DNA of 64,000 nucleotides from Saccharothrix sp. HUAS TT1 (GTDB lineage: Bacteria; Actinomycetota; Actinomycetes; Mycobacteriales; Pseudonocardiaceae). Below are positions 1 through 64,000 of this stretch, piece after piece. The translations under genes were made by a program, and so were the position numbers. Each line of letters starts with the position of its first letter. Within the stretch, counting starts at the first letter, position 1. The stretch is taken from positions 186,001 to 250,000 of the forward strand of contig NZ_CP160453.1 of the NCBI RefSeq assembly GCF_040744945.1, written 5' to 3'. The notes beneath the pieces were generated by a model, which was not told the DNA's origin, made no database searches, and saw nothing but the letters and a program-made list of their open reading frames with translations.

Positions 1-879
1 CAGCCAGCGCACCAGTTCGACCGGGTCGTCGGCGGGCGAGCCGTGCACGGCGGCGACGGCGGCCAGGTGCAGGTCGTGCCACGTGGCGGCGGGTGGCGCG
101 GCGGGCTCGGCCAGCGCGGCGGGTGCGGTTGTGGTGGCGGTCGGTGCAGCGGTGCCGGTGAGTGTGGCGGCGGTCGGTGCGGCGGCGGTGTCGAGCGCGG
201 CGGCGGTCGCAGTGTCGGTGTCGGCGTCGGTGGCAGCGGTCGCGGTGGTGGGAGCAGCGGTGGCAGCGGTCGCGGGATCGGCAGCGGTCGCAGTGGTGGC
301 GGTGTCGGCGGTGTCGGTGTCGGCGGTCGCAGTGGCGGCGGCGGTTGCGGTGGCGGTTGCGGTGGCGGCGGCGAATGTGGCGGCGGGGGTGAAGGTGGGC
401 GCAGGGGCGGTGGGGTACGGGCGGCCCAGGGCGGTGGCGAAGTGGGCGCAGGCGGCGGCGAAGGGGTCCTCGTGCTCCGCCGGGCGGGCCGTGATGGCGA
501 GGTCGGCGGCGGTGTGGTCCAGGTCGGCGGCGCGTTGCCTGGTCGCCGACCACCACCAGCCCGCCGTGCGGGCGACCAGCAGGAACCGGGTCCGGCCGTC
601 GGCGGCGTGCACCGGCTGCTGCAACAGGTGGTGCAGGTCCGCCCACGGCAGCAGGTCGGCGTCGTCCACCACCCGGACCGCCGTCCCGGCGGCGAAGTGC
701 TCGGCCAGCCGGGTCTTGCCGACGCCCGCCGGACCGTGCAGGAGCAGCACGGAGTGCATCCCGTCACCGTCCCGCCACCGCGCCAGGGCGGCCAGCTCGT
801 CCTCCCGCCCGAGCAGCGGCACCACCTCCTGCCGCGGGTCCAGCAGCTCACCGGGCGACGGGGTGCTTTCCACCGGCAC
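1..879 (-). CDS. P-loop ATPase, C-terminus beyond window edge
   Basis: Read on the minus strand from GTG at 877-879, with GTGAGG just upstream as a possible ribosome site, this frame stays open to base 1 (293 codons), so the gene continues out of the window. Near residue 40 it has a Walker A motif GPAGVGKT, then VVDDADLL, which fits a Walker B/sensor region. This is the AAA/NB-ARC style found in actinobacterial regulatory ATPases. From about residue 155 it becomes a long tract almost entirely of Ala, Thr, Asp and Pro, encoded by degenerate repeats around 100-400, before normal sequence resumes near the edge. The plus-strand frames here are also open, but their translations are low-complexity shadows. 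It is divergent from the polymerase gene. Function unknown. Confidence 0.7.
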   Translation of the reverse strand, partial: MPVESTPSPGELLDPRQEVVPLLGREDELAALARWRDGDGMHSVLLLHGPAGVGKTRLAEHFAAGTAVRVVDDADLLPWADLHHLLQQPVHAADGRTRFLLVARTAGWWWSATRQRAADLDHTAADLAITARPAEHEDPFAAACAHFATALGRPYPTAPAPTFTPAATFAAATATATATAAATATADTDTADTATTATAADPATAATAAPTTATAATDADTDTATAAALDTAAAPTAATLTGTAAPTATTTAPAALAEPAAPPAATWHDLHLAAVAAVHGSPADDPVELVRWL

Positions 880-972
880 ATCCTCACCCGCACCCCCGCT
901 CCACGATCGAGTGACCGCCACCCCCCGGTCCCGAACCCGGGATTGTCGGGGTCACCGCGCACAATCGGAGGC

Positions 973-2646
973 GTGCTCACAGCTCTGGCGCCGGACGGCG
1001 GGAACGCGGGTCGGTTGCGCGTGCTCTCCGACTCCGGGGCGCCCGAAGGACCGGTGGTGCGCACGGCCGACCTGGCGGCGGCGGTGGCCGAGCTCGAAGA
1101 CCGGCACAGACCCCGGTGGCTCTGGGCGGAGACGGCGGAGGTCTACCCCGGCCTGCTGGCCCGCGGCGTCCGGGTGGAGCGGTCGCACGACCTGGCGCAC
1201 GCGGAGTACCTGCTGCTGGCCTACCAGGGTCGGCACGGCGAGCCGCGCGGCCTGGGCGCGGCGGTCGCCCGGCTGCGCGGGCTGCCCGTGCCCGACGACC
1301 AGGGCCCGCGCAAGCGCGACACCCAGCCGACCCTGTTCGAGCCCGAGCAGCAGCCGCTGCCCGGCGGCGCCGACCCGCTGGACGCGGTGGTCGCGGTGCA
1401 CGCCGATCAGCAGCGGCGGGCCGGCGCGCTCCCGCACGCCGACGGGTTGCGGCTGCTGTTCGCGGCCGAGTCGGCCAGCGCGCTGGCCGCCGCCGAGATG
1501 ACCCACTTCGGCCTGCCCTGGCGGGCGGACGTGCACGAGGAGCTGCTGGTCGACGCGCTCGGCCCGCGGCCGGCCAACGGTGTGCGGCCGGCCAGGCTGG
1601 CCGAGCTGGCCGACCGGATCACGGCGGCGTTCGGCGGCAGGCAGGTCAACCCGGACCACCCGCCCGGCATCGTGCGCGCGTTCGCCCGGGAGGGGATCGA
1701 CGTGCCGTCGGCCCGCGCCTGGGTGCTCAAGAAGGTCGACCACCCGGCGGTCGCGCCGCTGCTGGAGTACAAGGAGCTGGCCCGGCTGTGGGTGGCGCAC
1801 GGCTGGACGTGGCTGGACGCCTGGGTGGCGGGCGGCCGCTTCCGGCCGGACTACGTGGTGGGCGGCGTGGTGTCCGGGCGGTGGGCGACGCGGGGCGGCG
1901 CGGCGCTGCAGATCCCGCGCGCGCTGCGCACGGCGGTGCGGGCCGATCCCGGCTGGAAGCTGGTGGCGGCGGACGCGGCGCAGCTGGAGCCGCGGGTGCT
2001 GGCGGCGCTGTCCAACGACCACCGGTTCACCGAGGTGTCCTCGGACGACGACCTGTACACGACGTTGGCCGCGGAGGCGTTCGCGGGCGACCGGGACAAG
2101 GCCAAGCTCGCGATGCTGTCCGCGATGTACGGCGGCACGGGCGGCAACGCCGGTCCGGCGATGGCGGTGCTGCGAAGGCGGTTCCCCGAGGCCGTCGGGT
2201 ACGTGGAGGCCGCCGCGCTGGCGGGCGAGCAGGGCCGGGTGGTCCGCTCGCGCCTGGGCCGCACGAGCCCGCCGCCGTCGGACGCCTGGCGCGCCACGAC
2301 CGGCAGCGCCGACGACGGCGAGGACGCGGTGCGCCAGTCACGGCGGGCGGCCCGGGACTGGGGCCGGTTCACCCGCAACTTCGTGGTGCAGGCCAGCGCG
2401 GCGGACTGGACGGCGGCGCTGCTCGGCGTGCTGCGGCGGCGGCTGCACCAGTCGGCGCGCGGCGCCCACCTGGTGTTCTTCCAGCACGACGAGGTGCTGG
2501 TGCACTGCCCGAGCGACCTGGCGGACGTGGTGTGCGCGGAGGTGACGGCGGCGGGCGCGGAGGCGTCCCGGCTGGTGTTCGGCGCGACGCCGGTCCGGTT
2601 CCCGCTCAAGGCGGTGGCCGTGGACTCCTACGCCGACGCGAAGTAG
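973..2646 (+). CDS. bifunctional 3'-5' exonuclease/DNA polymerase (family A, PolA-like)
   Basis: This 557-residue protein has the three family A polymerase motifs: DAAQLEPR near residue 334 (motif A), KAKLAMLSAMYGG near 375-388 (motif B) and HDE near 505 (motif C). The N-terminal ~250 residues fit the degenerate exonuclease part of the short actinobacterial 'bifunctional exonuclease/polymerase' family, a paralogue of full-length Pol I without the 5' nuclease. Expected role is template-directed synthesis in repair; this is family knowledge. The chosen GTG start gives the N-terminus VLTALAP; a GGAGG lies only one base upstream, too close for a classical ribosome site, so a leaderless message is possible. 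The frame is open far upstream, but that part is repeat-derived and antisense to the ATPase gene. Confidence 0.85.
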   Translation: MLTALAPDGGNAGRLRVLSDSGAPEGPVVRTADLAAAVAELEDRHRPRWLWAETAEVYPGLLARGVRVERSHDLAHAEYLLLAYQGRHGEPRGLGAAVARLRGLPVPDDQGPRKRDTQPTLFEPEQQPLPGGADPLDAVVAVHADQQRRAGALPHADGLRLLFAAESASALAAAEMTHFGLPWRADVHEELLVDALGPRPANGVRPARLAELADRITAAFGGRQVNPDHPPGIVRAFAREGIDVPSARAWVLKKVDHPAVAPLLEYKELARLWVAHGWTWLDAWVAGGRFRPDYVVGGVVSGRWATRGGAALQIPRALRTAVRADPGWKLVAADAAQLEPRVLAALSNDHRFTEVSSDDDLYTTLAAEAFAGDRDKAKLAMLSAMYGGTGGNAGPAMAVLRRRFPEAVGYVEAAALAGEQGRVVRSRLGRTSPPPSDAWRATTGSADDGEDAVRQSRRAARDWGRFTRNFVVQASAADWTAALLGVLRRRLHQSARGAHLVFFQHDEVLVHCPSDLADVVCAEVTAAGAEASRLVFGATPVRFPLKAVAVDSYADAK

Positions 2647-2683
2647 GCCCTTTTGGACCGTTCGGGCGCTTGAACGATCAGTG

Positions 2684-2697
2684 TGAGAGCGCTCTCA
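2684..2697. promoter_or_regulatory. LacI-family type operator before GH16 gene
   Basis: TGAGAGCGCTCTCA is a perfect 14-bp palindrome 64 bases before the glucanase start. It has the layout of LacI-family sites such as the CebR box (TGGGAGCGCTCCCA) controlling polysaccharide-degradation genes in actinomycetes. No LacI-family gene lies nearby, so the regulator would act in trans. Confidence 0.7.
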
Positions 2698-2761
2698 TGG
2701 TCTCCAAGGCAATTTGTTGTCGTGCCGAACGCTCAGGACAGTGACAAGGAGGTCACCGCTC

Positions 2762-4159
2762 ATGGAGCTCAGCCGGAGCCGACGACGACGGGTCATCGCG
2801 ACCGCCGCCGCCCTGATCACCGCCGTGCCGCTCGCGGTCCTCGCCACGATGTCGGCCAACGCCTCGGTGCCGTCCACCCCGCCGGGCTGGACGCTGCAGT
2901 GGAGCGACGACTTCAACGGCGCCGCCAACACCCTGCCGTCGTCCTCGAACTGGATCTTCGACCTCGGCCACGGCTATCCCGGCGGACCGGGCAACTGGGG
3001 CACCGGCGAGATCCAGAACTACACCAACAGCACGAACAACATCAAGCTCGACGGCTCGGGCAACCTGCGCATCACCGCCCTGCGCGACGGTGCGGGCAAC
3101 TGGACGTCGGCCCGCATCGAGACCCAGCGCGGCAACTTCAAGCCCCCCGCGGGCGGCAAGCTCGCCATCGAGGGCCGCATCCAGATGCCCAACGTGACCG
3201 GCCAGGCCGCGCTCGGCTACTGGCCCGCGTTCTGGGCCCTCGGCTCGCCCTACCGCGGCAACTACTGGAACTGGCCCGCCATCGGCGAGTTCGACGTCAT
3301 GGAGAACGTCAACGGCATCAACTCCGTGTGGGGCGTGCTGCACTGCGGCGTGAACCCCGGCGGGCCGTGCAACGAGACGAACGGCCTCGGCGCGAGCCGG
3401 GCGTGCCCCGGCTCGTCGTGCCAGTCGGCGTTCCACACCTACCGGTTCGAGTGGGACGACAGCTCCTCGCCCAAGGCGCTGCGCTGGTACGTGGACGGGC
3501 AGCAGTTCCACAGCGTCACCCAGAACCAGATGGACGCCACCACGTGGAACAACATGACCAGCCACGCGGGCTACTTCCTGCTGCTGAACCTGGCCATGGG
3601 CGGCGCGTTCCCCAACGGCGTCGCGGGCTTCGGCACGCCCACCGCGGCCACCCAGTCCGGGCACTCGATGGTGGTCGACTACGTCGCGGTGTGGTCCGCG
3701 GGCGGCGGCACCCAGCCGACCACCACCACGACCACCAACCCGCCGGGCGGCAGCGGGTGGGACGCGTTCAGCGACATGCAGGCCGAGCAGGCCACGTCCC
3801 GGTCCGGCGGCACGATCGAGGGCGCCGAGGGCGGTCAGGCGGTCGCGCAGCTGCGCAACGGCAACTCGCTGCGGTTCTCCGGCGTCCGGTTCGGCTCGCG
3901 CACCGCGACGCAGTTCGTCGCACGGGTCGCGTCCGGCGCGTCCGGCGGGGTGAGCGGGTTGGTCGAGGTGCGGCTCGGCAGTCCGACCGCGACGCCGATC
4001 GGCAGCTTCGCCGTCGGCAGCACCGGCGGCTGGCAGAGCTGGCGCACGGTGCCCGCGAACATCTCCGGCGTCACCGGCACGCACGACGTCTACATCACGT
4101 TCACCAGCGGCCAGCCCTCGCCGTACGTGAGCGTGAACTGGGTCAGGTTCGGCACCTGA
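2762..4159 (+). CDS. secreted GH16 endo-beta-1,3-glucanase (laminarinase-like) with CBM6-like module
   Basis: A 465-residue exported glycoside hydrolase. The ATG is set by AAGGAGG ten bases upstream and opens a signal peptide: four Arg near the start, a hydrophobic core, and a likely cut after SANA near residue 34. The GH16 domain (about 38-315) contains GEFDVMENVNG near 174-184, the E-x-D-x-x-E catalytic pattern of clan B glucanases. A Thr/Pro/Gly linker (about 317-332) leads to a C-terminal ~130-residue beta-sandwich ending in VNWVRFGT, typical of CBM6-type carbohydrate modules. The predicted substrate is beta-1,3-glucan outside the cell; laminarin versus mixed-linkage specificity cannot be judged. 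It stands alone between a palindromic operator and a strong terminator, so it is probably monocistronic and sugar-controlled. Confidence 0.93.
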   Translation: MELSRSRRRRVIATAAALITAVPLAVLATMSANASVPSTPPGWTLQWSDDFNGAANTLPSSSNWIFDLGHGYPGGPGNWGTGEIQNYTNSTNNIKLDGSGNLRITALRDGAGNWTSARIETQRGNFKPPAGGKLAIEGRIQMPNVTGQAALGYWPAFWALGSPYRGNYWNWPAIGEFDVMENVNGINSVWGVLHCGVNPGGPCNETNGLGASRACPGSSCQSAFHTYRFEWDDSSSPKALRWYVDGQQFHSVTQNQMDATTWNNMTSHAGYFLLLNLAMGGAFPNGVAGFGTPTAATQSGHSMVVDYVAVWSAGGGTQPTTTTTTNPPGGSGWDAFSDMQAEQATSRSGGTIEGAEGGQAVAQLRNGNSLRFSGVRFGSRTATQFVARVASGASGGVSGLVEVRLGSPTATPIGSFAVGSTGGWQSWRTVPANISGVTGTHDVYITFTSGQPSPYVSVNWVRFGT

Positions 4160-4164
4160 GGCTC

Positions 4165-4204
4165 GTGGCGGGCCGCGCATGCCTCCTCCTGCGCGGCCCG
4201 CCAC
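4165..4204 (+). terminator. GC-rich hairpin terminator after GH16 gene
   Basis: Two perfectly complementary 15-base arms (4165-4179 and 4190-4204) flank a 10-base loop six bases after the glucanase stop. There is no clear U tract, as is common in actinomycetes. Confidence 0.75.
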
Positions 4205-4216
4205 TACCATCGACGC

Positions 4217-4891
4217 GTGTACGCGGAACGCCCGTTCCCCGGTCTGGCCTGCGTGTGGAGCCGGACGGCGACGTCGACCGGTCCCGGCCTGGTCGTGCCG
4301 GACGGGTGCACCGACATCATCTGCTCGACGGCCACCGGCGAGGTGTTCGTGGCCGGTCCGGACACGGTCGGGCACGTGTCGTCACCGGGGTTGGGGACGG
4401 TGTTCGGCGTGCGGTTCGGTCCCGGCGTGGGGCCCTCGGCGTTCGGCGTGCCCGCGGTCGAGCTGCGCGACCTGCGCGTCCCGCTGGCAGAGCTGTGGGG
4501 TCCGCTGGGCGGCCTGGAGGACGCGCTGGGCACGGCCGACGACCCGGGCGCGGTGCTCGCGTCGGCCGCCCTGGCTCGGCTGCGGGCCAGTCCGCCCGAT
4601 CCCCTGGTCGGCGCGATCACGTCGGCCGTGACGTCGACCAGCGTGCGCGAGCTGGCGTCCGCCCTCGGCCTGAGCGACCGGCAGCTGCACCGGCGCAGCC
4701 TGGCCGCGTTCGGCTACGGGCCCAAGGTGCTGCACCGGGTGCTGCGGTTCGACCGGGCGGTCAAGCTGGCGTGGCGGGGCGTCCCGTTCGCCGACGTCGC
4801 CCACCGCGCCGGGTACGCGGACCAGGCGCACCTGTCGCGCGAGGTGCGCGAGCTGGCCGGCGTGCCGCTGGGTCAGCTGATCCGGCCGTAG
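4217..4891 (+). CDS. AraC-family transcriptional regulator
   Basis: A 224-residue protein with an N-terminal ~130-residue domain of the DUF6597 sort (LVVPDGCTDIIC, then VFGVRFGPG) and a C-terminal AraC-type double helix-turn-helix. Visible helix-turn-helix features are SVRELASALGLSDRQLHRR in the first unit and FADVAHRAGYADQAHLSREV, the family signature, in the second. It is a predicted cytoplasmic DNA-binding regulator; the ligand is unknown. The GTG start follows 12 bases after the GH16 terminator hairpin, without a clear ribosome site. Its last 19 bases overlap the end of the convergent downstream gene. Confidence 0.85.
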   Translation: MYAERPFPGLACVWSRTATSTGPGLVVPDGCTDIICSTATGEVFVAGPDTVGHVSSPGLGTVFGVRFGPGVGPSAFGVPAVELRDLRVPLAELWGPLGGLEDALGTADDPGAVLASAALARLRASPPDPLVGAITSAVTSTSVRELASALGLSDRQLHRRSLAAFGYGPKVLHRVLRFDRAVKLAWRGVPFADVAHRAGYADQAHLSREVRELAGVPLGQLIRP

Positions 4892-5736
4892 GCGCGCAGC
4901 GCCAGCAACGCCTCGATCGTGACGACCGGCCGCCACTCGTAGGTCGTCACGGGGGTCCACGCGGGCCACGGGAACGTCCAGCCGCCGTCGTCCTGCTGCC
5001 CGGCGGCCAGCGCGTCCAGGTCGGCGTCCACCTCGTCGTCGCCGAACCACCGCCGGGCCAGGCTGTCCGGCGTCGGCGCGTAGTGGTGCGGCTTGTGCGT
5101 CTCCCCCGCCGCGTACCCCTCGGGCGCCTGCCCGCCGCCGACGTCGACCAGGCCCTGCTCGCGCACCAGCGCGCCCAACCGCTCCGCCTCCCGCTCCGCC
5201 CTCGGCCGGTCGGGGACGTGGTCGAGGAAGCGCGCGCAGGCGTTGGCCTCGTAGGGGTGGGTCTTGCCGAGGTCCGCGATGCGCCGCCAGCAGAACTCCG
5301 TGGCGCGGTCCAGCCAGGGGTGCTCGACCCCCGTGTCGTGCAGGACGCTCGCGAGCAGTGCCGTCATCAGCAGGTCGCTGTCGCCCGACACCTGCCACCA
5401 CGGCGCGCGCGGGTGGTCGCGCGCGGTTTCGAGGCAATTCGGCACACCCCCGTCCGCGTTCGTGATGGTGGTGAGGAAGTCGCACGCTTTGTCCACGTGG
5501 TCGTTATTGCCCACTTCCCGGAACAAGGACAACGCGGTGAACGTGTGCAACGGCTGACTCGTCGGCCCCCGCCCGTCGGGCTCCAACGCGTGCCCGAACC
5601 CGCCGTCGTCATTCCGGTGGGCGAGAACGGCCACGACCACGGGCTCCCCCGGCCCGCCGTCGAAGAGGTGCAGGAACCGCCGCTGCTCCAGGACCCGCGC
5701 GTTGTGCCACAGAAAGTTGCGTGCTGCTTCGATCAT
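4873..5736 (-). CDS. conserved hypothetical protein, alpha-toroid (prenyltransferase/squalene-cyclase-like) fold
   Basis: 287 residues from the ATG at 5736; the frame is open further upstream, but that stretch overlaps a promoter region. Repeated DDGGFGHAL, NADGGVPNC and QQDDGGWTF elements spaced along the protein resemble the QDGGW-type repeats of alpha/alpha-toroid proteins such as terpenoid cyclases and prenyltransferase beta subunits. No cyclase DxDD motif is visible, so no enzymatic activity is proposed. There is no signal peptide. It is convergent with the AraC gene, sharing 19 bases with it, and divergent from the type VII secretion gene set. Confidence 0.7.
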   Translation of the reverse strand: MIEAARNFLWHNARVLEQRRFLHLFDGGPGEPVVVAVLAHRNDDGGFGHALEPDGRGPTSQPLHTFTALSLFREVGNNDHVDKACDFLTTITNADGGVPNCLETARDHPRAPWWQVSGDSDLLMTALLASVLHDTGVEHPWLDRATEFCWRRIADLGKTHPYEANACARFLDHVPDRPRAEREAERLGALVREQGLVDVGGGQAPEGYAAGETHKPHHYAPTPDSLARRWFGDDEVDADLDALAAGQQDDGGWTFPWPAWTPVTTYEWRPVVTIEALLALRAYGRIS

Positions 5737-5885
5737 GCCCCCGACGGTAGGCCGAACGGGTCCTCCGGTCTTGAACGAATCGGACGTGCGTCCCCCGGCA
5801 GGAGCAACCGCCCCGATACCCCCGTCGTGGCCCGGGCCCTGTGCCATCATCACTTCGGGCAGTTCAGCGGGAGGGGAGCAGGACG

Positions 5886-6308
5886 ATGTTGGACGCCGGA
5901 GGCGGCGGGGGCGCCAAGAAGATCGGATTCGTGGCCGACACCGTGGCGGCCGGACCAGCGGGGGCCGGCTTGGTGGCGACTCGGACGAGGTTCAGCGTCG
6001 ACCCGGAGCAAGCGCAGAAGTTGATCGACGGCCTGCTCGACGCCCGGGACAGGCTGCAGGAGCTGTACGACCAGTCGCACCAGCTCACCGGTATCTCGTC
6101 ACCCGGCAAGGACCCGTACAGCGGATTCGCCACCCTTGCGATCCACCGCGCGGGGGGAACCGAAGCGGGCGGTTATGGATGGGCGAACCAAGAGGCTTAC
6201 AAAGCCCTGGACAACACCATCAAGAACATCGAAGCCGCCCTGGAGACCTACAAGAACCAGGACCGGGAATCCGAGGACGCCTTCAAGCGCGAAGGGAATC
6301 AGGCGTGA
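5886..6308 (+). CDS. small helical protein of type VII secretion locus (WXG100-like size class)
   Basis: 140 residues starting at an ATG behind GGGAGGGGAGCAGG. After a Gly-rich start, residues about 35-75 and 95-130 form two long predicted amphipathic helices separated by GKDPYSGF and GGYGWANQ; the WAN turn recalls the WxG turn of ESX substrates, although the protein is longer than the usual 100 residues. Its stop overlaps the GTG of the lipoprotein gene (GTGA), and EspG and a PPE-like protein follow, so it is probably an ESX-associated secreted or chaperoned protein. That assignment rests mainly on the neighbours. Confidence 0.6.
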   Translation: MLDAGGGGGAKKIGFVADTVAAGPAGAGLVATRTRFSVDPEQAQKLIDGLLDARDRLQELYDQSHQLTGISSPGKDPYSGFATLAIHRAGGTEAGGYGWANQEAYKALDNTIKNIEAALETYKNQDRESEDAFKREGNQA

Positions 6309-6916
6309 GGCGAGCAGTGCTGGTAGTCCTCTCCGCGGCCGCGCTCGTGGCGGCGGGGTGCACCACCAAGAGCGACGGCGACGCGACGCCTACCGGCAGC
6401 ACGAGCACCACCGCTTCCGACAGCACCACCACCCAGCCGTCCGAGGCGAGCGACGTGCCCGCGATCACCGGCCCCGAACTGGACCTGTCCAGGTTCGCCG
6501 GCCCGTGCGAGCTGCTGCAGGCCGACCAGCTGTCGGCCCGGGGCGTGACCAAGCCCGGCACGCAGCGCACCGATCCCGCCGGGCCCGCCTGCCAGTGGCG
6601 ACCGGACGACCGCGTGGACGGCACCAGCTTCAGCGTGGTGATCCTGGAGAAGTCCAAGGGGCTGGAGGGCTTCTACGAGAACCGCGGCAGCTCCGGCGGG
6701 GTGTTCGAACCGACCGAGGTGGCCGGCTACCCCGCGGTCAACAGCGACGCCACCGACGCGAAGAGCGGCGCCTGCTCGACCGCTGTCGGCGTGGCGAAGG
6801 GCGAGGGCTTCATGGTCCAGACCCACGTGAACGACGAGACGCTGCCGGAGTACACCAACCCGTGCTCCATCTCGGGCGCCGTCGCGGAGACGATCGTCGC
6901 GAACCTGAAGGGGTAG
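6305..6916 (+). CDS. DUF3558-type lipoprotein
   Basis: 203 residues with a lipoprotein signal: two Arg, a hydrophobic stretch, then lipobox LVAAGC with the lipidated Cys at residue 19. A Thr/Ser-rich spacer follows. The mature domain holds paired cysteines in FAGPCELL and AGPACQWRP and a later GACSTAVG and NPCSISG, the pattern of the DUF3558 family that is common next to ESX genes in Pseudonocardiaceae. It is anchored outside the membrane; its precise role is unknown. The GTG overlaps the previous stop (GTGA), so translation is probably coupled, and the next gene starts six bases after its stop. Confidence 0.8.
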   Translation: MRRAVLVVLSAAALVAAGCTTKSDGDATPTGSTSTTASDSTTTQPSEASDVPAITGPELDLSRFAGPCELLQADQLSARGVTKPGTQRTDPAGPACQWRPDDRVDGTSFSVVILEKSKGLEGFYENRGSSGGVFEPTEVAGYPAVNSDATDAKSGACSTAVGVAKGEGFMVQTHVNDETLPEYTNPCSISGAVAETIVANLKG

Positions 6917-6921
6917 GGGGC

Positions 6922-8268
6922 ATGGCCGGCGAGGTGGACATGGACCTGGGGGGCTTCGCGCTCCTCCAGATGGGTTTCGGCGCCGACAAGATCTACGGCT
7001 GGTTCCACGACGGCAAGGGACCGGAGCAGACTACGGACTCCGGTCAGGAGACGTGGCGCACCATCTCCGAGGGACAGGCCGAGGTCAGCGACATGATCAA
7101 CCAGGCGGTCCGGGCCTCCGGCGCCGCCTGGGAGGGTGCGGCCGGTGACCAGGCGCGCTCCTCCACCACCCCGCTGGCCAGCTGGTCCGACACCGCGAGC
7201 AGCAGCGCCGTGACCGCGGGCGAGAACACGGCTGAGATCAGCCGGGCGTTCCGCGAGGCGAAGGACTCGTTGCAGAAGCCCGTCGACGTGCCGGACAAGC
7301 CCTGGTACAACGACGCGCTGCCGTGGGACACCGACTACGACGACGCGGTCGAGAAGAGCCAGGAAGTCAACTCCCACAACATGTCGGTCCTCGGCGCGTA
7401 CGGCAGCACGGCGAACTCGGCCGGCGCCGCGATGCCGACGTTCCAGTCGCCCGACGAGCTGGGCGCGGACGTCGAGAACACCGACGGCGGGAAGGTCGAC
7501 AAGGTCGACCCCTCCGGGACCGGCGAGCAGGAGAGCAACAACAACCGCAAGGGCACCGGCGACGACACGGGCGGCACGAACGGCACGGGGACGACGAAGC
7601 CCTCGTGGACCGATCCGGGGATCACGCTCCCCAACACCACGGGCAACGAGAACACGACCCGGCCCTCCTGGGTGCAGCCCGACCCCACCAGGCCGCCGCC
7701 CGACATCGGCTACCGGCCGCCCCCGCTGCCGAACGACCCGCGCCAGCCGTACGACCCGCGGTTGCCCTACGACCCCAGGCTGCCGTACGACCCGCGCAAC
7801 CCGAACGACCCCCGCAACCCCAACAACCCGCGCAACCGGCCTCCCGGCACGCCCGGTGCGCCGCACCTGCCCGGTGGCGGTGGTCCCGGCGGGTCCGGCG
7901 GCGGCGGTCGTGGTGGCGGCAGCGGCGGTGGTGGCGCCGGGGGCATGGGCGCCGGGCGCATCCCCGGCATGGGCGGTGGCGCCGGCGGGTTCGGGCCCGG
8001 CGGCATGTCCGGCGCGATGGGGCACGGTGAAGGTCGCGGTGGCGGGTTCGGCCCCGGTGGAGCCGGTGGCGCGGGCGGGTTCGGGCCCGGTGGCTCGGCC
8101 GGTGGTCGGGGCGGTCCCGGAGCGGCCGGCATGGGCGGCATGGGGGCCGGCGCCGGCGGTGGCCAGGGCGACGAGGACAAGGAGCACAAGGCCGCGTCGT
8201 ACCTGCAGGAGACCGAGGACATCTTCGGCGACGGCACGATGGTGGCCCCGCCCGTCATCGGCGAGTAG
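6922..8268 (+). CDS. PPE-like ESX substrate with Pro-Tyr-Asp-Arg repeats and Gly-rich tail
   Basis: 448 residues. The N-terminal ~180 residues are helical and resemble the WXG100/PPE fold (QAVRASGAAWEGAAGDQARSS, then a second long helix pair). From about 250 comes a Pro-rich stretch with the short repeats YDPRLPYDPR and NPNDPRNPNNPR, then from about 315 a Gly/Ala/Met-rich region with GGFGPGG repeats, ending in a more ordinary 40-residue tail. GGGGGC precedes the ATG. With EspG directly downstream, the likely fate is EspG-chaperoned export through an ESX channel; no PE partner gene is seen here. The tail could be a cell-wall or surface-exposed region. Confidence 0.72.
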   Translation: MAGEVDMDLGGFALLQMGFGADKIYGWFHDGKGPEQTTDSGQETWRTISEGQAEVSDMINQAVRASGAAWEGAAGDQARSSTTPLASWSDTASSSAVTAGENTAEISRAFREAKDSLQKPVDVPDKPWYNDALPWDTDYDDAVEKSQEVNSHNMSVLGAYGSTANSAGAAMPTFQSPDELGADVENTDGGKVDKVDPSGTGEQESNNNRKGTGDDTGGTNGTGTTKPSWTDPGITLPNTTGNENTTRPSWVQPDPTRPPPDIGYRPPPLPNDPRQPYDPRLPYDPRLPYDPRNPNDPRNPNNPRNRPPGTPGAPHLPGGGGPGGSGGGGRGGGSGGGGAGGMGAGRIPGMGGGAGGFGPGGMSGAMGHGEGRGGGFGPGGAGGAGGFGPGGSAGGRGGPGAAGMGGMGAGAGGGQGDEDKEHKAASYLQETEDIFGDGTMVAPPVIGE

Positions 8269-8295
8269 CCGCGAGCAGCTGGAACAGGGGGCAAA

Positions 8296-9114
8296 GTGCT
8301 GCGCACCAGGGTGGCGGTCCCGGCCGTCGCGCTCTACAACGCCTGGCAGGCCGAGGGTCTGCCGGCGCTGCACAACGCGCTGCTGACCCAGGTCGACTTC
8401 GACGAGGACCGGCTGGCCGAGGGCGACCTCACGGGGCTGGCCGACCTGGCCCGCCGCGGGTGGGCCGAGCTGGAACGGCTCGGCCTGGCCCGCGGCAGGC
8501 AGGTGCACGCCGACCTGAGCCGGTCGTTGCGCCTGATCGCCGAGGCGGGCGCCGAGTACTACGCGTTCTTCAACGAGGGCGACGGCGGCACGCGCACCGC
8601 CCTGGTGGCGCGGTCCGGTGACGACGCGCTGCGCGTCGTGCTGCGGGGTGACGGGCACTTCGTGCTGGAGCCGGTCCGGGCCGAGGACGCGGTGCAGTCG
8701 CTGGTGTCGGCGCTGCCGGAGGCGAGGCCGGGGCGCGGCGGCGTGATCTCGCTGCCCGCGGACGCGGTGCACGACAAGCCGCGGCAGCCCCGGCCGGACC
8801 AGGAAGGCGGGTCGTTCCTGCAGGCCAGCAGGCCGACCGGGGCGCACTCGGCCGAGGTTCAGCAACTGCGCAAGCTGCTGGCCGAGCCGCGCACCGGCGG
8901 CGGCCAGGTGTACGCCGCGCGGCGTGACCGGTACGGGCGCAAGCAGCGGTGCGCCGCGCCGTTGACGTACTTCGACACGGCCACCGGGCGCTACCTGTCG
9001 GCGAAGACGACCGGCGGCGACGGCACGCCGTGGATCACCGTGCAGCCGGCCGACTTCGCCGCGGTGCAGAACAGGGTGCGGCAGCTCAGCGCCGACGCAG
9101 CGCCTCGCGGTTGA
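8296..9114 (+). CDS. ESX secretion-associated protein EspG family
   Basis: 272 residues. The order and style of the chain match EspG chaperones: an N-terminal VALYNAWQAEGLPAL segment, a central GLADLARRGWAELERLGLA, then alternating beta strands around HADLSRSLRLIAEAGAEYYAFF, and a C-terminal GRYLSAKTTGGDGTPWITVQPAD. EspG binds the PE-PPE tip in the cytoplasm and keeps substrates competent for the ESX machine. The GTG start has GGGGG eight bases upstream and sits 27 bases after the PPE-like gene, so they are probably one operon. The last 29 bases overlap the convergent oxidase gene. Confidence 0.82.
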   Translation: MLRTRVAVPAVALYNAWQAEGLPALHNALLTQVDFDEDRLAEGDLTGLADLARRGWAELERLGLARGRQVHADLSRSLRLIAEAGAEYYAFFNEGDGGTRTALVARSGDDALRVVLRGDGHFVLEPVRAEDAVQSLVSALPEARPGRGGVISLPADAVHDKPRQPRPDQEGGSFLQASRPTGAHSAEVQQLRKLLAEPRTGGGQVYAARRDRYGRKQRCAAPLTYFDTATGRYLSAKTTGGDGTPWITVQPADFAAVQNRVRQLSADAAPRG

Positions 9115-10261
9115 GCTCGGCCGGGCTGCGGTGCCCGGACAGGCCGAGGGTGAGGTCGAAGTCGGCGAGCAGGCCGCGCAGCACGTGCCGGACGCCGACC
9201 TGCCCGCCGTGCGCCAGGCCGTAGGCGAACGGGCGGCCGACGAGCACGGCCTTCGCACCGAGCGCGAGGGCCTTGACGACGTCCGCACCGCTGCGGATGC
9301 CGGAGTCGAACAGCACCTCGACCTGCTCGCCGACCGCGTCGGCGATCTCCGGCAGCACCTCCAGCGACCCGACCGCGCCGTCCACCTGCCGCCCGCCGTG
9401 GTTGGACACGACGATGCCCTGCACACCGGCGTCGACGGCCTTGCGCGCGTCGTCCACGTGCTGGATGCCCTTGAGCACGATCGGGCCGTCCCAGTGCTCG
9501 CGCAGGAACGACAGCTGGTCCCACGACTTGTCGGTGCCGGTGAACAGCTGCACCCAGCGCAGGATCGCCATCGGCAGGTCGTCCTCGGGCGACGCGGCGA
9601 GCCCGGCCCGGAACGCCGGGTCGGAGAACGGGATCGCCGTCCCGACGCCGCGCAGGAACGGCAGGTAGGACTGGTCCAGGTCGTGCGGTCGCCAGGCCAG
9701 GGTCCAGGTGTCGAGGGTGACGACGAGGACGCGGTAACCGGCCCGGCGGGCGCGGTCGAGGATGCTGGCGGCCACGTCCGGGTCGTTCGGCCAGTAGAGC
9801 TGGAACCAGCGGGCGGCGTCGCCGGCGGCCTCGGCGACCTCCTCGATCGTGTGCGAGGAGGCGGTGGACAGCACGAACGGCACGCCGAGCTCGGCGGCGG
9901 CGCGGGCGGTCGCCAGCTCGCCGTCGGGGTGCAGGATCGACTGGACGCCGACCGGCGCGAGCAGCACCGGCGCGGGCAGGTCGGTGCCGAGCAACGACGT
10001 CCCGAGGTGCCGCCGGGTGGCGTCGGTGAGCATCCGCGGCACGATCCGCCAGTCGTCGAACGCCTGCCGGTTGGCCCGGGCCGTCGCCCCACCACCGGCC
10101 GCACCCGCCACGTACCAGAACGGCCCGGGCCCGAGCCGTTCGCGGGCGGACGCCTCCAGCGCTTCGGGGTCCGTGGTGAACGGCGGCACGGTGCCCGCCA
10201 GGCCCTGGAGGTAGATCTCGTTCTGGTAGGCAGCGAACTGACCAGCCACTTTGCACCCCAT
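9086..10261 (-). CDS. FMN-dependent alpha-hydroxy-acid oxidase, lactate 2-monooxygenase-like, with element-supplied N-terminus
   Basis: 391 residues of the FMN-dependent hydroxy-acid oxidase barrel. Visible features are WYVAGAAGGG, LSTASSHTIEEV, FQLYWPNDPD, LVVTLDTWTLAWRP, LKGIQH (active-site Lys region), IVVSNHGGRQVDG (catalytic His and Arg) and LFDSGIRSGADVVKAL (flavin phosphate site). The long insert after TLDTW and the NEIYLQGL start resemble lactate 2-monooxygenase (L-lactate plus oxygen to acetate and carbon dioxide). The extreme 5' end was replaced by the integrated element: it now begins MGCK at 10261, or VAGQF from GTG at 10249, which has a GGGG six bases before it. The original MTGFAAYQ end lies at 20437-20475. 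The integrase stops 16 bases upstream, so the two genes may be co-transcribed. Confidence 0.87.
   Translation of the reverse strand: MGCKVAGQFAAYQNEIYLQGLAGTVPPFTTDPEALEASARERLGPGPFWYVAGAAGGGATARANRQAFDDWRIVPRMLTDATRRHLGTSLLGTDLPAPVLLAPVGVQSILHPDGELATARAAAELGVPFVLSTASSHTIEEVAEAAGDAARWFQLYWPNDPDVAASILDRARRAGYRVLVVTLDTWTLAWRPHDLDQSYLPFLRGVGTAIPFSDPAFRAGLAASPEDDLPMAILRWVQLFTGTDKSWDQLSFLREHWDGPIVLKGIQHVDDARKAVDAGVQGIVVSNHGGRQVDGAVGSLEVLPEIADAVGEQVEVLFDSGIRSGADVVKALALGAKAVLVGRPFAYGLAHGGQVGVRHVLRGLLADFDLTLGLSGHRSPAELNREALRRR
10213..10228 (-). repeat. attL core, 16-bp direct repeat
   Basis: AGATCTCGTTCTGGTA on the plus strand is repeated exactly at 20442-20457. It lies inside the oxidase gene (codons for YQNEI). 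On the minus strand, similarity extends a further 9 bases upstream with only two differences, both at synonymous third positions. Confidence 0.9.
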
Positions 10262-10270
10262 CCCCCGCTC

Positions 10271-10292
10271 AGGCCGTCTACAGGCCGTCTGC
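10271..10292. repeat. tandem 11-bp direct repeats near attL, possible integrase arm sites
   Basis: AGGCCGTCTAC is followed immediately by AGGCCGTCTGC, in the last codons of the integrase and the gap after it. The same motif is doubled with the same 11-bp period near the other end (20317-20338). Confidence 0.55.
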
Positions 10293-11558
10293 GGAACCGT
10301 CCGCGTCGTCGGTCTGCCGATCATGCTCTGCCTCGTCCGCGCCGCCCGCAAGCACACGATCGACCGCCTTTCGGGTGCGATCACTGCTGGACGGCAGCAG
10401 GTGCGTGTAGACGCGCATCGTGAAGGCCGGGTCGGAGTGGCCCAACCACTCTGCGAGCGCCCTGATCGACTCCCCCGCGTCCAGGAGCACCGAGGCGTAG
10501 AAGTGCCGCAGCGCGTGCATCCCGTCCTGTTGCGGCACCCGCGTGACCTTCGCCCGTTCGAGCGCAGGCGTCCACACGTACTGGTTGAACCCATCCCGCC
10601 GGATCGGGTTGCCGTCCTTGTTGACCAAGATCAGCGAGACCGTCTCCGGCTCCCCGTCCGGTTCCTTCCACGGCAAGGTGACGTCGACCGGCGGGAACTC
10701 CTCCACGTAGGCGTCAAGGTCCCGCAGGACGCTGTCCGGCAGCGGCACGTCCCGCTCCTTGCCACCCTTCGGAGGCGCGAACACCTGCACGTTGTCCACG
10801 ACGCGCACTTGCCGAACAACGTGCAACACCTTCTCGTCACGGTCGACGTCGTCCATCGAGAGCCCGAAGACTTCGCCCTGACGCAGCCCGCAACCGGCCG
10901 CCAGCGGAACGATGATCTTGTACTTGGCTGTCAACGCGAGCCGGACGGCCGCCAGCTTGCCCGCCGACCACGGGACGATCTTCCGCTTGTCCGGCTGTGG
11001 TCGGGTGACGCTCTTGGCCTTGCACGGGTTCTCGGCGATCATCTTGTCGTCAATAGCGGCGTTGAAGATTGCCGAGACATGCACGAACACGACAGCCCGC
11101 GTTCCACCGGCCAACTTCTTCTGCTGCAACGCACGCAGCCAACTACGGATGTGAGTCGGCAAAATCGAGCCGATCTCCTTGCCGCCCAGATACGGATAGA
11201 CCAACTTCTTCAACCGCCGCTCGACCGCGTTGCGCGTACTGCCGTCGAAAGCTTGATCTTTCAGCCACGAATCCGCGTACACCTGAAACGACACCTTGCC
11301 CGCTTCCGGGTCGAGGTACGTACCGGTGCGCTTCTGGTTCTCGACTTCGAGCAGGAAAGCATCAGCAGCACTCCGCTGCCTGTCCGGGAAGCTCTTGCTG
11401 CGTTCCTGCCCGGACGGGTCGATGTAGCGGACCTTGTACCGCATCCCGACACCGTGGAGTTCCGTCTTCTCCCGTACCGGCTTACCCTTGCCGTCGAGTA
11501 CAGGCTTGCCGGACTCGTCCGACTTCGGCCGCCACCAGCGGTCTTGGATGTGCCCCAT
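10278..11558 (-). CDS. int: AICE tyrosine integrase
   Basis: 426 residues. The catalytic set is complete: Arg226 in CGLRQGEV, H348-x-x-R351 in HALRHFYA, His374 in LGHSDPAF and Tyr384 in MRVYTHLL. An N-terminal arm-binding region (YKVRYIDPSGQERSKSFPD) and a central SAM-like core-binding domain (about 88-178) precede the catalytic domain, as in phage and AICE integrases. AGGAG lies nine bases before the ATG. The gene ends 50 bases from the attL core, the normal int-attP arrangement, and in the integrated state points straight into the oxidase gene. It should catalyse site-specific insertion into that gene and, with the excisionase, excision. The C-terminal tail after Tyr384 is acidic and unusually long. 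Confidence 0.95.
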   Translation of the reverse strand: MGHIQDRWWRPKSDESGKPVLDGKGKPVREKTELHGVGMRYKVRYIDPSGQERSKSFPDRQRSAADAFLLEVENQKRTGTYLDPEAGKVSFQVYADSWLKDQAFDGSTRNAVERRLKKLVYPYLGGKEIGSILPTHIRSWLRALQQKKLAGGTRAVVFVHVSAIFNAAIDDKMIAENPCKAKSVTRPQPDKRKIVPWSAGKLAAVRLALTAKYKIIVPLAAGCGLRQGEVFGLSMDDVDRDEKVLHVVRQVRVVDNVQVFAPPKGGKERDVPLPDSVLRDLDAYVEEFPPVDVTLPWKEPDGEPETVSLILVNKDGNPIRRDGFNQYVWTPALERAKVTRVPQQDGMHALRHFYASVLLDAGESIRALAEWLGHSDPAFTMRVYTHLLPSSSDRTRKAVDRVLAGGADEAEHDRQTDDADGSADGL

Positions 11559-11593
11559 GACAGTCTTCTCCTGTCGATCGAATTGCCGAAAGA

Positions 11594-11782
11594 TCAGGCG
11601 GCGTTCTCGTCCGCTTGGTCAGCCCACGCCCGAACCTTGGCCGGGACGTACCGGAGGTACTTCCCCACCTTCTTCACGGGCGGCCCGATGCGCTGCCACT
11701 TCCACTGGTAAAGGGTTTTGACCGGAACGCCGAGGAATGCCGATACTTCGTCCACACCCCAGAGCGGTTCGATTTCAGTCAT
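11594..11782 (-). CDS. xis: excisionase, small MerR-like helix-turn-helix protein
   Basis: 62 residues in which nearly the whole chain is one winged helix-turn-helix: LWGVDEVSAFLGVPVKTLYQWKW, then GPPVKKVGKYLRYVPAKVRAW. This is the standard excisionase-family unit that sits between RepSA and Int in pSAM2-like elements and directs integrase to excision. The ATG follows GGGGGGAAGTC. It starts 18 bases after the repSA stop and ends 35 bases before int, consistent with one rep-xis-int transcript. Confidence 0.9.
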   Translation of the reverse strand: MTEIEPLWGVDEVSAFLGVPVKTLYQWKWQRIGPPVKKVGKYLRYVPAKVRAWADQADENAA

Positions 11783-11800
11783 GACTTCCCCCCACGGTTG

Positions 11801-13405
11801 TCAAGCTGCTAGCGAAGTTGCCGAAAGATCCGGAGGTTCACCGGCCGCGAGCATTGCTCGGTCGTACTCCGCCTTCCACCGCGTCCGTTCTGCGATGGCG
11901 TGCATGAGTTGGTGCGCCCGTGGTGGCACGTTGGGGTCGCCGGGCCGGACCTTGTGCCAGACGAGCTGTGACATGTCGGGTTCCGGCTTCTCGATCCCGA
12001 CCGCCTTCAGGGCCTCGATGACGAACCGCTTCCGGTCCGCCCGGTGGTCGGCGAGCGTCTTGCCGGACCATTTGCGCGAGACGAGCACGCGTCGACCGGG
12101 CAGGCCGAGGGTGGTTCGGCGGTGCGCCCGTCCCTTGCAGTGCCCCGGTGTCGTGCGCGAACCGGCCCCGCGTGGCTGAACGCCGTAGAGCAACCAGACC
12201 GGGCAGCGGTCGGAGCAGGGCGTCACGGCCAGCTCGTCCGCCAGTCGGTCGGCGTGCCTGCGCTGCCGGTCGGTGGTCTGCTCGACCACTTCACCGATGG
12301 ACTTGGTGAGGTACTTGGTCAGGTAGCCGATGTGTCGTCCGGCCTCTTCCGAGCCGCCGAGGATGCCCTTGGAGTGCACCTGACGCCCGAAGGTCACCAC
12401 GTGCGCCGGTTCGTCAATGGCCTCGACCGCATCCGCCCAGGCCGTCAGCGGCTCACGCGTGTCGGGGTCAACGAACGCTTCGGCCCGTGCGTCCCAGACC
12501 GGCAGGTGGTCACCGCTGTAGACCCGTTCGTCGTGGTTGGGCCACCACACCTGGTGATACGTGGCCGCCGTGACGAGCCGGATGGTCCCGTGCGGGATCG
12601 AACCGCGGATTGCCGCGTGCAGGTGTGGCGCCGCTCGCTTCTGTGGCTCGACCGTGGCGAAGTACTGCACGTCCCAGCCGACGACCCGCCGCAGGTTCTG
12701 CCACCACCGGTCGACCAGGGAGGCAAAGTGCACCGCGTCCCGAGCCGCCCGCCGGTAGTCGTAGGTGTCCGGATCGACCGGAGTCCCGTCGTCCCACACC
12801 CGCCCGTAGGTGTCGAGGGTGAGCGTGACGAACATCGAGGGCCGGAATCCTCCCGCGTACTCCCGGCCCACCGTGCGCTTCTCCACGCGCCGCCGAGGCA
12901 GGTTCGGCGCGTCCTGCCGACGCTTGGTCGACCGCTTCACCGGCCGCTTGCCAGGTGCGTCGGGCGAGGGAAAGCGGCCCCGGACACCGAGTTGCCGAAG
13001 TTCGGCGTCGACGCTGTGGATCTCCTCCCGCAGCTCGTCAGCGTCGCCCGCCTCACCGGTCTCGACCGCTTCCCGGTATGCCTTGACCAGGTCCGCCCGG
13101 AACGTCAGGAGCTCCTTCTGGTCTTCAGTCGGCGCGGTCGGGGTGAAGTCGGGTTCCTCGGCCATGTGCCAGCCCTCACGGCACTGGACCATCCGCAACG
13201 CCTTGGCCTTCTTGGCGCACGGCACACAGACGCTTTCGGCCGTCGACCCGCAGGGCACTGCCACGTAGCGGACTTCGAAGGTGGCCCGGTCCTCCACTTC
13301 CATCGTGAAGGGCCGGACGCAGACGCCGTACTTCTCGGCGGCAGCCTTGGCCACGTCCAGGGCGATGGGCTGACGCATTCGCTCCGCGCGAGTCTCGCCG
13401 CTCAT
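11801..13405 (-). CDS. repSA: RepSA-type rolling-circle replication initiator
   Basis: 534 residues, basic, with the order of rolling-circle initiator motifs: FVTLTLDTYG near 192-201 (motif 1), PHLHAAIRG near 260-268 with the metal-binding HxH (motif 2), and YLTKYLTK at 361-368 with the candidate nicking tyrosines (motif 3). An N-terminal CVPC pair near 60-63 and further cysteines near HMAEE and TPCSDRC may bind zinc. It would nick the element's double-strand origin after excision. The ATG overlaps the stop of the upstream FtsK-like gene (ATGA), so the two are translationally coupled, as in pSAM2 relatives. Confidence 0.93.
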   Translation of the reverse strand: MSGETRAERMRQPIALDVAKAAAEKYGVCVRPFTMEVEDRATFEVRYVAVPCGSTAESVCVPCAKKAKALRMVQCREGWHMAEEPDFTPTAPTEDQKELLTFRADLVKAYREAVETGEAGDADELREEIHSVDAELRQLGVRGRFPSPDAPGKRPVKRSTKRRQDAPNLPRRRVEKRTVGREYAGGFRPSMFVTLTLDTYGRVWDDGTPVDPDTYDYRRAARDAVHFASLVDRWWQNLRRVVGWDVQYFATVEPQKRAAPHLHAAIRGSIPHGTIRLVTAATYHQVWWPNHDERVYSGDHLPVWDARAEAFVDPDTREPLTAWADAVEAIDEPAHVVTFGRQVHSKGILGGSEEAGRHIGYLTKYLTKSIGEVVEQTTDRQRRHADRLADELAVTPCSDRCPVWLLYGVQPRGAGSRTTPGHCKGRAHRRTTLGLPGRRVLVSRKWSGKTLADHRADRKRFVIEALKAVGIEKPEPDMSQLVWHKVRPGDPNVPPRAHQLMHAIAERTRWKAEYDRAMLAAGEPPDLSATSLAA

Positions 13406-14868
13406 GCCGCCGTCCTCCCTTCGGTGCCGCCCGGTTGGTTGGGGAAGTCGTGCACAGTCGCGTTAGCCAGGTAGACGCCAAGCTCGACAAGATCGGCGTC
13501 GGTGATGTGGAAGGCCCGAACCCGTTCCGGTTCCCGCTGCCCGTCGTGCTTGACCCACGCGACGCCGGGCGTGTTCTCGCTGATCTCATGGGCCGCCGCG
13601 CCGCGCTGCCGGACGCCATCACCGAGGACCATGTCCACTTGTTGCGGCTCATCCAGGCGCAGCGCCACGCGGGTGCTGAACAAGTGCCGGAACCCGACAA
13701 CCTCCTTACGCGGGTCCTGCACGAGGCCCACGACGGCGTAGCCGGGTGCGCGGCCCTGTGAGGTGATCGTCTGGATAGCCCGCACGGCTCGTTCGCGGAG
13801 CTGCTTGTCCGGCTGGTAGGCGATCAGGTCCGCCAGCTCGTCCACCACCAGGACCGTGAACGGCTCCCCCGTCGACCGCGCCCACAGCCGCCGGACACCC
13901 CGGTACCGCGTCGCCCGCTCCTTGACCTCTGCGGCGATTTCCTCAAGCAGCGCAACGGCTTCCGGTCCGTTGTCGTACACGACACGGTCGAAGGCGTCTG
14001 GACATTGACCGAGTTCCATCCCGCCCTTCGGGTCGATCCCCACGAGCCGCACCAACCCCGTCCGGATGGCCGGAGCGAGCTGCCAGACCAGCGACCAGAG
14101 CACCGAGCCCTTGCCCGCACCCGGCACGCCGACCACGAGCACCTGAGACCCGAGCAACCGCAGTCGCCACGGCTTGCCCGTCTCCGTCCTGCCCACCACC
14201 ACCCGCTTGAGATCCACCTCGGCATCCGTCAGCGCGGGCACGGTCAGGGGGCGCAGCAGCGGGTCACGGTGGACGAAGTCCAGCTCGATCACCCTCGGCC
14301 GCAGCACCCGGACCCGGCACGAGCGAGCGCCGAACGAGTGCGCCAGGCCGTCCCGCCGCAGCTCCCATGCCTCCGGCGACTGGGCAGGCACCATCCGCAC
14401 CCGGACCCGATCCCGCCAGCCGTCCGACCGGACCCGCCGCAGTTTCGGCCGGAACTCACGCCCCCGGTCCCGCTTGGCCAGGTCTGCAAGGCGCATCACC
14501 GACCGCCACCGGGGCACGTACACGGTGGCGCGTCGCCACTCCGTGACGAGCCGGTACCAGCCGTGCCTCAGGAACGACCCGCGATCCAATCCGGCCCAGA
14601 TGGTCAGGGCAGCGACCAGCGACAACAACGCCAGCACCAGCGGCGAGAGGCCGAACCGCCACCAGCACCAGGCCGCCGACAACGGCACCAACGTGACCAC
14701 TGGATACCGGACGACAACGAGCACCAGGCGCACGACGCCGACCAAGACCAGCCACACCGCGACCACCAGCAGGGCCAGCCACTTCGCCTTACCGGGCACC
14801 AGCGCCCACCACGGCACCCGAGGCCGCACACCCTCGAACGGAGCCGGGTCCACCCACTTGCCGCCCAT
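13402..14868 (-). CDS. traSA: FtsK/SpoIIIE-type conjugal transfer ATPase (TraB/TraSA-like)
   Basis: 488 residues. Two hydrophobic segments (about 30-53 and 60-94) anchor the N-terminus. The ATPase domain has Walker A GVPGAGKG at 247-254 and Walker B TVLVVDELADL near 338-348, followed by TITSQGRAPGYAVVG and FSTRVALRLDEPQQ, the FtsK/HerA style seen in AICE transfer proteins. Family members translocate double-stranded DNA between hyphae and are the only essential transfer gene in such elements. The ATG shares TGATG with the stop of the preceding small gene, and the stop overlaps repSA. A longer frame to 14997 overlaps that small gene and is not preferred. Confidence 0.93.
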   Translation of the reverse strand: MGGKWVDPAPFEGVRPRVPWWALVPGKAKWLALLVVAVWLVLVGVVRLVLVVVRYPVVTLVPLSAAWCWWRFGLSPLVLALLSLVAALTIWAGLDRGSFLRHGWYRLVTEWRRATVYVPRWRSVMRLADLAKRDRGREFRPKLRRVRSDGWRDRVRVRMVPAQSPEAWELRRDGLAHSFGARSCRVRVLRPRVIELDFVHRDPLLRPLTVPALTDAEVDLKRVVVGRTETGKPWRLRLLGSQVLVVGVPGAGKGSVLWSLVWQLAPAIRTGLVRLVGIDPKGGMELGQCPDAFDRVVYDNGPEAVALLEEIAAEVKERATRYRGVRRLWARSTGEPFTVLVVDELADLIAYQPDKQLRERAVRAIQTITSQGRAPGYAVVGLVQDPRKEVVGFRHLFSTRVALRLDEPQQVDMVLGDGVRQRGAAAHEISENTPGVAWVKHDGQREPERVRAFHITDADLVELGVYLANATVHDFPNQPGGTEGRTAA

Positions 14869-15056
14869 CACGCACGCCCCGCCGGGGCGAAGATCAGCGG
14901 CAGCCACCCCAGACACGAGCAGCAGACGAGCTGGTTGGGCGCGTAGACGCCGAACCGCTTGCACGCCCCGCAGGGGCGACCGTTGGACAGCTTCCACACA
15001 GACGGGGCACCGCGCCGACTTGACGCGTGACCCCCACGTACCGATAGCCTTGTCAT
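14868..15056 (-). CDS. small Cys-rich (zinc-ribbon-like) AICE protein
   Basis: 62 residues, very basic at the start, with CGAC and CCSC pairs separated by 13 residues (CGACKRFGVYAPNQLVCCSC), which looks like a zinc ribbon. The stop is fused to the start of the transfer ATPase gene (TGATG), so it is probably translated with it. Short proteins of this kind sit upstream of the FtsK-like gene in many AICEs; their role is not established. The ATG has no strong ribosome site. Confidence 0.65.
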   Translation of the reverse strand: MTRLSVRGGHASSRRGAPSVWKLSNGRPCGACKRFGVYAPNQLVCCSCLGWLPLIFAPAGRA

Positions 15057-15108
15057 GACCGGAACCCCTTGTGTGTCAACAAAAGCGCGCGAGAAGACCG
15101 GTCGATGC

Positions 15109-15163
15109 GTCGTCGGTGAACTGCTCCAGGCCCGCCAAGACTTGAGGTCCGTTCACCGACGAC
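15109..15163. promoter_or_regulatory. 13-bp perfect inverted repeat in element control region
   Basis: GTCGTCGGTGAAC (15109-15121) pairs exactly with 15151-15163 across a 29-base spacer, in the 199-base gap upstream of the transfer operon. It could be an operator, a terminator-like structure or part of an origin; the sequence does not decide. Confidence 0.5.
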
Positions 15164-15255
15164 CACGACCGACAGGTCAGTGATCGTCTTCAGTTGTCAC
15201 CCGACAGTGCGGGCGGACACCGCCGCATCCGATGCCCGCCCGCATCACCGGCTAG

Positions 15256-15978
15256 CTAGTAGTCCAACGGGTCGGGCATCCAGCGCAACCAGGCCGCGAG
15301 ACCGCCGAGGGTGATCTTGAACCGCGTCTCCTCGCGCTCCTCCCCGCCGTCCTCCCGCCACTCGTGCGCCGTGACATGACCGGCCGCGACCAAGTCCAGA
15401 CAGGCCAGCCGCACCATCTCCTCAGCCGCGCCCGCCGCCGTCACCAAGTCCTCGATCGCCCACGCCCGTGACGGCACCAACACCAGCGCATCCGCCACCC
15501 GGTACAGCACCGGGAACGAGTAGCCCACCAACTCGCCACGCGCCCGGTCCTCGTCCGACAGACGCGACCCCATCACCGGCATCAACCGTGGATCACGCCA
15601 CATATCCGCATCTCGCAACCAGTCGTGCGCCACGACCGGCCCACCCCAGTAGGCGAGCCCCTCGGGCGACAGACGATGCCGCTGCACGGACACCGCACTC
15701 CGCGAAGGTCCCTTATCGACCGTCAGGTGCCCCAGCTCGACCAGGTCACGACAGATGTCACGCACTGGGGAGTACGGCACCTTCGCCGCCTTCTCCAACG
15801 CCCGCACCGACCATTCCTCGTGCGGGTAGCCGACGATGTGCTGCATCACCGCCTCGAACATGAACGGCGCGTACCCGGCATCGGACAACTCCGCCAGCGG
15901 CAACCCCTCCCCGACGACACGAGCCAACCCGCCACCGGCGTGGCCACGACTCCGCTGCACATCCCGATCAACGCTCAT
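15256..15978 (-). CDS. winged-helix-like AICE regulatory protein, function unknown
   Basis: 240 residues from the ATG at 15978; a longer frame to 16005 overlaps the upstream gene more. The region WSVRALEKAAKVPYSPVRDICRDLVELGHLTV looks like a winged helix, and a second similar unit (WAIEDLVTAAGAAEEMVRLACLDLVAAGHVTA) follows near residue 175, suggesting a duplicated DNA-binding fold. It occupies the position of the KorSA-type transfer repressor in pSAM2 but does not look like a classic GntR protein. The start overlaps the preceding small gene by 11 bases. Confidence 0.6.
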   Translation of the reverse strand: MSVDRDVQRSRGHAGGGLARVVGEGLPLAELSDAGYAPFMFEAVMQHIVGYPHEEWSVRALEKAAKVPYSPVRDICRDLVELGHLTVDKGPSRSAVSVQRHRLSPEGLAYWGGPVVAHDWLRDADMWRDPRLMPVMGSRLSDEDRARGELVGYSFPVLYRVADALVLVPSRAWAIEDLVTAAGAAEEMVRLACLDLVAAGHVTAHEWREDGGEEREETRFKITLGGLAAWLRWMPDPLDY

Positions 15979-16219
15979 CCGTCTCGATCCCCTCCGCCTT
16001 GGCACGCTCGCGCTTGGCCCAATACAGCGCCTCGTGGTGATGACCCCGATCGACTTCCGCGACCCGCGCGTACACCTCGGCCGATCGCGTGTAGAACTCC
16101 CGCCACACGTCAGGTGGTGCGTCGGGACCGGGCATGAGATGCGTCAACGCCTCGTGGGCGTCCTTGAGCGACGTCACCGCGTACGCCGCTGCCCACCGGT
16201 CAGGCTTGGTCTTCGCCAC
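15968..16219 (-). CDS. small AICE protein, function unknown
   Basis: 83 residues, GTG start, mostly helical and charged: DRWAAAYAVTSLKDAHEALTHL, then EVYARVAEVDRGHHHEALYWAKRERAKAEG. The style matches short helical proteins found at the same place in Amycolatopsis-type elements (AMED_5909-like, from memory). No catalytic or membrane motif is visible. It overlaps its neighbours at both ends, indicating a tight operon with the upstream 111-residue protein. Confidence 0.6.
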   Translation of the reverse strand: MAKTKPDRWAAAYAVTSLKDAHEALTHLMPGPDAPPDVWREFYTRSAEVYARVAEVDRGHHHEALYWAKRERAKAEGIETDER

Positions 16220-16535
16220 GACCGCTCACCCCCTCGACCGGAGCGTGCACGCGATGCCCACCGGCCTGCCGATCACCACCGGCAACGCGCTCGTTGACGT
16301 CGGCCTGGTGGTCGAACGTCTCAGCCGCGTGCAGCGCCGCCGCCTTGGCCCACCACGGCGTGCTCTCCAACGCCGCGAGCTGCCGCCACAACCACGCCAC
16401 CCGCCGATAGGTCGGCGCGATCCGAGCCGCAGCCGCCGGATCATCGGCCGCGACGTACCGGTTCGCCTCATGCGCCTCCGTGTAGGTCCGGTACGCCGCC
16501 TGCCACTGCACGGTCAGTTGCTGAAGATCCGACAC
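16200..16535 (-). CDS. small AICE protein, function unknown
   Basis: 111 residues with GTG start. Residues 1-80 are helical with regularly spaced Trp (VQWQAAY, VAWLWRQLAALESTPWWAKAAAL), resembling the next small protein in length and helix spacing, so the two may be distant paralogues. The last ~30 residues (GGDRQAGGHRVHAPVEG) look disordered. It starts three bases after the pra-like stop and overlaps the following gene by 20 bases. Confidence 0.55.
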   Translation of the reverse strand: MSDLQQLTVQWQAAYRTYTEAHEANRYVAADDPAAAARIAPTYRRVAWLWRQLAALESTPWWAKAAALHAAETFDHQADVNERVAGGDRQAGGHRVHAPVEGVSGRGEDQA

Positions 16536-16538
16536 GGC

Positions 16539-17048
16539 TCATGCCGCCTTGGCCTCAGCGCTGCCACCGTTCGACTTGCCACCGGCTGGAGCCGAACCCG
16601 TCGACCTCCCCACCGCCCGGAACCCGGTCGCCCGGAACAGGAACGACTGGTACTTGAACTCCCCGTTGCCCGCGATGCGCGGCTCAGCCGTCAGCCCTTC
16701 CAACTCCACCGGCCGCATTCCCGGCAACACCTCACCGGTGGTCGGCACCGGCTGCACATCGGCCAGCAACGTGATCTCGAAGCTCTTGCGCTTGGCGTTG
16801 GGCTCGTGCGGATCGGTGACCGTGACCTTCCACTGCCGCTTACCGGTCGCCTCGTCCACCCGCTGACGCACCGGCCGACCGGCCGCCCTCTCGTCACGCG
16901 TCTGGTACTCCGTGTCCGGCATGACCTCCCCGACCATCACCAGGCCCTGAGGGAACGCGTCATCGAACGAGACGGGGAACCGGTACCCTTGCTGATCGCC
17001 ATCGGCTTCACTCCTCTGACTGGTGCCGCTGTATCGCGGCTTGCCCAT
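16539..17048 (-). CDS. pra: Pra-like activator of plasmid replication, integration and excision
   Basis: The body (residues 22-150) reads RFPVSFDDAFPQGLVMVGEV, then QWKVTVTDP, FEITLLADVQPVP, RPVELEGLTAEPRI and SFLFRATGFRA, which matches the AICE family annotated as replication/integration/excision activator. In pSAM2, Pra switches on the rep-xis-int operon. The 5' end is odd: the in-frame ATG at 17048 has no ribosome site, while an ATG at 17002 with AGAGGAG eight bases before it is in the +1 frame and would read MAISK, the usual kind of family start. One extra G in the GGG run at 16986-16988 (minus strand) would join the two. A frameshift or a sequencing error is possible. Confidence 0.8.
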   Translation of the reverse strand: MGKPRYSGTSQRSEADGDQQGYRFPVSFDDAFPQGLVMVGEVMPDTEYQTRDERAAGRPVRQRVDEATGKRQWKVTVTDPHEPNAKRKSFEITLLADVQPVPTTGEVLPGMRPVELEGLTAEPRIAGNGEFKYQSFLFRATGFRAVGRSTGSAPAGGKSNGGSAEAKAA

Positions 17049-17130
17049 TCAGATTCGTTGGCCAATGGTCCCGTCCCAGGTCCGCAGCGGTCTCACCTGC
17101 CGCGTACCGCCCGCGTGTCGATCTCAGGTT

Positions 17131-17149
17131 GTCTCGTCTTGGTCTCGTC
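17131..17149. promoter_or_regulatory. direct repeat in divergent promoter of DUF5919 regulator and pra
   Basis: GTCTCGTC occurs at 17131-17138 and 17142-17149 (11-bp period), upstream of TAGCCT (17157-17162), a possible -10 element for the plus-strand regulator. It is a candidate binding site for that regulator or another element protein. Confidence 0.45.
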
Positions 17150-17193
17150 CCGGTGCTAGCCTCGACCGAAGGAACCACGTGGGGGGAGACCAC

Positions 17194-18081
17194 ATGGCCA
17201 CAGAGTCCACTCTCTTGAGAGTCCTGCTTCGACAACGCCACATGCAGGGCTACCGCACCTTCTGCAAGGAGTACGACCGCGTCGCCAAGCAGCTCGACAC
17301 CGACCTGATCGGCCGCTACCCCAGCAAGGCCCAGTTCTACCGCTGGCTGTCCGGCGACCTACTCGGCCTGCCCTACGCCGACCACTGCCGCATCCTCGAA
17401 AAGATGTTCCCCGGCTGGACCGCCGAGCAGCTGCTGTCCCCACACGAGGGCGACACCAACAGCCTCATCACCCCACCCCAACGAACCGCGGCCTCCACCC
17501 ACCCCGTCCCGCGCCCGGTCCAGATGCCCCAACAGGCCCGCCTGGCCGACGTCACCGCCGTCTACCCCAGCCGCACCGAGTTCCTGCACAACGTCACCCC
17601 ACGCGACCTCTTCGAAGGCGCCAAGGCCATCGACATCGCGGGCCTGTCCCTCAACGTCCTGTGCCAGCAGTACTCCGACAAGGCCCTCTTGGACTCGATC
17701 GAGACTGGCACCGTCATCAAGGCCCTGTTCCTCGACCCGAACGGCCACAACATCACCGCCCGCGAACAGGAGGAAGGCCTACCCGAAGGCCACCTCTCCA
17801 TGCTCACCCGCCTCAACATCGAAGCCCTACGCCGAGTCGGAGCCAAGGTCTCACCCAACGCACACGGCCAGCTCCACATCCGCGTCTACGACGAACCACT
17901 CCGCTACAACATCCTCATCACCGACCAGACCAAGTGCGTGGTCCAGCCCTACTTGCCCGACGCCCGAGGCGTCGAATCCCCTACCCTCGTGATCGAGAAG
18001 GACGACACCGCACCCGGCCTGTTCGCCACCTTCTCCCAGGTGTTCGACTCCATGTGGAACCGCGCAAAGGAAACCGCGTGA
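17194..18081 (+). CDS. DUF5919-type transcriptional regulator of AICE
   Basis: 295 residues. The ATG has GGGGGGAG upstream. Residues 1-75 form a helix-turn-helix-like region (RTFCKEYDRVAKQL, YPSKAQFYRWLSGDLLGLPYADHCRILEKMFPGWTAEQLL), typical of XRE-like actinobacterial regulators. Residues about 125-290 make a phospholipase-D-like fold (FEGAKAIDIAGLSLNVLC, VIKALFLDPNG, HIRVYDEPLRYNILITDQ), the DUF5919 style. It is divergent from pra across a 145-base promoter region, so it may control the element. Its stop overlaps the start of the phosphatase-like gene (GTGA), tying the two functionally. Confidence 0.75.
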   Translation: MATESTLLRVLLRQRHMQGYRTFCKEYDRVAKQLDTDLIGRYPSKAQFYRWLSGDLLGLPYADHCRILEKMFPGWTAEQLLSPHEGDTNSLITPPQRTAASTHPVPRPVQMPQQARLADVTAVYPSRTEFLHNVTPRDLFEGAKAIDIAGLSLNVLCQQYSDKALLDSIETGTVIKALFLDPNGHNITAREQEEGLPEGHLSMLTRLNIEALRRVGAKVSPNAHGQLHIRVYDEPLRYNILITDQTKCVVQPYLPDARGVESPTLVIEKDDTAPGLFATFSQVFDSMWNRAKETA

Positions 18082-18893
18082 AGCGCTCCCGCAATGAACT
18101 GGCCGAGATTGCTCAACAGGCCGTCGACATTGGGCACCAGATCTTGAAGTCAACTCGCCCCAATACGGTGACATCAAAGTCGGACCGTGATGTATATACG
18201 GATGTGGACGTGCACATTGAGCGCCGCATTCGCGCCCATTTGAGTCAAATAACCCCTGAATTCGGCTTCCTAGGCGAAGAAGAGGGCGGGGCCGACCTGC
18301 AGGCTTCAGAAATGCCGACTTGGGTACTTGACCCGATCGACGGAACCTCCAACTTTGCCCACGGCATTCCACTCTACGCCGTTCAAATTGCATTGGTCGA
18401 GCAAGGCAAAGCGCTCGTCGCAGCCGTCGATCTTCCAGTAACGAATAGTCGATATGTCGCAGTAAAGGGCGGCGGTGCATACGTCAATGGTCGGCGCATC
18501 CGAGTGAGCAACACTCAAAAACTAGAGAAATCGGTTGTCTCTATAGGAGATTACGCCACCGGCGAAGGATCAAAGCGAAAAAATGACCTACGCATTGCAC
18601 TAACCGCTCTATTGGCACAGAAAGTCGAGCGAATCCGCATGTTCGGTTCCGCCGCACATGATCTCGTCTGGGCGGCTGAAGGACGCACTGAAGCAGCCGT
18701 AATGTTGTCGAACAACACAGTTGACACCGTCGCTGGCACCTTGATAGCGGTTGAGGCAGGCGCACTTGCGCTCGACGGCCAAGGACAGCCTCACAATATC
18801 GACTCGAAAGAAACAGTAGTACTTACACCTTTCTTGGCCGAGCATCTCATGCCTTCGATTCGCTCACTCCTGAAGGGCAGCGGGAAGATCTGA
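18078..18893 (+). CDS. inositol monophosphatase-family phosphatase (AICE cargo)
   Basis: 271 residues. Metal-binding motifs of the family are visible: GEEEG at 66-70, DPIDGT at 85-90, and VDTVAG near 215-220 where the usual form is WDxAAG. Predicted activity is Mg-dependent dephosphorylation of a sugar- or inositol-type phosphate or PAP; the substrate is not evident. The GTG overlaps the preceding stop, so it is coupled to the DUF5919 regulator. Composition changes within this gene: the 60 bases at 18541-18600 hold 29 G+C, against 43 of 60 at 46321-46380, suggesting recent acquisition. The last 30 bases overlap the convergent membrane protein gene. Confidence 0.85.
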   Translation: MKRSRNELAEIAQQAVDIGHQILKSTRPNTVTSKSDRDVYTDVDVHIERRIRAHLSQITPEFGFLGEEEGGADLQASEMPTWVLDPIDGTSNFAHGIPLYAVQIALVEQGKALVAAVDLPVTNSRYVAVKGGGAYVNGRRIRVSNTQKLEKSVVSIGDYATGEGSKRKNDLRIALTALLAQKVERIRMFGSAAHDLVWAAEGRTEAAVMLSNNTVDTVAGTLIAVEAGALALDGQGQPHNIDSKETVVLTPFLAEHLMPSIRSLLKGSGKI

Positions 18894-19610
18894 GGGGTTT
18901 TCCTCAAGCAGTTCCTCGTATCTGTTGGAGAACTTTCGCTCCCCCGTCGTGTCGTCAACGTAATGATAAGTGATGTGGCGAATCTCTGCGCCGCGAATTA
19001 TCACACCTTCCCATTGACTCCCAACTTCAACGACACGCGGGTCGCCACCCTGGACCGGAGGGTCAATCCGAGTAAGATGAACACCTTCGAGGAGAATCTC
19101 ACGCTCATCGAATTTCCCACCTGCCGTATAAGCCTTCACCATTCCGAAGAACGTCGTGCCATCATTTAGTTGCACCCGTACCCATGTTGAAGTTCCGACA
19201 GGCCTGGCCAGGTGGAAGCTCTGAAACCATAGACTTTGGGCGCTCAGAGTACCGCTACCAGACTTCTTTGAAAGGCAAAAATGCCAAACCGTCGCGAGCC
19301 CACATGCGAGAAGGAGTCCCACTAGACCGTTTACTGCGATCAGCTTGAAGTTTTCTTGCACATAACGATTACCATCTCGGACCCACGCCCCCACATCGAC
19401 TACCAACGATGGAAGCCATATGCGAGCCAACGTCATCACAGTGAGCGCTGCAACAGTAAATGACAAACTAGCTATCGCGATCCGTGCAATCTCCCTGAAG
19501 GCCGACTCAGACGAATTTAGTCGGTGACGTGATCGCAACAGCTCGAATAGAATGCCTGGAGCAACCAGCCCCAGGAAGACCACAAAAGCGCCGAAGCTCT
19601 GCGGGATCAT
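18864..19610 (-). CDS. DUF6338-like membrane protein (AICE cargo)
   Basis: 248 residues. The N-terminus SFGAFVVFLGLVAPGILFELL is a first membrane segment. Others lie near 45-65 and 92-112. The C-terminal half is soluble and beta-rich: TWVRVQLNDGTTFFGMVKAYT, then EILLEGVHL and WEGVIIRGAEIRHITY, which matches the layout of the DUF6338 family (from memory). Function is unknown; a defence or envelope role is only a possibility. The ATG overlaps the stop of the 81-residue gene upstream (ATGA), so the pair is translationally coupled. Composition is AT-rich relative to the chromosome. Confidence 0.65.
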   Translation of the reverse strand: MIPQSFGAFVVFLGLVAPGILFELLRSRHRLNSSESAFREIARIAIASLSFTVAALTVMTLARIWLPSLVVDVGAWVRDGNRYVQENFKLIAVNGLVGLLLACGLATVWHFCLSKKSGSGTLSAQSLWFQSFHLARPVGTSTWVRVQLNDGTTFFGMVKAYTAGGKFDEREILLEGVHLTRIDPPVQGGDPRVVEVGSQWEGVIIRGAEIRHITYHYVDDTTGERKFSNRYEELLEENPSDLPAALQE

Positions 19611-19852
19611 CGCTTCTCCACGTCGTCAATCGCACCCTTTTTGGTCACACCCTTTCCAGCCTCTGTGCTGATTACATCGGCGTTGTTCGAAACCTTTCTA
19701 CGGCTCTCGTCGGCCTTACTTGAACCAGCCGGCAATTTCTTTTCAGTTTGCCCGGTCGTTTTCTTCGTTTTCGGCATGAATCGACCTGTTTTCGCAGATC
19801 GACCAGTCGTGGAAACGTCTTTATTCTTAGATTTTGGGTTTTTCTCTACCAT
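19607..19852 (-). CDS. small basic Lys/Thr-rich protein coupled to DUF6338-like protein
   Basis: 81 residues from ATG 19852, with AGGAG nine bases upstream; an upstream in-frame GTG at 19876 is less likely. The chain is rich in Lys, Thr and Ser and appears disordered, with DVSTTGRSAKTGRFMPK near residue 10-26, a segment like the RSAKTGRFV motif of many short proteins of unknown role found in mobile DNA. No fold or enzyme motif is visible. Its stop overlaps the start of the membrane protein gene, so they are likely partners. Confidence 0.55.
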   Translation of the reverse strand: MVEKNPKSKNKDVSTTGRSAKTGRFMPKTKKTTGQTEKKLPAGSSKADESRRKVSNNADVISTEAGKGVTKKGAIDDVEKR

Positions 19853-20253
19853 GTTGACCAACTCCTGGCGACGCACACTGATAGAACTGTAATCCGTGGA
19901 AGCACCCTAGGCGTTACTGCCGAACTTAGCTCTATGGGATCAAGGCGCGCCGCCTGCGGCAGCTCGCGCGGCACTGCCCGACTCACGTGGGCACCGACTC
20001 CCCGCATCACGGCACGCCGGGCTCCCGCTTCGCTCCGCCCGTCGGCCGTGCGCGGAGTCGGTGCACGTGGCCGGGGAGCGGCGCGCCGCCACAGAGGCCA
20101 CAACCACAAGCAGCTCGGGAGCGACACCGGTCGGGACGATCGCGCGGTCACGTGGCTTGGTCGGGCTGGGCACGGCGATCGGCTGCCGCGACGGCTGCGC
20201 CGTCTTGCCATCGAGAAGGCCACCGGCGATGAGCACCAGGCCCAGGATTCACG

Positions 20254-20300
20254 ACGGGCGCTGTCCCTGACGCGTCGTTCGCATCAAGGGCAGCGCCCGT
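20254..20300. terminator. strong hairpin in right end of AICE (terminator or origin structure)
   Basis: 17-base arms 20254-20270 and 20284-20300 match at 15 of 17 positions around a 13-base loop. There is no U tract. It could stop transcription leaving the element or be a replication structure. Confidence 0.45.
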
Positions 20301-20316
20301 GTGGTGATCAACTTCC

Positions 20317-20338
20317 AGGCCGTCACCAGGCCGTACAA
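20317..20338. repeat. tandem 11-bp direct repeats near attR, possible integrase arm sites
   Basis: AGGCCGTCACC is followed by AGGCCGTACAA. The shared AGGCCGT core, same strand and same 11-bp period recur near attL (10271-10292), which suggests a paired recombinase-binding function. Confidence 0.55.
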
Positions 20339-20436
20339 CGTCGGGCGGTCACGAGAACCACCGAGAACTGACGAGAGAGTCTGCGCTGGTCAAAGGCTTG
20401 CCGAGTCCGAAGAGGACTGGTCAGCCAGAACAGCAC

Positions 20437-20475
20437 TCAGAAGATCTCGTTCTGGTACGCGGCGAATCCGGTCAT
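20437..20475 (-). pseudogene. displaced original 5' end of the oxidase gene
   Basis: ATG at 20475 with AAGGTG upstream reads MTGFAAYQNEIF then TGA. The codons up to NEI match the oxidase N-terminus; the rest of the gene now lies 10.2 kb away at attL. Element sequence adds Phe and the stop. Before insertion the oxidase began here, downstream of secDF. Confidence 0.85.
20442..20457 (-). repeat. attR core, 16-bp direct repeat
   Basis: Exact copy of the attL core at 10213-10228. Bases to the right of it are the old chromosome (start codon and ribosome site of the oxidase); bases to the left are element. Confidence 0.9.
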
Positions 20476-20487
20476 GGTCACACCTTG

Positions 20488-20589
20488 CTACACGAGCAGC
20501 CGTTTCGGCAGGAGCCGGGTCAGGCGGTCCGAGCGCGGCACGGCCACCTCCCCCGGGTCGTCCACGAGCACCGCGTGGCCCGTGTTCAC
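20488..20589 (-). CDS. 33-residue mini-ORF coupled to secDF, function unknown
   Basis: GTG at 20589 overlaps the secDF stop (GTGA) and reads 33 codons to TAG, 12 bases before the old oxidase start. Of the 33 sense codons, 32 end in G or C, as expected of a real gene here. The peptide begins VNTGHAVLVDDPGEVAVP and ends in the basic LTRLLPKRLLV. I do not recognise it. It may be a small functional peptide or a regulatory leader for the oxidase. Confidence 0.4.
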   Translation of the reverse strand: MNTGHAVLVDDPGEVAVPRSDRLTRLLPKRLLV

Positions 20590-22739
20590 CGGTCCTCCAG
20601 CAAGACCGCCACCGGCGCCGCGGTCAGCACGGTCGAGACCGTGCCGGCGACCAGCCCGATCAGCAGCGCGGTGGAGAAGTCGGCCAGCGACCCGTCGCCG
20701 AGCACCAGCAGCGCGGCCAGCACGAACAGCACGCCGATGCCGGTGTTGACGGTCCGCGGCAGGGTTTGCAGCACCGCGGAGCTCATCACGTCGGGGGCCG
20801 GGGCCCGCGTCCGCCGCAGCTCGCGCACCCGGTCGAACACGACGACGGAGTCGTTCACCGAGTACCCGATGACGGTGAGCAGCGCGGCCAGGAACACCGC
20901 GTCCGCCGTCTTGCCCAGCCACGCGAACGCGCCGACGAGCACGACCACGTCGGTCACCAGCGCGACCACGGTCGCCACGCCGAGCCGCCAGTCGAACCGC
21001 ACGGCCAGGTACACCAGCTGCGCGGCCACCGCGATGGCCAGCGCGATCAGCGCGTTGCGGCGCAGCTCGGACCCGAGGCTGGGGCCGATCAGCTCGTTGC
21101 TGACCTGCTCGGCGCCGCCGGTGGCCCGGTCGACGGCCTCGCCGACCCGGACCGCGGCGGCCGAGTCGATCGGGCCGGTGCGCACCGAGATGCCGTCCGA
21201 CCCGGAGGTGGTCACGACCGCGTCGCCGAACCCGGCGGACGCCAGCTCGGCGCGCACCCGACCGGTGTCGGTGGCGGACGCGGTGAACTCCAGCAGCCGC
21301 CCGCCGGTGAACTCCACCCCCAGCTCCAGCCCGCGCACGACCAGGCCGCCGACGGCGGCGAGCAGCACGAGACCGGCCGCGAGCAGCCACCGCCGCGGCC
21401 GCCGGAACAGGGTGAACCCCCGTGCGGTGAGCCACGTGCGGACCCGGCCCAACGAGTGCAGCCCGCTCCACGCCGGCCGCCGCTCCAGCAGCGGCATGAC
21501 GAGCTGCAGCAGCACCCGGCTGAGCACCAGCGCGCTGAACAGCGACGCCAGCACGCCGATCGACAGGGTGACGCCGAACCCCTTGACCGGACCGGTGGCC
21601 AGCCAGAACAGCAGGCCGGCGGCCAGCAGCGTGGTCACGTTCGAGTCGGCGACCGCGCTCAGCGCGCCGCGGAACCCCTGGTCCACCGACCTCGGCAGGC
21701 GCTTGCGGCGGGCGTACTCCTCCCGCGCCCGCTCGAACACCAGCACGTTCGCGTCCACCGCCATGCCGATGGCCAGCACGAACCCGGCCAGGCCGGGCAG
21801 CGTCAGGGTCGCGCCGACGGCCAGCATCGCGGCGTACGCGAGGGCCGCGTAGCCGGCCAGCGCCAGCACCGCCACGAGCCCGGCCAGCCGGTACACGAAC
21901 ACGAGGAACAGCCCGGTCAGGGCCACGCCGATGATCGCCGCCCGAGCGCTGGCCTCGATCGCCTCGGCGCCGAGCGTCGGGCCGACGGTCCGCTGCTCGA
22001 CCACCTCGACCGGCACCGGCAGCGCGCCGGACCGGATCACCAGCGCCAGCTCCTCGGCCTCGGCCTGGCCGAACCGGCCGGTGATCTGGGTGCTGCCGCC
22101 GATCATGCCGGTGCCGCACGCCACGGACGGGTCGACCTGCGGCGCGGACACCACCTCGTCGTCCAGCACGAACGCCACCCGCCGCTTGAAGTCACCCGGT
22201 GGTGAGCACGCGGCTTCGGCCGTCACCCGCTGCCACGCCCGCGGGGCGTCCCCCTGGAAGTCGACGCCGACGACGTAACCGACGCCCTGCGAGTTGAGCG
22301 TGGCGCGGGCGTCCTTGATGCCCTCGCCGGTGAGCACGACCTCGCCGAGACCGACGGCGTCACCGTCCGGGGTGGGCACGTCGCCGGGTCCGGTCACGGG
22401 CCGCACCCGCAGCTGGGCGGTGCGGCCGAGCACGTCGATGGCCTCGGTCGGGTCTTGGACGCCGGGCAGTTCCACGACGATGCGGTGGTCGCCGGACCGG
22501 GCGAGCACCGGTTCGGCCACGCCGAGTTCGTCCACCCGGCGGCGCAGCACCTCCATCGCGCGGTCGGTGGCGTCGGAGGTGGCTTCGGTCGGGGTTTCCA
22601 GCACGATCCGGGTGCCGCCGCGCAGGTCGAGGCCGAGGCGCGGTTGGGCGGTGAGCAGGGTGAACGCGGACGCGGCGAGCACGCCGAGGGCAAGCAGCCC
22701 ACGGACCAGCAGTGCTCGCCGCGCGCTGGGGCGCGGCAT
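20586..22739 (-). CDS. secDF: fused protein translocase subunit SecDF
   Basis: 717 residues carrying SecD and SecF in one chain. The SecD half has the early LGLDLRGGTRIVLE signature, a periplasmic domain and six membrane segments with GMAVDANVLVFERAREE. The SecF half begins near residue 435, with VEFTGGRLLEF and six more segments including VIGYSVNDSVVVFDRVRE. SecDF uses proton motive force to help complete export through SecYEG. Actinobacteria normally have separate secD and secF next to yajC; this fused copy sits in a different context, so it is probably an additional paralogue. It follows a secreted protein gene by 37 bases and a TPR gene before that, and led into the oxidase before the AICE inserted. 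Confidence 0.92.
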   Translation of the reverse strand: MPRPSARRALLVRGLLALGVLAASAFTLLTAQPRLGLDLRGGTRIVLETPTEATSDATDRAMEVLRRRVDELGVAEPVLARSGDHRIVVELPGVQDPTEAIDVLGRTAQLRVRPVTGPGDVPTPDGDAVGLGEVVLTGEGIKDARATLNSQGVGYVVGVDFQGDAPRAWQRVTAEAACSPPGDFKRRVAFVLDDEVVSAPQVDPSVACGTGMIGGSTQITGRFGQAEAEELALVIRSGALPVPVEVVEQRTVGPTLGAEAIEASARAAIIGVALTGLFLVFVYRLAGLVAVLALAGYAALAYAAMLAVGATLTLPGLAGFVLAIGMAVDANVLVFERAREEYARRKRLPRSVDQGFRGALSAVADSNVTTLLAAGLLFWLATGPVKGFGVTLSIGVLASLFSALVLSRVLLQLVMPLLERRPAWSGLHSLGRVRTWLTARGFTLFRRPRRWLLAAGLVLLAAVGGLVVRGLELGVEFTGGRLLEFTASATDTGRVRAELASAGFGDAVVTTSGSDGISVRTGPIDSAAAVRVGEAVDRATGGAEQVSNELIGPSLGSELRRNALIALAIAVAAQLVYLAVRFDWRLGVATVVALVTDVVVLVGAFAWLGKTADAVFLAALLTVIGYSVNDSVVVFDRVRELRRTRAPAPDVMSSAVLQTLPRTVNTGIGVLFVLAALLVLGDGSLADFSTALLIGLVAGTVSTVLTAAPVAVLLEDR

Positions 22740-22776
22740 GGCGGAGGGACCTCCGGGTGAGGTGAACGGGGTGGGT

Positions 22777-23109
22777 TCAGCTACCGGGGGTCGGGGGCGG
22801 CGCGCGTCCGCCGAGCGGGCTCCGGCCGTTGCGCTCGGGGAGGCGGTGGGTCGGGTCGACGACGTCGGCCGGCACCGGTGGCGCGGGCGGGACGTGCACG
22901 GCCGGCTGGACGCCGTCCAGCGGCTGGCCGAGGTCGACCTGCACCGGGTGCTGCGCGGCGGTCGTGCCGCGGGTGGCCGCGCCGAGCAGGTGGGCGGCGT
23001 CGACGGTGGCCGAGGCGGCGACCGCCTCGGCGGGCGCGGAGGGTCCGGGTCCGAGCACGACGAAACCCGCGATCAACGCCAGGATCGCGAGCAGCGCGCG
23101 TCGGGTCAT
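22777..23109 (-). CDS. small secreted Pro-rich protein
   Basis: 110 residues from an ATG with GGAAGGAGG upstream. The N-terminus TRRALLAILALIAGFVVLG is a clear signal peptide with a likely cut around PAEAVA. The mature part is Ala/Pro/Val-rich (VHVPPAPPVPADVVDPTHRLPE) and has no cysteines or known motif. Placement between the TPR gene (22 bases upstream) and secDF (37 bases downstream) suggests a common operon for an export-related task. The function is unknown. Confidence 0.65.
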   Translation of the reverse strand: MTRRALLAILALIAGFVVLGPGPSAPAEAVAASATVDAAHLLGAATRGTTAAQHPVQVDLGQPLDGVQPAVHVPPAPPVPADVVDPTHRLPERNGRSPLGGRAPPPTPGS

Positions 23110-23131
23110 CGGCCTCCTTCCCGCGTCCAGG

Positions 23132-24124
23132 TTAGCGACCGCCGCCGAGCACGACGACCGCTCCGCCGAGCAGCGACGACAGCCAGGCGACCACGAGCGG
23201 CTGCGTCGTCGTCGCGCCGAGCAGGAGCGCCGCCGACCACCCGAGGAGCACGAGCGCCGACAACCCGAACGCCGCCACCGCCGCGGCGACCTTCGGCCGG
23301 TGCCTCGGCAACCGGACCAGCGCCCGCCGCACACCGCGCCCGGCCCGCAGCAGCGTCACCGCGACGACCGCCGCGCAGCCGATGACCAGCAGCGCGGCCA
23401 ACCCGCCGACCAGCGGCGTCGGCTCGGGCATCCCGGCCAGCAGCAGGATCAGGCCGCCGGTGACCAGGAGCGCGGCGAGCCGTGAGAGCGCGGGCCACAC
23501 GAGGGCGTTGGCGGCGCTCAGGGCTTCGCCCGACGGCGGCGGCACGGGTGCGCCGCCGCGCTTGCGCCGCACGGTGGCGAGGTTCGCGCGCACGTCGTCG
23601 GCGCCGGGGTCGAGGCGCAGCGCCGTGCGGTAGGCGCGTTCGGCGGTGCCCCAGTCGCGGACGCGCAGGGCGGCGTCGCCGAGGACCTGGAACGCGCGGG
23701 CCTCCGAGGGCGCGAGGTGCGCCGCCGCGCGGGCGACCTCGACGGCTTCGCGCTGCCCGTCCGGGCTGTGCGCGAGCACTTCGGCGAGCACGACCTGGCA
23801 GCGCCAGTCGCCGGGCTCGCGGCGCGCGCACTCCCGGGCCGCGACCGCGGCCTCGGCGTGGCGGCCGAGTTCGCTCAACGCCAGCGCGGTCAGCCGCTGC
23901 GCCCACACCGGGTCGCCGTCGAGGACGAGCGCGCGCTTGGCGGCGTTCAGGGCTGGGTCGGGTTCGCCCGCGTCGAGGTGGGCGGCGGCCAGCCGGCACC
24001 ACGCCTCGCCGTGCCCGGGGTTGACGACGAGGGCCGGCTGGAGCAGTCGGATCGCCTGGTGCGGCAGGCCGCGGGCAGTCAACTCGGCGGCGCGCATCAC
24101 GACCACTGCGATCGGCTCACCCAT
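23132..24124 (-). CDS. TPR-repeat membrane protein
   Basis: 330 residues. Residues 10-175 form about four tetratricopeptide-like repeats (NPGHGEAWCRLAAAHLDAGE, DPVWAQRLTALALSELGRH, SEARAFQVLGDAALRVRDW, AERAYRTALRLDPGADDV). Residues from about 205 to the end hold four hydrophobic segments, so the TPR part is probably cytoplasmic and membrane-anchored by the C-terminus. It heads the minus-strand operon with the secreted protein and SecDF. TPRs imply protein binding; partner unknown. Confidence 0.75.
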   Translation of the reverse strand: MGEPIAVVVMRAAELTARGLPHQAIRLLQPALVVNPGHGEAWCRLAAAHLDAGEPDPALNAAKRALVLDGDPVWAQRLTALALSELGRHAEAAVAARECARREPGDWRCQVVLAEVLAHSPDGQREAVEVARAAAHLAPSEARAFQVLGDAALRVRDWGTAERAYRTALRLDPGADDVRANLATVRRKRGGAPVPPPSGEALSAANALVWPALSRLAALLVTGGLILLLAGMPEPTPLVGGLAALLVIGCAAVVAVTLLRAGRGVRRALVRLPRHRPKVAAAVAAFGLSALVLLGWSAALLLGATTTQPLVVAWLSSLLGGAVVVLGGGR

Positions 24125-24225
24125 GGGCCACAGTCTCGCAGGGGTGAAAAGCCTCGATCGGGTGACGGGCCGCCCCCTGGCCGACCCGTCACCCGACCCC
24201 GTCACCCGACCCGTGACCCGGTCCC

Positions 24226-24837
24226 TCAGACGGCGGCCAGCTCGCGCACCACGCGGTGCGCGTCCTCCAGCGAGGCGACCGCGAGCTCCCGGAACTGGGC
24301 CAGCTTCGGCGCGGTGTGGGCCATGGTCAGCTCGGCGTGCACGAACTCCACGTCCCGACCCAGGCCGATCGTGCTGAACACGGCCCTCAGGTACGGCTCC
24401 TGGAAGTCGAACGCGTGCCGTGGCGAGCCCGGCGCGTAGGAGCCGCCCCGCGCGGTGACGACGACGACCCGCTTGCCGGTCAGCACGCCCTCGCCGGTCT
24501 CCTGGTCGGCGAACAGCTCGGGCACCAGGACCCAGTCCAGCCACGCCTTGAGGCTCGATGGCACGCCGTAGTTGTACATCGGCGCGCCGATCAACACGGT
24601 GTCCGCCGACGTCAGCTCGGCGATCAACCGCTCCTCCAACGGGCGGTCGCCCGCCGCCTCGCGCGAGGCCAGCGACGCGGGGTCGACGTGCGGCAGCGGG
24701 TCGGCGGCCAGGTCGCGGTAGGTGTAGCCGCCGTCCTGGTGCGCGATCCGCCACGCCTCCGCGAAAGCCGCCGTGACCTGGCGCGACACCGAGCCCTCGA
24801 ACCGCAGGCTGGTGTCGATGTGCAGCAGGTTGACCAT
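24226..24837 (-). CDS. azoR: FMN-dependent NADH-azoreductase (AzoR-like)
   Basis: 203 residues with a flavodoxin-like fold: HIDTSLRFEGSVSRQV at the start binds the FMN phosphate, PMYNYGVPSSLKAWLDWV is the family's isoalloxazine loop, and VVVVTARGGSY follows. Such enzymes reduce azo compounds and quinones with NADH, protecting against thiol and electrophile stress. The ATG has GGGAGG upstream. It is divergent from a MarR-family gene, and a perfect 13-bp inverted repeat lies between them, so the pair is very likely co-regulated. Confidence 0.9.
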   Translation of the reverse strand: MVNLLHIDTSLRFEGSVSRQVTAAFAEAWRIAHQDGGYTYRDLAADPLPHVDPASLASREAAGDRPLEERLIAELTSADTVLIGAPMYNYGVPSSLKAWLDWVLVPELFADQETGEGVLTGKRVVVVTARGGSYAPGSPRHAFDFQEPYLRAVFSTIGLGRDVEFVHAELTMAHTAPKLAQFRELAVASLEDAHRVVRELAAV

Positions 24838-24855
24838 AGTTCCTCCCAAGAAGTT

Positions 24856-24895
24856 CTTGACTCGGAACATATGAGTAGATGCGTTCCGAGTCAAG
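24856..24895. promoter_or_regulatory. MarR operator between azoR and its regulator
   Basis: CTTGACTCGGAAC (24856-24868) is exactly complementary to 24883-24895, with a 14-base spacer. It sits in the only gap between the divergent genes and would overlap both promoters. Confidence 0.75.
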
Positions 24896-24941
24896 ATGTT
24901 CTCAAGCAAGAATGTCTCGACGCTCGCGTATGATCGGTGTC

Positions 24942-25409
24942 ATGGATCACCCCGTTGACCACGGCTGCGCCGGCCACGCGGGCCTCAACTGGATGGTTCA
25001 CCGCGTGGCGCAGAAGCTGGGCGCGGTCTCCCAGGAGGCGGCGGGCAGGCACGGCATCACCACCCGCGGCCAGATCGTGCTGACCGCGCTGGTCAGCGAC
25101 TTCCAGCCGACGCAGCTCGCGCTCGGCCACGCGCTCGGCCTGGACAAGACCACCCTGACCGCGGAGCTGGACCGGCTGGAGCGCGCGGGCCTGATCGTGC
25201 GCAAGCCGGACCCCAACGACCGGCGCGTGCGGGTGCCGGCGATCACCGAGCAGGGCCGGGTCGTGCAGGCCGAGGTGGCCAGGCTGCACGCCGAAGTGGA
25301 GCGCGAGTTCACCGCCGAGCTGACGCCGGACGAGGAGCACGCCCTGCGGACGCTGCTGGGGCGGCTGGTGGCCGTGGACCACGGGCCGGACAGCGGTTCC
25401 TGTCTCTGA
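24942..25409 (+). CDS. MarR-family transcriptional regulator
   Basis: 155 residues with the MarR winged-helix layout: N-terminal dimer helix (GLNWMVHRVAQKLGAVSQEAAGRHG), then GHALGLDKTTLTAELDRLERAGLIVRKPDPNDRRVRVPAITEQG, where DRR in the wing is the family signature. Start could be ATG 24942 or ATG 24930; neither has a strong ribosome site. It probably represses itself and azoR through the operator at 24856-24895. Cys at the N-terminus (DHGCAGH) and C-terminus (GSCL) could serve redox sensing; that is inference. Confidence 0.87.
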   Translation: MDHPVDHGCAGHAGLNWMVHRVAQKLGAVSQEAAGRHGITTRGQIVLTALVSDFQPTQLALGHALGLDKTTLTAELDRLERAGLIVRKPDPNDRRVRVPAITEQGRVVQAEVARLHAEVEREFTAELTPDEEHALRTLLGRLVAVDHGPDSGSCL

Positions 25410-25613
25410 ACGGATTATCACGATCCGTTGCCGGTCAGTCCTTTTCTAACCCATTCAGGTGACTCCAGCGGTGACTCCGTGCGACGCTGTCCGCAGCTCG
25501 GCACGGTCGCCCGACGGTTTCCCGTCATGGCGCCGACCCACGTGCGTCTCCTCTCCGCGAGCGCCCGGATTGGTCCGAGCACCCCGTGTCGAGACAGCTG
25601 GAGGTTGGGGGCC

Positions 25614-25817
25614 GTGAGTACAGGCAAGGAGTGGCAGATCTCCTGCCGCGACATCGCGTCGCGCCGCCGTGACATGACCGTCTTCGTCAGCCAGGGCCAC
25701 GTCGTCGTGACGGTGCCGCCGGGCGAGGCGGCCGTGCTGACGCCGTTGGAGGTCGGACGCCTGCGGGCGGCCCTGCGCGACGCGGTGGTGAACGCGTCCG
25801 GCACCCCCGAGAACTGA
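25614..25817 (+). CDS. small conserved hypothetical protein
   Basis: 67 residues from a GTG with GGAGG nine bases upstream. The sequence EWQISCRDIASRRRDMTVFV, then VVVTVPPGEAAVLTPLEVGRLRAALRDAV looks like a small alpha/beta protein of the kind widespread in Pseudonocardiaceae without assigned function. The ~200 bases before it show no other feature I can identify. Confidence 0.6.
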   Translation: MSTGKEWQISCRDIASRRRDMTVFVSQGHVVVTVPPGEAAVLTPLEVGRLRAALRDAVVNASGTPEN

Positions 25818-25848
25818 TCGCCGGCGTTCCGATTCGCCCGATTCTCTT

Positions 25849-25864
25849 CCTACTCACGGGTAGG
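25849..25864. promoter_or_regulatory. palindromic operator candidate before acyl-CoA synthetase operon
   Basis: CCTACTCACGGGTAGG has 5-base arms, followed by GTAGTG, 19 bases before the mini-ORF. The form fits TetR-family sites in front of fatty-acid genes. Confidence 0.5.
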
Positions 25865-25882
25865 TAGTGTCAGTATCGGGGT

Positions 25883-25987
25883 GTGAGCACCTACCTCGTC
25901 ACCGACGCGACACCCGTGCTGGGCGACCTCACCTCACCGATCGACGCGCACCGGGCGGTCGACGTCGTCCTGCGGGCGACCCGGTGA
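25883..25987 (+). CDS. 34-residue mini-ORF coupled to acyl-CoA synthetase gene
   Basis: GTG at 25883 reads VSTYLVTDATPVLGDLTSPI and ends VDVVLRATR; its stop overlaps the synthetase GTG (GTGA). Of 34 codons, 32 end in G or C. No known family is recognised. It may be a leader peptide, a remnant of a larger gene, or a small protein. Confidence 0.4.
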   Translation: MSTYLVTDATPVLGDLTSPIDAHRAVDVVLRATR

Positions 25988-27564
25988 AGCGCGTCGTGGG
26001 AGCGCTGCGGGCGTTGGCGACGCTGGTGCGCGCCGGCGTCGTGCGGCCGATGGCCCCCGGCAGGCTGCTCGGCGTGGTGGACGCCTACCTGCGGTGGGAC
26101 ATCACAGTGGCGTTCGGGTTCGCCACCGGCGCGGCCCGCCACCCCGACCGGCCGGCGATCGTCGACGACGCGGGCGCGCTCACCTACGCCCAGGTCGACG
26201 AGCGCAGCACCCGGCTCGCGCACGGCCTGCACGACCTGGGCGTGCGGGCGGGTTCGAAGGTCGCGGTGCTGTGCCGCAACCACCGCGGGTTCGTGGAGAC
26301 GGTGGCCGCGTGCGTGAAGCTCGGCGCGCACGCCGTGCTGCTGAACACGGGGTTGAGCGCGGGGCAGATCGCCGTCGTGCTGCGCGAGCAGGACGTGTCC
26401 GTGGTCGTCGCCGACACCGAGTTCCGCGACCTGCTGGTCAACGCGCCGCGCAAGGTCCGCCGGGTGATGGCGTGGGTGGACGGCGCCACCAAGAGCAGGA
26501 CGCTGGAGCAGCTGATCGCCGGCTCACCCGCCACGCCGCTGCCGAAGCGCCCGCCGCGCGGCCGGATGATCGTGCTGACCTCCGGCACCACGGGCGCCCC
26601 CAAGGGCGCGAAGCGCCCGGAACCCGCGAGCCTCACGCCCGCCGCCGCGCTGCTGTCCCGCATCCCGCTCAAGGCCGGTGACCGGTTCTCGGTGCCCGCG
26701 CCGCTGTTCCACACCTGGGGGCTGGCGGCGTTCCAGATCGGGCTGGTGCTCGGCGCGACGTTCGTGCTGCGGCGGAAGTTCGACCCGGCGCTGGTGCTGG
26801 CCGACGCGCGCGAGCACCGCAGTGACGCGATGTTCGTCGTCCCCGTGATGCTGCAACGCGTCCTGGAGCTGACCGGGCGCCCGCACCTGCCGAACCTGCG
26901 GGTGATCGCGTCCAGCGGCTCGGCGCTGCCGACACCGGTCGCCCGGCGCTGCCTGGAGGACTTCGGCCCGGTGCTCTACAACCTCTACGGCTCCACCGAG
27001 GTGTCGTGGGTGACCATCGCCCGGCCGGACGAGCTGGCCCGGCGCCCCGACACGGCGGGCAGGCCGCCGCACGGCACCCGGCTGGCGATCCTGGACGAGC
27101 ACGGGGAACCGGTGCCCGTCGGCGCGACCGGCCGGATCTTCGTCGCCAACGACATGCTGTTCGACGGCTACACCGACGGCGCGGGCAAGGAGGTCCGCGA
27201 CGGCCTCATGTCCACCGGCGACATCGGCCACCGCGACGGCGACGGCCTGCTGTTCGTCGCGGGCCGGGACGACGAGATGATCATCTCCGGCGGTGAGAAC
27301 GTGTACCCGCGCGAGGTCGAGGACCTGCTCGCGGGCCTGGCCGGGGTGCGCGAGGTGGCCGTGGTCGGCGTGCCGGACGAGCGGTTCGGCCAACGGCTCG
27401 CCGCGTACGTGGTGTGCGAGGAGCCGGGCGCGCTGGACGAGGACGCGGTGCGCGAGCACGTGCGCGGCAACCTGGCCAAGTTCTCCGTGCCGCGCGAGGT
27501 GGTCTTCCTCGACGCCCTCCCGCGCAACGAGACGGGAAAGGTGCTGAAGCGGGACCTGCGGTGA
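25984..27564 (+). CDS. AMP-dependent acyl-CoA synthetase (FadD-like)
   Basis: 526 residues of the adenylate-forming superfamily. Motifs in order: IVLTSGTTGAPKGAK (P-loop, ~195-209), YGSTEV near 338 (A5), STGDIGHRDGDGLLFVAGRDDEMIISGGENVYPREVE (A7-A8 region, ~402-438), and NETGKVLKRDLR at the end with the catalytic A10 Lys. It would activate a carboxylic acid, probably a fatty acid, to its CoA thioester. GTG start overlaps the mini-ORF stop. An amphipathic N-terminal stretch may associate with the membrane. The substrate chain length cannot be read from the sequence. Confidence 0.9.
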   Translation: MKRVVGALRALATLVRAGVVRPMAPGRLLGVVDAYLRWDITVAFGFATGAARHPDRPAIVDDAGALTYAQVDERSTRLAHGLHDLGVRAGSKVAVLCRNHRGFVETVAACVKLGAHAVLLNTGLSAGQIAVVLREQDVSVVVADTEFRDLLVNAPRKVRRVMAWVDGATKSRTLEQLIAGSPATPLPKRPPRGRMIVLTSGTTGAPKGAKRPEPASLTPAAALLSRIPLKAGDRFSVPAPLFHTWGLAAFQIGLVLGATFVLRRKFDPALVLADAREHRSDAMFVVPVMLQRVLELTGRPHLPNLRVIASSGSALPTPVARRCLEDFGPVLYNLYGSTEVSWVTIARPDELARRPDTAGRPPHGTRLAILDEHGEPVPVGATGRIFVANDMLFDGYTDGAGKEVRDGLMSTGDIGHRDGDGLLFVAGRDDEMIISGGENVYPREVEDLLAGLAGVREVAVVGVPDERFGQRLAAYVVCEEPGALDEDAVREHVRGNLAKFSVPREVVFLDALPRNETGKVLKRDLR

Positions 27565-27613
27565 GTACCGTCGGTTGGGCCCCGGCGAGCCGACCACAGG
27601 GAGCGAGCAGGCC

Positions 27614-28951
27614 ATGACCGTTCCGGTCCAGCGCGCGCCCGACCCGCGGGAGGCGGCGGCGGCCAACCTGCGCGAGGCGCGGATGGCGCTGGACGAGGGC
27701 CGTCCCGGCGACGCGCTGGAGTCCGCCGAGAAGGCGGTGGCCGCGTTCTCCTGGCTGGACGACGCGGAGGGCGTGGCGCACAGCGTGCTGGCGCAGTCGG
27801 TGGCGCTGGGCAAGCGCGGCCTGCTGCCCGGCGCGCTGGACACCATCGACCGGGTCCAGCGGATCGCGGCGGCCAACCGGCACGTCGGGCTGCAGGCGTG
27901 GTGCGGCTTCTCGCAGGCCGTGGTCGAGCTGCGGCTGGACTCGCGGGAGCGGTCGCTGCACTCGTTGGCGCGCGCCCTGGGACTGGCCGAGCTGACCAGG
28001 GACGTCGAGCTGATCGGCTCGATCCTGTACGAGCAGGCGAACGTGCTGCGCACGCAGTACCACGAGCACTGCATGGCGCGCACGGCCGCGAGCCGGTGCA
28101 GCCTCGACGGCGAGCCGTGCACGCGCAAGCTCAAGCGCGCCGAGGCGCTGTGCGCGCAGGCCAGGGACCGGTGGAAGCACCTCGACCAGCCGCTGCGGAT
28201 GGCCCGGCTGAACCTGCTGCTCACGCACGTGCGGCTGGACCTCGGCGACGTGGAGCGCGCGCTGCGCTCGTGCCAGCGGGCCGACCGGCTGCTGGGCGGG
28301 CTCGACCGGCCCGTGCTGCGGGCCGAGCTGCTGATGGCGCGGGCCCGGATCGACGGCGTGCGCGGGCGTTACGGCGACCAGGTGCGGCTGCTGTCCAAGG
28401 CGGCGGAGCTGGCGATGGGCGTGCTGGCGCGGGAGGTGGCGGTGCGGGCGCACGGCGCGCTGAGCCTGGCCCACGAGCGCGCCGGGAAGCTGGACGCGGC
28501 GCTGCACCACGCCCGGTTCCAGCTGGAGCAGTACCGGCTGTGGGAGCTGCAGGAGGGTCGCGACCTGCTGCGGATGCGCGAGCACGACCTGTCCGCGCGG
28601 CTGGTCGACCAGCTGGCCGACCACACGTTCGGGCCGCGCCGGGAGAGCGGGTTCACCCGCGCGTCGCGGCCGGACCCGCTGCGCAGCTCGGCCACCGCCG
28701 AGCGGGACAACCGGCGCATCGCGCGGGCGTTGCGGGCCGGGCTGACCAAGCGCGGCATCGAGGTGCTGCGCCGGATCGCGGCCGGCGGGAGCACCACGGC
28801 CATCGCGGCGGAGCTGGCGCTGTCGCCGAAGACCGTGCAGAACCACCTCCAGCGCATCTACCGGACGATCGGGGTGCGCGACCGGGCGGGCGCGGCGGTC
28901 TGGTGGGTCGACCTGGACGACGAGTCGCGGGCACGACCGGTGCTCGACTGA
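27614..28951 (+). CDS. LuxR-family regulator with N-terminal TPR domain
   Basis: 445 residues. The N-terminal ~340 residues are helical repeats (ALESAEKAVAAFSWLDD, LLPGALDTIDRVQRIAAANR, RSLHSLARALGLAELTRD) of tetratricopeptide type. The C-terminal ~65 residues are a LuxR helix-turn-helix: TKRGIEVLRRIAAGGSTTAI, then AELALSPKTVQNHLQRIYRTIGV. No ATPase domain is present, which distinguishes it from LAL/MalT regulators. The CSLDGEPC loop near 160 is unusual. GAGCGAGCAGG precedes the ATG. It lies 49 bases after the synthetase, so it may be in that operon. Confidence 0.83.
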   Translation: MTVPVQRAPDPREAAAANLREARMALDEGRPGDALESAEKAVAAFSWLDDAEGVAHSVLAQSVALGKRGLLPGALDTIDRVQRIAAANRHVGLQAWCGFSQAVVELRLDSRERSLHSLARALGLAELTRDVELIGSILYEQANVLRTQYHEHCMARTAASRCSLDGEPCTRKLKRAEALCAQARDRWKHLDQPLRMARLNLLLTHVRLDLGDVERALRSCQRADRLLGGLDRPVLRAELLMARARIDGVRGRYGDQVRLLSKAAELAMGVLAREVAVRAHGALSLAHERAGKLDAALHHARFQLEQYRLWELQEGRDLLRMREHDLSARLVDQLADHTFGPRRESGFTRASRPDPLRSSATAERDNRRIARALRAGLTKRGIEVLRRIAAGGSTTAIAAELALSPKTVQNHLQRIYRTIGVRDRAGAAVWWVDLDDESRARPVLD

Positions 28952-29176
28952 GTCACTTCAGGGTTTCCGGCTCGTTGTCGCAATGGTGGGATGTCCGCGA
29001 CGGACGAGTCGCCGACTTCGGGGGAATTGCCCAGTCGGCCGAGTCAGAAGTGGGTGATGACCGTGATGACCGCTCTGTGCCATGCTCCGCTTGAACGCTC
29101 CTGGGCGTTCTCCGGCGGATCACCGTTCGGCTTCCCCCTGCCGACGAAGCCGCTGCCTATTGAACGGAGTTTGACG

Positions 29177-29320
29177 ATGGTTGCGCACTCCCTGCAGAGA
29201 ATCGTGGCCGCGCTCGCCCTCTGCGCGGGCATCGCCGTGATCGGCGCACCGCTCGCGACCGCCGACGAGGCCACCGCCCACGGCGGGCCGTACATGCCGC
29301 CGTACTCCGCGCTCCGGTGA
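29177..29320 (+). CDS. small secreted peptide
   Basis: 47 residues; GGAG eight bases before the ATG. A signal peptide (LQRIVAALALCAGIAVIGAP) with probable cut after LATA leaves a mature peptide of about 18 residues, DEATAHGGPYMPPYSALR, rich in aromatic residues and Pro. I do not know a homologue. Size and shape recall the short secreted peptide at 56091-56264. It is monocistronic in appearance and the ~220 bases before it hold no other gene. Confidence 0.55.
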   Translation: MVAHSLQRIVAALALCAGIAVIGAPLATADEATAHGGPYMPPYSALR

Positions 29321-29370
29321 CACCGCCCGAGGCCGGGTTCGCGCGCGCGTGGGCTCGGCCTTGAGGCACA

Positions 29371-29871
29371 GTGGACGGCGTGAGCAGCGAAGCGTTGCGC
29401 CTGCGTGCGCCGCGGCACCAGGTGAGCCGCAAGTCGATCACCCTCTGGACCCTGCACGCGCTGATCGGCTGGGCGGTGCTGCTGGCGCCGCAACTGGTCG
29501 TGCTGGTCTTCTCCCGGTCACCGTGGCAGTTGGCCGCCGCGATCGCGACCGCCGTGCTCGGCGCCGCGCACACCCTGGTGATGCCGCGCTGGCGCTACCG
29601 GGTGCACCGCTGGGAGGCCACCCCGGACGCGGTGTACACGCTGGCCGGCTGGCTCAACCAGGAGTGGCGCATCGCGCCCGTCTCCCGCATCCAGACCGTG
29701 GACACCAAGCGCGGCCCGCTGCAACAGCTCCTCGGCCTGTCCACGGTGACCGTGACCACCGCCTCGGCGGCCGGGCCGGTGCTCATCGAGGGCCTCGACC
29801 ACGACGACGCGGTGCGGTTGGCCGACGAGCTGACCACCACCACCCAGGCCACGCCGGGTGATGCCACGTGA
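29371..29871 (+). CDS. PH-domain membrane protein (YdbS-like)
   Basis: 166 residues. Two membrane segments (about 25-45 and 50-70) are followed by a bacterial PH domain: RYRVHRWEATPDAVYTLAGWL, RIAPVSRIQTVDTKRGPLQQLLGLSTVTVTTAS. This is the DUF304/YdbS form, which normally pairs with a larger YdbT-like protein. The stop overlaps the next start (GTGA), supporting a complex. The start may be GTG 29371 or GTG 29380. Role in the membrane is not established for the family. Confidence 0.85.
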   Translation: MDGVSSEALRLRAPRHQVSRKSITLWTLHALIGWAVLLAPQLVVLVFSRSPWQLAAAIATAVLGAAHTLVMPRWRYRVHRWEATPDAVYTLAGWLNQEWRIAPVSRIQTVDTKRGPLQQLLGLSTVTVTTASAAGPVLIEGLDHDDAVRLADELTTTTQATPGDAT

Positions 29872-31358
29872 CCACCGAGCTGCCCGCCGCGCCGGAGTAC
29901 GCCGAGCCGGTGGTGGACTGGCACCGGCTGGACGTGCGGATGCTGGTCGTCCGACCGCTCAACGAGCTGCTGGGCCTGGTCCCGCTGTTCGTCGGCCTGA
30001 TCGTGCTGGGCAAGGGCGAGACGTGGCGCATCCTGGTCAGCGTCGGCGTGATCGCCGCGATCGTGCTGTTCGGCCTGCTGCGCTGGTTCACCACCCGCTA
30101 CCGGATCACCACCGAGCAGGTCGAGATGCACACCGGCCTGTTCGTGCGCAAGCGGCTGGCCGTGCCGCGCGACCGGATCCGGACCGTCGACCTGACCGCG
30201 AAGCTCGGCCACCGGCTGTTCGGGCTGTCCGCGATCCGGGTCGGCACCGGGCAGCGCGACCAGCCCGGCGAGGACGGCCTGACGCTGGACGCGGTGTCGT
30301 CGGCGGAGGCGGAGCGGCTGCGCGTGCTGCTGCTGACGATCGCGACGGCGGGGGCGCCGGCGGCCGACGCCGCGGAGGAGCGGCCGGGCGTCGTGCTGTC
30401 CGAGTGGGACAACCGGTGGCTGCGGTACGCGCCGCTGACGCTGTCCGGCCTGGTGGCGGCGGGCGCGCTGTTCGGCTTCGTGATGAACTTCGCGCGGGAG
30501 CTGGACATCGAGGTGTTCGAGCCGATGACCGAGGCCGCGCACTGGGTCGTGGAACAACCGCTCGGGCTGACCATCGCGCTGTTCACCGGTGTCGTGCTGG
30601 TCGTGGCCACGCTCGGCTCGGTGCTGGTGTACGTGGTGCAGTTCTGGGGCTACCGGCTGACCCGCGAGCCGGACGACACGGTCCGGGTGCGCCGCGGCCT
30701 GCTCACCACGCGCTCGGTTTCCGTTGCCGAGCAACGACTCCGCGGCGTCGAGCTGGTCGAGCCGCTGCTGCTGCGAGCCGGGCGCGGCGCGCACGCGAAG
30801 ACCGTGACGACGGGGTTGGGGCGCAAGGGCGAGAGCAACCTGCTGCTGCCGCCGGCCCCGGTCGCCGAGGCGCACCGGGTGTCCGCGGAGGTCCTGCGAC
30901 AGGACGAGGCGCCGACGTTGACCCCGTTGCGCCGGCACCCGGTGGCCGCGCTGCGACGGCGGATGGTGCGCGCCGTGGCGCCGCTGCTGGTCCTCGCGGC
31001 CGTCCTGGCGTGGCTCGCGCCGAGCTGGACGTGGCAGGTGGTGCTCGCGCTCGTGCCGTTCTCCGCCGCCCTGGGCTGGGACCGCTACCGCTCGCTCGGC
31101 CACGCGCTGACCGACCGCCACCTGCTCGCCCGAGCCGGTTCGGCGATCCGGGAAACCGTTGCGCTGCAACGCACCGGCATCATCGGCTGGCGCGTGTCCC
31201 GCTCGTTCTTCCAACGCCGGGCGGGCCTGGTGACGATCACCGCCACCACCGCGGCGGGCGATGGCGCCTACCACGTCGTCGACGTGGCCGAGGCCGACGG
31301 CCTGGCGCTGGCCGACGCGGCGGTGCCGGACCTGCTGCGGCCGTTCCTGGAGCGGTGA
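29868..31358 (+). CDS. PH-domain membrane protein (YdbT-like)
   Basis: 496 residues with three PH units each preceded by paired membrane segments: about 35-165 (YRITTEQVEMHTGLFVRKRLAV, RDRIRTVDLTAKLGHRLFGL), 185-345 (VRVRRGLLTTRSVSVAEQRL) and 365-480 (HALTDRHLLARAGSAIRETVAL). This tandem arrangement is the YdbT type. It is translationally coupled to the shorter PH protein and closed by a hairpin terminator at 31362-31400. Implicated in stress resistance in Bacillus; mechanism unknown. Confidence 0.85.
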   Translation: MTTELPAAPEYAEPVVDWHRLDVRMLVVRPLNELLGLVPLFVGLIVLGKGETWRILVSVGVIAAIVLFGLLRWFTTRYRITTEQVEMHTGLFVRKRLAVPRDRIRTVDLTAKLGHRLFGLSAIRVGTGQRDQPGEDGLTLDAVSSAEAERLRVLLLTIATAGAPAADAAEERPGVVLSEWDNRWLRYAPLTLSGLVAAGALFGFVMNFARELDIEVFEPMTEAAHWVVEQPLGLTIALFTGVVLVVATLGSVLVYVVQFWGYRLTREPDDTVRVRRGLLTTRSVSVAEQRLRGVELVEPLLLRAGRGAHAKTVTTGLGRKGESNLLLPPAPVAEAHRVSAEVLRQDEAPTLTPLRRHPVAALRRRMVRAVAPLLVLAAVLAWLAPSWTWQVVLALVPFSAALGWDRYRSLGHALTDRHLLARAGSAIRETVALQRTGIIGWRVSRSFFQRRAGLVTITATTAAGDGAYHVVDVAEADGLALADAAVPDLLRPFLER

Positions 31359-31361
31359 GGC

Positions 31362-31400
31362 GGGGTGTCCCGGCGCTTTCCCCCCTGACCGGGACACCCC
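31362..31400 (+). terminator. hairpin terminator after PH-protein operon
   Basis: GGGGTGTCCCGG (31362-31373) pairs perfectly with 31389-31400 over a 15-base loop, three bases after the stop codon. Confidence 0.75.
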
Positions 31401-31600
31401 TCTCAACGCACCGCGCACGCCCTTGGGAGACGACGTGGCGCTGTGCACGTGACCACGGTAGGTCGGCCGGGTGGAGGTTTCGCTGCATGCGTCAACCAGT
31501 TCACGAAACCCCTCTGAACTGCGGTTATAACGCTCTGAGGCTAAACGGTGACCGGTCGGGGGCAAATCCGGCGGCAACCCCGGTGACGTGCTGACACGAT

Positions 31601-34600
31601 GTGCCCATGCGGGAGGCCGAACAGCCGGCTCGATTCGCGCGCGCCCTGCGCAGGCGCCGCCGGGAGGCCGGGCTGACCCAGGCGGAACTGGCCGCCGCGT
31701 CCGGGATCAGCGTCCGCACGGTCCGCGCCGTCGAGCAGGGCAGGCCCGCCCGGCCGGGGTCGTTGGCGAAGCTCGCCGCGGCGGTCGGACTCGACTGGCC
31801 GCCCGCCGGACCGCGGGTCGACGTGCTGGGCCCGCTGGTGGTGCGGACCGAGGACGGCGTGCCGCGGTGGGAATCGCGCAAACCCCGAGTGCTGCTGGCC
31901 CTCCTCGCGGTGCACCCCGGCCAGGTCGTCGGGCACGGCGAGATCGTCGACGTGCTGTGGGACGGCGACCCGCCCGCCGCGCACCGGAACCTGGTGCACG
32001 GCTACGTCGCCAGGCTCCGGACTGCGCTGGGCGACGCGTCGGTGGTGCGGTCCGAGCGCGGCGGCTACCGGTCGGACCTGCCCGCCGACCGGCTCGACCT
32101 GGCCAGGTTCGACGCCCTGGCTGCGCGGTCCGACCTGGCCGCGCTCGGCGAGGCGCTGGACCTGTGGCGCGGGCCGGTGCTGGCCGACCTGCCCGAACTC
32201 CACTCGCACCCGACCGTGCGAGCCATCACCGCCCGCCGGGCGACCGCCGCGATCGCGCTGGCCGACCTGGCGCTCGAAGCGGGCACGCCGGGCACAGCGG
32301 TGGAGCACTTGCGCCGGCTGGTCGCCGACGAGCCGCTGCACGAGGGCCTGCACGCCCGGCTGCTGACGGCGCTGGCGGCCGACGGCAGGCAGGCGGCGGC
32401 GCTGGAGGAGTTCGCCCGCGTCCGGGCCAGGCTGGTGGGCGAACTGGGTGTGGAGCCGGGTCCCGAGCTGCGGGCCGCGCACGTGGGAGTGCTGCGGCAG
32501 GACCTGCCGGACGACCCGGTGGTCGAGCTGCCGACGCCCGCCCAGCTGCCGGTCGGGGTCAGCCACTTCACCGGCCGCGACGACGAACTGGCCAGGCTGG
32601 ACGCGCTGCTCGACGAGCACGCCGGTGCGGTCCTGATCACCGCCATCGCGGGCGCCGCGGGCGTGGGGAAGACTGCGCTGGCGCTGCACTGGGCCAATCG
32701 GGTCCGCCACCGGTTCCCGGATGGTCAGCTGCACCTGGACCTGCGCGGGTTCGCCGCGCACGAGCCGATGCGCCCGGTCGAGGCGCTGGGACGGGTGCTG
32801 CGCGCGTTCGGCGTCCGCCCCGAGCTCGTGCCGTCCGATGTGGACGAAGCCGCCGCGGTGTACCGGTCGGTGCTGGCCGCGCGGCGGGTGCTGGTGGTGC
32901 TGGACAACGCGGCCGACGCGGACCAGGTGCGCCCGCTGCTGCCGAGCAGCCCCGGCAGCACGGCGCTGATCACCAGCCGGGACCGGCTCGGCGGGGTGGT
33001 CGCGCACGACGGCGCGGTGCGGCTCGCGCTGGACGTGCTCGCCGAGGAGGACTCGGTGGTGCTGCTGGAGCGGACGCTCGGCGCGGACCGCGTGGCCGCC
33101 GAGCCGAACGCCGCCCGGCAGCTCGCCGAGCTGTGCGCTCACCTGCCGCTGGCGCTGCGGGTCGTCGCGGCGAACCTGGCCGACCAGCCGCACCGGCTGA
33201 TCGCCGACCAGGTCGAGGCGCTGCGGGAGGGCAACCGGTTGACCCAGCTGACCATCGACGGCGCGCGCGAAGCGGCCGTGCGGACCGCGTTCGAGCTGTC
33301 CTACCGGCGGCTCCCCGAGGCGCGGCGGCGGCTGTTCCGGGTGCTCGGCGCGGTGCCCGGCTCGACGTTCACCGCTGACGCGGCGGCGGCGCTGCTCGAG
33401 GCGGATCGGCGTCAGGCCGAGCAGGGGCTGCGCGCGCTGCTGTCCCTGCACCTGGTGCAGGAGCGGTCGGCCGGTCGGTACGGGTTCCACGACCTGCTCC
33501 GGCTGTACGCGCGGGAACTCGCCGAGTCGGAGGCGGACGCGGCGGGCCGGCTGCACGCCTGGTACCTCGACCACGCCGACGGCGCGGCCCGACTGCTGTA
33601 CCCCGACATGCTGCGGCTGCCGGGCGCGCCGGCCGAGCGACCGCCGTTCGACGACGCGGGGGCCGCGCTGGCCTGGCTGGACGAGGAGATCGCCAACATC
33701 GCTGCCGCCGTCGGCGACCGCCGGTTCCCCGCGTCGCGCGGCACGGTGCTGTCGCTGGCGGACGCGGTGCGCGGCTACTTCCGGCTGTCCAGCAGGACCG
33801 GGCTGTGGCAGTCGACCGCCGAGGCCGCGGTCGCGGCGGCCACCGAGGGCGACGACCCGCGGGCAGCCGCGGCAGCCCACCTGAGCCTGAGCGGCGCGCA
33901 CCTGAAGCGGTCCGACCTGGAGGCCGTGGCGGAGCACGCCTCGGCCGCGTTGTCCCTGGCCGGGGAAGCCGGGTGGACCGCGGGCGAGGCCGCCGCGGCC
34001 GGGACGCTGGCCTCCGTCGTGTTCAACCTCGGCCGGTTGACCGAGGCGAAGGCGTTGTTCGAGGAGACCCTTCGGTTCGGCGCCGAGCGGGTGACCGCCA
34101 CGTCGCTGGTCAACCTCGGCAACGTGGCCCTGTTGGCCGGTGACCCGGTCGAGGCCGGGCGGCGGTACGGGCAGGCGGCCGCGCTGTGCCGCGAGATCGG
34201 CTCGCCCTACATCGAGGCGATGGCCCGCGGTTCGATGGCCGAGCTGGCGCGCATGGGCCGGCGGTTCGAGGAGGCGCGCGAGCACGTCCTCGCCGCCCTG
34301 GCGTTCTTCCGGCAGGTGCAGGACGAGGCGTCGGTGGGGCGCGGCCTGGCCACCCTCGCCGAGGTCGAGCGCGACTCCGGCGACCTGGACGGCGCACTCG
34401 CCACCGCCGAAGCCGCCTTGGAGATCACCCGTCGCTCCGGCGACCGCCTCGCTGAGATGGACGCGTTGAACACCCTGGGCGTGATCGCCGGCCTCAAGGG
34501 CGACCCCGCCCGCAGCCAGGAGTGCCACCGGCAGGCCCTCACCCTGGCCAGGCGGACGGGCGTCCGCTACCCCGAGATCAACGCGCTGCTCGGCCTCGGC

Positions 34601-34684
34601 GACCCGGAGTCGGTGCGAACGGCCCGTGACCTCGCCCGTGCCGGTGGCTTCGCTCAGGAGTCCTCGTCGGGTCCACCTGACTGA
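31601..34684 (+). CDS. SARP/AfsR-type regulator with extra N-terminal XRE helix-turn-helix
   Basis: 1027 residues. Domains in order: Cro/C1-type helix-turn-helix (about 10-65, GLTQAELAAASGISVRTVRAVEQG), OmpR-type winged helix (about 72-160, ending RSERGGYRSDL), bacterial transcriptional activation domain (about 165-300), NB-ARC ATPase with P-loop GAAGVGKTALA near 350 and VLVVLDNAAD near 430, then TPR repeats (about 740-1020, such as ALNTLGVIAGLKGDPARSQECHRQAL). SARPs bind heptameric direct repeats and often control specialised metabolism; target here unknown. Start GTG 31601 or ATG 31607; no ribosome site is visible, so the message may be leaderless. No biosynthetic cluster is seen nearby. 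Confidence 0.9.
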   Translation: MPMREAEQPARFARALRRRRREAGLTQAELAAASGISVRTVRAVEQGRPARPGSLAKLAAAVGLDWPPAGPRVDVLGPLVVRTEDGVPRWESRKPRVLLALLAVHPGQVVGHGEIVDVLWDGDPPAAHRNLVHGYVARLRTALGDASVVRSERGGYRSDLPADRLDLARFDALAARSDLAALGEALDLWRGPVLADLPELHSHPTVRAITARRATAAIALADLALEAGTPGTAVEHLRRLVADEPLHEGLHARLLTALAADGRQAAALEEFARVRARLVGELGVEPGPELRAAHVGVLRQDLPDDPVVELPTPAQLPVGVSHFTGRDDELARLDALLDEHAGAVLITAIAGAAGVGKTALALHWANRVRHRFPDGQLHLDLRGFAAHEPMRPVEALGRVLRAFGVRPELVPSDVDEAAAVYRSVLAARRVLVVLDNAADADQVRPLLPSSPGSTALITSRDRLGGVVAHDGAVRLALDVLAEEDSVVLLERTLGADRVAAEPNAARQLAELCAHLPLALRVVAANLADQPHRLIADQVEALREGNRLTQLTIDGAREAAVRTAFELSYRRLPEARRRLFRVLGAVPGSTFTADAAAALLEADRRQAEQGLRALLSLHLVQERSAGRYGFHDLLRLYARELAESEADAAGRLHAWYLDHADGAARLLYPDMLRLPGAPAERPPFDDAGAALAWLDEEIANIAAAVGDRRFPASRGTVLSLADAVRGYFRLSSRTGLWQSTAEAAVAAATEGDDPRAAAAAHLSLSGAHLKRSDLEAVAEHASAALSLAGEAGWTAGEAAAAGTLASVVFNLGRLTEAKALFEETLRFGAERVTATSLVNLGNVALLAGDPVEAGRRYGQAAALCREIGSPYIEAMARGSMAELARMGRRFEEAREHVLAALAFFRQVQDEASVGRGLATLAEVERDSGDLDGALATAEAALEITRRSGDRLAEMDALNTLGVIAGLKGDPARSQECHRQALTLARRTGVRYPEINALLGLGDPESVRTARDLARAGGFAQESSSGPPD

Positions 34685-34837
34685 TCGCGTTCCACTCGAT
34701 CGTGTCCATCAAGGACCGCAGCGCCCACCACGCGCCCCCGGAGACCCGGCGCGCCACCACGAGCGTGATGAGATTGGTAGGGCCCGCCACCCGAAGCGAC
34801 GCGGGGTCGGGGACGTGGGACGACTAGGCTCGCCCAG

Positions 34838-35449
34838 GTGATGGATCGCTTGGTGTGGATCGACTGCGAGATGACAGGACTCGAACTCGGCAAGGACGCC
34901 TTGATCGAGATCGCGGCACTGGTGACCGACGCGGAGCTGAACGTGCTCGGCGAGGGCGTGGACGTGGTGATCCACGCCGACGACACCGCGCTCGACTCGA
35001 TGCCCGACGTCGTCATGCAGATGCACGCCAAGTCCGGGCTGACCGAGGAGGTCCGCCGCTCCACCGCGTCGCTCGCCGACGCCGAGGCGCAGGTGCTGGC
35101 CTACATCAAGGAGTGGGTGCCGGACCCGCGCACCGCGCCGCTGGCGGGCAACTCCATCGCCACCGACCGCGGCTTCATCGCCCGCGACATGCCCGAGCTG
35201 GACGCCCACCTGCACTACCGGATGGTCGACGTCTCCTCGATCAAGGAGCTGTGCAGGCGCTGGTACCCGCGCATCTACTACGCGCAGCCCGGCAAGGGCC
35301 TGGCGCACCGCGCGCTCGCCGACATCAAGGAGTCGATCCGCGAGCTGGCCTACTACCGGCGGACGGCGTTCGTGCCGCAACCGGGGCCGACGTCGGAGCA
35401 GGCGCAGGCCGTCGCCGCCGAGCTGCTGGCCGCCGACGAGCGGAAATAG
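34838..35449 (+). CDS. orn: oligoribonuclease
   Basis: 203 residues. The DEDDh exonuclease residues are visible: [14 protein letters not shown] at the start (first D and E), [17 protein letters not shown] in the middle, and [15 protein letters not shown] with the catalytic His and last Asp. Orn degrades 2-5 nt RNAs and pGpG from cyclic di-GMP breakdown. Start is GTG 34838 or ATG 34841. The tRNA-His gene directly after it is the conserved actinobacterial neighbour. Confidence 0.96.
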
Positions 35450-35510
35450 GGTCGATTTCAGACCCGGCGGTAGGGCACTGTATGCTTCACGCGCCGGGTC
35501 AACCGGTCTT

Positions 35511-35587
35511 GGTGGGTGTAGCTCAGCTGGCAGAGCACTGGGTTGTGATCCCAGGTGTCGCGGGTTCAAGTCCCGTCACTCACCCCA
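35511..35587 (+). tRNA. tRNA-His (anticodon GTG)
   Basis: Cloverleaf is complete: acceptor GTGGGTG with CACTCAC, D arm GCTCAGCTGGCAGAGC, anticodon stem CTGGG/CCCAG with loop TTGTGAT (anticodon 35545-35547), T arm GCGGG/CCCGT. The extra 5' G (35511) opposite discriminator C73 (35584) is the tRNA-His identity pair. CCA is encoded at 35585-35587. Confidence 0.97.
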
Positions 35588-35593
35588 AGCGGA

Positions 35594-35622
35594 ACGCCCC
35601 TCGACGCCCTGTCGGGGGGCGT
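35594..35622 (+). terminator. terminator of tRNA-His
   Basis: ACGCCCC (35594-35600) pairs with GGGGCGT (35616-35622), followed by CTTCCTTT. It lies between the tRNA and the ABC-F start at 35646. Confidence 0.6.
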
Positions 35623-35645
35623 CTTCCTTTGCCCTGGAGTCGTTC

Positions 35646-37277
35646 ATGAGCGCCACCCTCGTCGCGAAGGACCTGGCCGCCGGGCACGGCGACCGCGTGC
35701 TGTTCTCCGGGTTGGACCTGGTCGTCGGACCGGGTGAGGTGATCGGCCTGGTCGGCGCCAACGGCGCGGGCAAGTCGACCCTGCTGAGGACGTTGGCCGG
35801 GTTGCTGCCCGCCGAGCAGGGTGTGATCCGCCTCTCCCCCGTCACGGCCACCGTCGGCCACCTGCCGCAGGAACCGGACCGCCGGCCGGGCGAGGCGGTG
35901 CGGGAGTTCCTGGCCCGCCGCACGGGGGTGGCGGCGGCGCAAGCCGAGCTGGACCGCGCCACCGAGGCGTTGGCCGCCGGGTCGGGTGACGACGACTACT
36001 CCGACGCGCTGGAGCGGTGGCTGGCGCTGGGCGGCGCGGACCTGGAGGAGCGGTCGCTGGAGGTGGCCGCCGAACTGGGGCTGGACGTGTCGCTCGACCT
36101 GCCGATGACCGCTCTGTCCGGCGGCCAGGCGGCCCGGGTGAGCATGGCGTCGTTGCTGCTCAGCAGGTACGACGTGTTCCTGCTCGACGAGCCGACCAAC
36201 GACCTGGACCTGGACGGCCTGGCCCGGCTGGAGCGGTTCGTGACGGGTCTGCGCGCGGGCGCCGTGGTGGTGTCGCACGACCGCGAGTTCCTGGCCCGCA
36301 CGGTGACCCGGGTGGTGGAGCTGGACCTGGCGCAGCAGCAGGTGCGGTCCTACGGCGGCGGGTACGAGTCGTACCTGGAGGAGCGCGAGATCGCCCGCAG
36401 GCACGCGCGTGAGGAGTACGAGGAGTACGCGTCGACGCGGTCGTCGTTGGAGGAGCGCGCGCGGTCGCAGCGGGCGTGGATGGAGAAGGGCGTCAAGAAC
36501 GCCCGGCGCAAGGCCCCGGACAACGACAAGTCGGGGCGCAAGTTCCGCACCGAGGCGACCGAGAAGCAGGCGTCCAAGGCCCGGCAGACCGAGCGGCTGA
36601 TCGAACGGCTCGACGTGGTCGAGGAGCCGCGCAAGGAGTGGGAGCTGCGGATGGAGATCGCCGCCGCGCCCCGGTCCGGCGCGGTGGTGGCGGTGCTGCG
36701 GTCGGCGGTGGTGGAGCGCGGGTCGTTCGCGCTCGGACCGGTGGACCTGCAGGTGGACTGGGCCGACCGGATCGCGATCACCGGCGCGAACGGCTCCGGC
36801 AAGTCGACGTTGCTGGCGGCGCTGCTCGGCCGGGTCGACCTGGCGTCGGGGTCGTCGTCCCTGGGCCCGGGTGTGGTCGTCGGCGAGATCGACCAGGCCC
36901 GCGGGCTGTTCCTGGGCGAGGAGTCGCTGCTGGACGCCTTCGGCGCGGCCGTGCCGGACCTGCCGCCCGCCGACGTGCGCACGCTGCTGGCGAAGTTCGG
37001 GCTGAAGGCGGCGCACGTGCTGCGGACGGCGGCGTCGCTGTCACCCGGCGAGCGCACGCGTGCCGCGTTGGCGCTGCTCCAGGCGCGCGGGGTGAACCTG
37101 CTGGTGCTGGACGAGCCGACGAACCACCTGGACCTGCCCGCGATCGAGCAGCTGGAGTCCGCGCTGGACACCTACACCGGCACGTTGCTGCTGGTCACCC
37201 ACGACCGGCGGATGCTGGACGCGGTGCGCACGACCCGCCGCCTGGTGGTGGCGGCGGGTCGGGTGACCGAGGTCTAG
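35646..37277 (+). CDS. ABC-F family ATPase
   Basis: 543 residues with two ATP-binding cassettes and no membrane segment. Cassette 1: GANGAGKST near 38-46, LSGGQ near 158, LLDEPTNDLDL near 180. Cassette 2: GANGSGKST near 379-387, LSPGE near 465, LVLDEPTNHLDL near 485. The ~80-residue charged linker (EEYEEYASTRSSLEERARS, WMEKGVKNARRKAPDND) is the P-site tRNA interaction motif region of translational ABC-F factors. Members either rescue stalled ribosomes or protect them from antibiotics; which applies here is unclear. It begins 59 bases after the tRNA-His CCA end. Confidence 0.9.
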   Translation: MSATLVAKDLAAGHGDRVLFSGLDLVVGPGEVIGLVGANGAGKSTLLRTLAGLLPAEQGVIRLSPVTATVGHLPQEPDRRPGEAVREFLARRTGVAAAQAELDRATEALAAGSGDDDYSDALERWLALGGADLEERSLEVAAELGLDVSLDLPMTALSGGQAARVSMASLLLSRYDVFLLDEPTNDLDLDGLARLERFVTGLRAGAVVVSHDREFLARTVTRVVELDLAQQQVRSYGGGYESYLEEREIARRHAREEYEEYASTRSSLEERARSQRAWMEKGVKNARRKAPDNDKSGRKFRTEATEKQASKARQTERLIERLDVVEEPRKEWELRMEIAAAPRSGAVVAVLRSAVVERGSFALGPVDLQVDWADRIAITGANGSGKSTLLAALLGRVDLASGSSSLGPGVVVGEIDQARGLFLGEESLLDAFGAAVPDLPPADVRTLLAKFGLKAAHVLRTAASLSPGERTRAALALLQARGVNLLVLDEPTNHLDLPAIEQLESALDTYTGTLLLVTHDRRMLDAVRTTRRLVVAAGRVTEV

Positions 37278-37305
37278 CGCGATGGGGTCCTAGCGCGATG
37301 GGGTC
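37274..37305. repeat. 16-bp perfect tandem duplication between convergent stops
   Basis: CTAGCGCGATGGGGTC occurs at 37274-37289 and again at 37290-37305, and CTAGCGG follows. It holds the stop of the ABC-F gene and abuts the stop of the L,D-transpeptidase gene. Confidence 0.85.
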
Positions 37306-38508
37306 CTAGCGGTTGCCCTTCACCCACTGGTCCCACGGGATCTGCCAGTCGCCGAAGCCGTCCCAGGGCTGCAGCTCCGGCCCGCCGGAGTTGGTGACGA
37401 CCACGACGTCGCCCTGCTTGGAGTTGTCGAACACCCACTTGGCGTTCTCGGGCGACAGGTTCAGGCAGCCGTGGCTGACGTTGCGGTGGCCCTGGTCGCC
37501 GATCGACCACGGCGCGCCGTGGAAGAAGATGCCGGAGGTGGACATCCGGAAGGCCCAGTCGACCGGCGTCACGTAGCCGCCCGCCTCCAGCGAGAGGCCG
37601 TAGGTGCGGGAGTCCATCACCATGTGCGCGTGCTTCTCCGTGAGCACGTAGACGCCCGTGGGAGTCGGGTTCTGCGCGTCGCCCATCGAGGTGGGCATGG
37701 TGCGCACGACCTGGCCGTTGACCTTGGTGACCACCTGGTGGGTCTGGCCGTCCGCTTCGTGGATGACGGCGTCGCCGATCGTGGTGGTGACCAGGCGGTC
37801 CTCTTCGCCGTAGACGCCGTTGCCGACGTGCTTGCCGTAGATCTTGGCGTTGATGGTGACCTTGGTGCCGGGCGCCCAGTAGGCCTGCGGGCGCCAGTGC
37901 ACGGTCTCCTCGTCGAACCAGTAGAAGGCGCCCTCGACCCGCGGCTCGGTGGTGATGGAGATCATCGCCTCGGCGGCGGCCTTGTCGGCGATCGGCTCGT
38001 CGAAGTAGAAGGCGAGCGGCTGGCCGACGCCGACCGTCGTGCCGTCCAGCGGGTTGATCGAGAGGTAGGTCAGCGTGCGCGGCTTGACGGTGGTGAAGCT
38101 GGAGGTCTTGGTGACGGGCTTGCCGTCCGAGCCCACGCCGGTCACGGCCAGCGTGTAGGTCCTCTGGTAGCCCAGCGGCTCGGTGTTGGTCCACTGGAGA
38201 CCGTCGGGGCTCAACTGGCCGGTGACGGCCTTGCCGTCGCCGTTGGTCAGCGCGACGTCGGTGATCTTGCCGTCGGTGGCCGTGGCGACGACCGGCACGC
38301 CGGGCGGCACGTCGACCGCCGCGTCCGCCGGGCCGGTGCTCAGCGACACGGGCTTCGGCGGCGGTGTGGACGAGGTGGTCGTGGTGCTCTCCCCCGCCGC
38401 GCCGCCCTCGGTCGCGACCGAGCCGGACGAGCAACTTGTGACCAACGTCGCAACGAGCCCGATCGCGACGATTCCCAGCGCTCCACGCGCCCCCCGCTTG
38501 CGGTGCAT
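37306..38508 (-). CDS. L,D-transpeptidase lipoprotein (LdtMt2-like)
   Basis: 400 residues. Basic start, hydrophobic core, then lipobox LVTSC with Cys26. A Ser/Thr spacer leads to two Ig-like domains (about 50-260: VSLSTGPADAAVDVPPGVPV, then LTYLSINPLDGTTVGVGQPL), followed by a YkuD catalytic domain with HGAPWSIGDQGHRNVSHGC, nucleophile Cys348. A C-terminal subdomain ends in WDQWVKGNR. This matches mycobacterial LdtMt2-type enzymes, which make 3-3 peptidoglycan crosslinks outside the membrane and are targets of carbapenems. ATG has GGAGG upstream. It is convergent with the ABC-F gene and transcribed away from tRNA-Lys. Confidence 0.94.
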   Translation of the reverse strand: MHRKRGARGALGIVAIGLVATLVTSCSSGSVATEGGAAGESTTTTSSTPPPKPVSLSTGPADAAVDVPPGVPVVATATDGKITDVALTNGDGKAVTGQLSPDGLQWTNTEPLGYQRTYTLAVTGVGSDGKPVTKTSSFTTVKPRTLTYLSINPLDGTTVGVGQPLAFYFDEPIADKAAAEAMISITTEPRVEGAFYWFDEETVHWRPQAYWAPGTKVTINAKIYGKHVGNGVYGEEDRLVTTTIGDAVIHEADGQTHQVVTKVNGQVVRTMPTSMGDAQNPTPTGVYVLTEKHAHMVMDSRTYGLSLEAGGYVTPVDWAFRMSTSGIFFHGAPWSIGDQGHRNVSHGCLNLSPENAKWVFDNSKQGDVVVVTNSGGPELQPWDGFGDWQIPWDQWVKGNR

Positions 38509-38564
38509 CCCATCCTCCGCTTCGTCCCCGAAACGCCCGTGACTGCCTGCAACAGGAGTCCGGT

Positions 38565-38588
38565 GGCGTCCCCTGACAAGGGGACGCC
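38565..38588. promoter_or_regulatory. hairpin in 5' region of L,D-transpeptidase gene
   Basis: GGCGTCCCC (38565-38573) and GGGGACGCC (38580-38588) pair perfectly over a 6-base loop, 57 bases before the start codon. It could be a 5' leader structure or a terminator. Confidence 0.45.
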
Positions 38589-38742
38589 TGAAGGGTTGAC
38601 GATGTTGCCCGAGATGCTGGATCGTTACCAAGGCGAAGTTCCCCCTGCGACAGGGCGGCACACGGGCCCTGACCAGGCGATTGGGAGCTGCGTCAGACGC
38701 TGTGCTAATGTTCTCCGCGTCGGACAGAGCAACAACGTCCGA

Positions 38743-38815
<73 letters not shown>

Positions 38816-38820
38816 CAACA

Positions 38821-38860
38821 CAGCGAGAGGGCCACCATTCCGGTGGCCCTCTCGCTGTTT
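38821..38860 (+). terminator. intrinsic terminator after tRNA-Lys
   Basis: 16-base arms 38821-38836 and 38842-38857 pair perfectly around ATTCC and are followed by TTTATT: a textbook Rho-independent terminator. Confidence 0.93.
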
Positions 38861-38967
38861 ATTCACCAGGCCCGCCATCAGCGCGAATAGCACCGCGAGC
38901 AGCCGCTGCCCCATTCACCGCGGCAATGCTTCCCGACGTGCTCCGCATTCGGTGGAACAGGTCGCGA

Positions 38968-39639
38968 TCAGCCGAACCCGAGCGAGATCCGCCTCTTCGC
39001 CAACAATCGCGTCCGCTGCACGTCGAGGTCCGTGGCCGCGTCCTCTTGGCGGTCCAAGCGGTCGTAGGACTTGGCCAGCAGCCAGTGCGCCGCCTCGGCC
39101 CCGATCGGGGTGAGCGGGCCCTGTTCGGACAGGCGGTGGTGCGCCACGTCGACGTCCCGGGTGACGAAGGCGGTCCGGATGACGCCGCCGGCCAGCTCGT
39201 CCACCAGGAACACCATGGCGTGCTCGTCGGCGGCGAACCGGTAGGCGCAGATCAGGGCCAGGTAGCCGGCGTCCAGCGACCGGTCGCAGATCCAGGCCCC
39301 GCCGACGGTCAGGGCCGGGCCGGCGGGCGTGACGGCGTTCGCGGCCCACTCGCGGGGGCGCCCGACGAGCACGGCGGCCAGGACGCGCAGCAGGGCGTGG
39401 TTGCGGCGGCTGGGCAGCGACACGGCGTGCTCGATCAACCCCGCCCAGAACTCCTCGTCCGGCCGGACGTCGGCGACCGCGCTGCTGACGGTCAGCTCCG
39501 CCTCCAGCGGGTCGAGGACGTTCGGCAGGGCTCGGCAGCGGTGGACGACCCGGCGCTGCGCCGGGGTCAGCGCGATCCCCTGTGGACGGTGCACGACCAC
39601 GATCGGCCGTCGTTTGGCGGGCTGCGACTTCCGGCTCAC
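38968..39639 (-). CDS. conserved hypothetical protein, divergent partner of DUF2786 gene
   Basis: 223 residues from GTG 39639 (alternatives at 39592 or 39586 shorten it). Mostly helical with ALTPAQRRVVHRCRALPNVLDPLEAELTV at the start, then ICDRSLDAGYLALICAYRFA, VFLVDELAGGVIRTAFV and AAHWLLAKSYDRLDRQEDAATDL. I do not recognise a named domain. It is divergent from the DUF2786 gene across 84 bases, an arrangement that suggests a related role. Confidence 0.6.
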   Translation of the reverse strand: MSRKSQPAKRRPIVVVHRPQGIALTPAQRRVVHRCRALPNVLDPLEAELTVSSAVADVRPDEEFWAGLIEHAVSLPSRRNHALLRVLAAVLVGRPREWAANAVTPAGPALTVGGAWICDRSLDAGYLALICAYRFAADEHAMVFLVDELAGGVIRTAFVTRDVDVAHHRLSEQGPLTPIGAEAAHWLLAKSYDRLDRQEDAATDLDVQRTRLLAKRRISLGFG

Positions 39640-39723
39640 CGGCCGAGGCTGGCACGTCCGGGCACGTGCCGGACGGCAACGCGCACCGGTTGCGCCGACA
39701 CCGCACCCGAAAGAGGACAATCG

Positions 39724-40845
39724 GTGGTCGTGGACTCCCTGCGCGAGGCGTTGTGGCGGGCCGCGGTGAACCGCCGGGCCGCGCTGCCGCGCACCTCCGA
39801 CCTCCCACCGGCCGAAGTGGACGACGCGGTGCGGGTGGTGTTGAGGCACGCCTTCGAGCACCTGTGGGAGCACGGCTGGCTGCCTTACGACGTGTTCGAG
39901 ATCGTGAGGCGCAACGGGGACGAGCGCGCGCTGTCGTTCCTGGTCGACTCGCTGGCCCTGGAGGCGTCCCGCTACCCCGCGCTGCACCCGCGCTGGCAGG
40001 AGCAGCTGGCGGAGATCGGGGCGACGATCTGGTGGGACGCCGACCAGCCGCACGTCGACCAGTGGGCGGGCAGGCACATCGAGCTGCGCGACGACGCCGT
40101 GGCCGTCGCGGTGGCGGTGCTGGCGGTGCTGCTCGGGTTGCCCGCCCTGCCGGTGATCGTGCCGAAGCCGGGCACGCCGCTGGCCGCCGTCGACCACCAC
40201 CACGTCCACCCGAAGATCCTCAACCGGGTGCGCGGGCTGCTGGCCAAGGCCGAGTCGACCGCGTTCGCCGAGGAGGCCGAGGCGCTGTCGGCCAAGGCGC
40301 AGGAGCTGGTGACGCGGCACGCGCTGGAGCGGATGCCGCTGGAGGCGCCGACCACGACGTCGCGCCGGCTGTGGCTGGACAAGCGGTACTTCGACGGCAA
40401 GGCGCAGGTCGTGCACGTGGTCGCGGAGGCCAACCGCTGCCGGGCCGTGGTGTACGACCTGGGGTTCGTGGCGCTGGTCGGCGAGGAGCTCGACCTGGAG
40501 ATCGTGGAGCTGCTGTCGGCGTCGTTGCTGGTCCAGGCCACGCGGGCGATGGTCGCGGCGGGTGAGAAGGCGCGCAAGGGCGACGAGGCGCGGTCGGCGT
40601 CGTTCCGCAAGTCGTTCCTGCTGTCCTACGCGCACCGGATCGGGGAACGGCTGCGGGCGGCGAACGAGGTGCCCGCCGACGACGACCGGTTGCTGCCGGT
40701 GCTGGCCGAGCGCAAGAAGGCGGTGGAGGAGTACTTCGGCGCGATGTTCACCAGGACCGTCGCCAAGACGACGCCGGTGCGCAGCGCGGCGGGGTGGGAC
40801 GCGGGCCGCTCGGCGGCCGACCGGGCCAACCTGTCGATCACCTGA
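39724..40845 (+). CDS. DUF2786 domain protein
   Basis: 373 residues. GTG start with GAGGA seven bases upstream. The central HPKILNRVRGLLAKAESTAFAEEAEALSAKAQELVTRHAL (about 158-200) is the DUF2786 signature, found in phage and actinobacterial proteins of unknown function. The N-terminal part is helical with LWEHGWLPYDVFEIVRR, and the C-terminal part contains a predicted helical bundle with SYAHRIGERLRAAN. No catalytic motif is identified. Often encountered near mobile DNA; here it sits next to the tRNA-Lys locus and the Vsr-methyltransferase island. Confidence 0.75.
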   Translation: MVVDSLREALWRAAVNRRAALPRTSDLPPAEVDDAVRVVLRHAFEHLWEHGWLPYDVFEIVRRNGDERALSFLVDSLALEASRYPALHPRWQEQLAEIGATIWWDADQPHVDQWAGRHIELRDDAVAVAVAVLAVLLGLPALPVIVPKPGTPLAAVDHHHVHPKILNRVRGLLAKAESTAFAEEAEALSAKAQELVTRHALERMPLEAPTTTSRRLWLDKRYFDGKAQVVHVVAEANRCRAVVYDLGFVALVGEELDLEIVELLSASLLVQATRAMVAAGEKARKGDEARSASFRKSFLLSYAHRIGERLRAANEVPADDDRLLPVLAERKKAVEEYFGAMFTRTVAKTTPVRSAAGWDAGRSAADRANLSIT

Positions 40846-40893
40846 CCCGGCGGTCCCCCGGAACTGTCGGTGCCCGTCCGTACCCTCCGCGCC

Positions 40894-41610
40894 ATGACCA
40901 CCGCGATGGAAGTGCGCAGGCTGTTCAACGTCACGCAGGAGACCCGGTCCCGCTTCAACCACTGGTACGGCGGGCGGGAGCACGTCGTGGCGCACGTGAT
41001 GGCGCACGAGGCCGTCGCGGTGCACCGGATCACCGCGGACGAGGTCGAGGCCGCGTGCCGGAGCGCGCCGCGACCGGGTCCGGCCGACGTGCCGGAGGTC
41101 CGGGAGTGGCGGCCCGACTTCGCCTTCGCCCACGTCGCGCACCACGTGGTCGAGGCGCTGGGCCGATTACCCGGCTGGCCGGAGTTCCGCGAGTTCTGCG
41201 AGGCCGACGAGCGGGCGCGGGCGATGCTGTGGACGCCGGCGCGCGAGGTGGTCGCGGAGGTCGGCCCGGAGGGGCGGGCCGCGCTGCGCGACCGGGTCGT
41301 GTCGGACTTCCTCGGGTTCCTGCGGGACGTGTACGTGCTCGCCGTGCTGCGCGGGCACGGGCTCGACGTGCGGGTGCACCCGTTGGCGGACACCGTGTTC
41401 CGGGTCGACGCGTGGGCGGATCGGCTGATCCTCAACCCGCGCGGCGGCGGGCAGCGGTCGGCCGGACTGCTGGTGCACGCGGCGCCGCCGTTCTTCTTCG
41501 CCGACCTGGGGGTCACCGGGACCACCAGGGTCGGCGCCGCCGTGCTGCCGTCGCGCGACCAGCTCGACCGGGCGGCGCGGAGGCTGCGGGAGGTGCTGCA
41601 CCCGGCGTGA
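40894..41610 (+). CDS. unknown protein heading the Vsr-methyltransferase island
   Basis: 238 residues from ATG 40894. The chain starts with an HTH-like helical segment (MEVRRLFNVTQETRSRFNHWYGG), continues with long helices (FAHVAHHVVEALGRLPGW), and ends with a beta-rich half: VLRGHGLDVRVHPLADTVFRVDAWADRLILNP, then VHAAPPFFFADLGVTGTTRVG. The position, 14 bases before vsr and in the same orientation as dcm, is where a restriction enzyme would be expected, but I cannot identify a PD-(D/E)xK or HNH core with confidence. No start-proximal ribosome site is strong. Confidence 0.6.
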   Translation: MTTAMEVRRLFNVTQETRSRFNHWYGGREHVVAHVMAHEAVAVHRITADEVEAACRSAPRPGPADVPEVREWRPDFAFAHVAHHVVEALGRLPGWPEFREFCEADERARAMLWTPAREVVAEVGPEGRAALRDRVVSDFLGFLRDVYVLAVLRGHGLDVRVHPLADTVFRVDAWADRLILNPRGGGQRSAGLLVHAAPPFFFADLGVTGTTRVGAAVLPSRDQLDRAARRLREVLHPA

Positions 41611-41624
41611 GCCATCATGGCCGG

Positions 41625-42050
41625 GTGGCGAACCTGGAGACGACGGACGACGTCCGCGCCCGGATGAGCAAGCAGCGCTCGCGCGACACGGGCATCGAGG
41701 TGGCGTTGCGGCGCGAGCTGCACCGGCTCGGGTTGCGCTACCGGGTGCACCAGCGGCCGGTGCGGGCGGTGCGGCGCGAGGCGGACGTCGTGTTCGGGCC
41801 CGCGAAGGTGGCGGTGTTCGTGGACGGGTGCTTCTGGCACGGCTGCCCGGAGCACGGCACGTGGCCGAAGCGCAACGGCGAGTTCTGGCGCGCCAAGATC
41901 GAGGCGAACCAGGCCCGTGACGTGAACACCGACCAGGTGCTGGCGGAGGCGGGGTGGCTCGCGGTGCGGGTGTGGGAGCACGAGGAGCCGTCGGTCGCGG
42001 CGAGTCGGGTGCGGACGGCGGTGCTGGAGCGGCGTGGTCGGCTAGCCTGA
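41625..42050 (+). CDS. vsr: very short patch repair (Vsr) endonuclease family
   Basis: 141 residues. Family features: TTDDVRARMSKQRSRDTGIEVALRRELHRLG at the start, READVVFGPAKVAVFVDGCFWHGCPEH (catalytic Asp near 53 and zinc-binding Cys/His) and AEAGWLAVRVWEHEEP at the end. Vsr nicks 5' of the T in T:G mismatches left by deamination of 5-methylcytosine. The start codon is GTG, and the gene is four bases from the cytosine methyltransferase, the usual functional partner. Some proteins of this fold act as restriction enzymes, which is worth considering given no clear partner endonuclease. Confidence 0.92.
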   Translation: MANLETTDDVRARMSKQRSRDTGIEVALRRELHRLGLRYRVHQRPVRAVRREADVVFGPAKVAVFVDGCFWHGCPEHGTWPKRNGEFWRAKIEANQARDVNTDQVLAEAGWLAVRVWEHEEPSVAASRVRTAVLERRGRLA

Positions 42051-42054
42051 TCCC

Positions 42055-43152
42055 GTGCTGTCCATGATCGACCTGTTCGCCGGCTGCGGTGGCATGACCT
42101 CCGGGTTCGCCGCGGCGGGCGGTTACCGGTCGGTCATGGCGGTCGAGTGGGACCTGCACGCGGCGGCGACGTACGCGGCGAACTTCGGCGAGGACCACAT
42201 CCGCTGGTCGGACATCGCGGCCGTGCCGGACAGCGCGATCCCCGAGGTGGACGTGATCGTGGGCGGTCCGCCGTGCCAGGGGTTCTCGAACCTGGGCTCG
42301 CGGGACGTCGACGACCCGCGCAACTCGCTGTGGCGCGAGTACCTGCGGTTCGTGCGGCGGGCCCGGCCGTCGGTGTTCGTGATCGAGAACGTCGACCGGT
42401 TCCTGGCGTCGACCGAGTTCGCGCTGCTCCAGGACGAGACCGAGGGCTACGAGCTGAGCGCGGGCATCCTGCACGCGGCGGATTTCGGCGTGCCGCAGCG
42501 GCGTCGGCGGGCGATCGTGATCGGCTCGCGGATCGGTCGCGTGCCGCTGCCCGCGGCGACCCACCCGCGGGGGCGCTGGCACACCGTGGGCGACGTGCTG
42601 CGCGGGTTGCCGGAGCAGCCGGTGACCACGGCCCTGCCGGACTCGGTGGTGGAGTTCTTCGGCCGTGAGCTGCCCGGCCCGTTCAAGAGCCCGGACCTGC
42701 ACATCGGCCGCAACCCGACGCCGATGTCGCTGGCGCGGTACCGCCACGTCCCGCCCGGCGGCGGGCGGTTCGACCTGCCGGACGAGCTGCTGCCGCGGTG
42801 CTGGCGGGAGAAGAAGACCGGCACCACCGACGTGATGGGCCGGATGCGGTGGGACGAGCCGTCGCTGACCATCCGCACCGAGTTCTACAAGCCCGAGAAG
42901 GGCCGCTACCTGCACCCGCAGTGGGAGCCGGGCGAGGACGGGCACCGGGTCGACCGCCCGATCACCCACCTGGAAGCCGCGCGCCTGCAGAGCTTCCCCG
43001 ACTCGTTCGAGTGGTGCGGCACGAAGATCGAAGTGGCCAGGCAGATCGGCAACGCCGTGCCGCCGTCCCTGGCCAGGGCCATCGCCGAGCACCTGAAGCC
43101 CTACCTGACCGGCGGCGCCCCGATCACCCCATCGTGTCCACTCTGCCCCTGA
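42055..43152 (+). CDS. dcm: DNA (cytosine-5-)-methyltransferase
   Basis: 365 residues with all main C5-methyltransferase motifs: IDLFAGCGGMTSGF near 5-18 (I), GGPPCQGFS with catalytic Cys74 (IV), ENV at 111-113 (VI), QRRRR at 148-152 (VIII), and QSFPD then QIGNAVPPSLA near the end (IX/X). The target recognition region is about 180-300. It transfers methyl to cytosine in a specific site that cannot be read from sequence. GTG start at 42055; ATG 42064 is an alternative. Coupled to vsr upstream; the C-terminal PSCPLC tail is unusual. Confidence 0.94.
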   Translation: MLSMIDLFAGCGGMTSGFAAAGGYRSVMAVEWDLHAAATYAANFGEDHIRWSDIAAVPDSAIPEVDVIVGGPPCQGFSNLGSRDVDDPRNSLWREYLRFVRRARPSVFVIENVDRFLASTEFALLQDETEGYELSAGILHAADFGVPQRRRRAIVIGSRIGRVPLPAATHPRGRWHTVGDVLRGLPEQPVTTALPDSVVEFFGRELPGPFKSPDLHIGRNPTPMSLARYRHVPPGGGRFDLPDELLPRCWREKKTGTTDVMGRMRWDEPSLTIRTEFYKPEKGRYLHPQWEPGEDGHRVDRPITHLEAARLQSFPDSFEWCGTKIEVARQIGNAVPPSLARAIAEHLKPYLTGGAPITPSCPLCP

Positions 43153-43203
43153 CACCGCTCCACACCCCCGAAACTGTCGGACCCCGTCCGTAACGTCATC
43201 GCC

Positions 43204-43734
43204 ATGACGACAACCACGTACGAGAACTCGGTCCGCATCGGCACCACGACCTACCAGCTGGTGGCCACCGCCGACCCCGACCTGTCGGTGAACCTGGCGG
43301 GCGTCGACGGCACGGGAGTCCTGGTGGCCGAGGGCGCCCTCCGCCTGCCCGCCGACGCGGGCGCCAGGATCGGCAAGCTGCTCGCCCAGGTGCTGGAGGC
43401 CCTGGGCAAGCTCAGCACCCCGTCATCACCCGGCGCCCGGGACCGCCCGGCCAACGCCAACCAGCCGTGGAGCCAGGAACTGGACGACGACCTGCGCACC
43501 GACTGGCTGGCCGCACCCCAGGACACCCCGACCGCCGAGCTGATCCGCTCGATCGCCAAGCGCCTGGAACGCTCCCCCACCTCGATCAGGTCGCGGTTGG
43601 CGAAGGTGGGCTGCGACCCCGACGTGCCGGGCCGGGCGCTGTCCGACGAGGGCGCCCAGGTGTTCCGCGTTCAGGGTCCGGATCAGGGGCGGGTCAGGGG
43701 TGAACCCGATTCGGCGCAGGAGGGGGCGGGGTGA
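43204..43734 (+). CDS. small DNA-binding-like protein downstream of methyltransferase
   Basis: 176 residues. The first half is beta-rich (YENSVRIGTTTYQLVATADP). Residues about 80-135 hold PWSQELDDDLRTDWL and AELIRSIAKRLERSPTSIRSRLAKVGCDPD, a Myb/SANT-like helix-turn-helix often seen in proteins that judge gene order near restriction systems. ATG with no strong ribosome site. The C-terminal ~30 residues look disordered. It may regulate or assist the Vsr-Dcm unit; that is inference from position. Confidence 0.6.
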   Translation: MTTTTYENSVRIGTTTYQLVATADPDLSVNLAGVDGTGVLVAEGALRLPADAGARIGKLLAQVLEALGKLSTPSSPGARDRPANANQPWSQELDDDLRTDWLAAPQDTPTAELIRSIAKRLERSPTSIRSRLAKVGCDPDVPGRALSDEGAQVFRVQGPDQGRVRGEPDSAQEGAG

Positions 43735-43773
43735 TGCTCGTGGTGGACGCGTAGGGCGAGGAAAGGACCTCTC

Positions 43774-44043
43774 GTGGAGATCACCGGGCTCATCTCGGCG
43801 CTGATCATCGGCGTGATCGTCGGCGGTCTGGGACGGCTGGTCGTGCCGGGCAGGCAGAAGATTTCGATGGTGATGACGCTGCTGGTCGGCATCGCGGCGG
43901 CCTTGCTGGGCACGCTCGCGGCCTCGGCCATGGGAGTCGCCGACACCTCGGGCATCGACTGGATCGAACTGGCCCTCCAAGTCGGCCTGGCCGGCGTGGG
44001 CGTCACCACCCTGGCCCGCCGAAGGACCCACCAACCCCAATAA
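43774..44043 (+). CDS. GlsB/YeaQ/YmgE-type stress-response membrane protein
   Basis: 89 residues, GTG start after GGAAAGGACC. Three hydrophobic segments with the family's Gly-rich motif: SALIIGVIVGGLGRLVVPGRQ, then LLVGIAAALLGTLAA and LALQVGLAGVGVTTLARRR. This is the transglycosylase-associated protein family; small inner-membrane proteins induced by stress in enteric and Gram-positive bacteria, of unknown mechanism. Directly followed by the low-complexity repeat region. Confidence 0.88.
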   Translation: MEITGLISALIIGVIVGGLGRLVVPGRQKISMVMTLLVGIAAALLGTLAASAMGVADTSGIDWIELALQVGLAGVGVTTLARRRTHQPQ

Positions 44044-45213
44044 CCCAACAACCCCGTGCCCACCAACCCCAACCCAACCACTCACCTCACAGAGCCGGGC
44101 CAACCCCCACCAACCCAGGCCCGACCCAGCTCTGCAAGGCATCACCGACCCACCCGGCACGCCCCCCGGCCTGGCCGGCCTTGGCTTGGCGTACCGGCAC
44201 GGCACGGCACGGCACGGCACGGCACGGCACGGCACGGCACGGGGGTAGTCGACCCGACCCGGCTCGCATCACCCGACCCGGTCGCCCGGCCCGGCTCAGC
44301 GCGGCTTGGCAGACCCATTTCAGGGCCGAAGCAGCACAACTCGACCCCTGCGCGGCGCTAGTCGCCGGGCCGGGGCGGGCCCGGCGACCGGGTCGGGCTG
44401 AGCCGGGCCGGGCTGGGGTAGGGCGGGGCGGGCTGGGGCAGGCCGGGGCGGGCCACCTCTGCGCCCGGCACTAATCGCGTCGGCTCAGCTCAGGATCGGG
44501 CTTGGCTGGGTCGGGGCCGAGTCGGGCTGTGTCCTGCTGGCGCGGGTCGACTGGGTCGGGCTGGCTTGTCGGGCCGGTTCAGGTTCGGTCGGCAGTCCAG
44601 CCAATCTTGACCCGACCCGACCCGACCCGACCCGACCCGGCCCGACCCGGCCCGACCCGACTCGGCCCAACTCGGCCCGGCCCGACCCGGCCCGGCTTGG
44701 CTCGACCCGATCCGGCCCGACCCGGCTTGACCCGACCCGACCCGACCCGACCCGACTCGGCCCGACCCGACTCGGCCCGGCTTGGCTCGACCCGGCCCAA
44801 CTCGGCCTGGGCCGGCTCGGCCCGGCTCAGCCCGGTCTGGCCCGGCCCGGCTCGGGCTCGGGCTCGGGCTTGGCCTGGCTTGGCGCGGTGCGGTGCGGTC
44901 GCGGCCCGGCGCGGATCGAGTCGGCACGAGTCGGCACGAGTCGGGCTTGGCACGGGTCGTGCCGGGCCGGAGTTGGCAGGAATGGGCTTGGCGCGGGTTG
45001 GTGCGGGTCGCGCCGGGCCGGGTCGGCATGGGGCGGGGCGGAGTGGTGTGGGTTGGGCCATGACGAGTTGGCGCGGGGTGAGCTGGGTTGGGTGGCCGAG
45101 TCGGGAGGGTTGGGTGGGGCGAGGGGCTGTGGTGGGCAGGGTTGGCTGAGGTTGGGATGAGGGGTGGGTTTGGCGTACTGGGCTCGACGGGGGTGGGTTT
45201 GGTGGGGTGAGGG
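44044..45213. repeat. 1.17-kb non-coding tract of degenerate 5-bp repeats with G-quadruplex motifs
   Basis: No credible gene. The tract contains a perfect (GGCAC) array, a plus-strand G-rich block (about 44360-44460, GGG runs separated by one to three bases), then C-rich blocks of GACCC units: six uninterrupted at 44609-44638 and five at 44729-44753, with GGCCC/CTCGG variants between. On the minus strand these read GGGTC repeats, a canonical G-quadruplex pattern. From about 44880 the plus strand is G-rich again. Open frames on both strands here translate to PTRPD-type or RVGSG-type repeats and are rejected as genes. Confidence 0.85.
44196..44240. repeat. (GGCAC)9 pentanucleotide array
   Basis: Nine perfect copies of GGCAC in a row, likely to vary in number by slippage. 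Confidence 0.97.
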
Positions 45214-45225
45214 TTGGCGCGCATA

Positions 45226-48200
45226 GTGCTGTTCGTGTTGGTGCTGCACGCGTTGGGCGTGGCTGGTGGGCGGGTGGCGGTTTGGGCTGAGGATTCGCGG
45301 TTGCCCGGGCGGGTGGTTGGGCGGTTGCCGAAGGTGGCGGTTGGGCATCCGTTCGCGGTTGCGGGGGATGAGCTTGTGGGGTTGGTCGGTGGGGGTGAGG
45401 TGGGTTCCCTGTCCGTCCGCTTGCCGTCCTATGCCGCTGGGCCGGTGGAGTCGCCCGAGTTGGTTCGGGAGTCCTCCGGTGGACGACGCGGTGCGCTTCG
45501 GTGGCGGGAGTGGGTGGTGCCGGTTGTGTGGGTGGAGGGGGCGCTGCCCTCGACGATTCCCGATTGTCGGGTGGGGGCGTCGGCGAAGTTCCTGGCCGAG
45601 GTCCAGGGGTTCGGCGACGAGTTGGTGAGGAGGGGGCGGGTTTTGCCCTCGATCGACGGTGATGGGTGTGCGCGGTGGCGGGCGGCGTTGTCAGGGGTCG
45701 ACCTGGTGCGGGTCGGTGGGTTGAGGGGTGGGGTGCCGCCGTCGTTCCGGGCTGTCGACGGAGGTGGTGAGTTGGTGGTCGACGTGTTGGACCGGGTTGT
45801 CGATCGTGGGGTTCGGGGGTTGTTGGCCGGCTCGGTGGCCCGTGGGGAGGTGGCCCGTGGGGAGGTGGCCCGTGGGGAGGTGGCCCGTGGGGAGGTGGTC
45901 GGCAGTAAGGGAGTCGGTGGGGAGGGGGTTGTCGGGCGGTGGTTGGGCGCGTTGGTCGGTGATCCCGTGATCGCGGGCGAAGTTGGTGCGTTGCGGGCGA
46001 GGTTGGCGGCTTGGCGGGATGCTTCCCTCCGCGAAAGTCCTGTTCGGACCTGCTTCCGGCTCAGCTCGCCCGACCAGGGCGGCATGCTGAAGGACAGCTG
46101 GCGGGTGGAGTTCCTGCTCCAGGCCGTCGACGAGCCGAGCGTGGTGGTGACCGCCGAGCAGTTGTGGCACAAGCAGGACGCCGTCCTGCGCCGCTGGGTC
46201 ACCCGGCCCGAGGACGTGCTGCTCGGCGACCTCGGCCGCGCGGGCAGGCTCTACCCGGCGCTGGACCGCGCGCTGGCGGCCCGCCGGCCGGTGGAGCTGG
46301 AACTCGACGTCGAGGGCGCCTACGACTTCCTGCGGCACGCCTCCGCGCTGTCCGAGGCCGGCTTCGGCGTGATGCTGCCCTCGTGGTGGCGTCACCCGCA
46401 ACGGCTGGGGCTGCGGCTCGACGTCACCAGCCGGGGCACCGCCGGACAGGTGGCCAAGGAGAGCGAGCTCGGCCTCAAGGTCCTGGTCGACTACCGCTGG
46501 GAGCTGGCGGTCGGGGACGAACCGCTCACCGAGGGCGAGTTGCGGTCGTTGGCCGAGGCCAAGGTGCCGCTGGTCCGGGTCCGCGGCCAGTGGGTGCACG
46601 TCGACCCGCAACGGCTCGCGGCCGGGCTCGCGTTCCTCAAGCGCGGCGGTGGGCAGATGACGGCCGCGCAGGTCCTGCTGCACTCCGGCCTGCACCCCGA
46701 CGACGCCGACCTGCCGCTGCCCCTGAACGGCGTCAGCGCCACCGGCTGGCTGGGCGACCTGCTGTCCGGCGAGGTCGAGCACCACCTCGAACCCGTCGCC
46801 CGGCCGCCGGGCCTGGTCGCCGAACTGCGCCCCTACCAGCAGCGCGGCCTGGCCTGGCTCGCGTTCCTGGACCGGCTCGGCCTCGGCGCCTGCCTGGCCG
46901 ACGACATGGGCCTGGGCAAGACCGTCCAACTCCTCGCGCTGGAGGCGCACAACCGCGCGCACGGCAAGCGCCTGCCGACGTTGCTGGTCTGCCCGATGTC
47001 GGTGGTCGGCAACTGGCAGCGCGAGGCCGCCCGCTTCACGCCGAACCTGGAGGTGCGCGTCCACCACGGCGCGGGCCGCGTCCTCGACACCGACTGCGAC
47101 CTGGTGATCACCACCTACGCGGTCGTCGCGCGGGACGCCGGGGAGCTGTCCGGGATCGCCTGGGACCGGGTGGTGCTGGACGAGGCGCAGAACGTCAAGA
47201 ACAGCGCGACCCGCCAGTCGCGGGTGGTGCGCGCGCTGCCCGCCCGGCACCGGGTGGCGCTGACCGGCACGCCGGTGGAGAACCGGCTGGCCGAGCTGTG
47301 GTCGATCATGGACTTCGTCAACCCCGGCGTGCTGGGCACGATCAACACGTTCCGCGCCCGCTTCGCCGTGCCGATCGAGCGCCACCACGACGAGGACGCC
47401 GCCGTGCGCCTGCGCCGGATCACCGGCCCGTTCGTGCTGCGCCGGCTCAAGACCGACCCGCGGATCATCACCGACCTGCCGGACAAGATCGAGGTCACGC
47501 AGCTGTGCACGCTCACCGCCGAGCAGGCCACCCTCTACCAGGCGGTGCTGGACGACATGCTGGCCAAGATCGACGAGGCGGAGGGCGTCAAGCGCAAGGG
47601 CCTGGTGCTGGCCACCACCACCCGCCTCAAGCAGGTCTGCAACCACCCGGCGCAGCTCCTCGGTGACGGCTCGCGCGTCGCCGGGCGGTCCGGCAAGCTC
47701 GCCCGGCTGGAGGAGGTCCTGGAGGAAGCCCTCGCCGACGGCGACAAGGCGTTGTGCTTCACCCAGTTCACCGCGTTCGGCTCGCTGGTCGTGCCGCACC
47801 TGGCCGCCCGCTTCGACACCGAGGTGCTGTACCTGCACGGCGGCACGACGAAGCGGCAGCGGGACGAGATGGTGCGGCGGTTCCAGGAGCGGGGCGGCCC
47901 GTCGATCTTCGTGCTGTCGCTGAAGGCGGGCGGCACCGGGCTGAACCTGACCGCCGCCAACCACGTCATCCACCTCGACCGCTGGTGGAACCCGGCGGTC
48001 GAGGACCAGGCCACCGACCGGGCGTTCCGGATCGGCCAGCGCGACCACGTGCAGGTGCGCAAGTTCGTCTGCGTCGGCACGGTGGAGGAGCGGATCGACC
48101 GGATGATCGAGGAGAAGCGCGGGTTGGCGCACCTGGTGGTCGGCGCGGGCGAGGACTGGCTGACCGAGTTGTCCACCGGCGAGCTGCGCGAGCTGTTCGC

Positions 48201-48228
48201 CCTGTCCGGGGAGGCCGTCGGTGGTTGA
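45226..48228 (+). CDS. SNF2-family DEAD/DEAH helicase (bacterial Swi2/Snf2, HepA-like)
   Basis: 1000 residues from GTG 45226; TTG 45214 and GTG 45235/45241 are alternatives, and homologues usually begin MLVLHALW-like, close to these. The N-terminal ~560 residues are the SNF2-associated bacterial region. The helicase core starts with LRPYQQRGLAWL, then ADDMGLGKT (motif I, ~565), VVLDEAQNVKN (motif II), ALTGTPVENRL (III), LHGGTTKRQRD and LKAGGTGLNLTAANHVIHLDRWWNPAVEDQATDRAFRIGQ (V-VI). It moves on double-stranded DNA using ATP. The first ~260 residues are coded with G-rich, TTG/GTT-heavy codons and an ARGEV repeat; normal codon use resumes near 46010. The SWIM gene overlaps its end by 8 bases. 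Confidence 0.92.
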   Translation: MLFVLVLHALGVAGGRVAVWAEDSRLPGRVVGRLPKVAVGHPFAVAGDELVGLVGGGEVGSLSVRLPSYAAGPVESPELVRESSGGRRGALRWREWVVPVVWVEGALPSTIPDCRVGASAKFLAEVQGFGDELVRRGRVLPSIDGDGCARWRAALSGVDLVRVGGLRGGVPPSFRAVDGGGELVVDVLDRVVDRGVRGLLAGSVARGEVARGEVARGEVARGEVVGSKGVGGEGVVGRWLGALVGDPVIAGEVGALRARLAAWRDASLRESPVRTCFRLSSPDQGGMLKDSWRVEFLLQAVDEPSVVVTAEQLWHKQDAVLRRWVTRPEDVLLGDLGRAGRLYPALDRALAARRPVELELDVEGAYDFLRHASALSEAGFGVMLPSWWRHPQRLGLRLDVTSRGTAGQVAKESELGLKVLVDYRWELAVGDEPLTEGELRSLAEAKVPLVRVRGQWVHVDPQRLAAGLAFLKRGGGQMTAAQVLLHSGLHPDDADLPLPLNGVSATGWLGDLLSGEVEHHLEPVARPPGLVAELRPYQQRGLAWLAFLDRLGLGACLADDMGLGKTVQLLALEAHNRAHGKRLPTLLVCPMSVVGNWQREAARFTPNLEVRVHHGAGRVLDTDCDLVITTYAVVARDAGELSGIAWDRVVLDEAQNVKNSATRQSRVVRALPARHRVALTGTPVENRLAELWSIMDFVNPGVLGTINTFRARFAVPIERHHDEDAAVRLRRITGPFVLRRLKTDPRIITDLPDKIEVTQLCTLTAEQATLYQAVLDDMLAKIDEAEGVKRKGLVLATTTRLKQVCNHPAQLLGDGSRVAGRSGKLARLEEVLEEALADGDKALCFTQFTAFGSLVVPHLAARFDTEVLYLHGGTTKRQRDEMVRRFQERGGPSIFVLSLKAGGTGLNLTAANHVIHLDRWWNPAVEDQATDRAFRIGQRDHVQVRKFVCVGTVEERIDRMIEEKRGLAHLVVGAGEDWLTELSTGELRELFALSGEAVGG
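45835..45894 (+). repeat. four tandem 15-bp repeats inside SNF2 gene
   Basis: GTGGCCCGTGGGGAG is repeated four times without change, coding VARGE four times. In-frame, so copy changes would keep the gene open. Confidence 0.95.
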
Positions 48229-49030
48229 CCGGCACGGCTCGCGCCCGCCGTCCCGCCCCATCCGGGTCGAGGGCGGCCTGACGTTGCGCAGCAAGCGGGG
48301 CGACATCGCGCGGACGTGGTGGTCGCGCCGGTTCATCGAGGTGCTGGAGTCGTTCGGGATGGCGGACCGGCTCAGCCGCGGCCGCGCCTACGCCCGCACC
48401 GGCCAGGTGATGAGCCTGTCCCTGTCGACCAGCCTGGTGGTGGCGCTGGTGGCCGGGACGCGCCCGGAGCCGTACCGGGCGCGGATCGGGGTGCGGAAGT
48501 TCGGCGACGACGACTGGCGGCGCATCGAGCACGCGCTGGCGGACCAGGCGATCTTCGCGGCCAAGCTGCTGGCGGGCGAGATGCCGCCGGAGGTCGAGGA
48601 CGTGTTCGCCGACCTCGGCCTGACCCTGTTCCCGGGCACGATGCGCGAGCTGTCGATGGACTGCACGTGCCCGGACTGGGAGGTGCCGTGCAAGCACCTC
48701 GCCGCCACCTGCTACCTGCTCGCCGAGTCGTTCGACACCGACCCGTTCGAGATCCTGGCCTGGCGCGGCCGGTCCCGCGAGGACCTGCTGGACCGGCTGC
48801 GGGACCTGCGCGCGCCCGTCCCGGCCCACGAGCCGCCGCCCGAGCCCGCGCCCGAGGACTCGTTCGAGTCGTTCTGGGCCCGGCCGAAGGTGGCCGAGGT
48901 GGCGCCGGACGTCCCCCGGCCGACGACCGGTCGGCCGGACGCGCTGCTCGACCAGCTCGAACCGCTCGTCGTGGACGGCCGCTCGGTGACCGAGGAGCTG
49001 CGCCCGCTGTACCGGCGGCTGGCCGAGTAG
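48221..49030 (+). CDS. SWIM zinc-finger protein, partner of SNF2 helicase
   Basis: 269 residues; the GTG overlaps the helicase stop region by 8 bases. The SWIM motif CxC-x(n)-CxH is visible as CTCPDWEVPCKHLAATCY near 146-163. N-terminal RSKRGDIARTWWSRRFIEVLESFGMADRLSRGRAYARTGQV is shared by actinobacterial SWIM proteins beside Snf2 genes. The C-terminal ~60 residues are Pro/Glu-rich and likely flexible. Expected role is DNA or protein binding with the helicase; the pathway is unknown. Confidence 0.9.
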   Translation: MVDRHGSRPPSRPIRVEGGLTLRSKRGDIARTWWSRRFIEVLESFGMADRLSRGRAYARTGQVMSLSLSTSLVVALVAGTRPEPYRARIGVRKFGDDDWRRIEHALADQAIFAAKLLAGEMPPEVEDVFADLGLTLFPGTMRELSMDCTCPDWEVPCKHLAATCYLLAESFDTDPFEILAWRGRSREDLLDRLRDLRAPVPAHEPPPEPAPEDSFESFWARPKVAEVAPDVPRPTTGRPDALLDQLEPLVVDGRSVTEELRPLYRRLAE

Positions 49031-49060
49031 CCCGTGGAACGCCGGGTGGGCCACTTAAGT

Positions 49061-49072
49061 TACCGACTGGTA
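49061..49072. promoter_or_regulatory. palindromic operator candidate before acyl-CoA dehydrogenase
   Basis: TACCGACTGGTA (arms TACC/GGTA), extended on both sides as GTTACC and GGTAGC, lies 32 bases before the start codon. The form suits a TetR-family fatty-acid repressor; no such gene is in the window. Confidence 0.5.
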
Positions 49073-49103
49073 GCGTTCGGGCGGCGACGAAGGGAGAACC
49101 CCG

Positions 49104-50810
49104 GTGCTGTTCGACCCGAACACCTACGACCCCGCCCACCTGGACGCGGAGAGCCGCCGGCTGCTGCGCGCGACCATCGACTGGTTCGAGGAGCGCGGCA
49201 AGCGCCGGCTGATCGCCGACGACCAGGCCAAGGTCTGGTACGCCGAGTTCCTGGACTTCGTCGCCCGCGAGAAGCTGTTCGCGACCTTCTGCACGCCGGC
49301 CGCCGAAGCCGGCGGCGACCCGGACAAGCGCTGGGACGCCGCCCGCAACGCCGCGCTGAGCGAAGTCCTCGCCTTCTACGGCCTGCAGTACTGGTACGCC
49401 TGGCAGGTCACCGTGCTCGGCCTCGGCCCGATCTGGATGAGCGACAACGCGGCCGCCCGCGAGAAGGCCGCCGCACTGCTCGACGGCGGCGCGGTCTTCG
49501 CGTTCGGGCTGTCCGAGAAGGAGCACGGCGCGGACGTCTACTCCACCGACATGGTCCTCACGCCCACCGCCGACGGCTTCACCGCGACCGGCGGCAAGTA
49601 CTACATCGGCAACGGCAACGTGGCGGGCATGGTGTCGGTCTTCGGCCGCCGCGCGGACGTCGAGGGCCCCGACGGGTACGTGTTCTTCGCCGTCGACTCG
49701 CAGCACGAGAAGTTCACGCTGGTCAAGAACGTGGTGGACTCGCAGATGTTCGTCAGCGAGTTCCGGCTGGACGACTACCCGGTCACCGCCGACGACGTCC
49801 TGCACACCGGCGCCGACGCGTTCAGCGCCGCCCTCAACACGGTCAACGTGGGCAAGTTCAACCTGTGCACGGCCTCGATCGGCATCGACGAGCACGCGTT
49901 CCACGAGGCGATCACGCACGCCCACAACCGCGTCCTGTACGGCAAGCGGGTCACCGACTTCCCGCACGTCCGGCAGAACTTCGTGGACGCGCACGCCCGC
50001 CTCACCGCGATGAAGCTGTTCTCCGACCGCGCGGTGGACTACTTCCGCAGCGCGTCCCCCGAGGACCGCCGCTACCTGCTGTTCAACCCGATCACCAAGA
50101 TGAAGGTCACCAGCGAGGGTGAACGGGTCCTCGACCTGCTGTGGGACGTGATCGCGGCCAAGGGCTTCGAGAAGGACACCTACTTCTCCATGGCCGCCCG
50201 CGACATCCGCGCGCTGCCCAAGCTGGAGGGCACGGTCCACGTGAACCTGGCCCTGGTGCTCAAGTTCATGCCGAACTACCTGTTCCAGCCCACCTCCTAC
50301 GCCGACGTCCCGACCAGGCACGACCCGGCGGACGACGAGTTCTTCTGGCGCCAGGGACCGGCTCGCGGCCTCGGGCAGGTCCGGTTCCACGACTGGGAGG
50401 CGGCGTACCGCGACCACGCGCACGTGCCCAACGCGGCCCGCTTCCACGAGCAGGCGCAGGCGTTGCGCACCCTGCTGACCACCGCCGCGCCGGACGAGGA
50501 GCAGCAGCGGGACCTGGACTTCCTGCTCAACCTCGGCCACCTGTTCACGCTGGTCGTCTACGGCCAGCTGGTGCTGGAGCAGGCGAAGATCACCGGCCTG
50601 GACGCCGACGTGCTCGACCAGGTCTTCGACGTCCTGGTGCGCGACTTCTCGGCGTACGCGGTCGCGCTGCACGGCAAGGCGTCGTCCACCGAGGCGCAGC
50701 AGCGCTGGGCGGTCGAGCAGGTCCGCAAGCCGGTGGTCGACCAGGACCGCTTCGACCGCGTCTGGGGCAGGGTGGCCGCGCTGTCCGGCGCGTACGAGAT
50801 GCGCCCCTGA
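49104..50810 (+). CDS. acyl-CoA dehydrogenase
   Basis: 568 residues with GAAGGGAG upstream of the GTG. Acyl-CoA dehydrogenase features: FAFGLSEKEHGADVYSTDMVL (~135-155, substrate/FAD loop), GFTATGGKYYIGNGNVAGM, then VNVGKFNLCTASIGIDEHAFHEAITHAHNRVLYGKRVTDFPHVRQ, and a long C-terminal extension that makes it larger than the usual ~385 residues, like the long FadE-type enzymes. It oxidises acyl-CoA to enoyl-CoA using FAD. The catalytic glutamate cannot be assigned with certainty. A TetR-like operator precedes and a hairpin terminator follows it. Confidence 0.9.
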   Translation: MLFDPNTYDPAHLDAESRRLLRATIDWFEERGKRRLIADDQAKVWYAEFLDFVAREKLFATFCTPAAEAGGDPDKRWDAARNAALSEVLAFYGLQYWYAWQVTVLGLGPIWMSDNAAAREKAAALLDGGAVFAFGLSEKEHGADVYSTDMVLTPTADGFTATGGKYYIGNGNVAGMVSVFGRRADVEGPDGYVFFAVDSQHEKFTLVKNVVDSQMFVSEFRLDDYPVTADDVLHTGADAFSAALNTVNVGKFNLCTASIGIDEHAFHEAITHAHNRVLYGKRVTDFPHVRQNFVDAHARLTAMKLFSDRAVDYFRSASPEDRRYLLFNPITKMKVTSEGERVLDLLWDVIAAKGFEKDTYFSMAARDIRALPKLEGTVHVNLALVLKFMPNYLFQPTSYADVPTRHDPADDEFFWRQGPARGLGQVRFHDWEAAYRDHAHVPNAARFHEQAQALRTLLTTAAPDEEQQRDLDFLLNLGHLFTLVVYGQLVLEQAKITGLDADVLDQVFDVLVRDFSAYAVALHGKASSTEAQQRWAVEQVRKPVVDQDRFDRVWGRVAALSGAYEMRP

Positions 50811-50821
50811 GCCGAGGTCGG

Positions 50822-50890
50822 CGGCATCCGCCGACCGGCCGAACCCGGGTGCGCGAACGGACCAGCGCGCGCCCGGTGCGGCGGATGCCG
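50822..50890 (+). terminator. long-arm hairpin after acyl-CoA dehydrogenase
   Basis: CGGCATCCGCCG-ACCGG (50822-50838) pairs with 50873-50890 with a single bulged base, 34-base loop. Twelve bases after the stop codon. Confidence 0.6.
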
Positions 50891-50956
50891 TCTTGACTGG
50901 TGTCCCACGTCCGTGTTTCGTCGTCAGCTACCGACGAACCGGAGGGAATCGCGCGC

Positions 50957-51376
50957 ATGACCGCGTCGAAAGCACTGCGGGCGCTGCGGGAGGCGATCGT
51001 GCTGGAGCACCTGGAGTCGGAGAACGAGCACGAGTTCGACACCGCCGTCGGCGCCTTCGACCACCCGCGCTGCGAGATCGTGGCGACCGGGCAGGTGTTC
51101 GACGGGCGGGCCGAGGTCGCCGGCTACTACGCCCGGGTCCGGGACGCGATCCCGGACCAGCACAGCACGCTGGTGGAGCTGCACCACGCCGACGACGCGG
51201 TGATCGTGGAGCTGGAGCTGCGGGGCACCCACCTGGGCAGCCTGCGCGGCGAGGAGCCGACCGGGCGGCCGTTCCAGGTCCGCACGACGGCGTTCTTCGT
51301 CTTCGACGACGCCCGGCTGGTCGGCAAGCGGGTCTACGGCGGCGGGGTCGACCCGGCGCCCGCGCTGACCACCTGA
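50957..51376 (+). CDS. SnoaL-like (NTF2 fold) protein
   Basis: 139 residues from an ATG with GGAGGG upstream. The chain has the NTF2-like layout: helix LREAIVLEHLESENEHEFDTAVGAFDHP, strand VFDGRAEVAGYYARVRDAIPD, then HHADDAVIVELELRGTHLG and FQVRTTAFFVFDDARLVGKRVY. SnoaL-like proteins include cyclases and small isomerases; substrate is unknown. It ends 18 bases before a bidirectional terminator shared with the convergent cold-shock gene. Confidence 0.82.
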   Translation: MTASKALRALREAIVLEHLESENEHEFDTAVGAFDHPRCEIVATGQVFDGRAEVAGYYARVRDAIPDQHSTLVELHHADDAVIVELELRGTHLGSLRGEEPTGRPFQVRTTAFFVFDDARLVGKRVYGGGVDPAPALTT

Positions 51377-51394
51377 GAGCACCCGGTCCGACGA

Positions 51395-51436
51395 TTCGGG
51401 CCGCCACCCCCGCGCTGGCGGAGGTGGCGGCCCGAA
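51395..51436. terminator. bidirectional terminator between SnoaL-like and cold-shock genes
   Basis: TTCGGGCCGCCACC (51395-51408) pairs perfectly with 51423-51436; AAAAG follows on the plus strand. It separates two convergent genes. Confidence 0.85.
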
Positions 51437-51469
51437 AAGATCCAGGTCCTGGTGGTGACCCGGATTAGG

Positions 51470-51676
51470 TCAGAGCGGTCGAACCGCCTGCGCCTGCGGG
51501 CCCTTCTGGCCCTGGCCGATCTCGAACTCCACCCGCTGGTTCTCTTCCAGGGTGCGGTAGCCGTTGCTCTGGATCTCCGAGTAGTGCACGAACACGTCGG
51601 CGCCACCGTTGTCCGGGGAGATGAAGCCGAAGCCCTTCTCCGCGTTGAACCACTTGACGGTGCCCTGAACTGCCAT
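51470..51676 (-). CDS. cold-shock protein (CspA family)
   Basis: 68 residues, near the family's usual size. RNA-binding motifs KGFGFISPD (RNP1) and VFVHYSEI (RNP2) are intact in the OB fold, with [11 protein letters not shown] at the start. GAGGAGAAG precedes the ATG. It binds single-stranded RNA and DNA and melts structure. A ~240-base 5' region to the next gene is long enough for a structured cold-shock leader, though I see no specific element. Confidence 0.97.
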
Positions 51677-51921
51677 CTTGCTACTTCTCCTCTAACAGGT
51701 GCCGGATCGCGCTTGCGACCACCGGGTCAGCTAGGGCCCCGGCCCTTCCTGGCGAGGAAAGTTCGGCGCCCGCAACTCCGTTCCGCGAGCGTGGTGGAAC
51801 ACGAACACAGAAAGGTACGACCGAAGACAGTCAACCACGAGATCCCGGCGTCAGTCGAGCGGAAGAATGCGGCGAGTCGCACTGCTACGGTGAGCAGGGG
51901 TTCGATCACCGGGAGTCCACG

Positions 51922-52254
51922 ATGCCTGAGCCGGTCCTGCTCTCCATCGCCGCCTCGCTGGCCGCGCGCACCGTCGCGGGGCTGTACGAGCTGGTGCGGG
52001 TGAAGTTCGCCGACGACCCCGTCGCCACCGCGGCGCTCACCGCCGCCGAAGGCGCTCCACCGGGCTCGCCGCAGGTCAGAGCGCTGAGCGAGACGCTGGA
52101 GCGCACCATCGGGGACGACCCGGCGTTCGGCGCCGAGCTGCGCGCGCACCACGCCGTGACGCAGACCGGCCGGGTGACCAACCAGATATCCGGCACCACG
52201 CACGGTCCCGTAGTGCAGGCCGGGGACATCCAGGGTGGCGTCCACTTCAAGTAG
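51922..52254 (+). CDS. short helical protein with amyloid-signalling-like C-terminal motif
   Basis: 110 residues. Residues 1-75 are two or three helices (AASLAARTVAGLYELVRVKFADDPVATAAL, then LSETLERTIGDDPAFGAELRAH). The tail VTNQISGTTHGPVVQAGDIQGGVHF closely resembles short motifs at the ends of actinobacterial NLR-associated proteins and effectors (bacterial amyloid signalling sequences, related to RHIM). These motifs nucleate prion-like assembly between receptor and effector. No effector or NLR gene is adjacent, so a partner would be elsewhere. The start is ATG 51922; no strong ribosome site. Confidence 0.7.
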   Translation: MPEPVLLSIAASLAARTVAGLYELVRVKFADDPVATAALTAAEGAPPGSPQVRALSETLERTIGDDPAFGAELRAHHAVTQTGRVTNQISGTTHGPVVQAGDIQGGVHFK

Positions 52255-52276
52255 GCCCCCTGGGTGAAGATGGGGT

Positions 52277-52999
52277 GTGCGCTCGCTCGACCTGCCCCAG
52301 TCCCGGCTGCTGTTCTTCTTCGTCGGCCTGGTGCTCACCTTCGTCCTGATCCGGATCAGCGTCCGCCTGATCCGCGCCAAGGTGCGCTGGTGGCCGGGGA
52401 ACATCACCCCCGGCGGGACGCACATCCACCACGTCGTGTTCGGCGCCGTCTTCCTGATGCTGGGCGGCGTGATCGGGCTGGCCGTGCCGGACGACCAGCA
52501 CGGGGTGCGGGTCGGCGCGGCGGCGCTGCTCGGCGTCGGCGCGGCCCTGGTGCTCGACGAGTTCGCGCTGATCCTGCACCTGCGGGACGTGTACTGGACC
52601 AAGGACGGCCGGCTGTCGGTCGACGCGGTGTTCCTGGCGATCGGGATGACCGGCCTGCTGCTGCTCGGCGCCCGGCCGCTCGGCTACGACGAGTTCTACG
52701 GCGAGGGCGTCGCGCTGCGGGTGCTGATCATCCTGGTCAACCTCGGGTTCGCCATCGTGGCGCTGCTCAAGGGCAAGGTGTGGACCGGGCTGCTCGGGCT
52801 GCTGGTGCCCGTGCTGCCGGAGATCGGCGCGCTGCGGCTGGCCAGGCCGGGTTCGCCGTGGGCGCGCTGGCGCTACACCGAGGGCTCGCGGAAGCTGCGC
52901 CGCGCGTACCGCCGGGAGGCCCGCATCCGCCAGCCGCTCATCCAGGTGAAGATCCGGGTGCAGGAGTTCATCTCCGGGCGGCACGACGAGGAGGGCTAG
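52277..52999 (+). CDS. integral membrane protein, function unknown
   Basis: 240 residues with about six hydrophobic segments: LLFFFVGLVLTFVLIRISV at the start, HIHHVVFGAVFLMLGGVIGLA, VGAAALLGVGAALVLDEFALILHL, VFLAIGMTGLLLLGA, VLIILVNLGFAIVALL and GLLGLLVPVLPEIGAL. The GTHIHH and LDEFAL motifs suggest metal or proton coordination in the membrane. The C-terminal 60 residues are cytosolic and basic. No named family is recognised. It starts 23 bases after the amyloid-motif gene and overlaps the convergent oxidase gene by 4 bases. Confidence 0.7.
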   Translation: MRSLDLPQSRLLFFFVGLVLTFVLIRISVRLIRAKVRWWPGNITPGGTHIHHVVFGAVFLMLGGVIGLAVPDDQHGVRVGAAALLGVGAALVLDEFALILHLRDVYWTKDGRLSVDAVFLAIGMTGLLLLGARPLGYDEFYGEGVALRVLIILVNLGFAIVALLKGKVWTGLLGLLVPVLPEIGALRLARPGSPWARWRYTEGSRKLRRAYRREARIRQPLIQVKIRVQEFISGRHDEEG

Positions 53000-53418
53000 C
53001 CGAAGTCGCTGGTCAGCCACCTCACCGGTCGGCCGGTGAACAGGACGAACGTGCCCGACGGGTCGGCGGTCTCGGCTTCCGCGAACGCGCGGGCGTGCTC
53101 GTCGGGCAGGTACCGGCCGGTCACGGCGTGCACGTCGGCGGTGGACGGCGCGCGGTCGGCGCGCTCGACCTCGCACTCGACGGTGACGTAGCGGTAGGGG
53201 GCGGTGGGCTGCTGCACGCACAGGCTGAACGCGCCCGCGTCCTCCAGCAGCCGGGTCTTGCGCGCCGCGCGACCCCGCGTGCCGGTGAAGAACGTGATCA
53301 GGCCGTCCCGGTGGGCGTAGAACACGGGCACGGTCAGCGGCGGGCGGTCGGCGGCGGCGACGCTGAGCACGGCGACGTGCGGCAGGTCGAGGAAGTCGGC
53401 GCGCTCGGCCTCGGTCAT
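52996..53418 (-). CDS. pyridoxamine 5'-phosphate oxidase-family (FMN or F420 split-barrel) protein
   Basis: 140 residues: MTEAERADFLDLPHVAVLSVAAADRPPLTVPVFYAHRDGLITFFTG, then RKTRLLEDAGAFSLCVQQPTAPYRYVTVECEVER is the split-barrel flavin-binding layout. The DRPPLTVPV strand and GRYLPDE segment are usual for the family. The cofactor could be FMN, F420 or heme. The gene lies 17 bases after the DUF899 gene's stop in the same direction, so both are probably in one operon behind the HxlR operators. Confidence 0.83.
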   Translation of the reverse strand: MTEAERADFLDLPHVAVLSVAAADRPPLTVPVFYAHRDGLITFFTGTRGRAARKTRLLEDAGAFSLCVQQPTAPYRYVTVECEVERADRAPSTADVHAVTGRYLPDEHARAFAEAETADPSGTFVLFTGRPVRWLTSDFG

Positions 53419-53435
53419 GGTCCTGGGCACGGCGG

Positions 53436-54092
53436 TCAGACCTCGTACTCGTCGCGCAGGCGCAGCCACTCCATGGTGGGCGTCTGCGGCCAGCCCTCGG
53501 GCGAGTCCTCCCACCGCTCCTGGCGCCCGTACGGGGTGAGGTCGAGCAGGGTGAAGTCGAGCCGCAGCCGGTCGACTCCGCGCCCGGTGGTGAAGTAGGT
53601 GCGGAAGACCTCGTCGCCGTCGCGCAGGAACACGCTCAGCCCGAACCCGCCACCCAGGCCCAGCTCGTCGTAGAACGCCTGGCCGGACGTGTACCAGGGC
53701 ACCGTCCAGCCCATCCGCTCCCGCACCGGCGCGATCTGCTCCTGCGACGCGCGGGACATGAGGACCAGCCGGGTGTCGCGGGCGTTGAGGTGGGTCTGGT
53801 CGCCGAGGTTGTCGGTGAACGAGCAGCAGCCCGTGCACAGGTGGTCGCTGCCGGGCGCGAGCATGTGGTGGTAGGCGACCAACTGCCGACGCCCGTCGAA
53901 CAGGTCCGCGAGGCCGACGACGGCGCCGTCGGGCGCGGTGAACTCGTGGTCGGCGCCCAGCCGGACCATCGGCAGCCTGCGGCGCCGGGCGGCCAACGCG
54001 TCCAGCGCGTGGGTCAGCTCCTTCTCCTCGGCCAGCAGTTCGTCCCGGGCGGCCTGCCACTCCTGCGGTGTGACCACGGTCGGTCGAGCCAT
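53436..54092 (-). CDS. DUF899 (thioredoxin-like) protein
   Basis: 218 residues from an ATG with TTGGAGGTG upstream. The family signature CTGCCSFTDNLGD near residue 84 is present, with conserved HMLAPGSDHLC before it and SGQAFYDELG, GFGLSVFLRDGDEVFRTYFT later. DUF899 proteins have a thioredoxin-like fold and are often under HxlR or AraC control; reaction not established. The two palindromic sites just upstream overlap the divergent HxlR promoter. Confidence 0.88.
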   Translation of the reverse strand: MARPTVVTPQEWQAARDELLAEEKELTHALDALAARRRRLPMVRLGADHEFTAPDGAVVGLADLFDGRRQLVAYHHMLAPGSDHLCTGCCSFTDNLGDQTHLNARDTRLVLMSRASQEQIAPVRERMGWTVPWYTSGQAFYDELGLGGGFGLSVFLRDGDEVFRTYFTTGRGVDRLRLDFTLLDLTPYGRQERWEDSPEGWPQTPTMEWLRLRDEYEV

Positions 54093-54104
54093 CGCGCACC
54101 TCCA

Positions 54105-54153
54105 AGTTCCTTGAGGGAACTGACCGTAGCGCACTTAGTTCCTTAAGGGAACT
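54105..54153. promoter_or_regulatory. twin palindromic HxlR operators
   Basis: AGTTCCTTGAGGGAACT (54105-54121) and AGTTCCTTAAGGGAACT (54137-54153): two 17-bp palindromes, 32 bp apart centre to centre (three helical turns). They span the divergent DUF899 and HxlR promoters. Confidence 0.88.
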
Positions 54154-54172
54154 GTTGGCGTAGACTGGCGCC

Positions 54173-54667
54173 GTGCAGCGAACCCGGTTCGGCGACATGG
54201 CCTGCTCGATCGCACGCACCATGGACGTCATCGGCGAGCCGTGGTCACCGCTGATCCTGCGCGACGTCTACGTGGGCGTGAGCCGCTTCGACCAGCTCCA
54301 AGACGATCTCGGCATCTCCCGCAAGGTACTCGCCGAGCGGCTGAGGTGGCTGGTCGAGCAGGGCGTGCTGGAACGGCGCGAGTACTCGGCCAAGCCGCCG
54401 CGGCACGAGTACGCGCTGACCGCGAAGGGCACCGAGCTGGTCGAGCTGCTGATGGTCATGGTGCGCTGGGGCGACCGCTGGACGGCGGGCGACGCCGGTC
54501 CGCCCGCGCTCTACCGCCACCGGGCGTGCGGCCGGATCGCGCACGTGGAGCTGCACTGCTCGGCGTGCGGCGAGCCGATGGGCCCGACCGACATCGACGT
54601 GCTGCCGGGACCCGGAGCCGTCACGCCCACCGCACCCGAGCCCACGCCCGCCGCTCAGCCGACGTGA
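54173..54667 (+). CDS. HxlR-family transcriptional regulator with C-terminal zinc ribbon
   Basis: 164 residues. HxlR winged helix at 8-100: CSIARTMDVIGEPWSPLILRDVYVGVSRFDQLQDDLGISRKVLAERLRWLVEQGVLERREY, with the family's invariant Cys near the start. The C-terminal HRACGRIAHVELHCSACGEPMG adds a CxxC-type zinc ribbon, not present in all members. The TAGACT -10-like hexamer at 54161-54166 lies seven bases before the GTG, so the transcript may be leaderless. It is expected to respond to aldehydes, quinones or similar electrophiles and control itself and the DUF899 operon. Confidence 0.88.
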   Translation: MQRTRFGDMACSIARTMDVIGEPWSPLILRDVYVGVSRFDQLQDDLGISRKVLAERLRWLVEQGVLERREYSAKPPRHEYALTAKGTELVELLMVMVRWGDRWTAGDAGPPALYRHRACGRIAHVELHCSACGEPMGPTDIDVLPGPGAVTPTAPEPTPAAQPT

Positions 54668-54670
54668 CCC

Positions 54671-55780
54671 TCAGTTGGCCAGGATGCCCAGCTCGGCGCA
54701 GTCGTCCGCGGTGTCGTCCGCGCACAGGTCGATCGGCTTGACCGCGCCCTCCGCCACCAGCGACCGCACGTTGTCCCGGGTGATCAGGTCGGCGCCCAGC
54801 AGCACCGACTTCACGTCCCGCCGCGCGACGAGGTCGCGGGTGTTCCCGGTGGCCAGGTCGTCCGCGCCGCTCAGGTCGCCGCGGGCCACCGCGATGGCCA
54901 GCCGCGCCGCCGCCTCGGCCTCGTCCCGGATCGGCTTGTACACCGTCATGCACTGGTCGCCGCGCAGGATCGCCCGCAGGCCCTCCACCGTGGCGTCCTG
55001 ACCGGTCACCGGCACCCGGCCGGCCAGGCCCTCGGCCTTCAGCACCTCGATCGCCACGGCGGCCAGCCCGTCGTTGGCCGCGACCACGCCGTCCACCTTG
55101 CCGCCGTTGGCCGACAGCACCTGCTCGAACGCCGCCTTGCCGATCAGCGGGTCCCACCGGTCGATGGCCTTGCTGTCGACCAGGTCCAGCGCGCCGCTGT
55201 CGTACATCGGGCCGAGCTTGCGGCGCTGGCCGTCGAAGAACAGCGTGGCGTTGTTGTCCGTGGGCGAGCCCTGCAGCTCGATGATCTGCGCGCCCCGCTT
55301 GTCGCCGAGGCACCGCAGCAGGCCCTCGGCCTGCAGCTCGCCCACGTTCAGGTTGTCGAACGACACGTAGTACTCGGCCAGCCCGCCGAGGCTGATCCGG
55401 TCGTAGTTGATGACCGGGATGCCCGCTTCCTTGGCCTTGCGCTCGACCTCCGCGCCGCCCTCGGGGCTCAGGGGCGTCGTCATCAGCACCTTCACATCGC
55501 GCGCGATCATCTCGTCGGCGATGCTCGCGAACCTCTTCTCGTCACCGTCCGCGTTCTCGATCATGCCCTCGACGCCCGCGAAGTTCAGCGCCTGGAGCAG
55601 CAGCGGCCGATCCTGCTCCTCCCACCGGTCCGACGACGAGCGGTCCGGCAGGATGACGCCGACGACCGGTCTCGGCGCCCGGCTCCCCGTCGGCGGGGCG
55701 AGCGGGTCGACCTCCGCCGCGCAGCCGGCGACGAACAGGACGAGGAGACCGCAGGACACGGCCCTTGCCAGCCTTCGCAT
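54671..55780 (-). CDS. sugar ABC transporter substrate-binding lipoprotein (XylF-like), orphan
   Basis: 369 residues. Lipoprotein signal with lipobox FVAGC, lipidated Cys20. The periplasmic-binding fold is type I: PVVGVILPDRSSSDRWEEQDRPLLLQAL, VLMTTPLSPEGGAEVERKAKEAGIPVINYDRI, then QSDGDQCMTVYKP-like region DQCMTVYKPIRDEAEAAARLAIAVA. It resembles D-xylose-binding XylF. No ATPase or permease gene adjoins it, so it may serve a transporter elsewhere or act in sensing. It is convergent with the HxlR gene, four bases apart. Confidence 0.85.
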   Translation of the reverse strand: MRRLARAVSCGLLVLFVAGCAAEVDPLAPPTGSRAPRPVVGVILPDRSSSDRWEEQDRPLLLQALNFAGVEGMIENADGDEKRFASIADEMIARDVKVLMTTPLSPEGGAEVERKAKEAGIPVINYDRISLGGLAEYYVSFDNLNVGELQAEGLLRCLGDKRGAQIIELQGSPTDNNATLFFDGQRRKLGPMYDSGALDLVDSKAIDRWDPLIGKAAFEQVLSANGGKVDGVVAANDGLAAVAIEVLKAEGLAGRVPVTGQDATVEGLRAILRGDQCMTVYKPIRDEAEAAARLAIAVARGDLSGADDLATGNTRDLVARRDVKSVLLGADLITRDNVRSLVAEGAVKPIDLCADDTADDCAELGILAN

Positions 55781-56090
55781 TCGCCAACCCCTTGCACGGG
55801 CACATCGACCTGACAGCGGAAATACGTAATGTCGCGGAATTCCACCTTCCCGGGTGCGGGTTCGTCAAGACGTAGCAACCCGGCGGCTCCAAATGGGCCG
55901 CAACATTCGGTCAGCCAGGCTTCCGGGAACATCGAACTCGCAGGTGGGACCGTTACACACCGCTGTTATCACGCTCCGCACCCGATTGGTCACGGAACCA
56001 AGCGGTTGTGAAAGGGGGCTCCCGTTCCGGGGATTTTTGTGCGATGGTGTCGCGTGCCGAACCCTGGCCGGGTGTGTGAGGAGAAGCAGC
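55781..56090. other. 310-base intergenic region, promoters for divergent genes
   Basis: Holds no gene I can support. It must contain the promoters of the sugar-binding lipoprotein (minus) and the secreted peptide (plus). Short open frames here lack ribosome sites. No clear palindrome longer than about 8 bases is visible. Confidence 0.5.
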
Positions 56091-56264
56091 GTGAGAATCG
56101 TCCCCGCAGCGCTGGTGGCCGCGACCGCCGCGGCACTGCTCGCCTTGGGCGCCGGGCCGGCTGCCGCCGAAGAGGTCACGCCGGACCACACCGTCGCCGT
56201 CACCAGTTCGCAGTCACTGGCGCAGTCCCAGTCGAGCGTCCTGGCCGACAACCGCGACATGTAG
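56091..56264 (+). CDS. small secreted peptide
   Basis: 57 residues from a GTG with GAGGAG upstream. Signal peptide (IVPAALVAATAAALLALGAG) with probable cut after PAAA leaves about 32 residues: EEVTPDHTVAVTSSQSLAQS and a tail rich in Ser, Gln, Asp and Asn. No Cys, so no disulphide-stabilised fold. A terminator follows 11 bases after the stop, so it is monocistronic. Together with 29177-29320 it forms a pair of tiny exported peptides; function unknown. Confidence 0.6.
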   Translation: MRIVPAALVAATAAALLALGAGPAAAEEVTPDHTVAVTSSQSLAQSQSSVLADNRDM

Positions 56265-56275
56265 CCACATGCGGC

Positions 56276-56319
56276 GATCCCCGCCCACCGGGTGACCGGG
56301 GGGCGGGGATCTTCGGTTT
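56276..56319 (+). terminator. intrinsic terminator between secreted peptide and glyS
   Basis: GATCCCCGCCC (56276-56286) and GGGCGGGGATC (56301-56311) pair perfectly and are followed by TTCGGTTTT. It can serve both convergent genes. Confidence 0.9.
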
Positions 56320-56328
56320 TCCCGGGGA

Positions 56329-59298
<2,970 letters not shown>

Positions 59299-59475
59299 GG
59301 CAGCAGTCTACGAACGCACCCGGGCCGACCTCACAATCGGGTAACCGACCTGGTCAGGCCCCGTCGCCTGCCGGTATCACCACGTCCGGCGCAACGGCTG
59401 TGCGACGCTGATGGCAACCCGGGTGGCCCGCCGTGCGTCCATTGGGTCATACCCGGGTACATGGGAGGAGTGGGA

Positions 59476-61338
59476 GTGGACAACCGGCCGCCGAGGCCAG
59501 GCGAACCCGACGGGTTCCGCAGGCGACCCGTTCACCCTCGGAGTCCTTCCGCAGGCCAACCCCCGCGCGGCCAGGAGCCGCCGGGGCGGGGGTTCGACGC
59601 GCACCCCGGCCGTCCGGCGGGTCAACGCGGGCAGGTGCCCGGTGACCAGCCGCGACGTGCCATGCCGGAACGGGTGAACCCGGTCAGGCCCGAACGCGCC
59701 AGGGCGGGCGGCGAGCCCGCCGGCCGACCCCGGCCGGCCGCGGGTCAGCGACCGACCGGTCAGCGCGCCGCCGGTGACCGCCCCGCCCAGCGCCCCGGGG
59801 CTCAGCGACCGGCCGCGCAGCGACCGCGACCGGCGGCCGGTCCGCCGCGCCGACGTCCGCCCGCGAGGTCGACCGGCGGTTCCCTCTTCGGCCGCGCGGT
59901 CCTCGCGCTGTTCTCGGTCGCCGTGCTGCTGGGCACCGGCTACGGCTGGGCGAACTACACGGCGCTCACCGAGAAGATCACCAAGACCGACGTCATCAGC
60001 GCCGAGGGCGGCGGCGAGAAGCCCGCCGACGGCTCGGTCGACATCCTGATGGTCGGCATGGACAGCCGCACCGACGCCCAGGGCAACCCGCTGCCCCAGG
60101 AAATCCTGGACGAGCTGCACGCGGGCAACGAGAACGACGGCGGCCTGAACACCGACACGCTGATCCTGATGCACGTGCCGAACGACGGCGGCAAGGCGGT
60201 CGCGGTGTCGTTCCCGCGCGACTCCTACGTGCAGATCGCCGGCGGCTACGGCCGGCACAAGATCAACTCGGCGTACGGGTACGGCAAGAGCGAGGCGATC
60301 GCCGAGCTGGAGGGCAAGGGCGTCAGCGACCCGGCGCAGCTCGACGTGCAGTCCCGGCAGGGCGGCGCCAAGAACCTCATCGGCACCATCGAGGGCCTGA
60401 CCGGCGTCACCATCGACCACTACGCCGAGATCAACCTGGTCGGGTTCTACGAGATCACCAAGGCCGTCGGCGGCGTGGACGTGTGCCTCAACCAGGCCAC
60501 CCGCGACGACATGTCCGGCGCGAACTTCGCCGCCGGCCCGCAGCGGATCCAGGGCCGCGAGGCGCTGGCGTTCGTCCGGCAGCGGTACGGGCTGCTGCGC
60601 GGCGACCTCGACCGCATCGTGCGCCAGCAGGTGTTCATGGCGGGCCTGGCCAAGCAGATCCTGTCCGCGGGCACGCTGTCCGACCCCGGCAAGCTCAGCT
60701 CGCTGATCGACGCGCTGACCAAGTCGATCGTGCTGGACCAGGACTGGGACGTGCTGCGGTTCGCCAACCAGATGAAGGACCTGACCGGCGGCAACCTGAC
60801 GTTCGAGACCATCCCGACCGGCAACCCCGAGCTGTCGACGCCCGAGGACGGCCTGGCCGTCGAGGTCGACCAGCGCGAGGTCAAGAAGTTCTTCAAGAAC
60901 CTCAACGCCGACCCGAACGCGACGACCACCACCGCGCCCGCCATCGACCACGCCGCGGTCACCGTCGAGGTGCGCAACGCCTCCGGCTCGCCGGGGCTGG
61001 CGGGCCGGGTGCTCGACGCGCTGGTCGCCAAGGGGTTCACCAGCGGGGACACCGACAACGCCGCGCCCCTGGACACGTCCGTGGTGCGCTACGGCGTGGG
61101 CGGCGAGGCGGGCGCCGAGGCCGTCGCGGACGCGCTGGGCGGGTTGGAGCTGGAGCAGGACGACGACATCCCGGCCGGCCGCGCCAGGGTGTTCGTCGGC
61201 TCCGACTACTCCGGGCCGGGCACGCAGGGCCTGGTCGGCGCGCCGCTCGTCGGCCTGGACGGCGCGCGGCAGCAGCCGGGCACGACCACGACGACCGAGC
61301 CGCCCATCGCGGCGGACGGGGTGCGCTGCGTCAACTGA
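59476..61338 (+). CDS. LytR-CpsA-Psr (LCP) cell-wall ligase
   Basis: 620 residues from GTG 59476, set by GGAGGAG five bases upstream; ATG 59461 is in frame but lacks spacing. A ~130-residue Pro/Arg/Gln-rich cytosolic tail leads to one membrane segment (FGRAVLALFSVAVLLGTGYGW). The LCP domain follows: DILMVGMDSRTD near 190, ISFPRDSYV-type VSFPRDSYVQI near 250, INSAYGYG, and GREALAFVRQRYGLLRGDLDRIVRQQVF near 370. A C-terminal LytR_C domain (about 495-590, VTVEVRNASGSPGLAGRVLDALVAKGF) and a Thr-rich tail end it. LCP enzymes attach polymers such as arabinogalactan to peptidoglycan. Confidence 0.93.
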   Translation: MDNRPPRPGEPDGFRRRPVHPRSPSAGQPPRGQEPPGRGFDAHPGRPAGQRGQVPGDQPRRAMPERVNPVRPERARAGGEPAGRPRPAAGQRPTGQRAAGDRPAQRPGAQRPAAQRPRPAAGPPRRRPPARSTGGSLFGRAVLALFSVAVLLGTGYGWANYTALTEKITKTDVISAEGGGEKPADGSVDILMVGMDSRTDAQGNPLPQEILDELHAGNENDGGLNTDTLILMHVPNDGGKAVAVSFPRDSYVQIAGGYGRHKINSAYGYGKSEAIAELEGKGVSDPAQLDVQSRQGGAKNLIGTIEGLTGVTIDHYAEINLVGFYEITKAVGGVDVCLNQATRDDMSGANFAAGPQRIQGREALAFVRQRYGLLRGDLDRIVRQQVFMAGLAKQILSAGTLSDPGKLSSLIDALTKSIVLDQDWDVLRFANQMKDLTGGNLTFETIPTGNPELSTPEDGLAVEVDQREVKKFFKNLNADPNATTTTAPAIDHAAVTVEVRNASGSPGLAGRVLDALVAKGFTSGDTDNAAPLDTSVVRYGVGGEAGAEAVADALGGLELEQDDDIPAGRARVFVGSDYSGPGTQGLVGAPLVGLDGARQQPGTTTTTEPPIAADGVRCVN

Positions 61339-61361
61339 CCGTCGACTCGGGGGGTAGTCAC

Positions 61362-62033
61362 GTGGGGAGCTTCATCAGACGGCTGCGCTGGAAGCGGGTG
61401 CTGGTCGCGCTCGGGCTGCTGGCGGTGCTCGCGGTCACGCCGTGGGTGTGGGTGCAGACCAGCAGCGCCGGGTACCGGCACTCGGCGGCCGACGTCCCGG
61501 ACGCGCCGGTGGCGCTGGTCCTTGGCGCGGGCCTGACCAGGGCGGGCACGCCGACGCCGTTCCTGGCGGGCCGGCTGGACGTGGCCGCCGACCTGCACCG
61601 GCGCGGCAAGGTCGAGGTGCTGCTGGTCAGCGGCGACAACAGCACCACCGAGTACGACGAGCCGAGCGCGATGCGCGCTTACCTGATCGGGAAGGGCGTG
61701 CCGGCGGACGTCGTGGTGGCCGACTACGCGGGGCTGGACACCTGGGACTCGTGCACGCGGGCGAAGCGGATCTTCGGCGTCGAGCGGGCGACCGTGGTGA
61801 CCCAGGAGTTCCACCTGCCGCGCGCGGTGGCGCTGTGCCGCTCGGCGGGCATCGAGGCGTTCGGGGTCGGGCACGACACGTCCGGCCGGTGGTGGTCGAC
61901 CACCGCCTACGGGCACTTCCGGGAGGGCGTCGCGGCGGGCAAGGCGATGTGGGACGGCCTGGTGGCCAAGCCGGACCCGCGGTTCCTCGGACCGCGCGAG
62001 GACGGCGTCACCAGTGCGCTCGAACGGCGTTGA
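61362..62033 (+). CDS. DUF218 (SanA/YdcF-like) membrane-anchored protein
   Basis: 223 residues. A single N-terminal membrane segment (VLVALGLLAVLAVTPWVWV) is followed by the DUF218 domain: VALVLGAGLTRAGTPTPFLAGRLDVAADLHRRGKVEVLLVSGDNST, then EPSAMRAYLIGKGVPADVVVADYAGLDTWDSCTRAKRIFGVE and VVTQEFHLPRAVALCRSAG. SanA in enterobacteria affects envelope permeability to vancomycin. It is 23 bases after the LCP gene, in one envelope operon. Confidence 0.9.
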   Translation: MGSFIRRLRWKRVLVALGLLAVLAVTPWVWVQTSSAGYRHSAADVPDAPVALVLGAGLTRAGTPTPFLAGRLDVAADLHRRGKVEVLLVSGDNSTTEYDEPSAMRAYLIGKGVPADVVVADYAGLDTWDSCTRAKRIFGVERATVVTQEFHLPRAVALCRSAGIEAFGVGHDTSGRWWSTTAYGHFREGVAAGKAMWDGLVAKPDPRFLGPREDGVTSALERR

Positions 62034-62163
62034 AACTCTACTCTCGGTACCATTCGATTAGACTGATCGGGCGATAAATCGGACATCTCGCGTAAGCGAT
62101 CGGCTTGTCGCGCTTTCCATCTGCGTGGGGTCTGCCGGGCCCCGGTGGACTGGAGGATCGACG

Positions 62164-62646
62164 GTGCAGATCGACACAGCGGCGTACCAGCGCGTGCTCG
62201 GTGATGAGCTCCGCAGCCTTCGCAAGCAGCGCGGATGGACCCGCAAGGAGCTCAACCGCCGGCTGCAGAGCGAGATCTCGCTGCAAACGCTGGCCACCTA
62301 CGAACTGGGCACCCGCCAGTGCTCGGTGGTCCGCTTGGTGGAGATCTGCGTCGCCCTGGGAGTGCCGGCGCACCAGGTGCTGGCGCGGGTGCACGAACGG
62401 GTGTTCGGTGACGCACCGGCCGGGCACCTCGCGGTCGACCTGGCCACGGTCGTCGCCGACACGCGACCGCAACTGCTGCCGCTGCGCCGCTGGGCGCAGG
62501 GCAAGCTCGCGCACCTCGTCCCCGGCCAGCCGCCCGAGGTGCACCTCGACCTGCCCGCGCTGGAGTACATGGCGCAGTTGTGCCAGCTCAGCACGGTGGA
62601 CCTGATCCGGACCCTGCGGGAGCTGGACAACCAGCGTCCCCGGTAG
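62164..62646 (+). CDS. XRE-family helix-turn-helix regulator
   Basis: 160 residues from GTG with GGAGG seven bases upstream. The N-terminal helix-turn-helix reads LGDELRSLRKQRGWTRKELNRRLQSEISLQTLATYELGTRQCSVVRLVEICVALG, followed by a ~80-residue helical domain (HQVLARVHERVFGD, AVDLATVVADTRPQLLPLRRWAQGKLAHLV). This two-part form is conserved in actinobacteria. It precedes MurT by 43 bases on the same strand; regulation of that pair is possible. About 130 bases before it are free of other features. Confidence 0.8.
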   Translation: MQIDTAAYQRVLGDELRSLRKQRGWTRKELNRRLQSEISLQTLATYELGTRQCSVVRLVEICVALGVPAHQVLARVHERVFGDAPAGHLAVDLATVVADTRPQLLPLRRWAQGKLAHLVPGQPPEVHLDLPALEYMAQLCQLSTVDLIRTLRELDNQRPR

Positions 62647-62689
62647 CATCGGGGTCCTCCCCCCTCCCCTGACGGACGCAGGAAGTCGC

Positions 62690-63940
62690 TTGCCGAACAC
62701 TCCAGGTGCAGACCCAGGCCGCCTGCCGCTGCGCACCGCAGCCGCCGTGCGACTGGGCAACATGAGTTCGAAGCTGTCGCAGAAGATGGGTCTGGGCGCC
62801 GGTGGCATGATCGGCGGCCGGGTCGCGCTCCGCCTCGACCCGCAGGCGCTGGCGCACTTGACGTCCGGCCGCTCGGTCGCCCTGGTGACCGGGACCAACG
62901 GCAAGACCACCAGCACGATGATGCTCAGTCGCGCCGTGTCGTTCCTGGGCGAGGTCGCCACCAACCACGGCGGCGCGAACATGCCCGACGGGCACGTGAC
63001 CGCGCTGTCCAAGCAGCCCGACGCGCCGTACGCGGTGCTGGAGGTCGACGAGGGGTACTTCCCCGAGGTCGTGCGGGCCGCGTCGCCCGCCGTGGCGGTG
63101 CTGCTCAACCTCAGCCGCGACCAGCTCGACCGGGTCGGCGAGGTGCGCACCATCGAGCGGTCGCTGCGCACGGCGCTCGGGTCGGTGACCGGGGTCGTGG
63201 TGGCCAACTGCGACGACATCATGGTCACGTCCGCGGCCCGCGACTGCGCCGACGTGGTGTGGGTCGCCACCGGGACGGGCTGGCACAACGACGCCGCCTC
63301 GTGCCCGCGCTGCGGCGACCCGATCCGCTGGGAGGGCGAGCACTGGCACTGCACCGGGTGCGACCTGGCCCGGCCGCGCCCGCAGTGGGTGACCGGCGAC
63401 GGATACCTGGTCGCGCCCAACGGCGTGAAGGTCGAGCTGGCGCTGCGGCTGCCGGGCAAGTTCAACCAGGCCAACGCCGTGATGGCCACGGCCGCCGCGG
63501 TGGCGCTCGGCGTGCCCGTGGAGGAGGCCGTGCAGCGGTTGCGCGCGGTGTCCAACGTGGCCGGTCGGTACCGGACGATCCAGCGGTCCGGGCACCGGGC
63601 CCGGCTGCTGCTGTCCAAGAACCCGGCCGGGTGGAGCGAGACGCTGACCGTCGTGCGCGAGGCCGACCACCCCGCGGTGCTCGTGATCAACGCGCACGAG
63701 GCCGACGGGCGCGACCTGTCGTGGCTGTGGGACGTGCCGTTCGAGCGGCTGCGCGGGCGGCAGGTGATCGCGTCCGGTGAGCGGGCGACGGACCTGGCCG
63801 TGCGGCTGACCTACGCCGAGGTCGAGCACACGATCGTGCCGGACCCGCTGCTGGCGATCGACGCCATGCCGACCGGACCGGTCGAGGTCATCGCCAACTA
63901 CACCGCATTCCGCGACCTGAACGCGAGGGCCGCCCAGTGA
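62690..63940 (+). CDS. murT: MurT, lipid II isoglutaminyl synthase catalytic subunit
   Basis: 416 residues from TTG 62690, supported by AGGAAG upstream. Mur-ligase fold: VTGTNGKTTSTMM (P-loop, ~66-78), central domain VLEVDEGYFPEV, and the MurT-specific Cys4 zinc ribbon CPRCGDPIRWEGEHWHCTGC near 204-223. The C-terminal domain holds PVEVIANYTAFRDL. With GatD it amidates the second-position Glu of lipid II to isoglutamine, which is essential in Gram-positive pathogens. The stop overlaps the gatD start (GTGA). Confidence 0.96.
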   Translation: MPNTPGADPGRLPLRTAAAVRLGNMSSKLSQKMGLGAGGMIGGRVALRLDPQALAHLTSGRSVALVTGTNGKTTSTMMLSRAVSFLGEVATNHGGANMPDGHVTALSKQPDAPYAVLEVDEGYFPEVVRAASPAVAVLLNLSRDQLDRVGEVRTIERSLRTALGSVTGVVVANCDDIMVTSAARDCADVVWVATGTGWHNDAASCPRCGDPIRWEGEHWHCTGCDLARPRPQWVTGDGYLVAPNGVKVELALRLPGKFNQANAVMATAAAVALGVPVEEAVQRLRAVSNVAGRYRTIQRSGHRARLLLSKNPAGWSETLTVVREADHPAVLVINAHEADGRDLSWLWDVPFERLRGRQVIASGERATDLAVRLTYAEVEHTIVPDPLLAIDAMPTGPVEVIANYTAFRDLNARAAQ

Positions 63941-64000
63941 GCACCAGCAAGGTCCAGATCGCGCTCGTGCTGCCCGACCTGCTGGGCACGTACGGCGACT
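63937..64000 (+). CDS. gatD: GatD, lipid II isoglutaminyl synthase glutaminase subunit, 3' end beyond window
   Basis: GTG overlaps the murT stop. The visible 21 codons read VSTSKVQIALVLPDLLGTYGD, which matches the start of GatD, a type 1 glutamine amidotransferase that feeds ammonia to MurT. The catalytic Cys lies outside the window. Confidence 0.85.
   Translation, partial: MSTSKVQIALVLPDLLGTYGD

Follow-up and report, generated by a model that had tools for sequence, protein, structure and literature searches.

SXT/R391 ICEs are transferred by a type IV secretion system, and AICEs by a Rep protein together with an FtsK-like protein. Replacement of the 5' end of a gene by an integrating element is already known from dusA islands and from SXT. 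The dusA-specific islands, IMEVchUSA3 among them, integrate into the 5' end of a protein-coding gene (PMC8409611, PMC4482086), and reporter fusions gave expression after integration (PMC8409611). The SXT/R391 ICEs, inserted in prfC, likewise enter the 5' end of a protein-coding gene and bring along a new promoter and a new N-terminus (PMC8409611, PMC4344509). AICEs of the pSAM2 type encode Int, Rep and an FtsK-like Tra and have repeats at both ends; the vast majority of tyrosine-integrase AICEs reside in the 3' ends of tRNA genes, with the exception of the pSLS subfamily, and, as far as the available descriptions go, none is described as replacing the 5' end of a gene (PMC3218068). The element analyzed here shares its gene complement with the pSAM2-type AICEs and its kind of target with the dusA islands and SXT/R391. 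It differs from the dusA systems, a group of mobilizable islands and prophages that occur in other bacteria and enter a different gene, and, going by the accessible portions of their descriptions, it is set apart from them by a promoter-like sequence inside the integrase coding end, by stacked scars and by starts that outlast the element (PMC8409611, PMC4482086); SXT/R391, in turn, are ICEs of Gammaproteobacteria (PMC8409611, PMC4344509). What is added here is an AICE case, with a box inside int, scars and re-insertion. Among the matches listed for the open literature there was no report of a lactate-2-monooxygenase-like oxidase as an AICE site.

The element is 10,229 bp long and lies in the window, i.e. 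the whole analyzed stretch of 64,000 nucleotides from Saccharothrix sp. HUAS TT1 (all features are on the minus strand unless indicated otherwise). As originally noted, its two ends are marked by a 16-bp repeat (TACCAGAACGAGATCT) in perfect copies, one of which (attL, 10213-10228) falls within the codons for YQNEI near the oxidase start and the other (attR, 20442-20457), without a mismatch, at the secDF end. These are the only two core sites in the window when up to 3 mismatches are allowed (0.08 expected); genome-wide, 6 sites are found with up to 2 mismatches, two of them exact and four with 2 mismatches. Over the 25 bases comprising TTCGCTGCC or TTCGCCGCG and the core, the two ends differ, again as noted, only at two synonymous positions of an Ala-Ala pair (GCT/GCC and GCC/GCG). 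The direct repeat AGACGGCCTG stands twice at 10270..10290, spaced 11 bp apart and overlapping the int stop, as a putative pair of arm sites of the integrase, and a second arm-type pair, GGCCGT at 20318 and 20329, also 11 bp apart, is found at 20318..20334.

The genes between the repeats agree with the AICE identity proposed for the element: a tyrosine integrase of 426 aa (10278..11558; PF00589, E 5e-19, and PF22022), an excisionase (Xis) candidate of 62 aa with an HTH_17 domain (11594..11782; PF12728, E 4e-7), a RepSA-type replication initiator (11801..13405; PF20199, E 2e-104, profile positions 2-438 of 438) and an FtsK/SpoIIIE-like transfer protein, Tra (13402..14997; PF01580, E 8e-10, 39 bits at a cut-off of 24), for which the TraB model gave only 27.6 bits at a cut-off of 800. 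Judged by this gene content, with a site-specific integrase, a RepSA-type Rep, an FtsK/SpoIIIE-like Tra, att repeats at both ends and int adjoining one of them, the element is an AICE. The 3' end of a tRNA gene, the usual but not defining target of AICEs, is absent, the only tRNA genes of the window being at 35512 and 38743; a tRNA as the target was rejected, since no tRNA gene adjoins the site. The remaining genes comprise an ORF of unknown function (15256..16005), for which no Pfam family reached the cut-off and which has relatives in the remnants in genomes G017 and G010, a second ORF of unknown function (16134..17159, plus strand), pieces of which are 84-92% identical in the G017 remnant, and two cargo ORFs, one of the inositol monophosphatase family (17661..18893, plus strand; PF00459, E 1e-47; 66% identical copy in G017) and one DUF6338 (18864..19610; PF19865, E 4e-29). 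The GC content of the element is 62-68%, versus about 75% in the flanks. The host flank on the attR side is secDF (20586..22739; NF009583, 855 bits). A short ORF at 20488-20589 (MNTGHAVLVDDPGEVAVPRSDRLTRLLPKRLLV) overlaps the secDF stop and looks, by eye, like the remnant of an exchanger gene with an internal deletion; the related exchanger ORF is long in G004, G001, G012 and G019.

The target gene (9086..10261) encodes an FMN-dependent, lactate 2-monooxygenase-like oxidase, whose domain was identified as FMN_dh in the in-frame profile search (PF01070, E 5e-126). The closest solved structures are L-lactate oxidases and lactate 2-monooxygenase, the latter aligned over approximately the full length; the alignment with 6dvh/6dvi begins at residue 9, thus the exchanged residues precede the aligned part. 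At attL, the open frame noted originally is present and reads MGCKVAGQFAAYQNEIYLQG..., but its first codon is probably GTG at 10249-10247 (MAGQFAAYQ) and not, as initially supposed, ATG at 10261-10259 (MGCKVAGQF): in the alignment of the eight element-type copies described below, the GTG is kept in all eight, in frame with the core, and the ATG in seven, and the ATG stands immediately 3' of GGGGG/GAGGG, with no space for a ribosome-binding gap. The first codons supplied by the element would then be GTGGCTGGTCAGTTCGCTGCC (10229..10249). At attR lies the stranded native start with an RBS-like AAGGTG upstream (20437..20475); the fragment had been given as MTGFAAYQNEI plus TGA, which is indeed present except that an F had been left out, and by eye it reads MTGFAAYQNEIF followed by TGA. 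This TGA, immediately past the far core (GATCTTCTGA; 20437-20441) and closing the stranded start, is seen in 4 of the 5 elements with a far core (the window, G017, G010 and G023) and is lost in G024.

At the sequence level, comparison with the genus documents empty sites alongside insertion and repeated occupancy, the decay of elements and the scars they leave, one stacked insertion and the conservation of a promoter-like box. All 25 genomes of the genus, this one (G000) included, contain one close oxidase (25/25, E <= 1e-120), and the DNA upstream of it was read and assigned to one of three states. Eight genomes are of a native operon type (G001, G004, G006, G012, G014, G019, G020, G022), with the order secDF, exchanger ORF (long in four genomes, shortened or missing in four; a Na/H exchanger, PF00999, in the in-frame profile search of G004) and then TAGCAAGGTG...ATGACC. 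Seven are of an element type (G000, G002, G007, G010, G017, G023, G024), with the int tail followed by GTG(A/G)CTGGTCAGTTCGC. Ten are of a promoter type, i.e. they possess the box described below without the int tail (G003, G005, G008, G009, G011, G013, G015, G016, G018, G021). The search for empty sites suggested originally was therefore fruitful, with an uninterrupted native start in 8/25 genomes, and so was that for other elements with this core, with element-type starts at the same site in six further genomes. Rep, Tra and a whole Int together were detected by tblastn in the 20-kb locus of G000 only; G017, G010, G023 and G024 are decayed islands in which element pieces are left along with a second core (with 2 mismatches in G024), and G002 and G007 are scars that retain only the Int end, with no second core found in their 20-kb loci. 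G002 comes close to the uninterrupted relative beginning MGCKVAGQF that had been considered as possible counter-evidence, as its secDF and oxidase are uninterrupted and the protein begins MGCTVAGQF, but Int residues 395-425 are encoded directly upstream, and for this reason it is read as a scar and not as an original start.

The clearest empty site is in the sister pair G006/G024 (support 100), whose SecDF and oxidase genes are 98.6% and 99.1% identical at the nucleotide level: G006 is continuous through the core, and the similarity of G024 to it stops at the core region on both sides. In G024 the oxidase-side core is intact, and the RBS-like region, core and TGA of the stranded copy are starting to diverge. 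The native start is stranded at the far core in G000, G017 and G024; the far core of G010 is preceded by a promoter-type region and start, and in G023 an older tail and start of the element type (GTGACCGGTCAGTTCGCCGC) precede the far core, an arrangement most simply explained by a newer element inserted into an older scar. Features of the known 5'-end replacers of the dusA and prfC type that are found here too are insertion in the 5' coding end, empty sites in relatives and an in-frame new start. In a DNA search of 390 family genomes with the int tail plus start, scored on two candidates per genome so that extra copies could be missed, some match was obtained in 90 genomes, and a match covering int tail, box and start together in only 7, all at the oxidase site and twice in G023.

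The last codons of int (codons 403-412) contain a promoter-like box, TTGCGG (10351-10346) N17 GAGCAT (10328-10323), at 10323..10351, so that a promoter-like signal is packed within the integrase reading frame. The pattern TTGC-NN-N17/18-(G/C)AGCAT is present in all 8 element-type tails and all 11 promoter-type regions (10 genomes and the far core of G010), but it was defined from these same 19 sequences, and the weight of the evidence therefore lies on the controls. It is found in none of the 11 operon-type regions (8 genomes and the far cores of G000, G017 and G024) and, when a looser pattern was applied to 300 bp, in none of 24 outgroups (20 loci and G032, G033, G034 and G039). Across the 25 loci (1.01 Mb, both strands) it matches 20 times. 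Of these matches 17 fall at the oxidase core and 2 at a far core; the remaining one, in G017 (position 4553), lies inside the decayed island, distant from both cores. The box is located approximately where the similarity to most other integrases ends, its codons CTT, CAT and GAT are uncommon in the rest of Int (1/34, 1/9 and 6/31 outside the tail), and among 30 int loci only that of the window has both TTGCGG and CATGAT at the end of int. The encoded peptide, VLA-x6-[E/D]HD, is retained in the integrases P0003-P0005 (93, 80 and 82% identical) and absent from P0006 (67% identical). A similarity search aligned the int tail with the upstream region of G008 (82% over 50 bp, E 1.2e-5). The box would probably give the oxidase a new promoter; against this, by our own count, each hexamer matches the sigma-70 consensus at only 3 of 6 positions, and a sigma-70 scan gave no promoter here at its threshold. 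Of the predicted exchange of promoter and first residues, the new start is supported by comparison with the 24 congeners, and the promoter part derives from sequence conservation.

We have high confidence in a scheme in which an AICE would insert at the 5' end of the oxidase gene, supply a start and a promoter-like box and decay leaving both behind, with the site re-usable. The tyrosine integrase would insert the AICE into the conserved YQNEI codons near the 5' end of the oxidase gene. Its attP would carry, between int and the core, an RBS-like sequence, GTG and codons for MAGQFAA as a substitute start, together with the promoter-like TTGCGG-N17-GAGCAT inside the last int codons; that attP carries a replacement start had been predicted, and the in-frame GTG in 8/8 element-type copies and the empty sites in congeners speak for it, except that the first residues are probably MAGQF. 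Integration is expected to strand the native start at the opposite end of the element, its frame closed by the TGA just past the core, and to leave the oxidase behind the start of the element. On subsequent decay the box and the start would stay, because the oxidase then probably depends on them, and since the site would remain usable, another element could insert into the scar. Three parts of this scheme are inferred, namely promoter activity of the box, expression and usefulness of the oxidase, and a limit set on the deletions by selection. The predicted excised junctions are int tail-core-TTCTGAG for attP and ATGACCGGATTCGCCGCG-core-ACCTC for attB. In the related species one site occurs in empty, occupied, decayed, scarred and re-occupied form, a natural series that makes it testable whether a start-replacing mobile element leaves a lasting change in host regulation.

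The origin of the box is a separate question. The upstream regions of the ten promoter-type genomes could be the original host promoters, one of which, with its start, was captured by the element into the 3' end of int and is now carried between species; we give this a little less than an even chance. Five genomes of clade B and G018 combine the box with a start that is native-like and lacks the extra CAG codon, and remnants of the far-end arm (P'), which could have served as proof that the promoter-type loci are old scars, gave no match in any of them at E < 0.1; both observations support the host-first direction. It also agrees with the box-type region stranded at the far core of G010 and with the Int-like sequence of promoter-type loci, which extends no more than 1-4 nt beyond the box on its upstream side. 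If, on the other hand, the element had the box first, the promoter-type genomes would be old scars. This direction is supported by the native TAGCARR-ATG arrangement in 12 of the 13 g8 and g65 outgroup genomes (G031 included, G276 being the exception) and by the extra CAG codon, which is present also in the promoter-type genomes G003, G011, G013 and G021. The absence of the box from the outgroup genera (0/24) argues against host capture as well, as does the presence of the box-encoded peptide, seen as protein and not as DNA, in integrases that are 80-82% identical.

It is considerably less probable that the box is not a promoter at all but is conserved as the C-terminus of the integrase (VLA-x6-EHD), with oxidase transcription coming from the promoter of int or from host read-through. 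The scan for sigma-70 promoters returned none at this site at the scan threshold, and int and the oxidase gene are in the same direction, with 28 nt from the int stop to the GTG; however, the box is kept in the 7 (of 8) element-type copies that lack a whole int and in the 11 promoter-type regions that lack the int tail, and the 17-nt spacer varies while the box stays. Finally, ordinary divergence or an effect of start-codon annotation, with the repeat incidental, could be invoked for the N-terminal difference, given the native start GTGGCTGGTCAG in other genera (G103, G099), but it is contradicted already by the empty-site pair G006/G024, which breaks at the core, as well as by the native start still found at attR and the AICE genes between the repeats, and it is hardly credible.

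Returning to the scheme of insertion and decay, the number of events was estimated on a tree of 35 genomes built from five genes that neighbor the site. Nine outgroups lack three of these genes (o26 is missing also in G005, G018 and G023, and SecDF in G409). The Fitch count gives 7 changes for the 7 element-type genomes and 6 changes for box versus no box, these counts being parsimony on linked genes, undated, with support of 56-73 at some nodes. Parsimony thus suggests seven insertion events, a number that could shrink once element loss or interspecies recombination is allowed for. The identity of the int tail exceeds that of SecDF in only 12 of 21 genome pairs, so this test does not show recent transfer between species. 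A more far-reaching and tentative idea, which we hold as somewhat less likely than not, is that the element family acts as a serial promoter-rewriter, AICEs having re-inserted over the long term at one oxidase start in this genus, each overwriting the promoter and first codons and decaying to an integrase-tail fossil kept as the host promoter. If so, as many as 17 of the 25 genomes would have, as a seemingly native oxidase promoter, a fossil or a live integrase tail, and the promoter of a host gene would lie within the coding sequence of the integrase.

Matches to Int were found in 163 of the 390 family genomes, and the best 29 int loci besides that of the window (L092-L120) were compared. Their integrases are 52-67% identical to this Int, and, like this element, many have, close to the stop of int, CGGCCTG sites spaced 11 bp apart. 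Ten of the 29 were examined for their target, and all ten adjoin 3' ends of other genes, namely of glutamine synthetase (4), HlyIII (5) and MBOAT (1). These relatives were rejected as further members at the oxidase site, since among the best 30 loci of the 163 matching genomes the oxidase flank is present in that of the window only. ARAGORN, which would miss partial genes, detected no complete tRNA gene in any of the 30 int loci. Searches of viral_contigs gave 6 pattern matches with no relative confirmed, and those of plasmids 2 Streptomyces records (at about 46%).

Two further observations concern promoter-type loci. Upstream of the oxidase in G016 and G009 (L052 and L053) the exchanger frame continues through the box region, and its end in G016, ...LAIAGDRVEHDRRT, is by eye similar to VLAGGADEAEHDRQT, the tail of Int, read in the same frame. 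At about 18.9-19.6 kb of the G015 locus (L054), some 19 kb from the oxidase, there is DNA 67-78% identical to two parts of the element, perhaps belonging to another, different AICE nearby.
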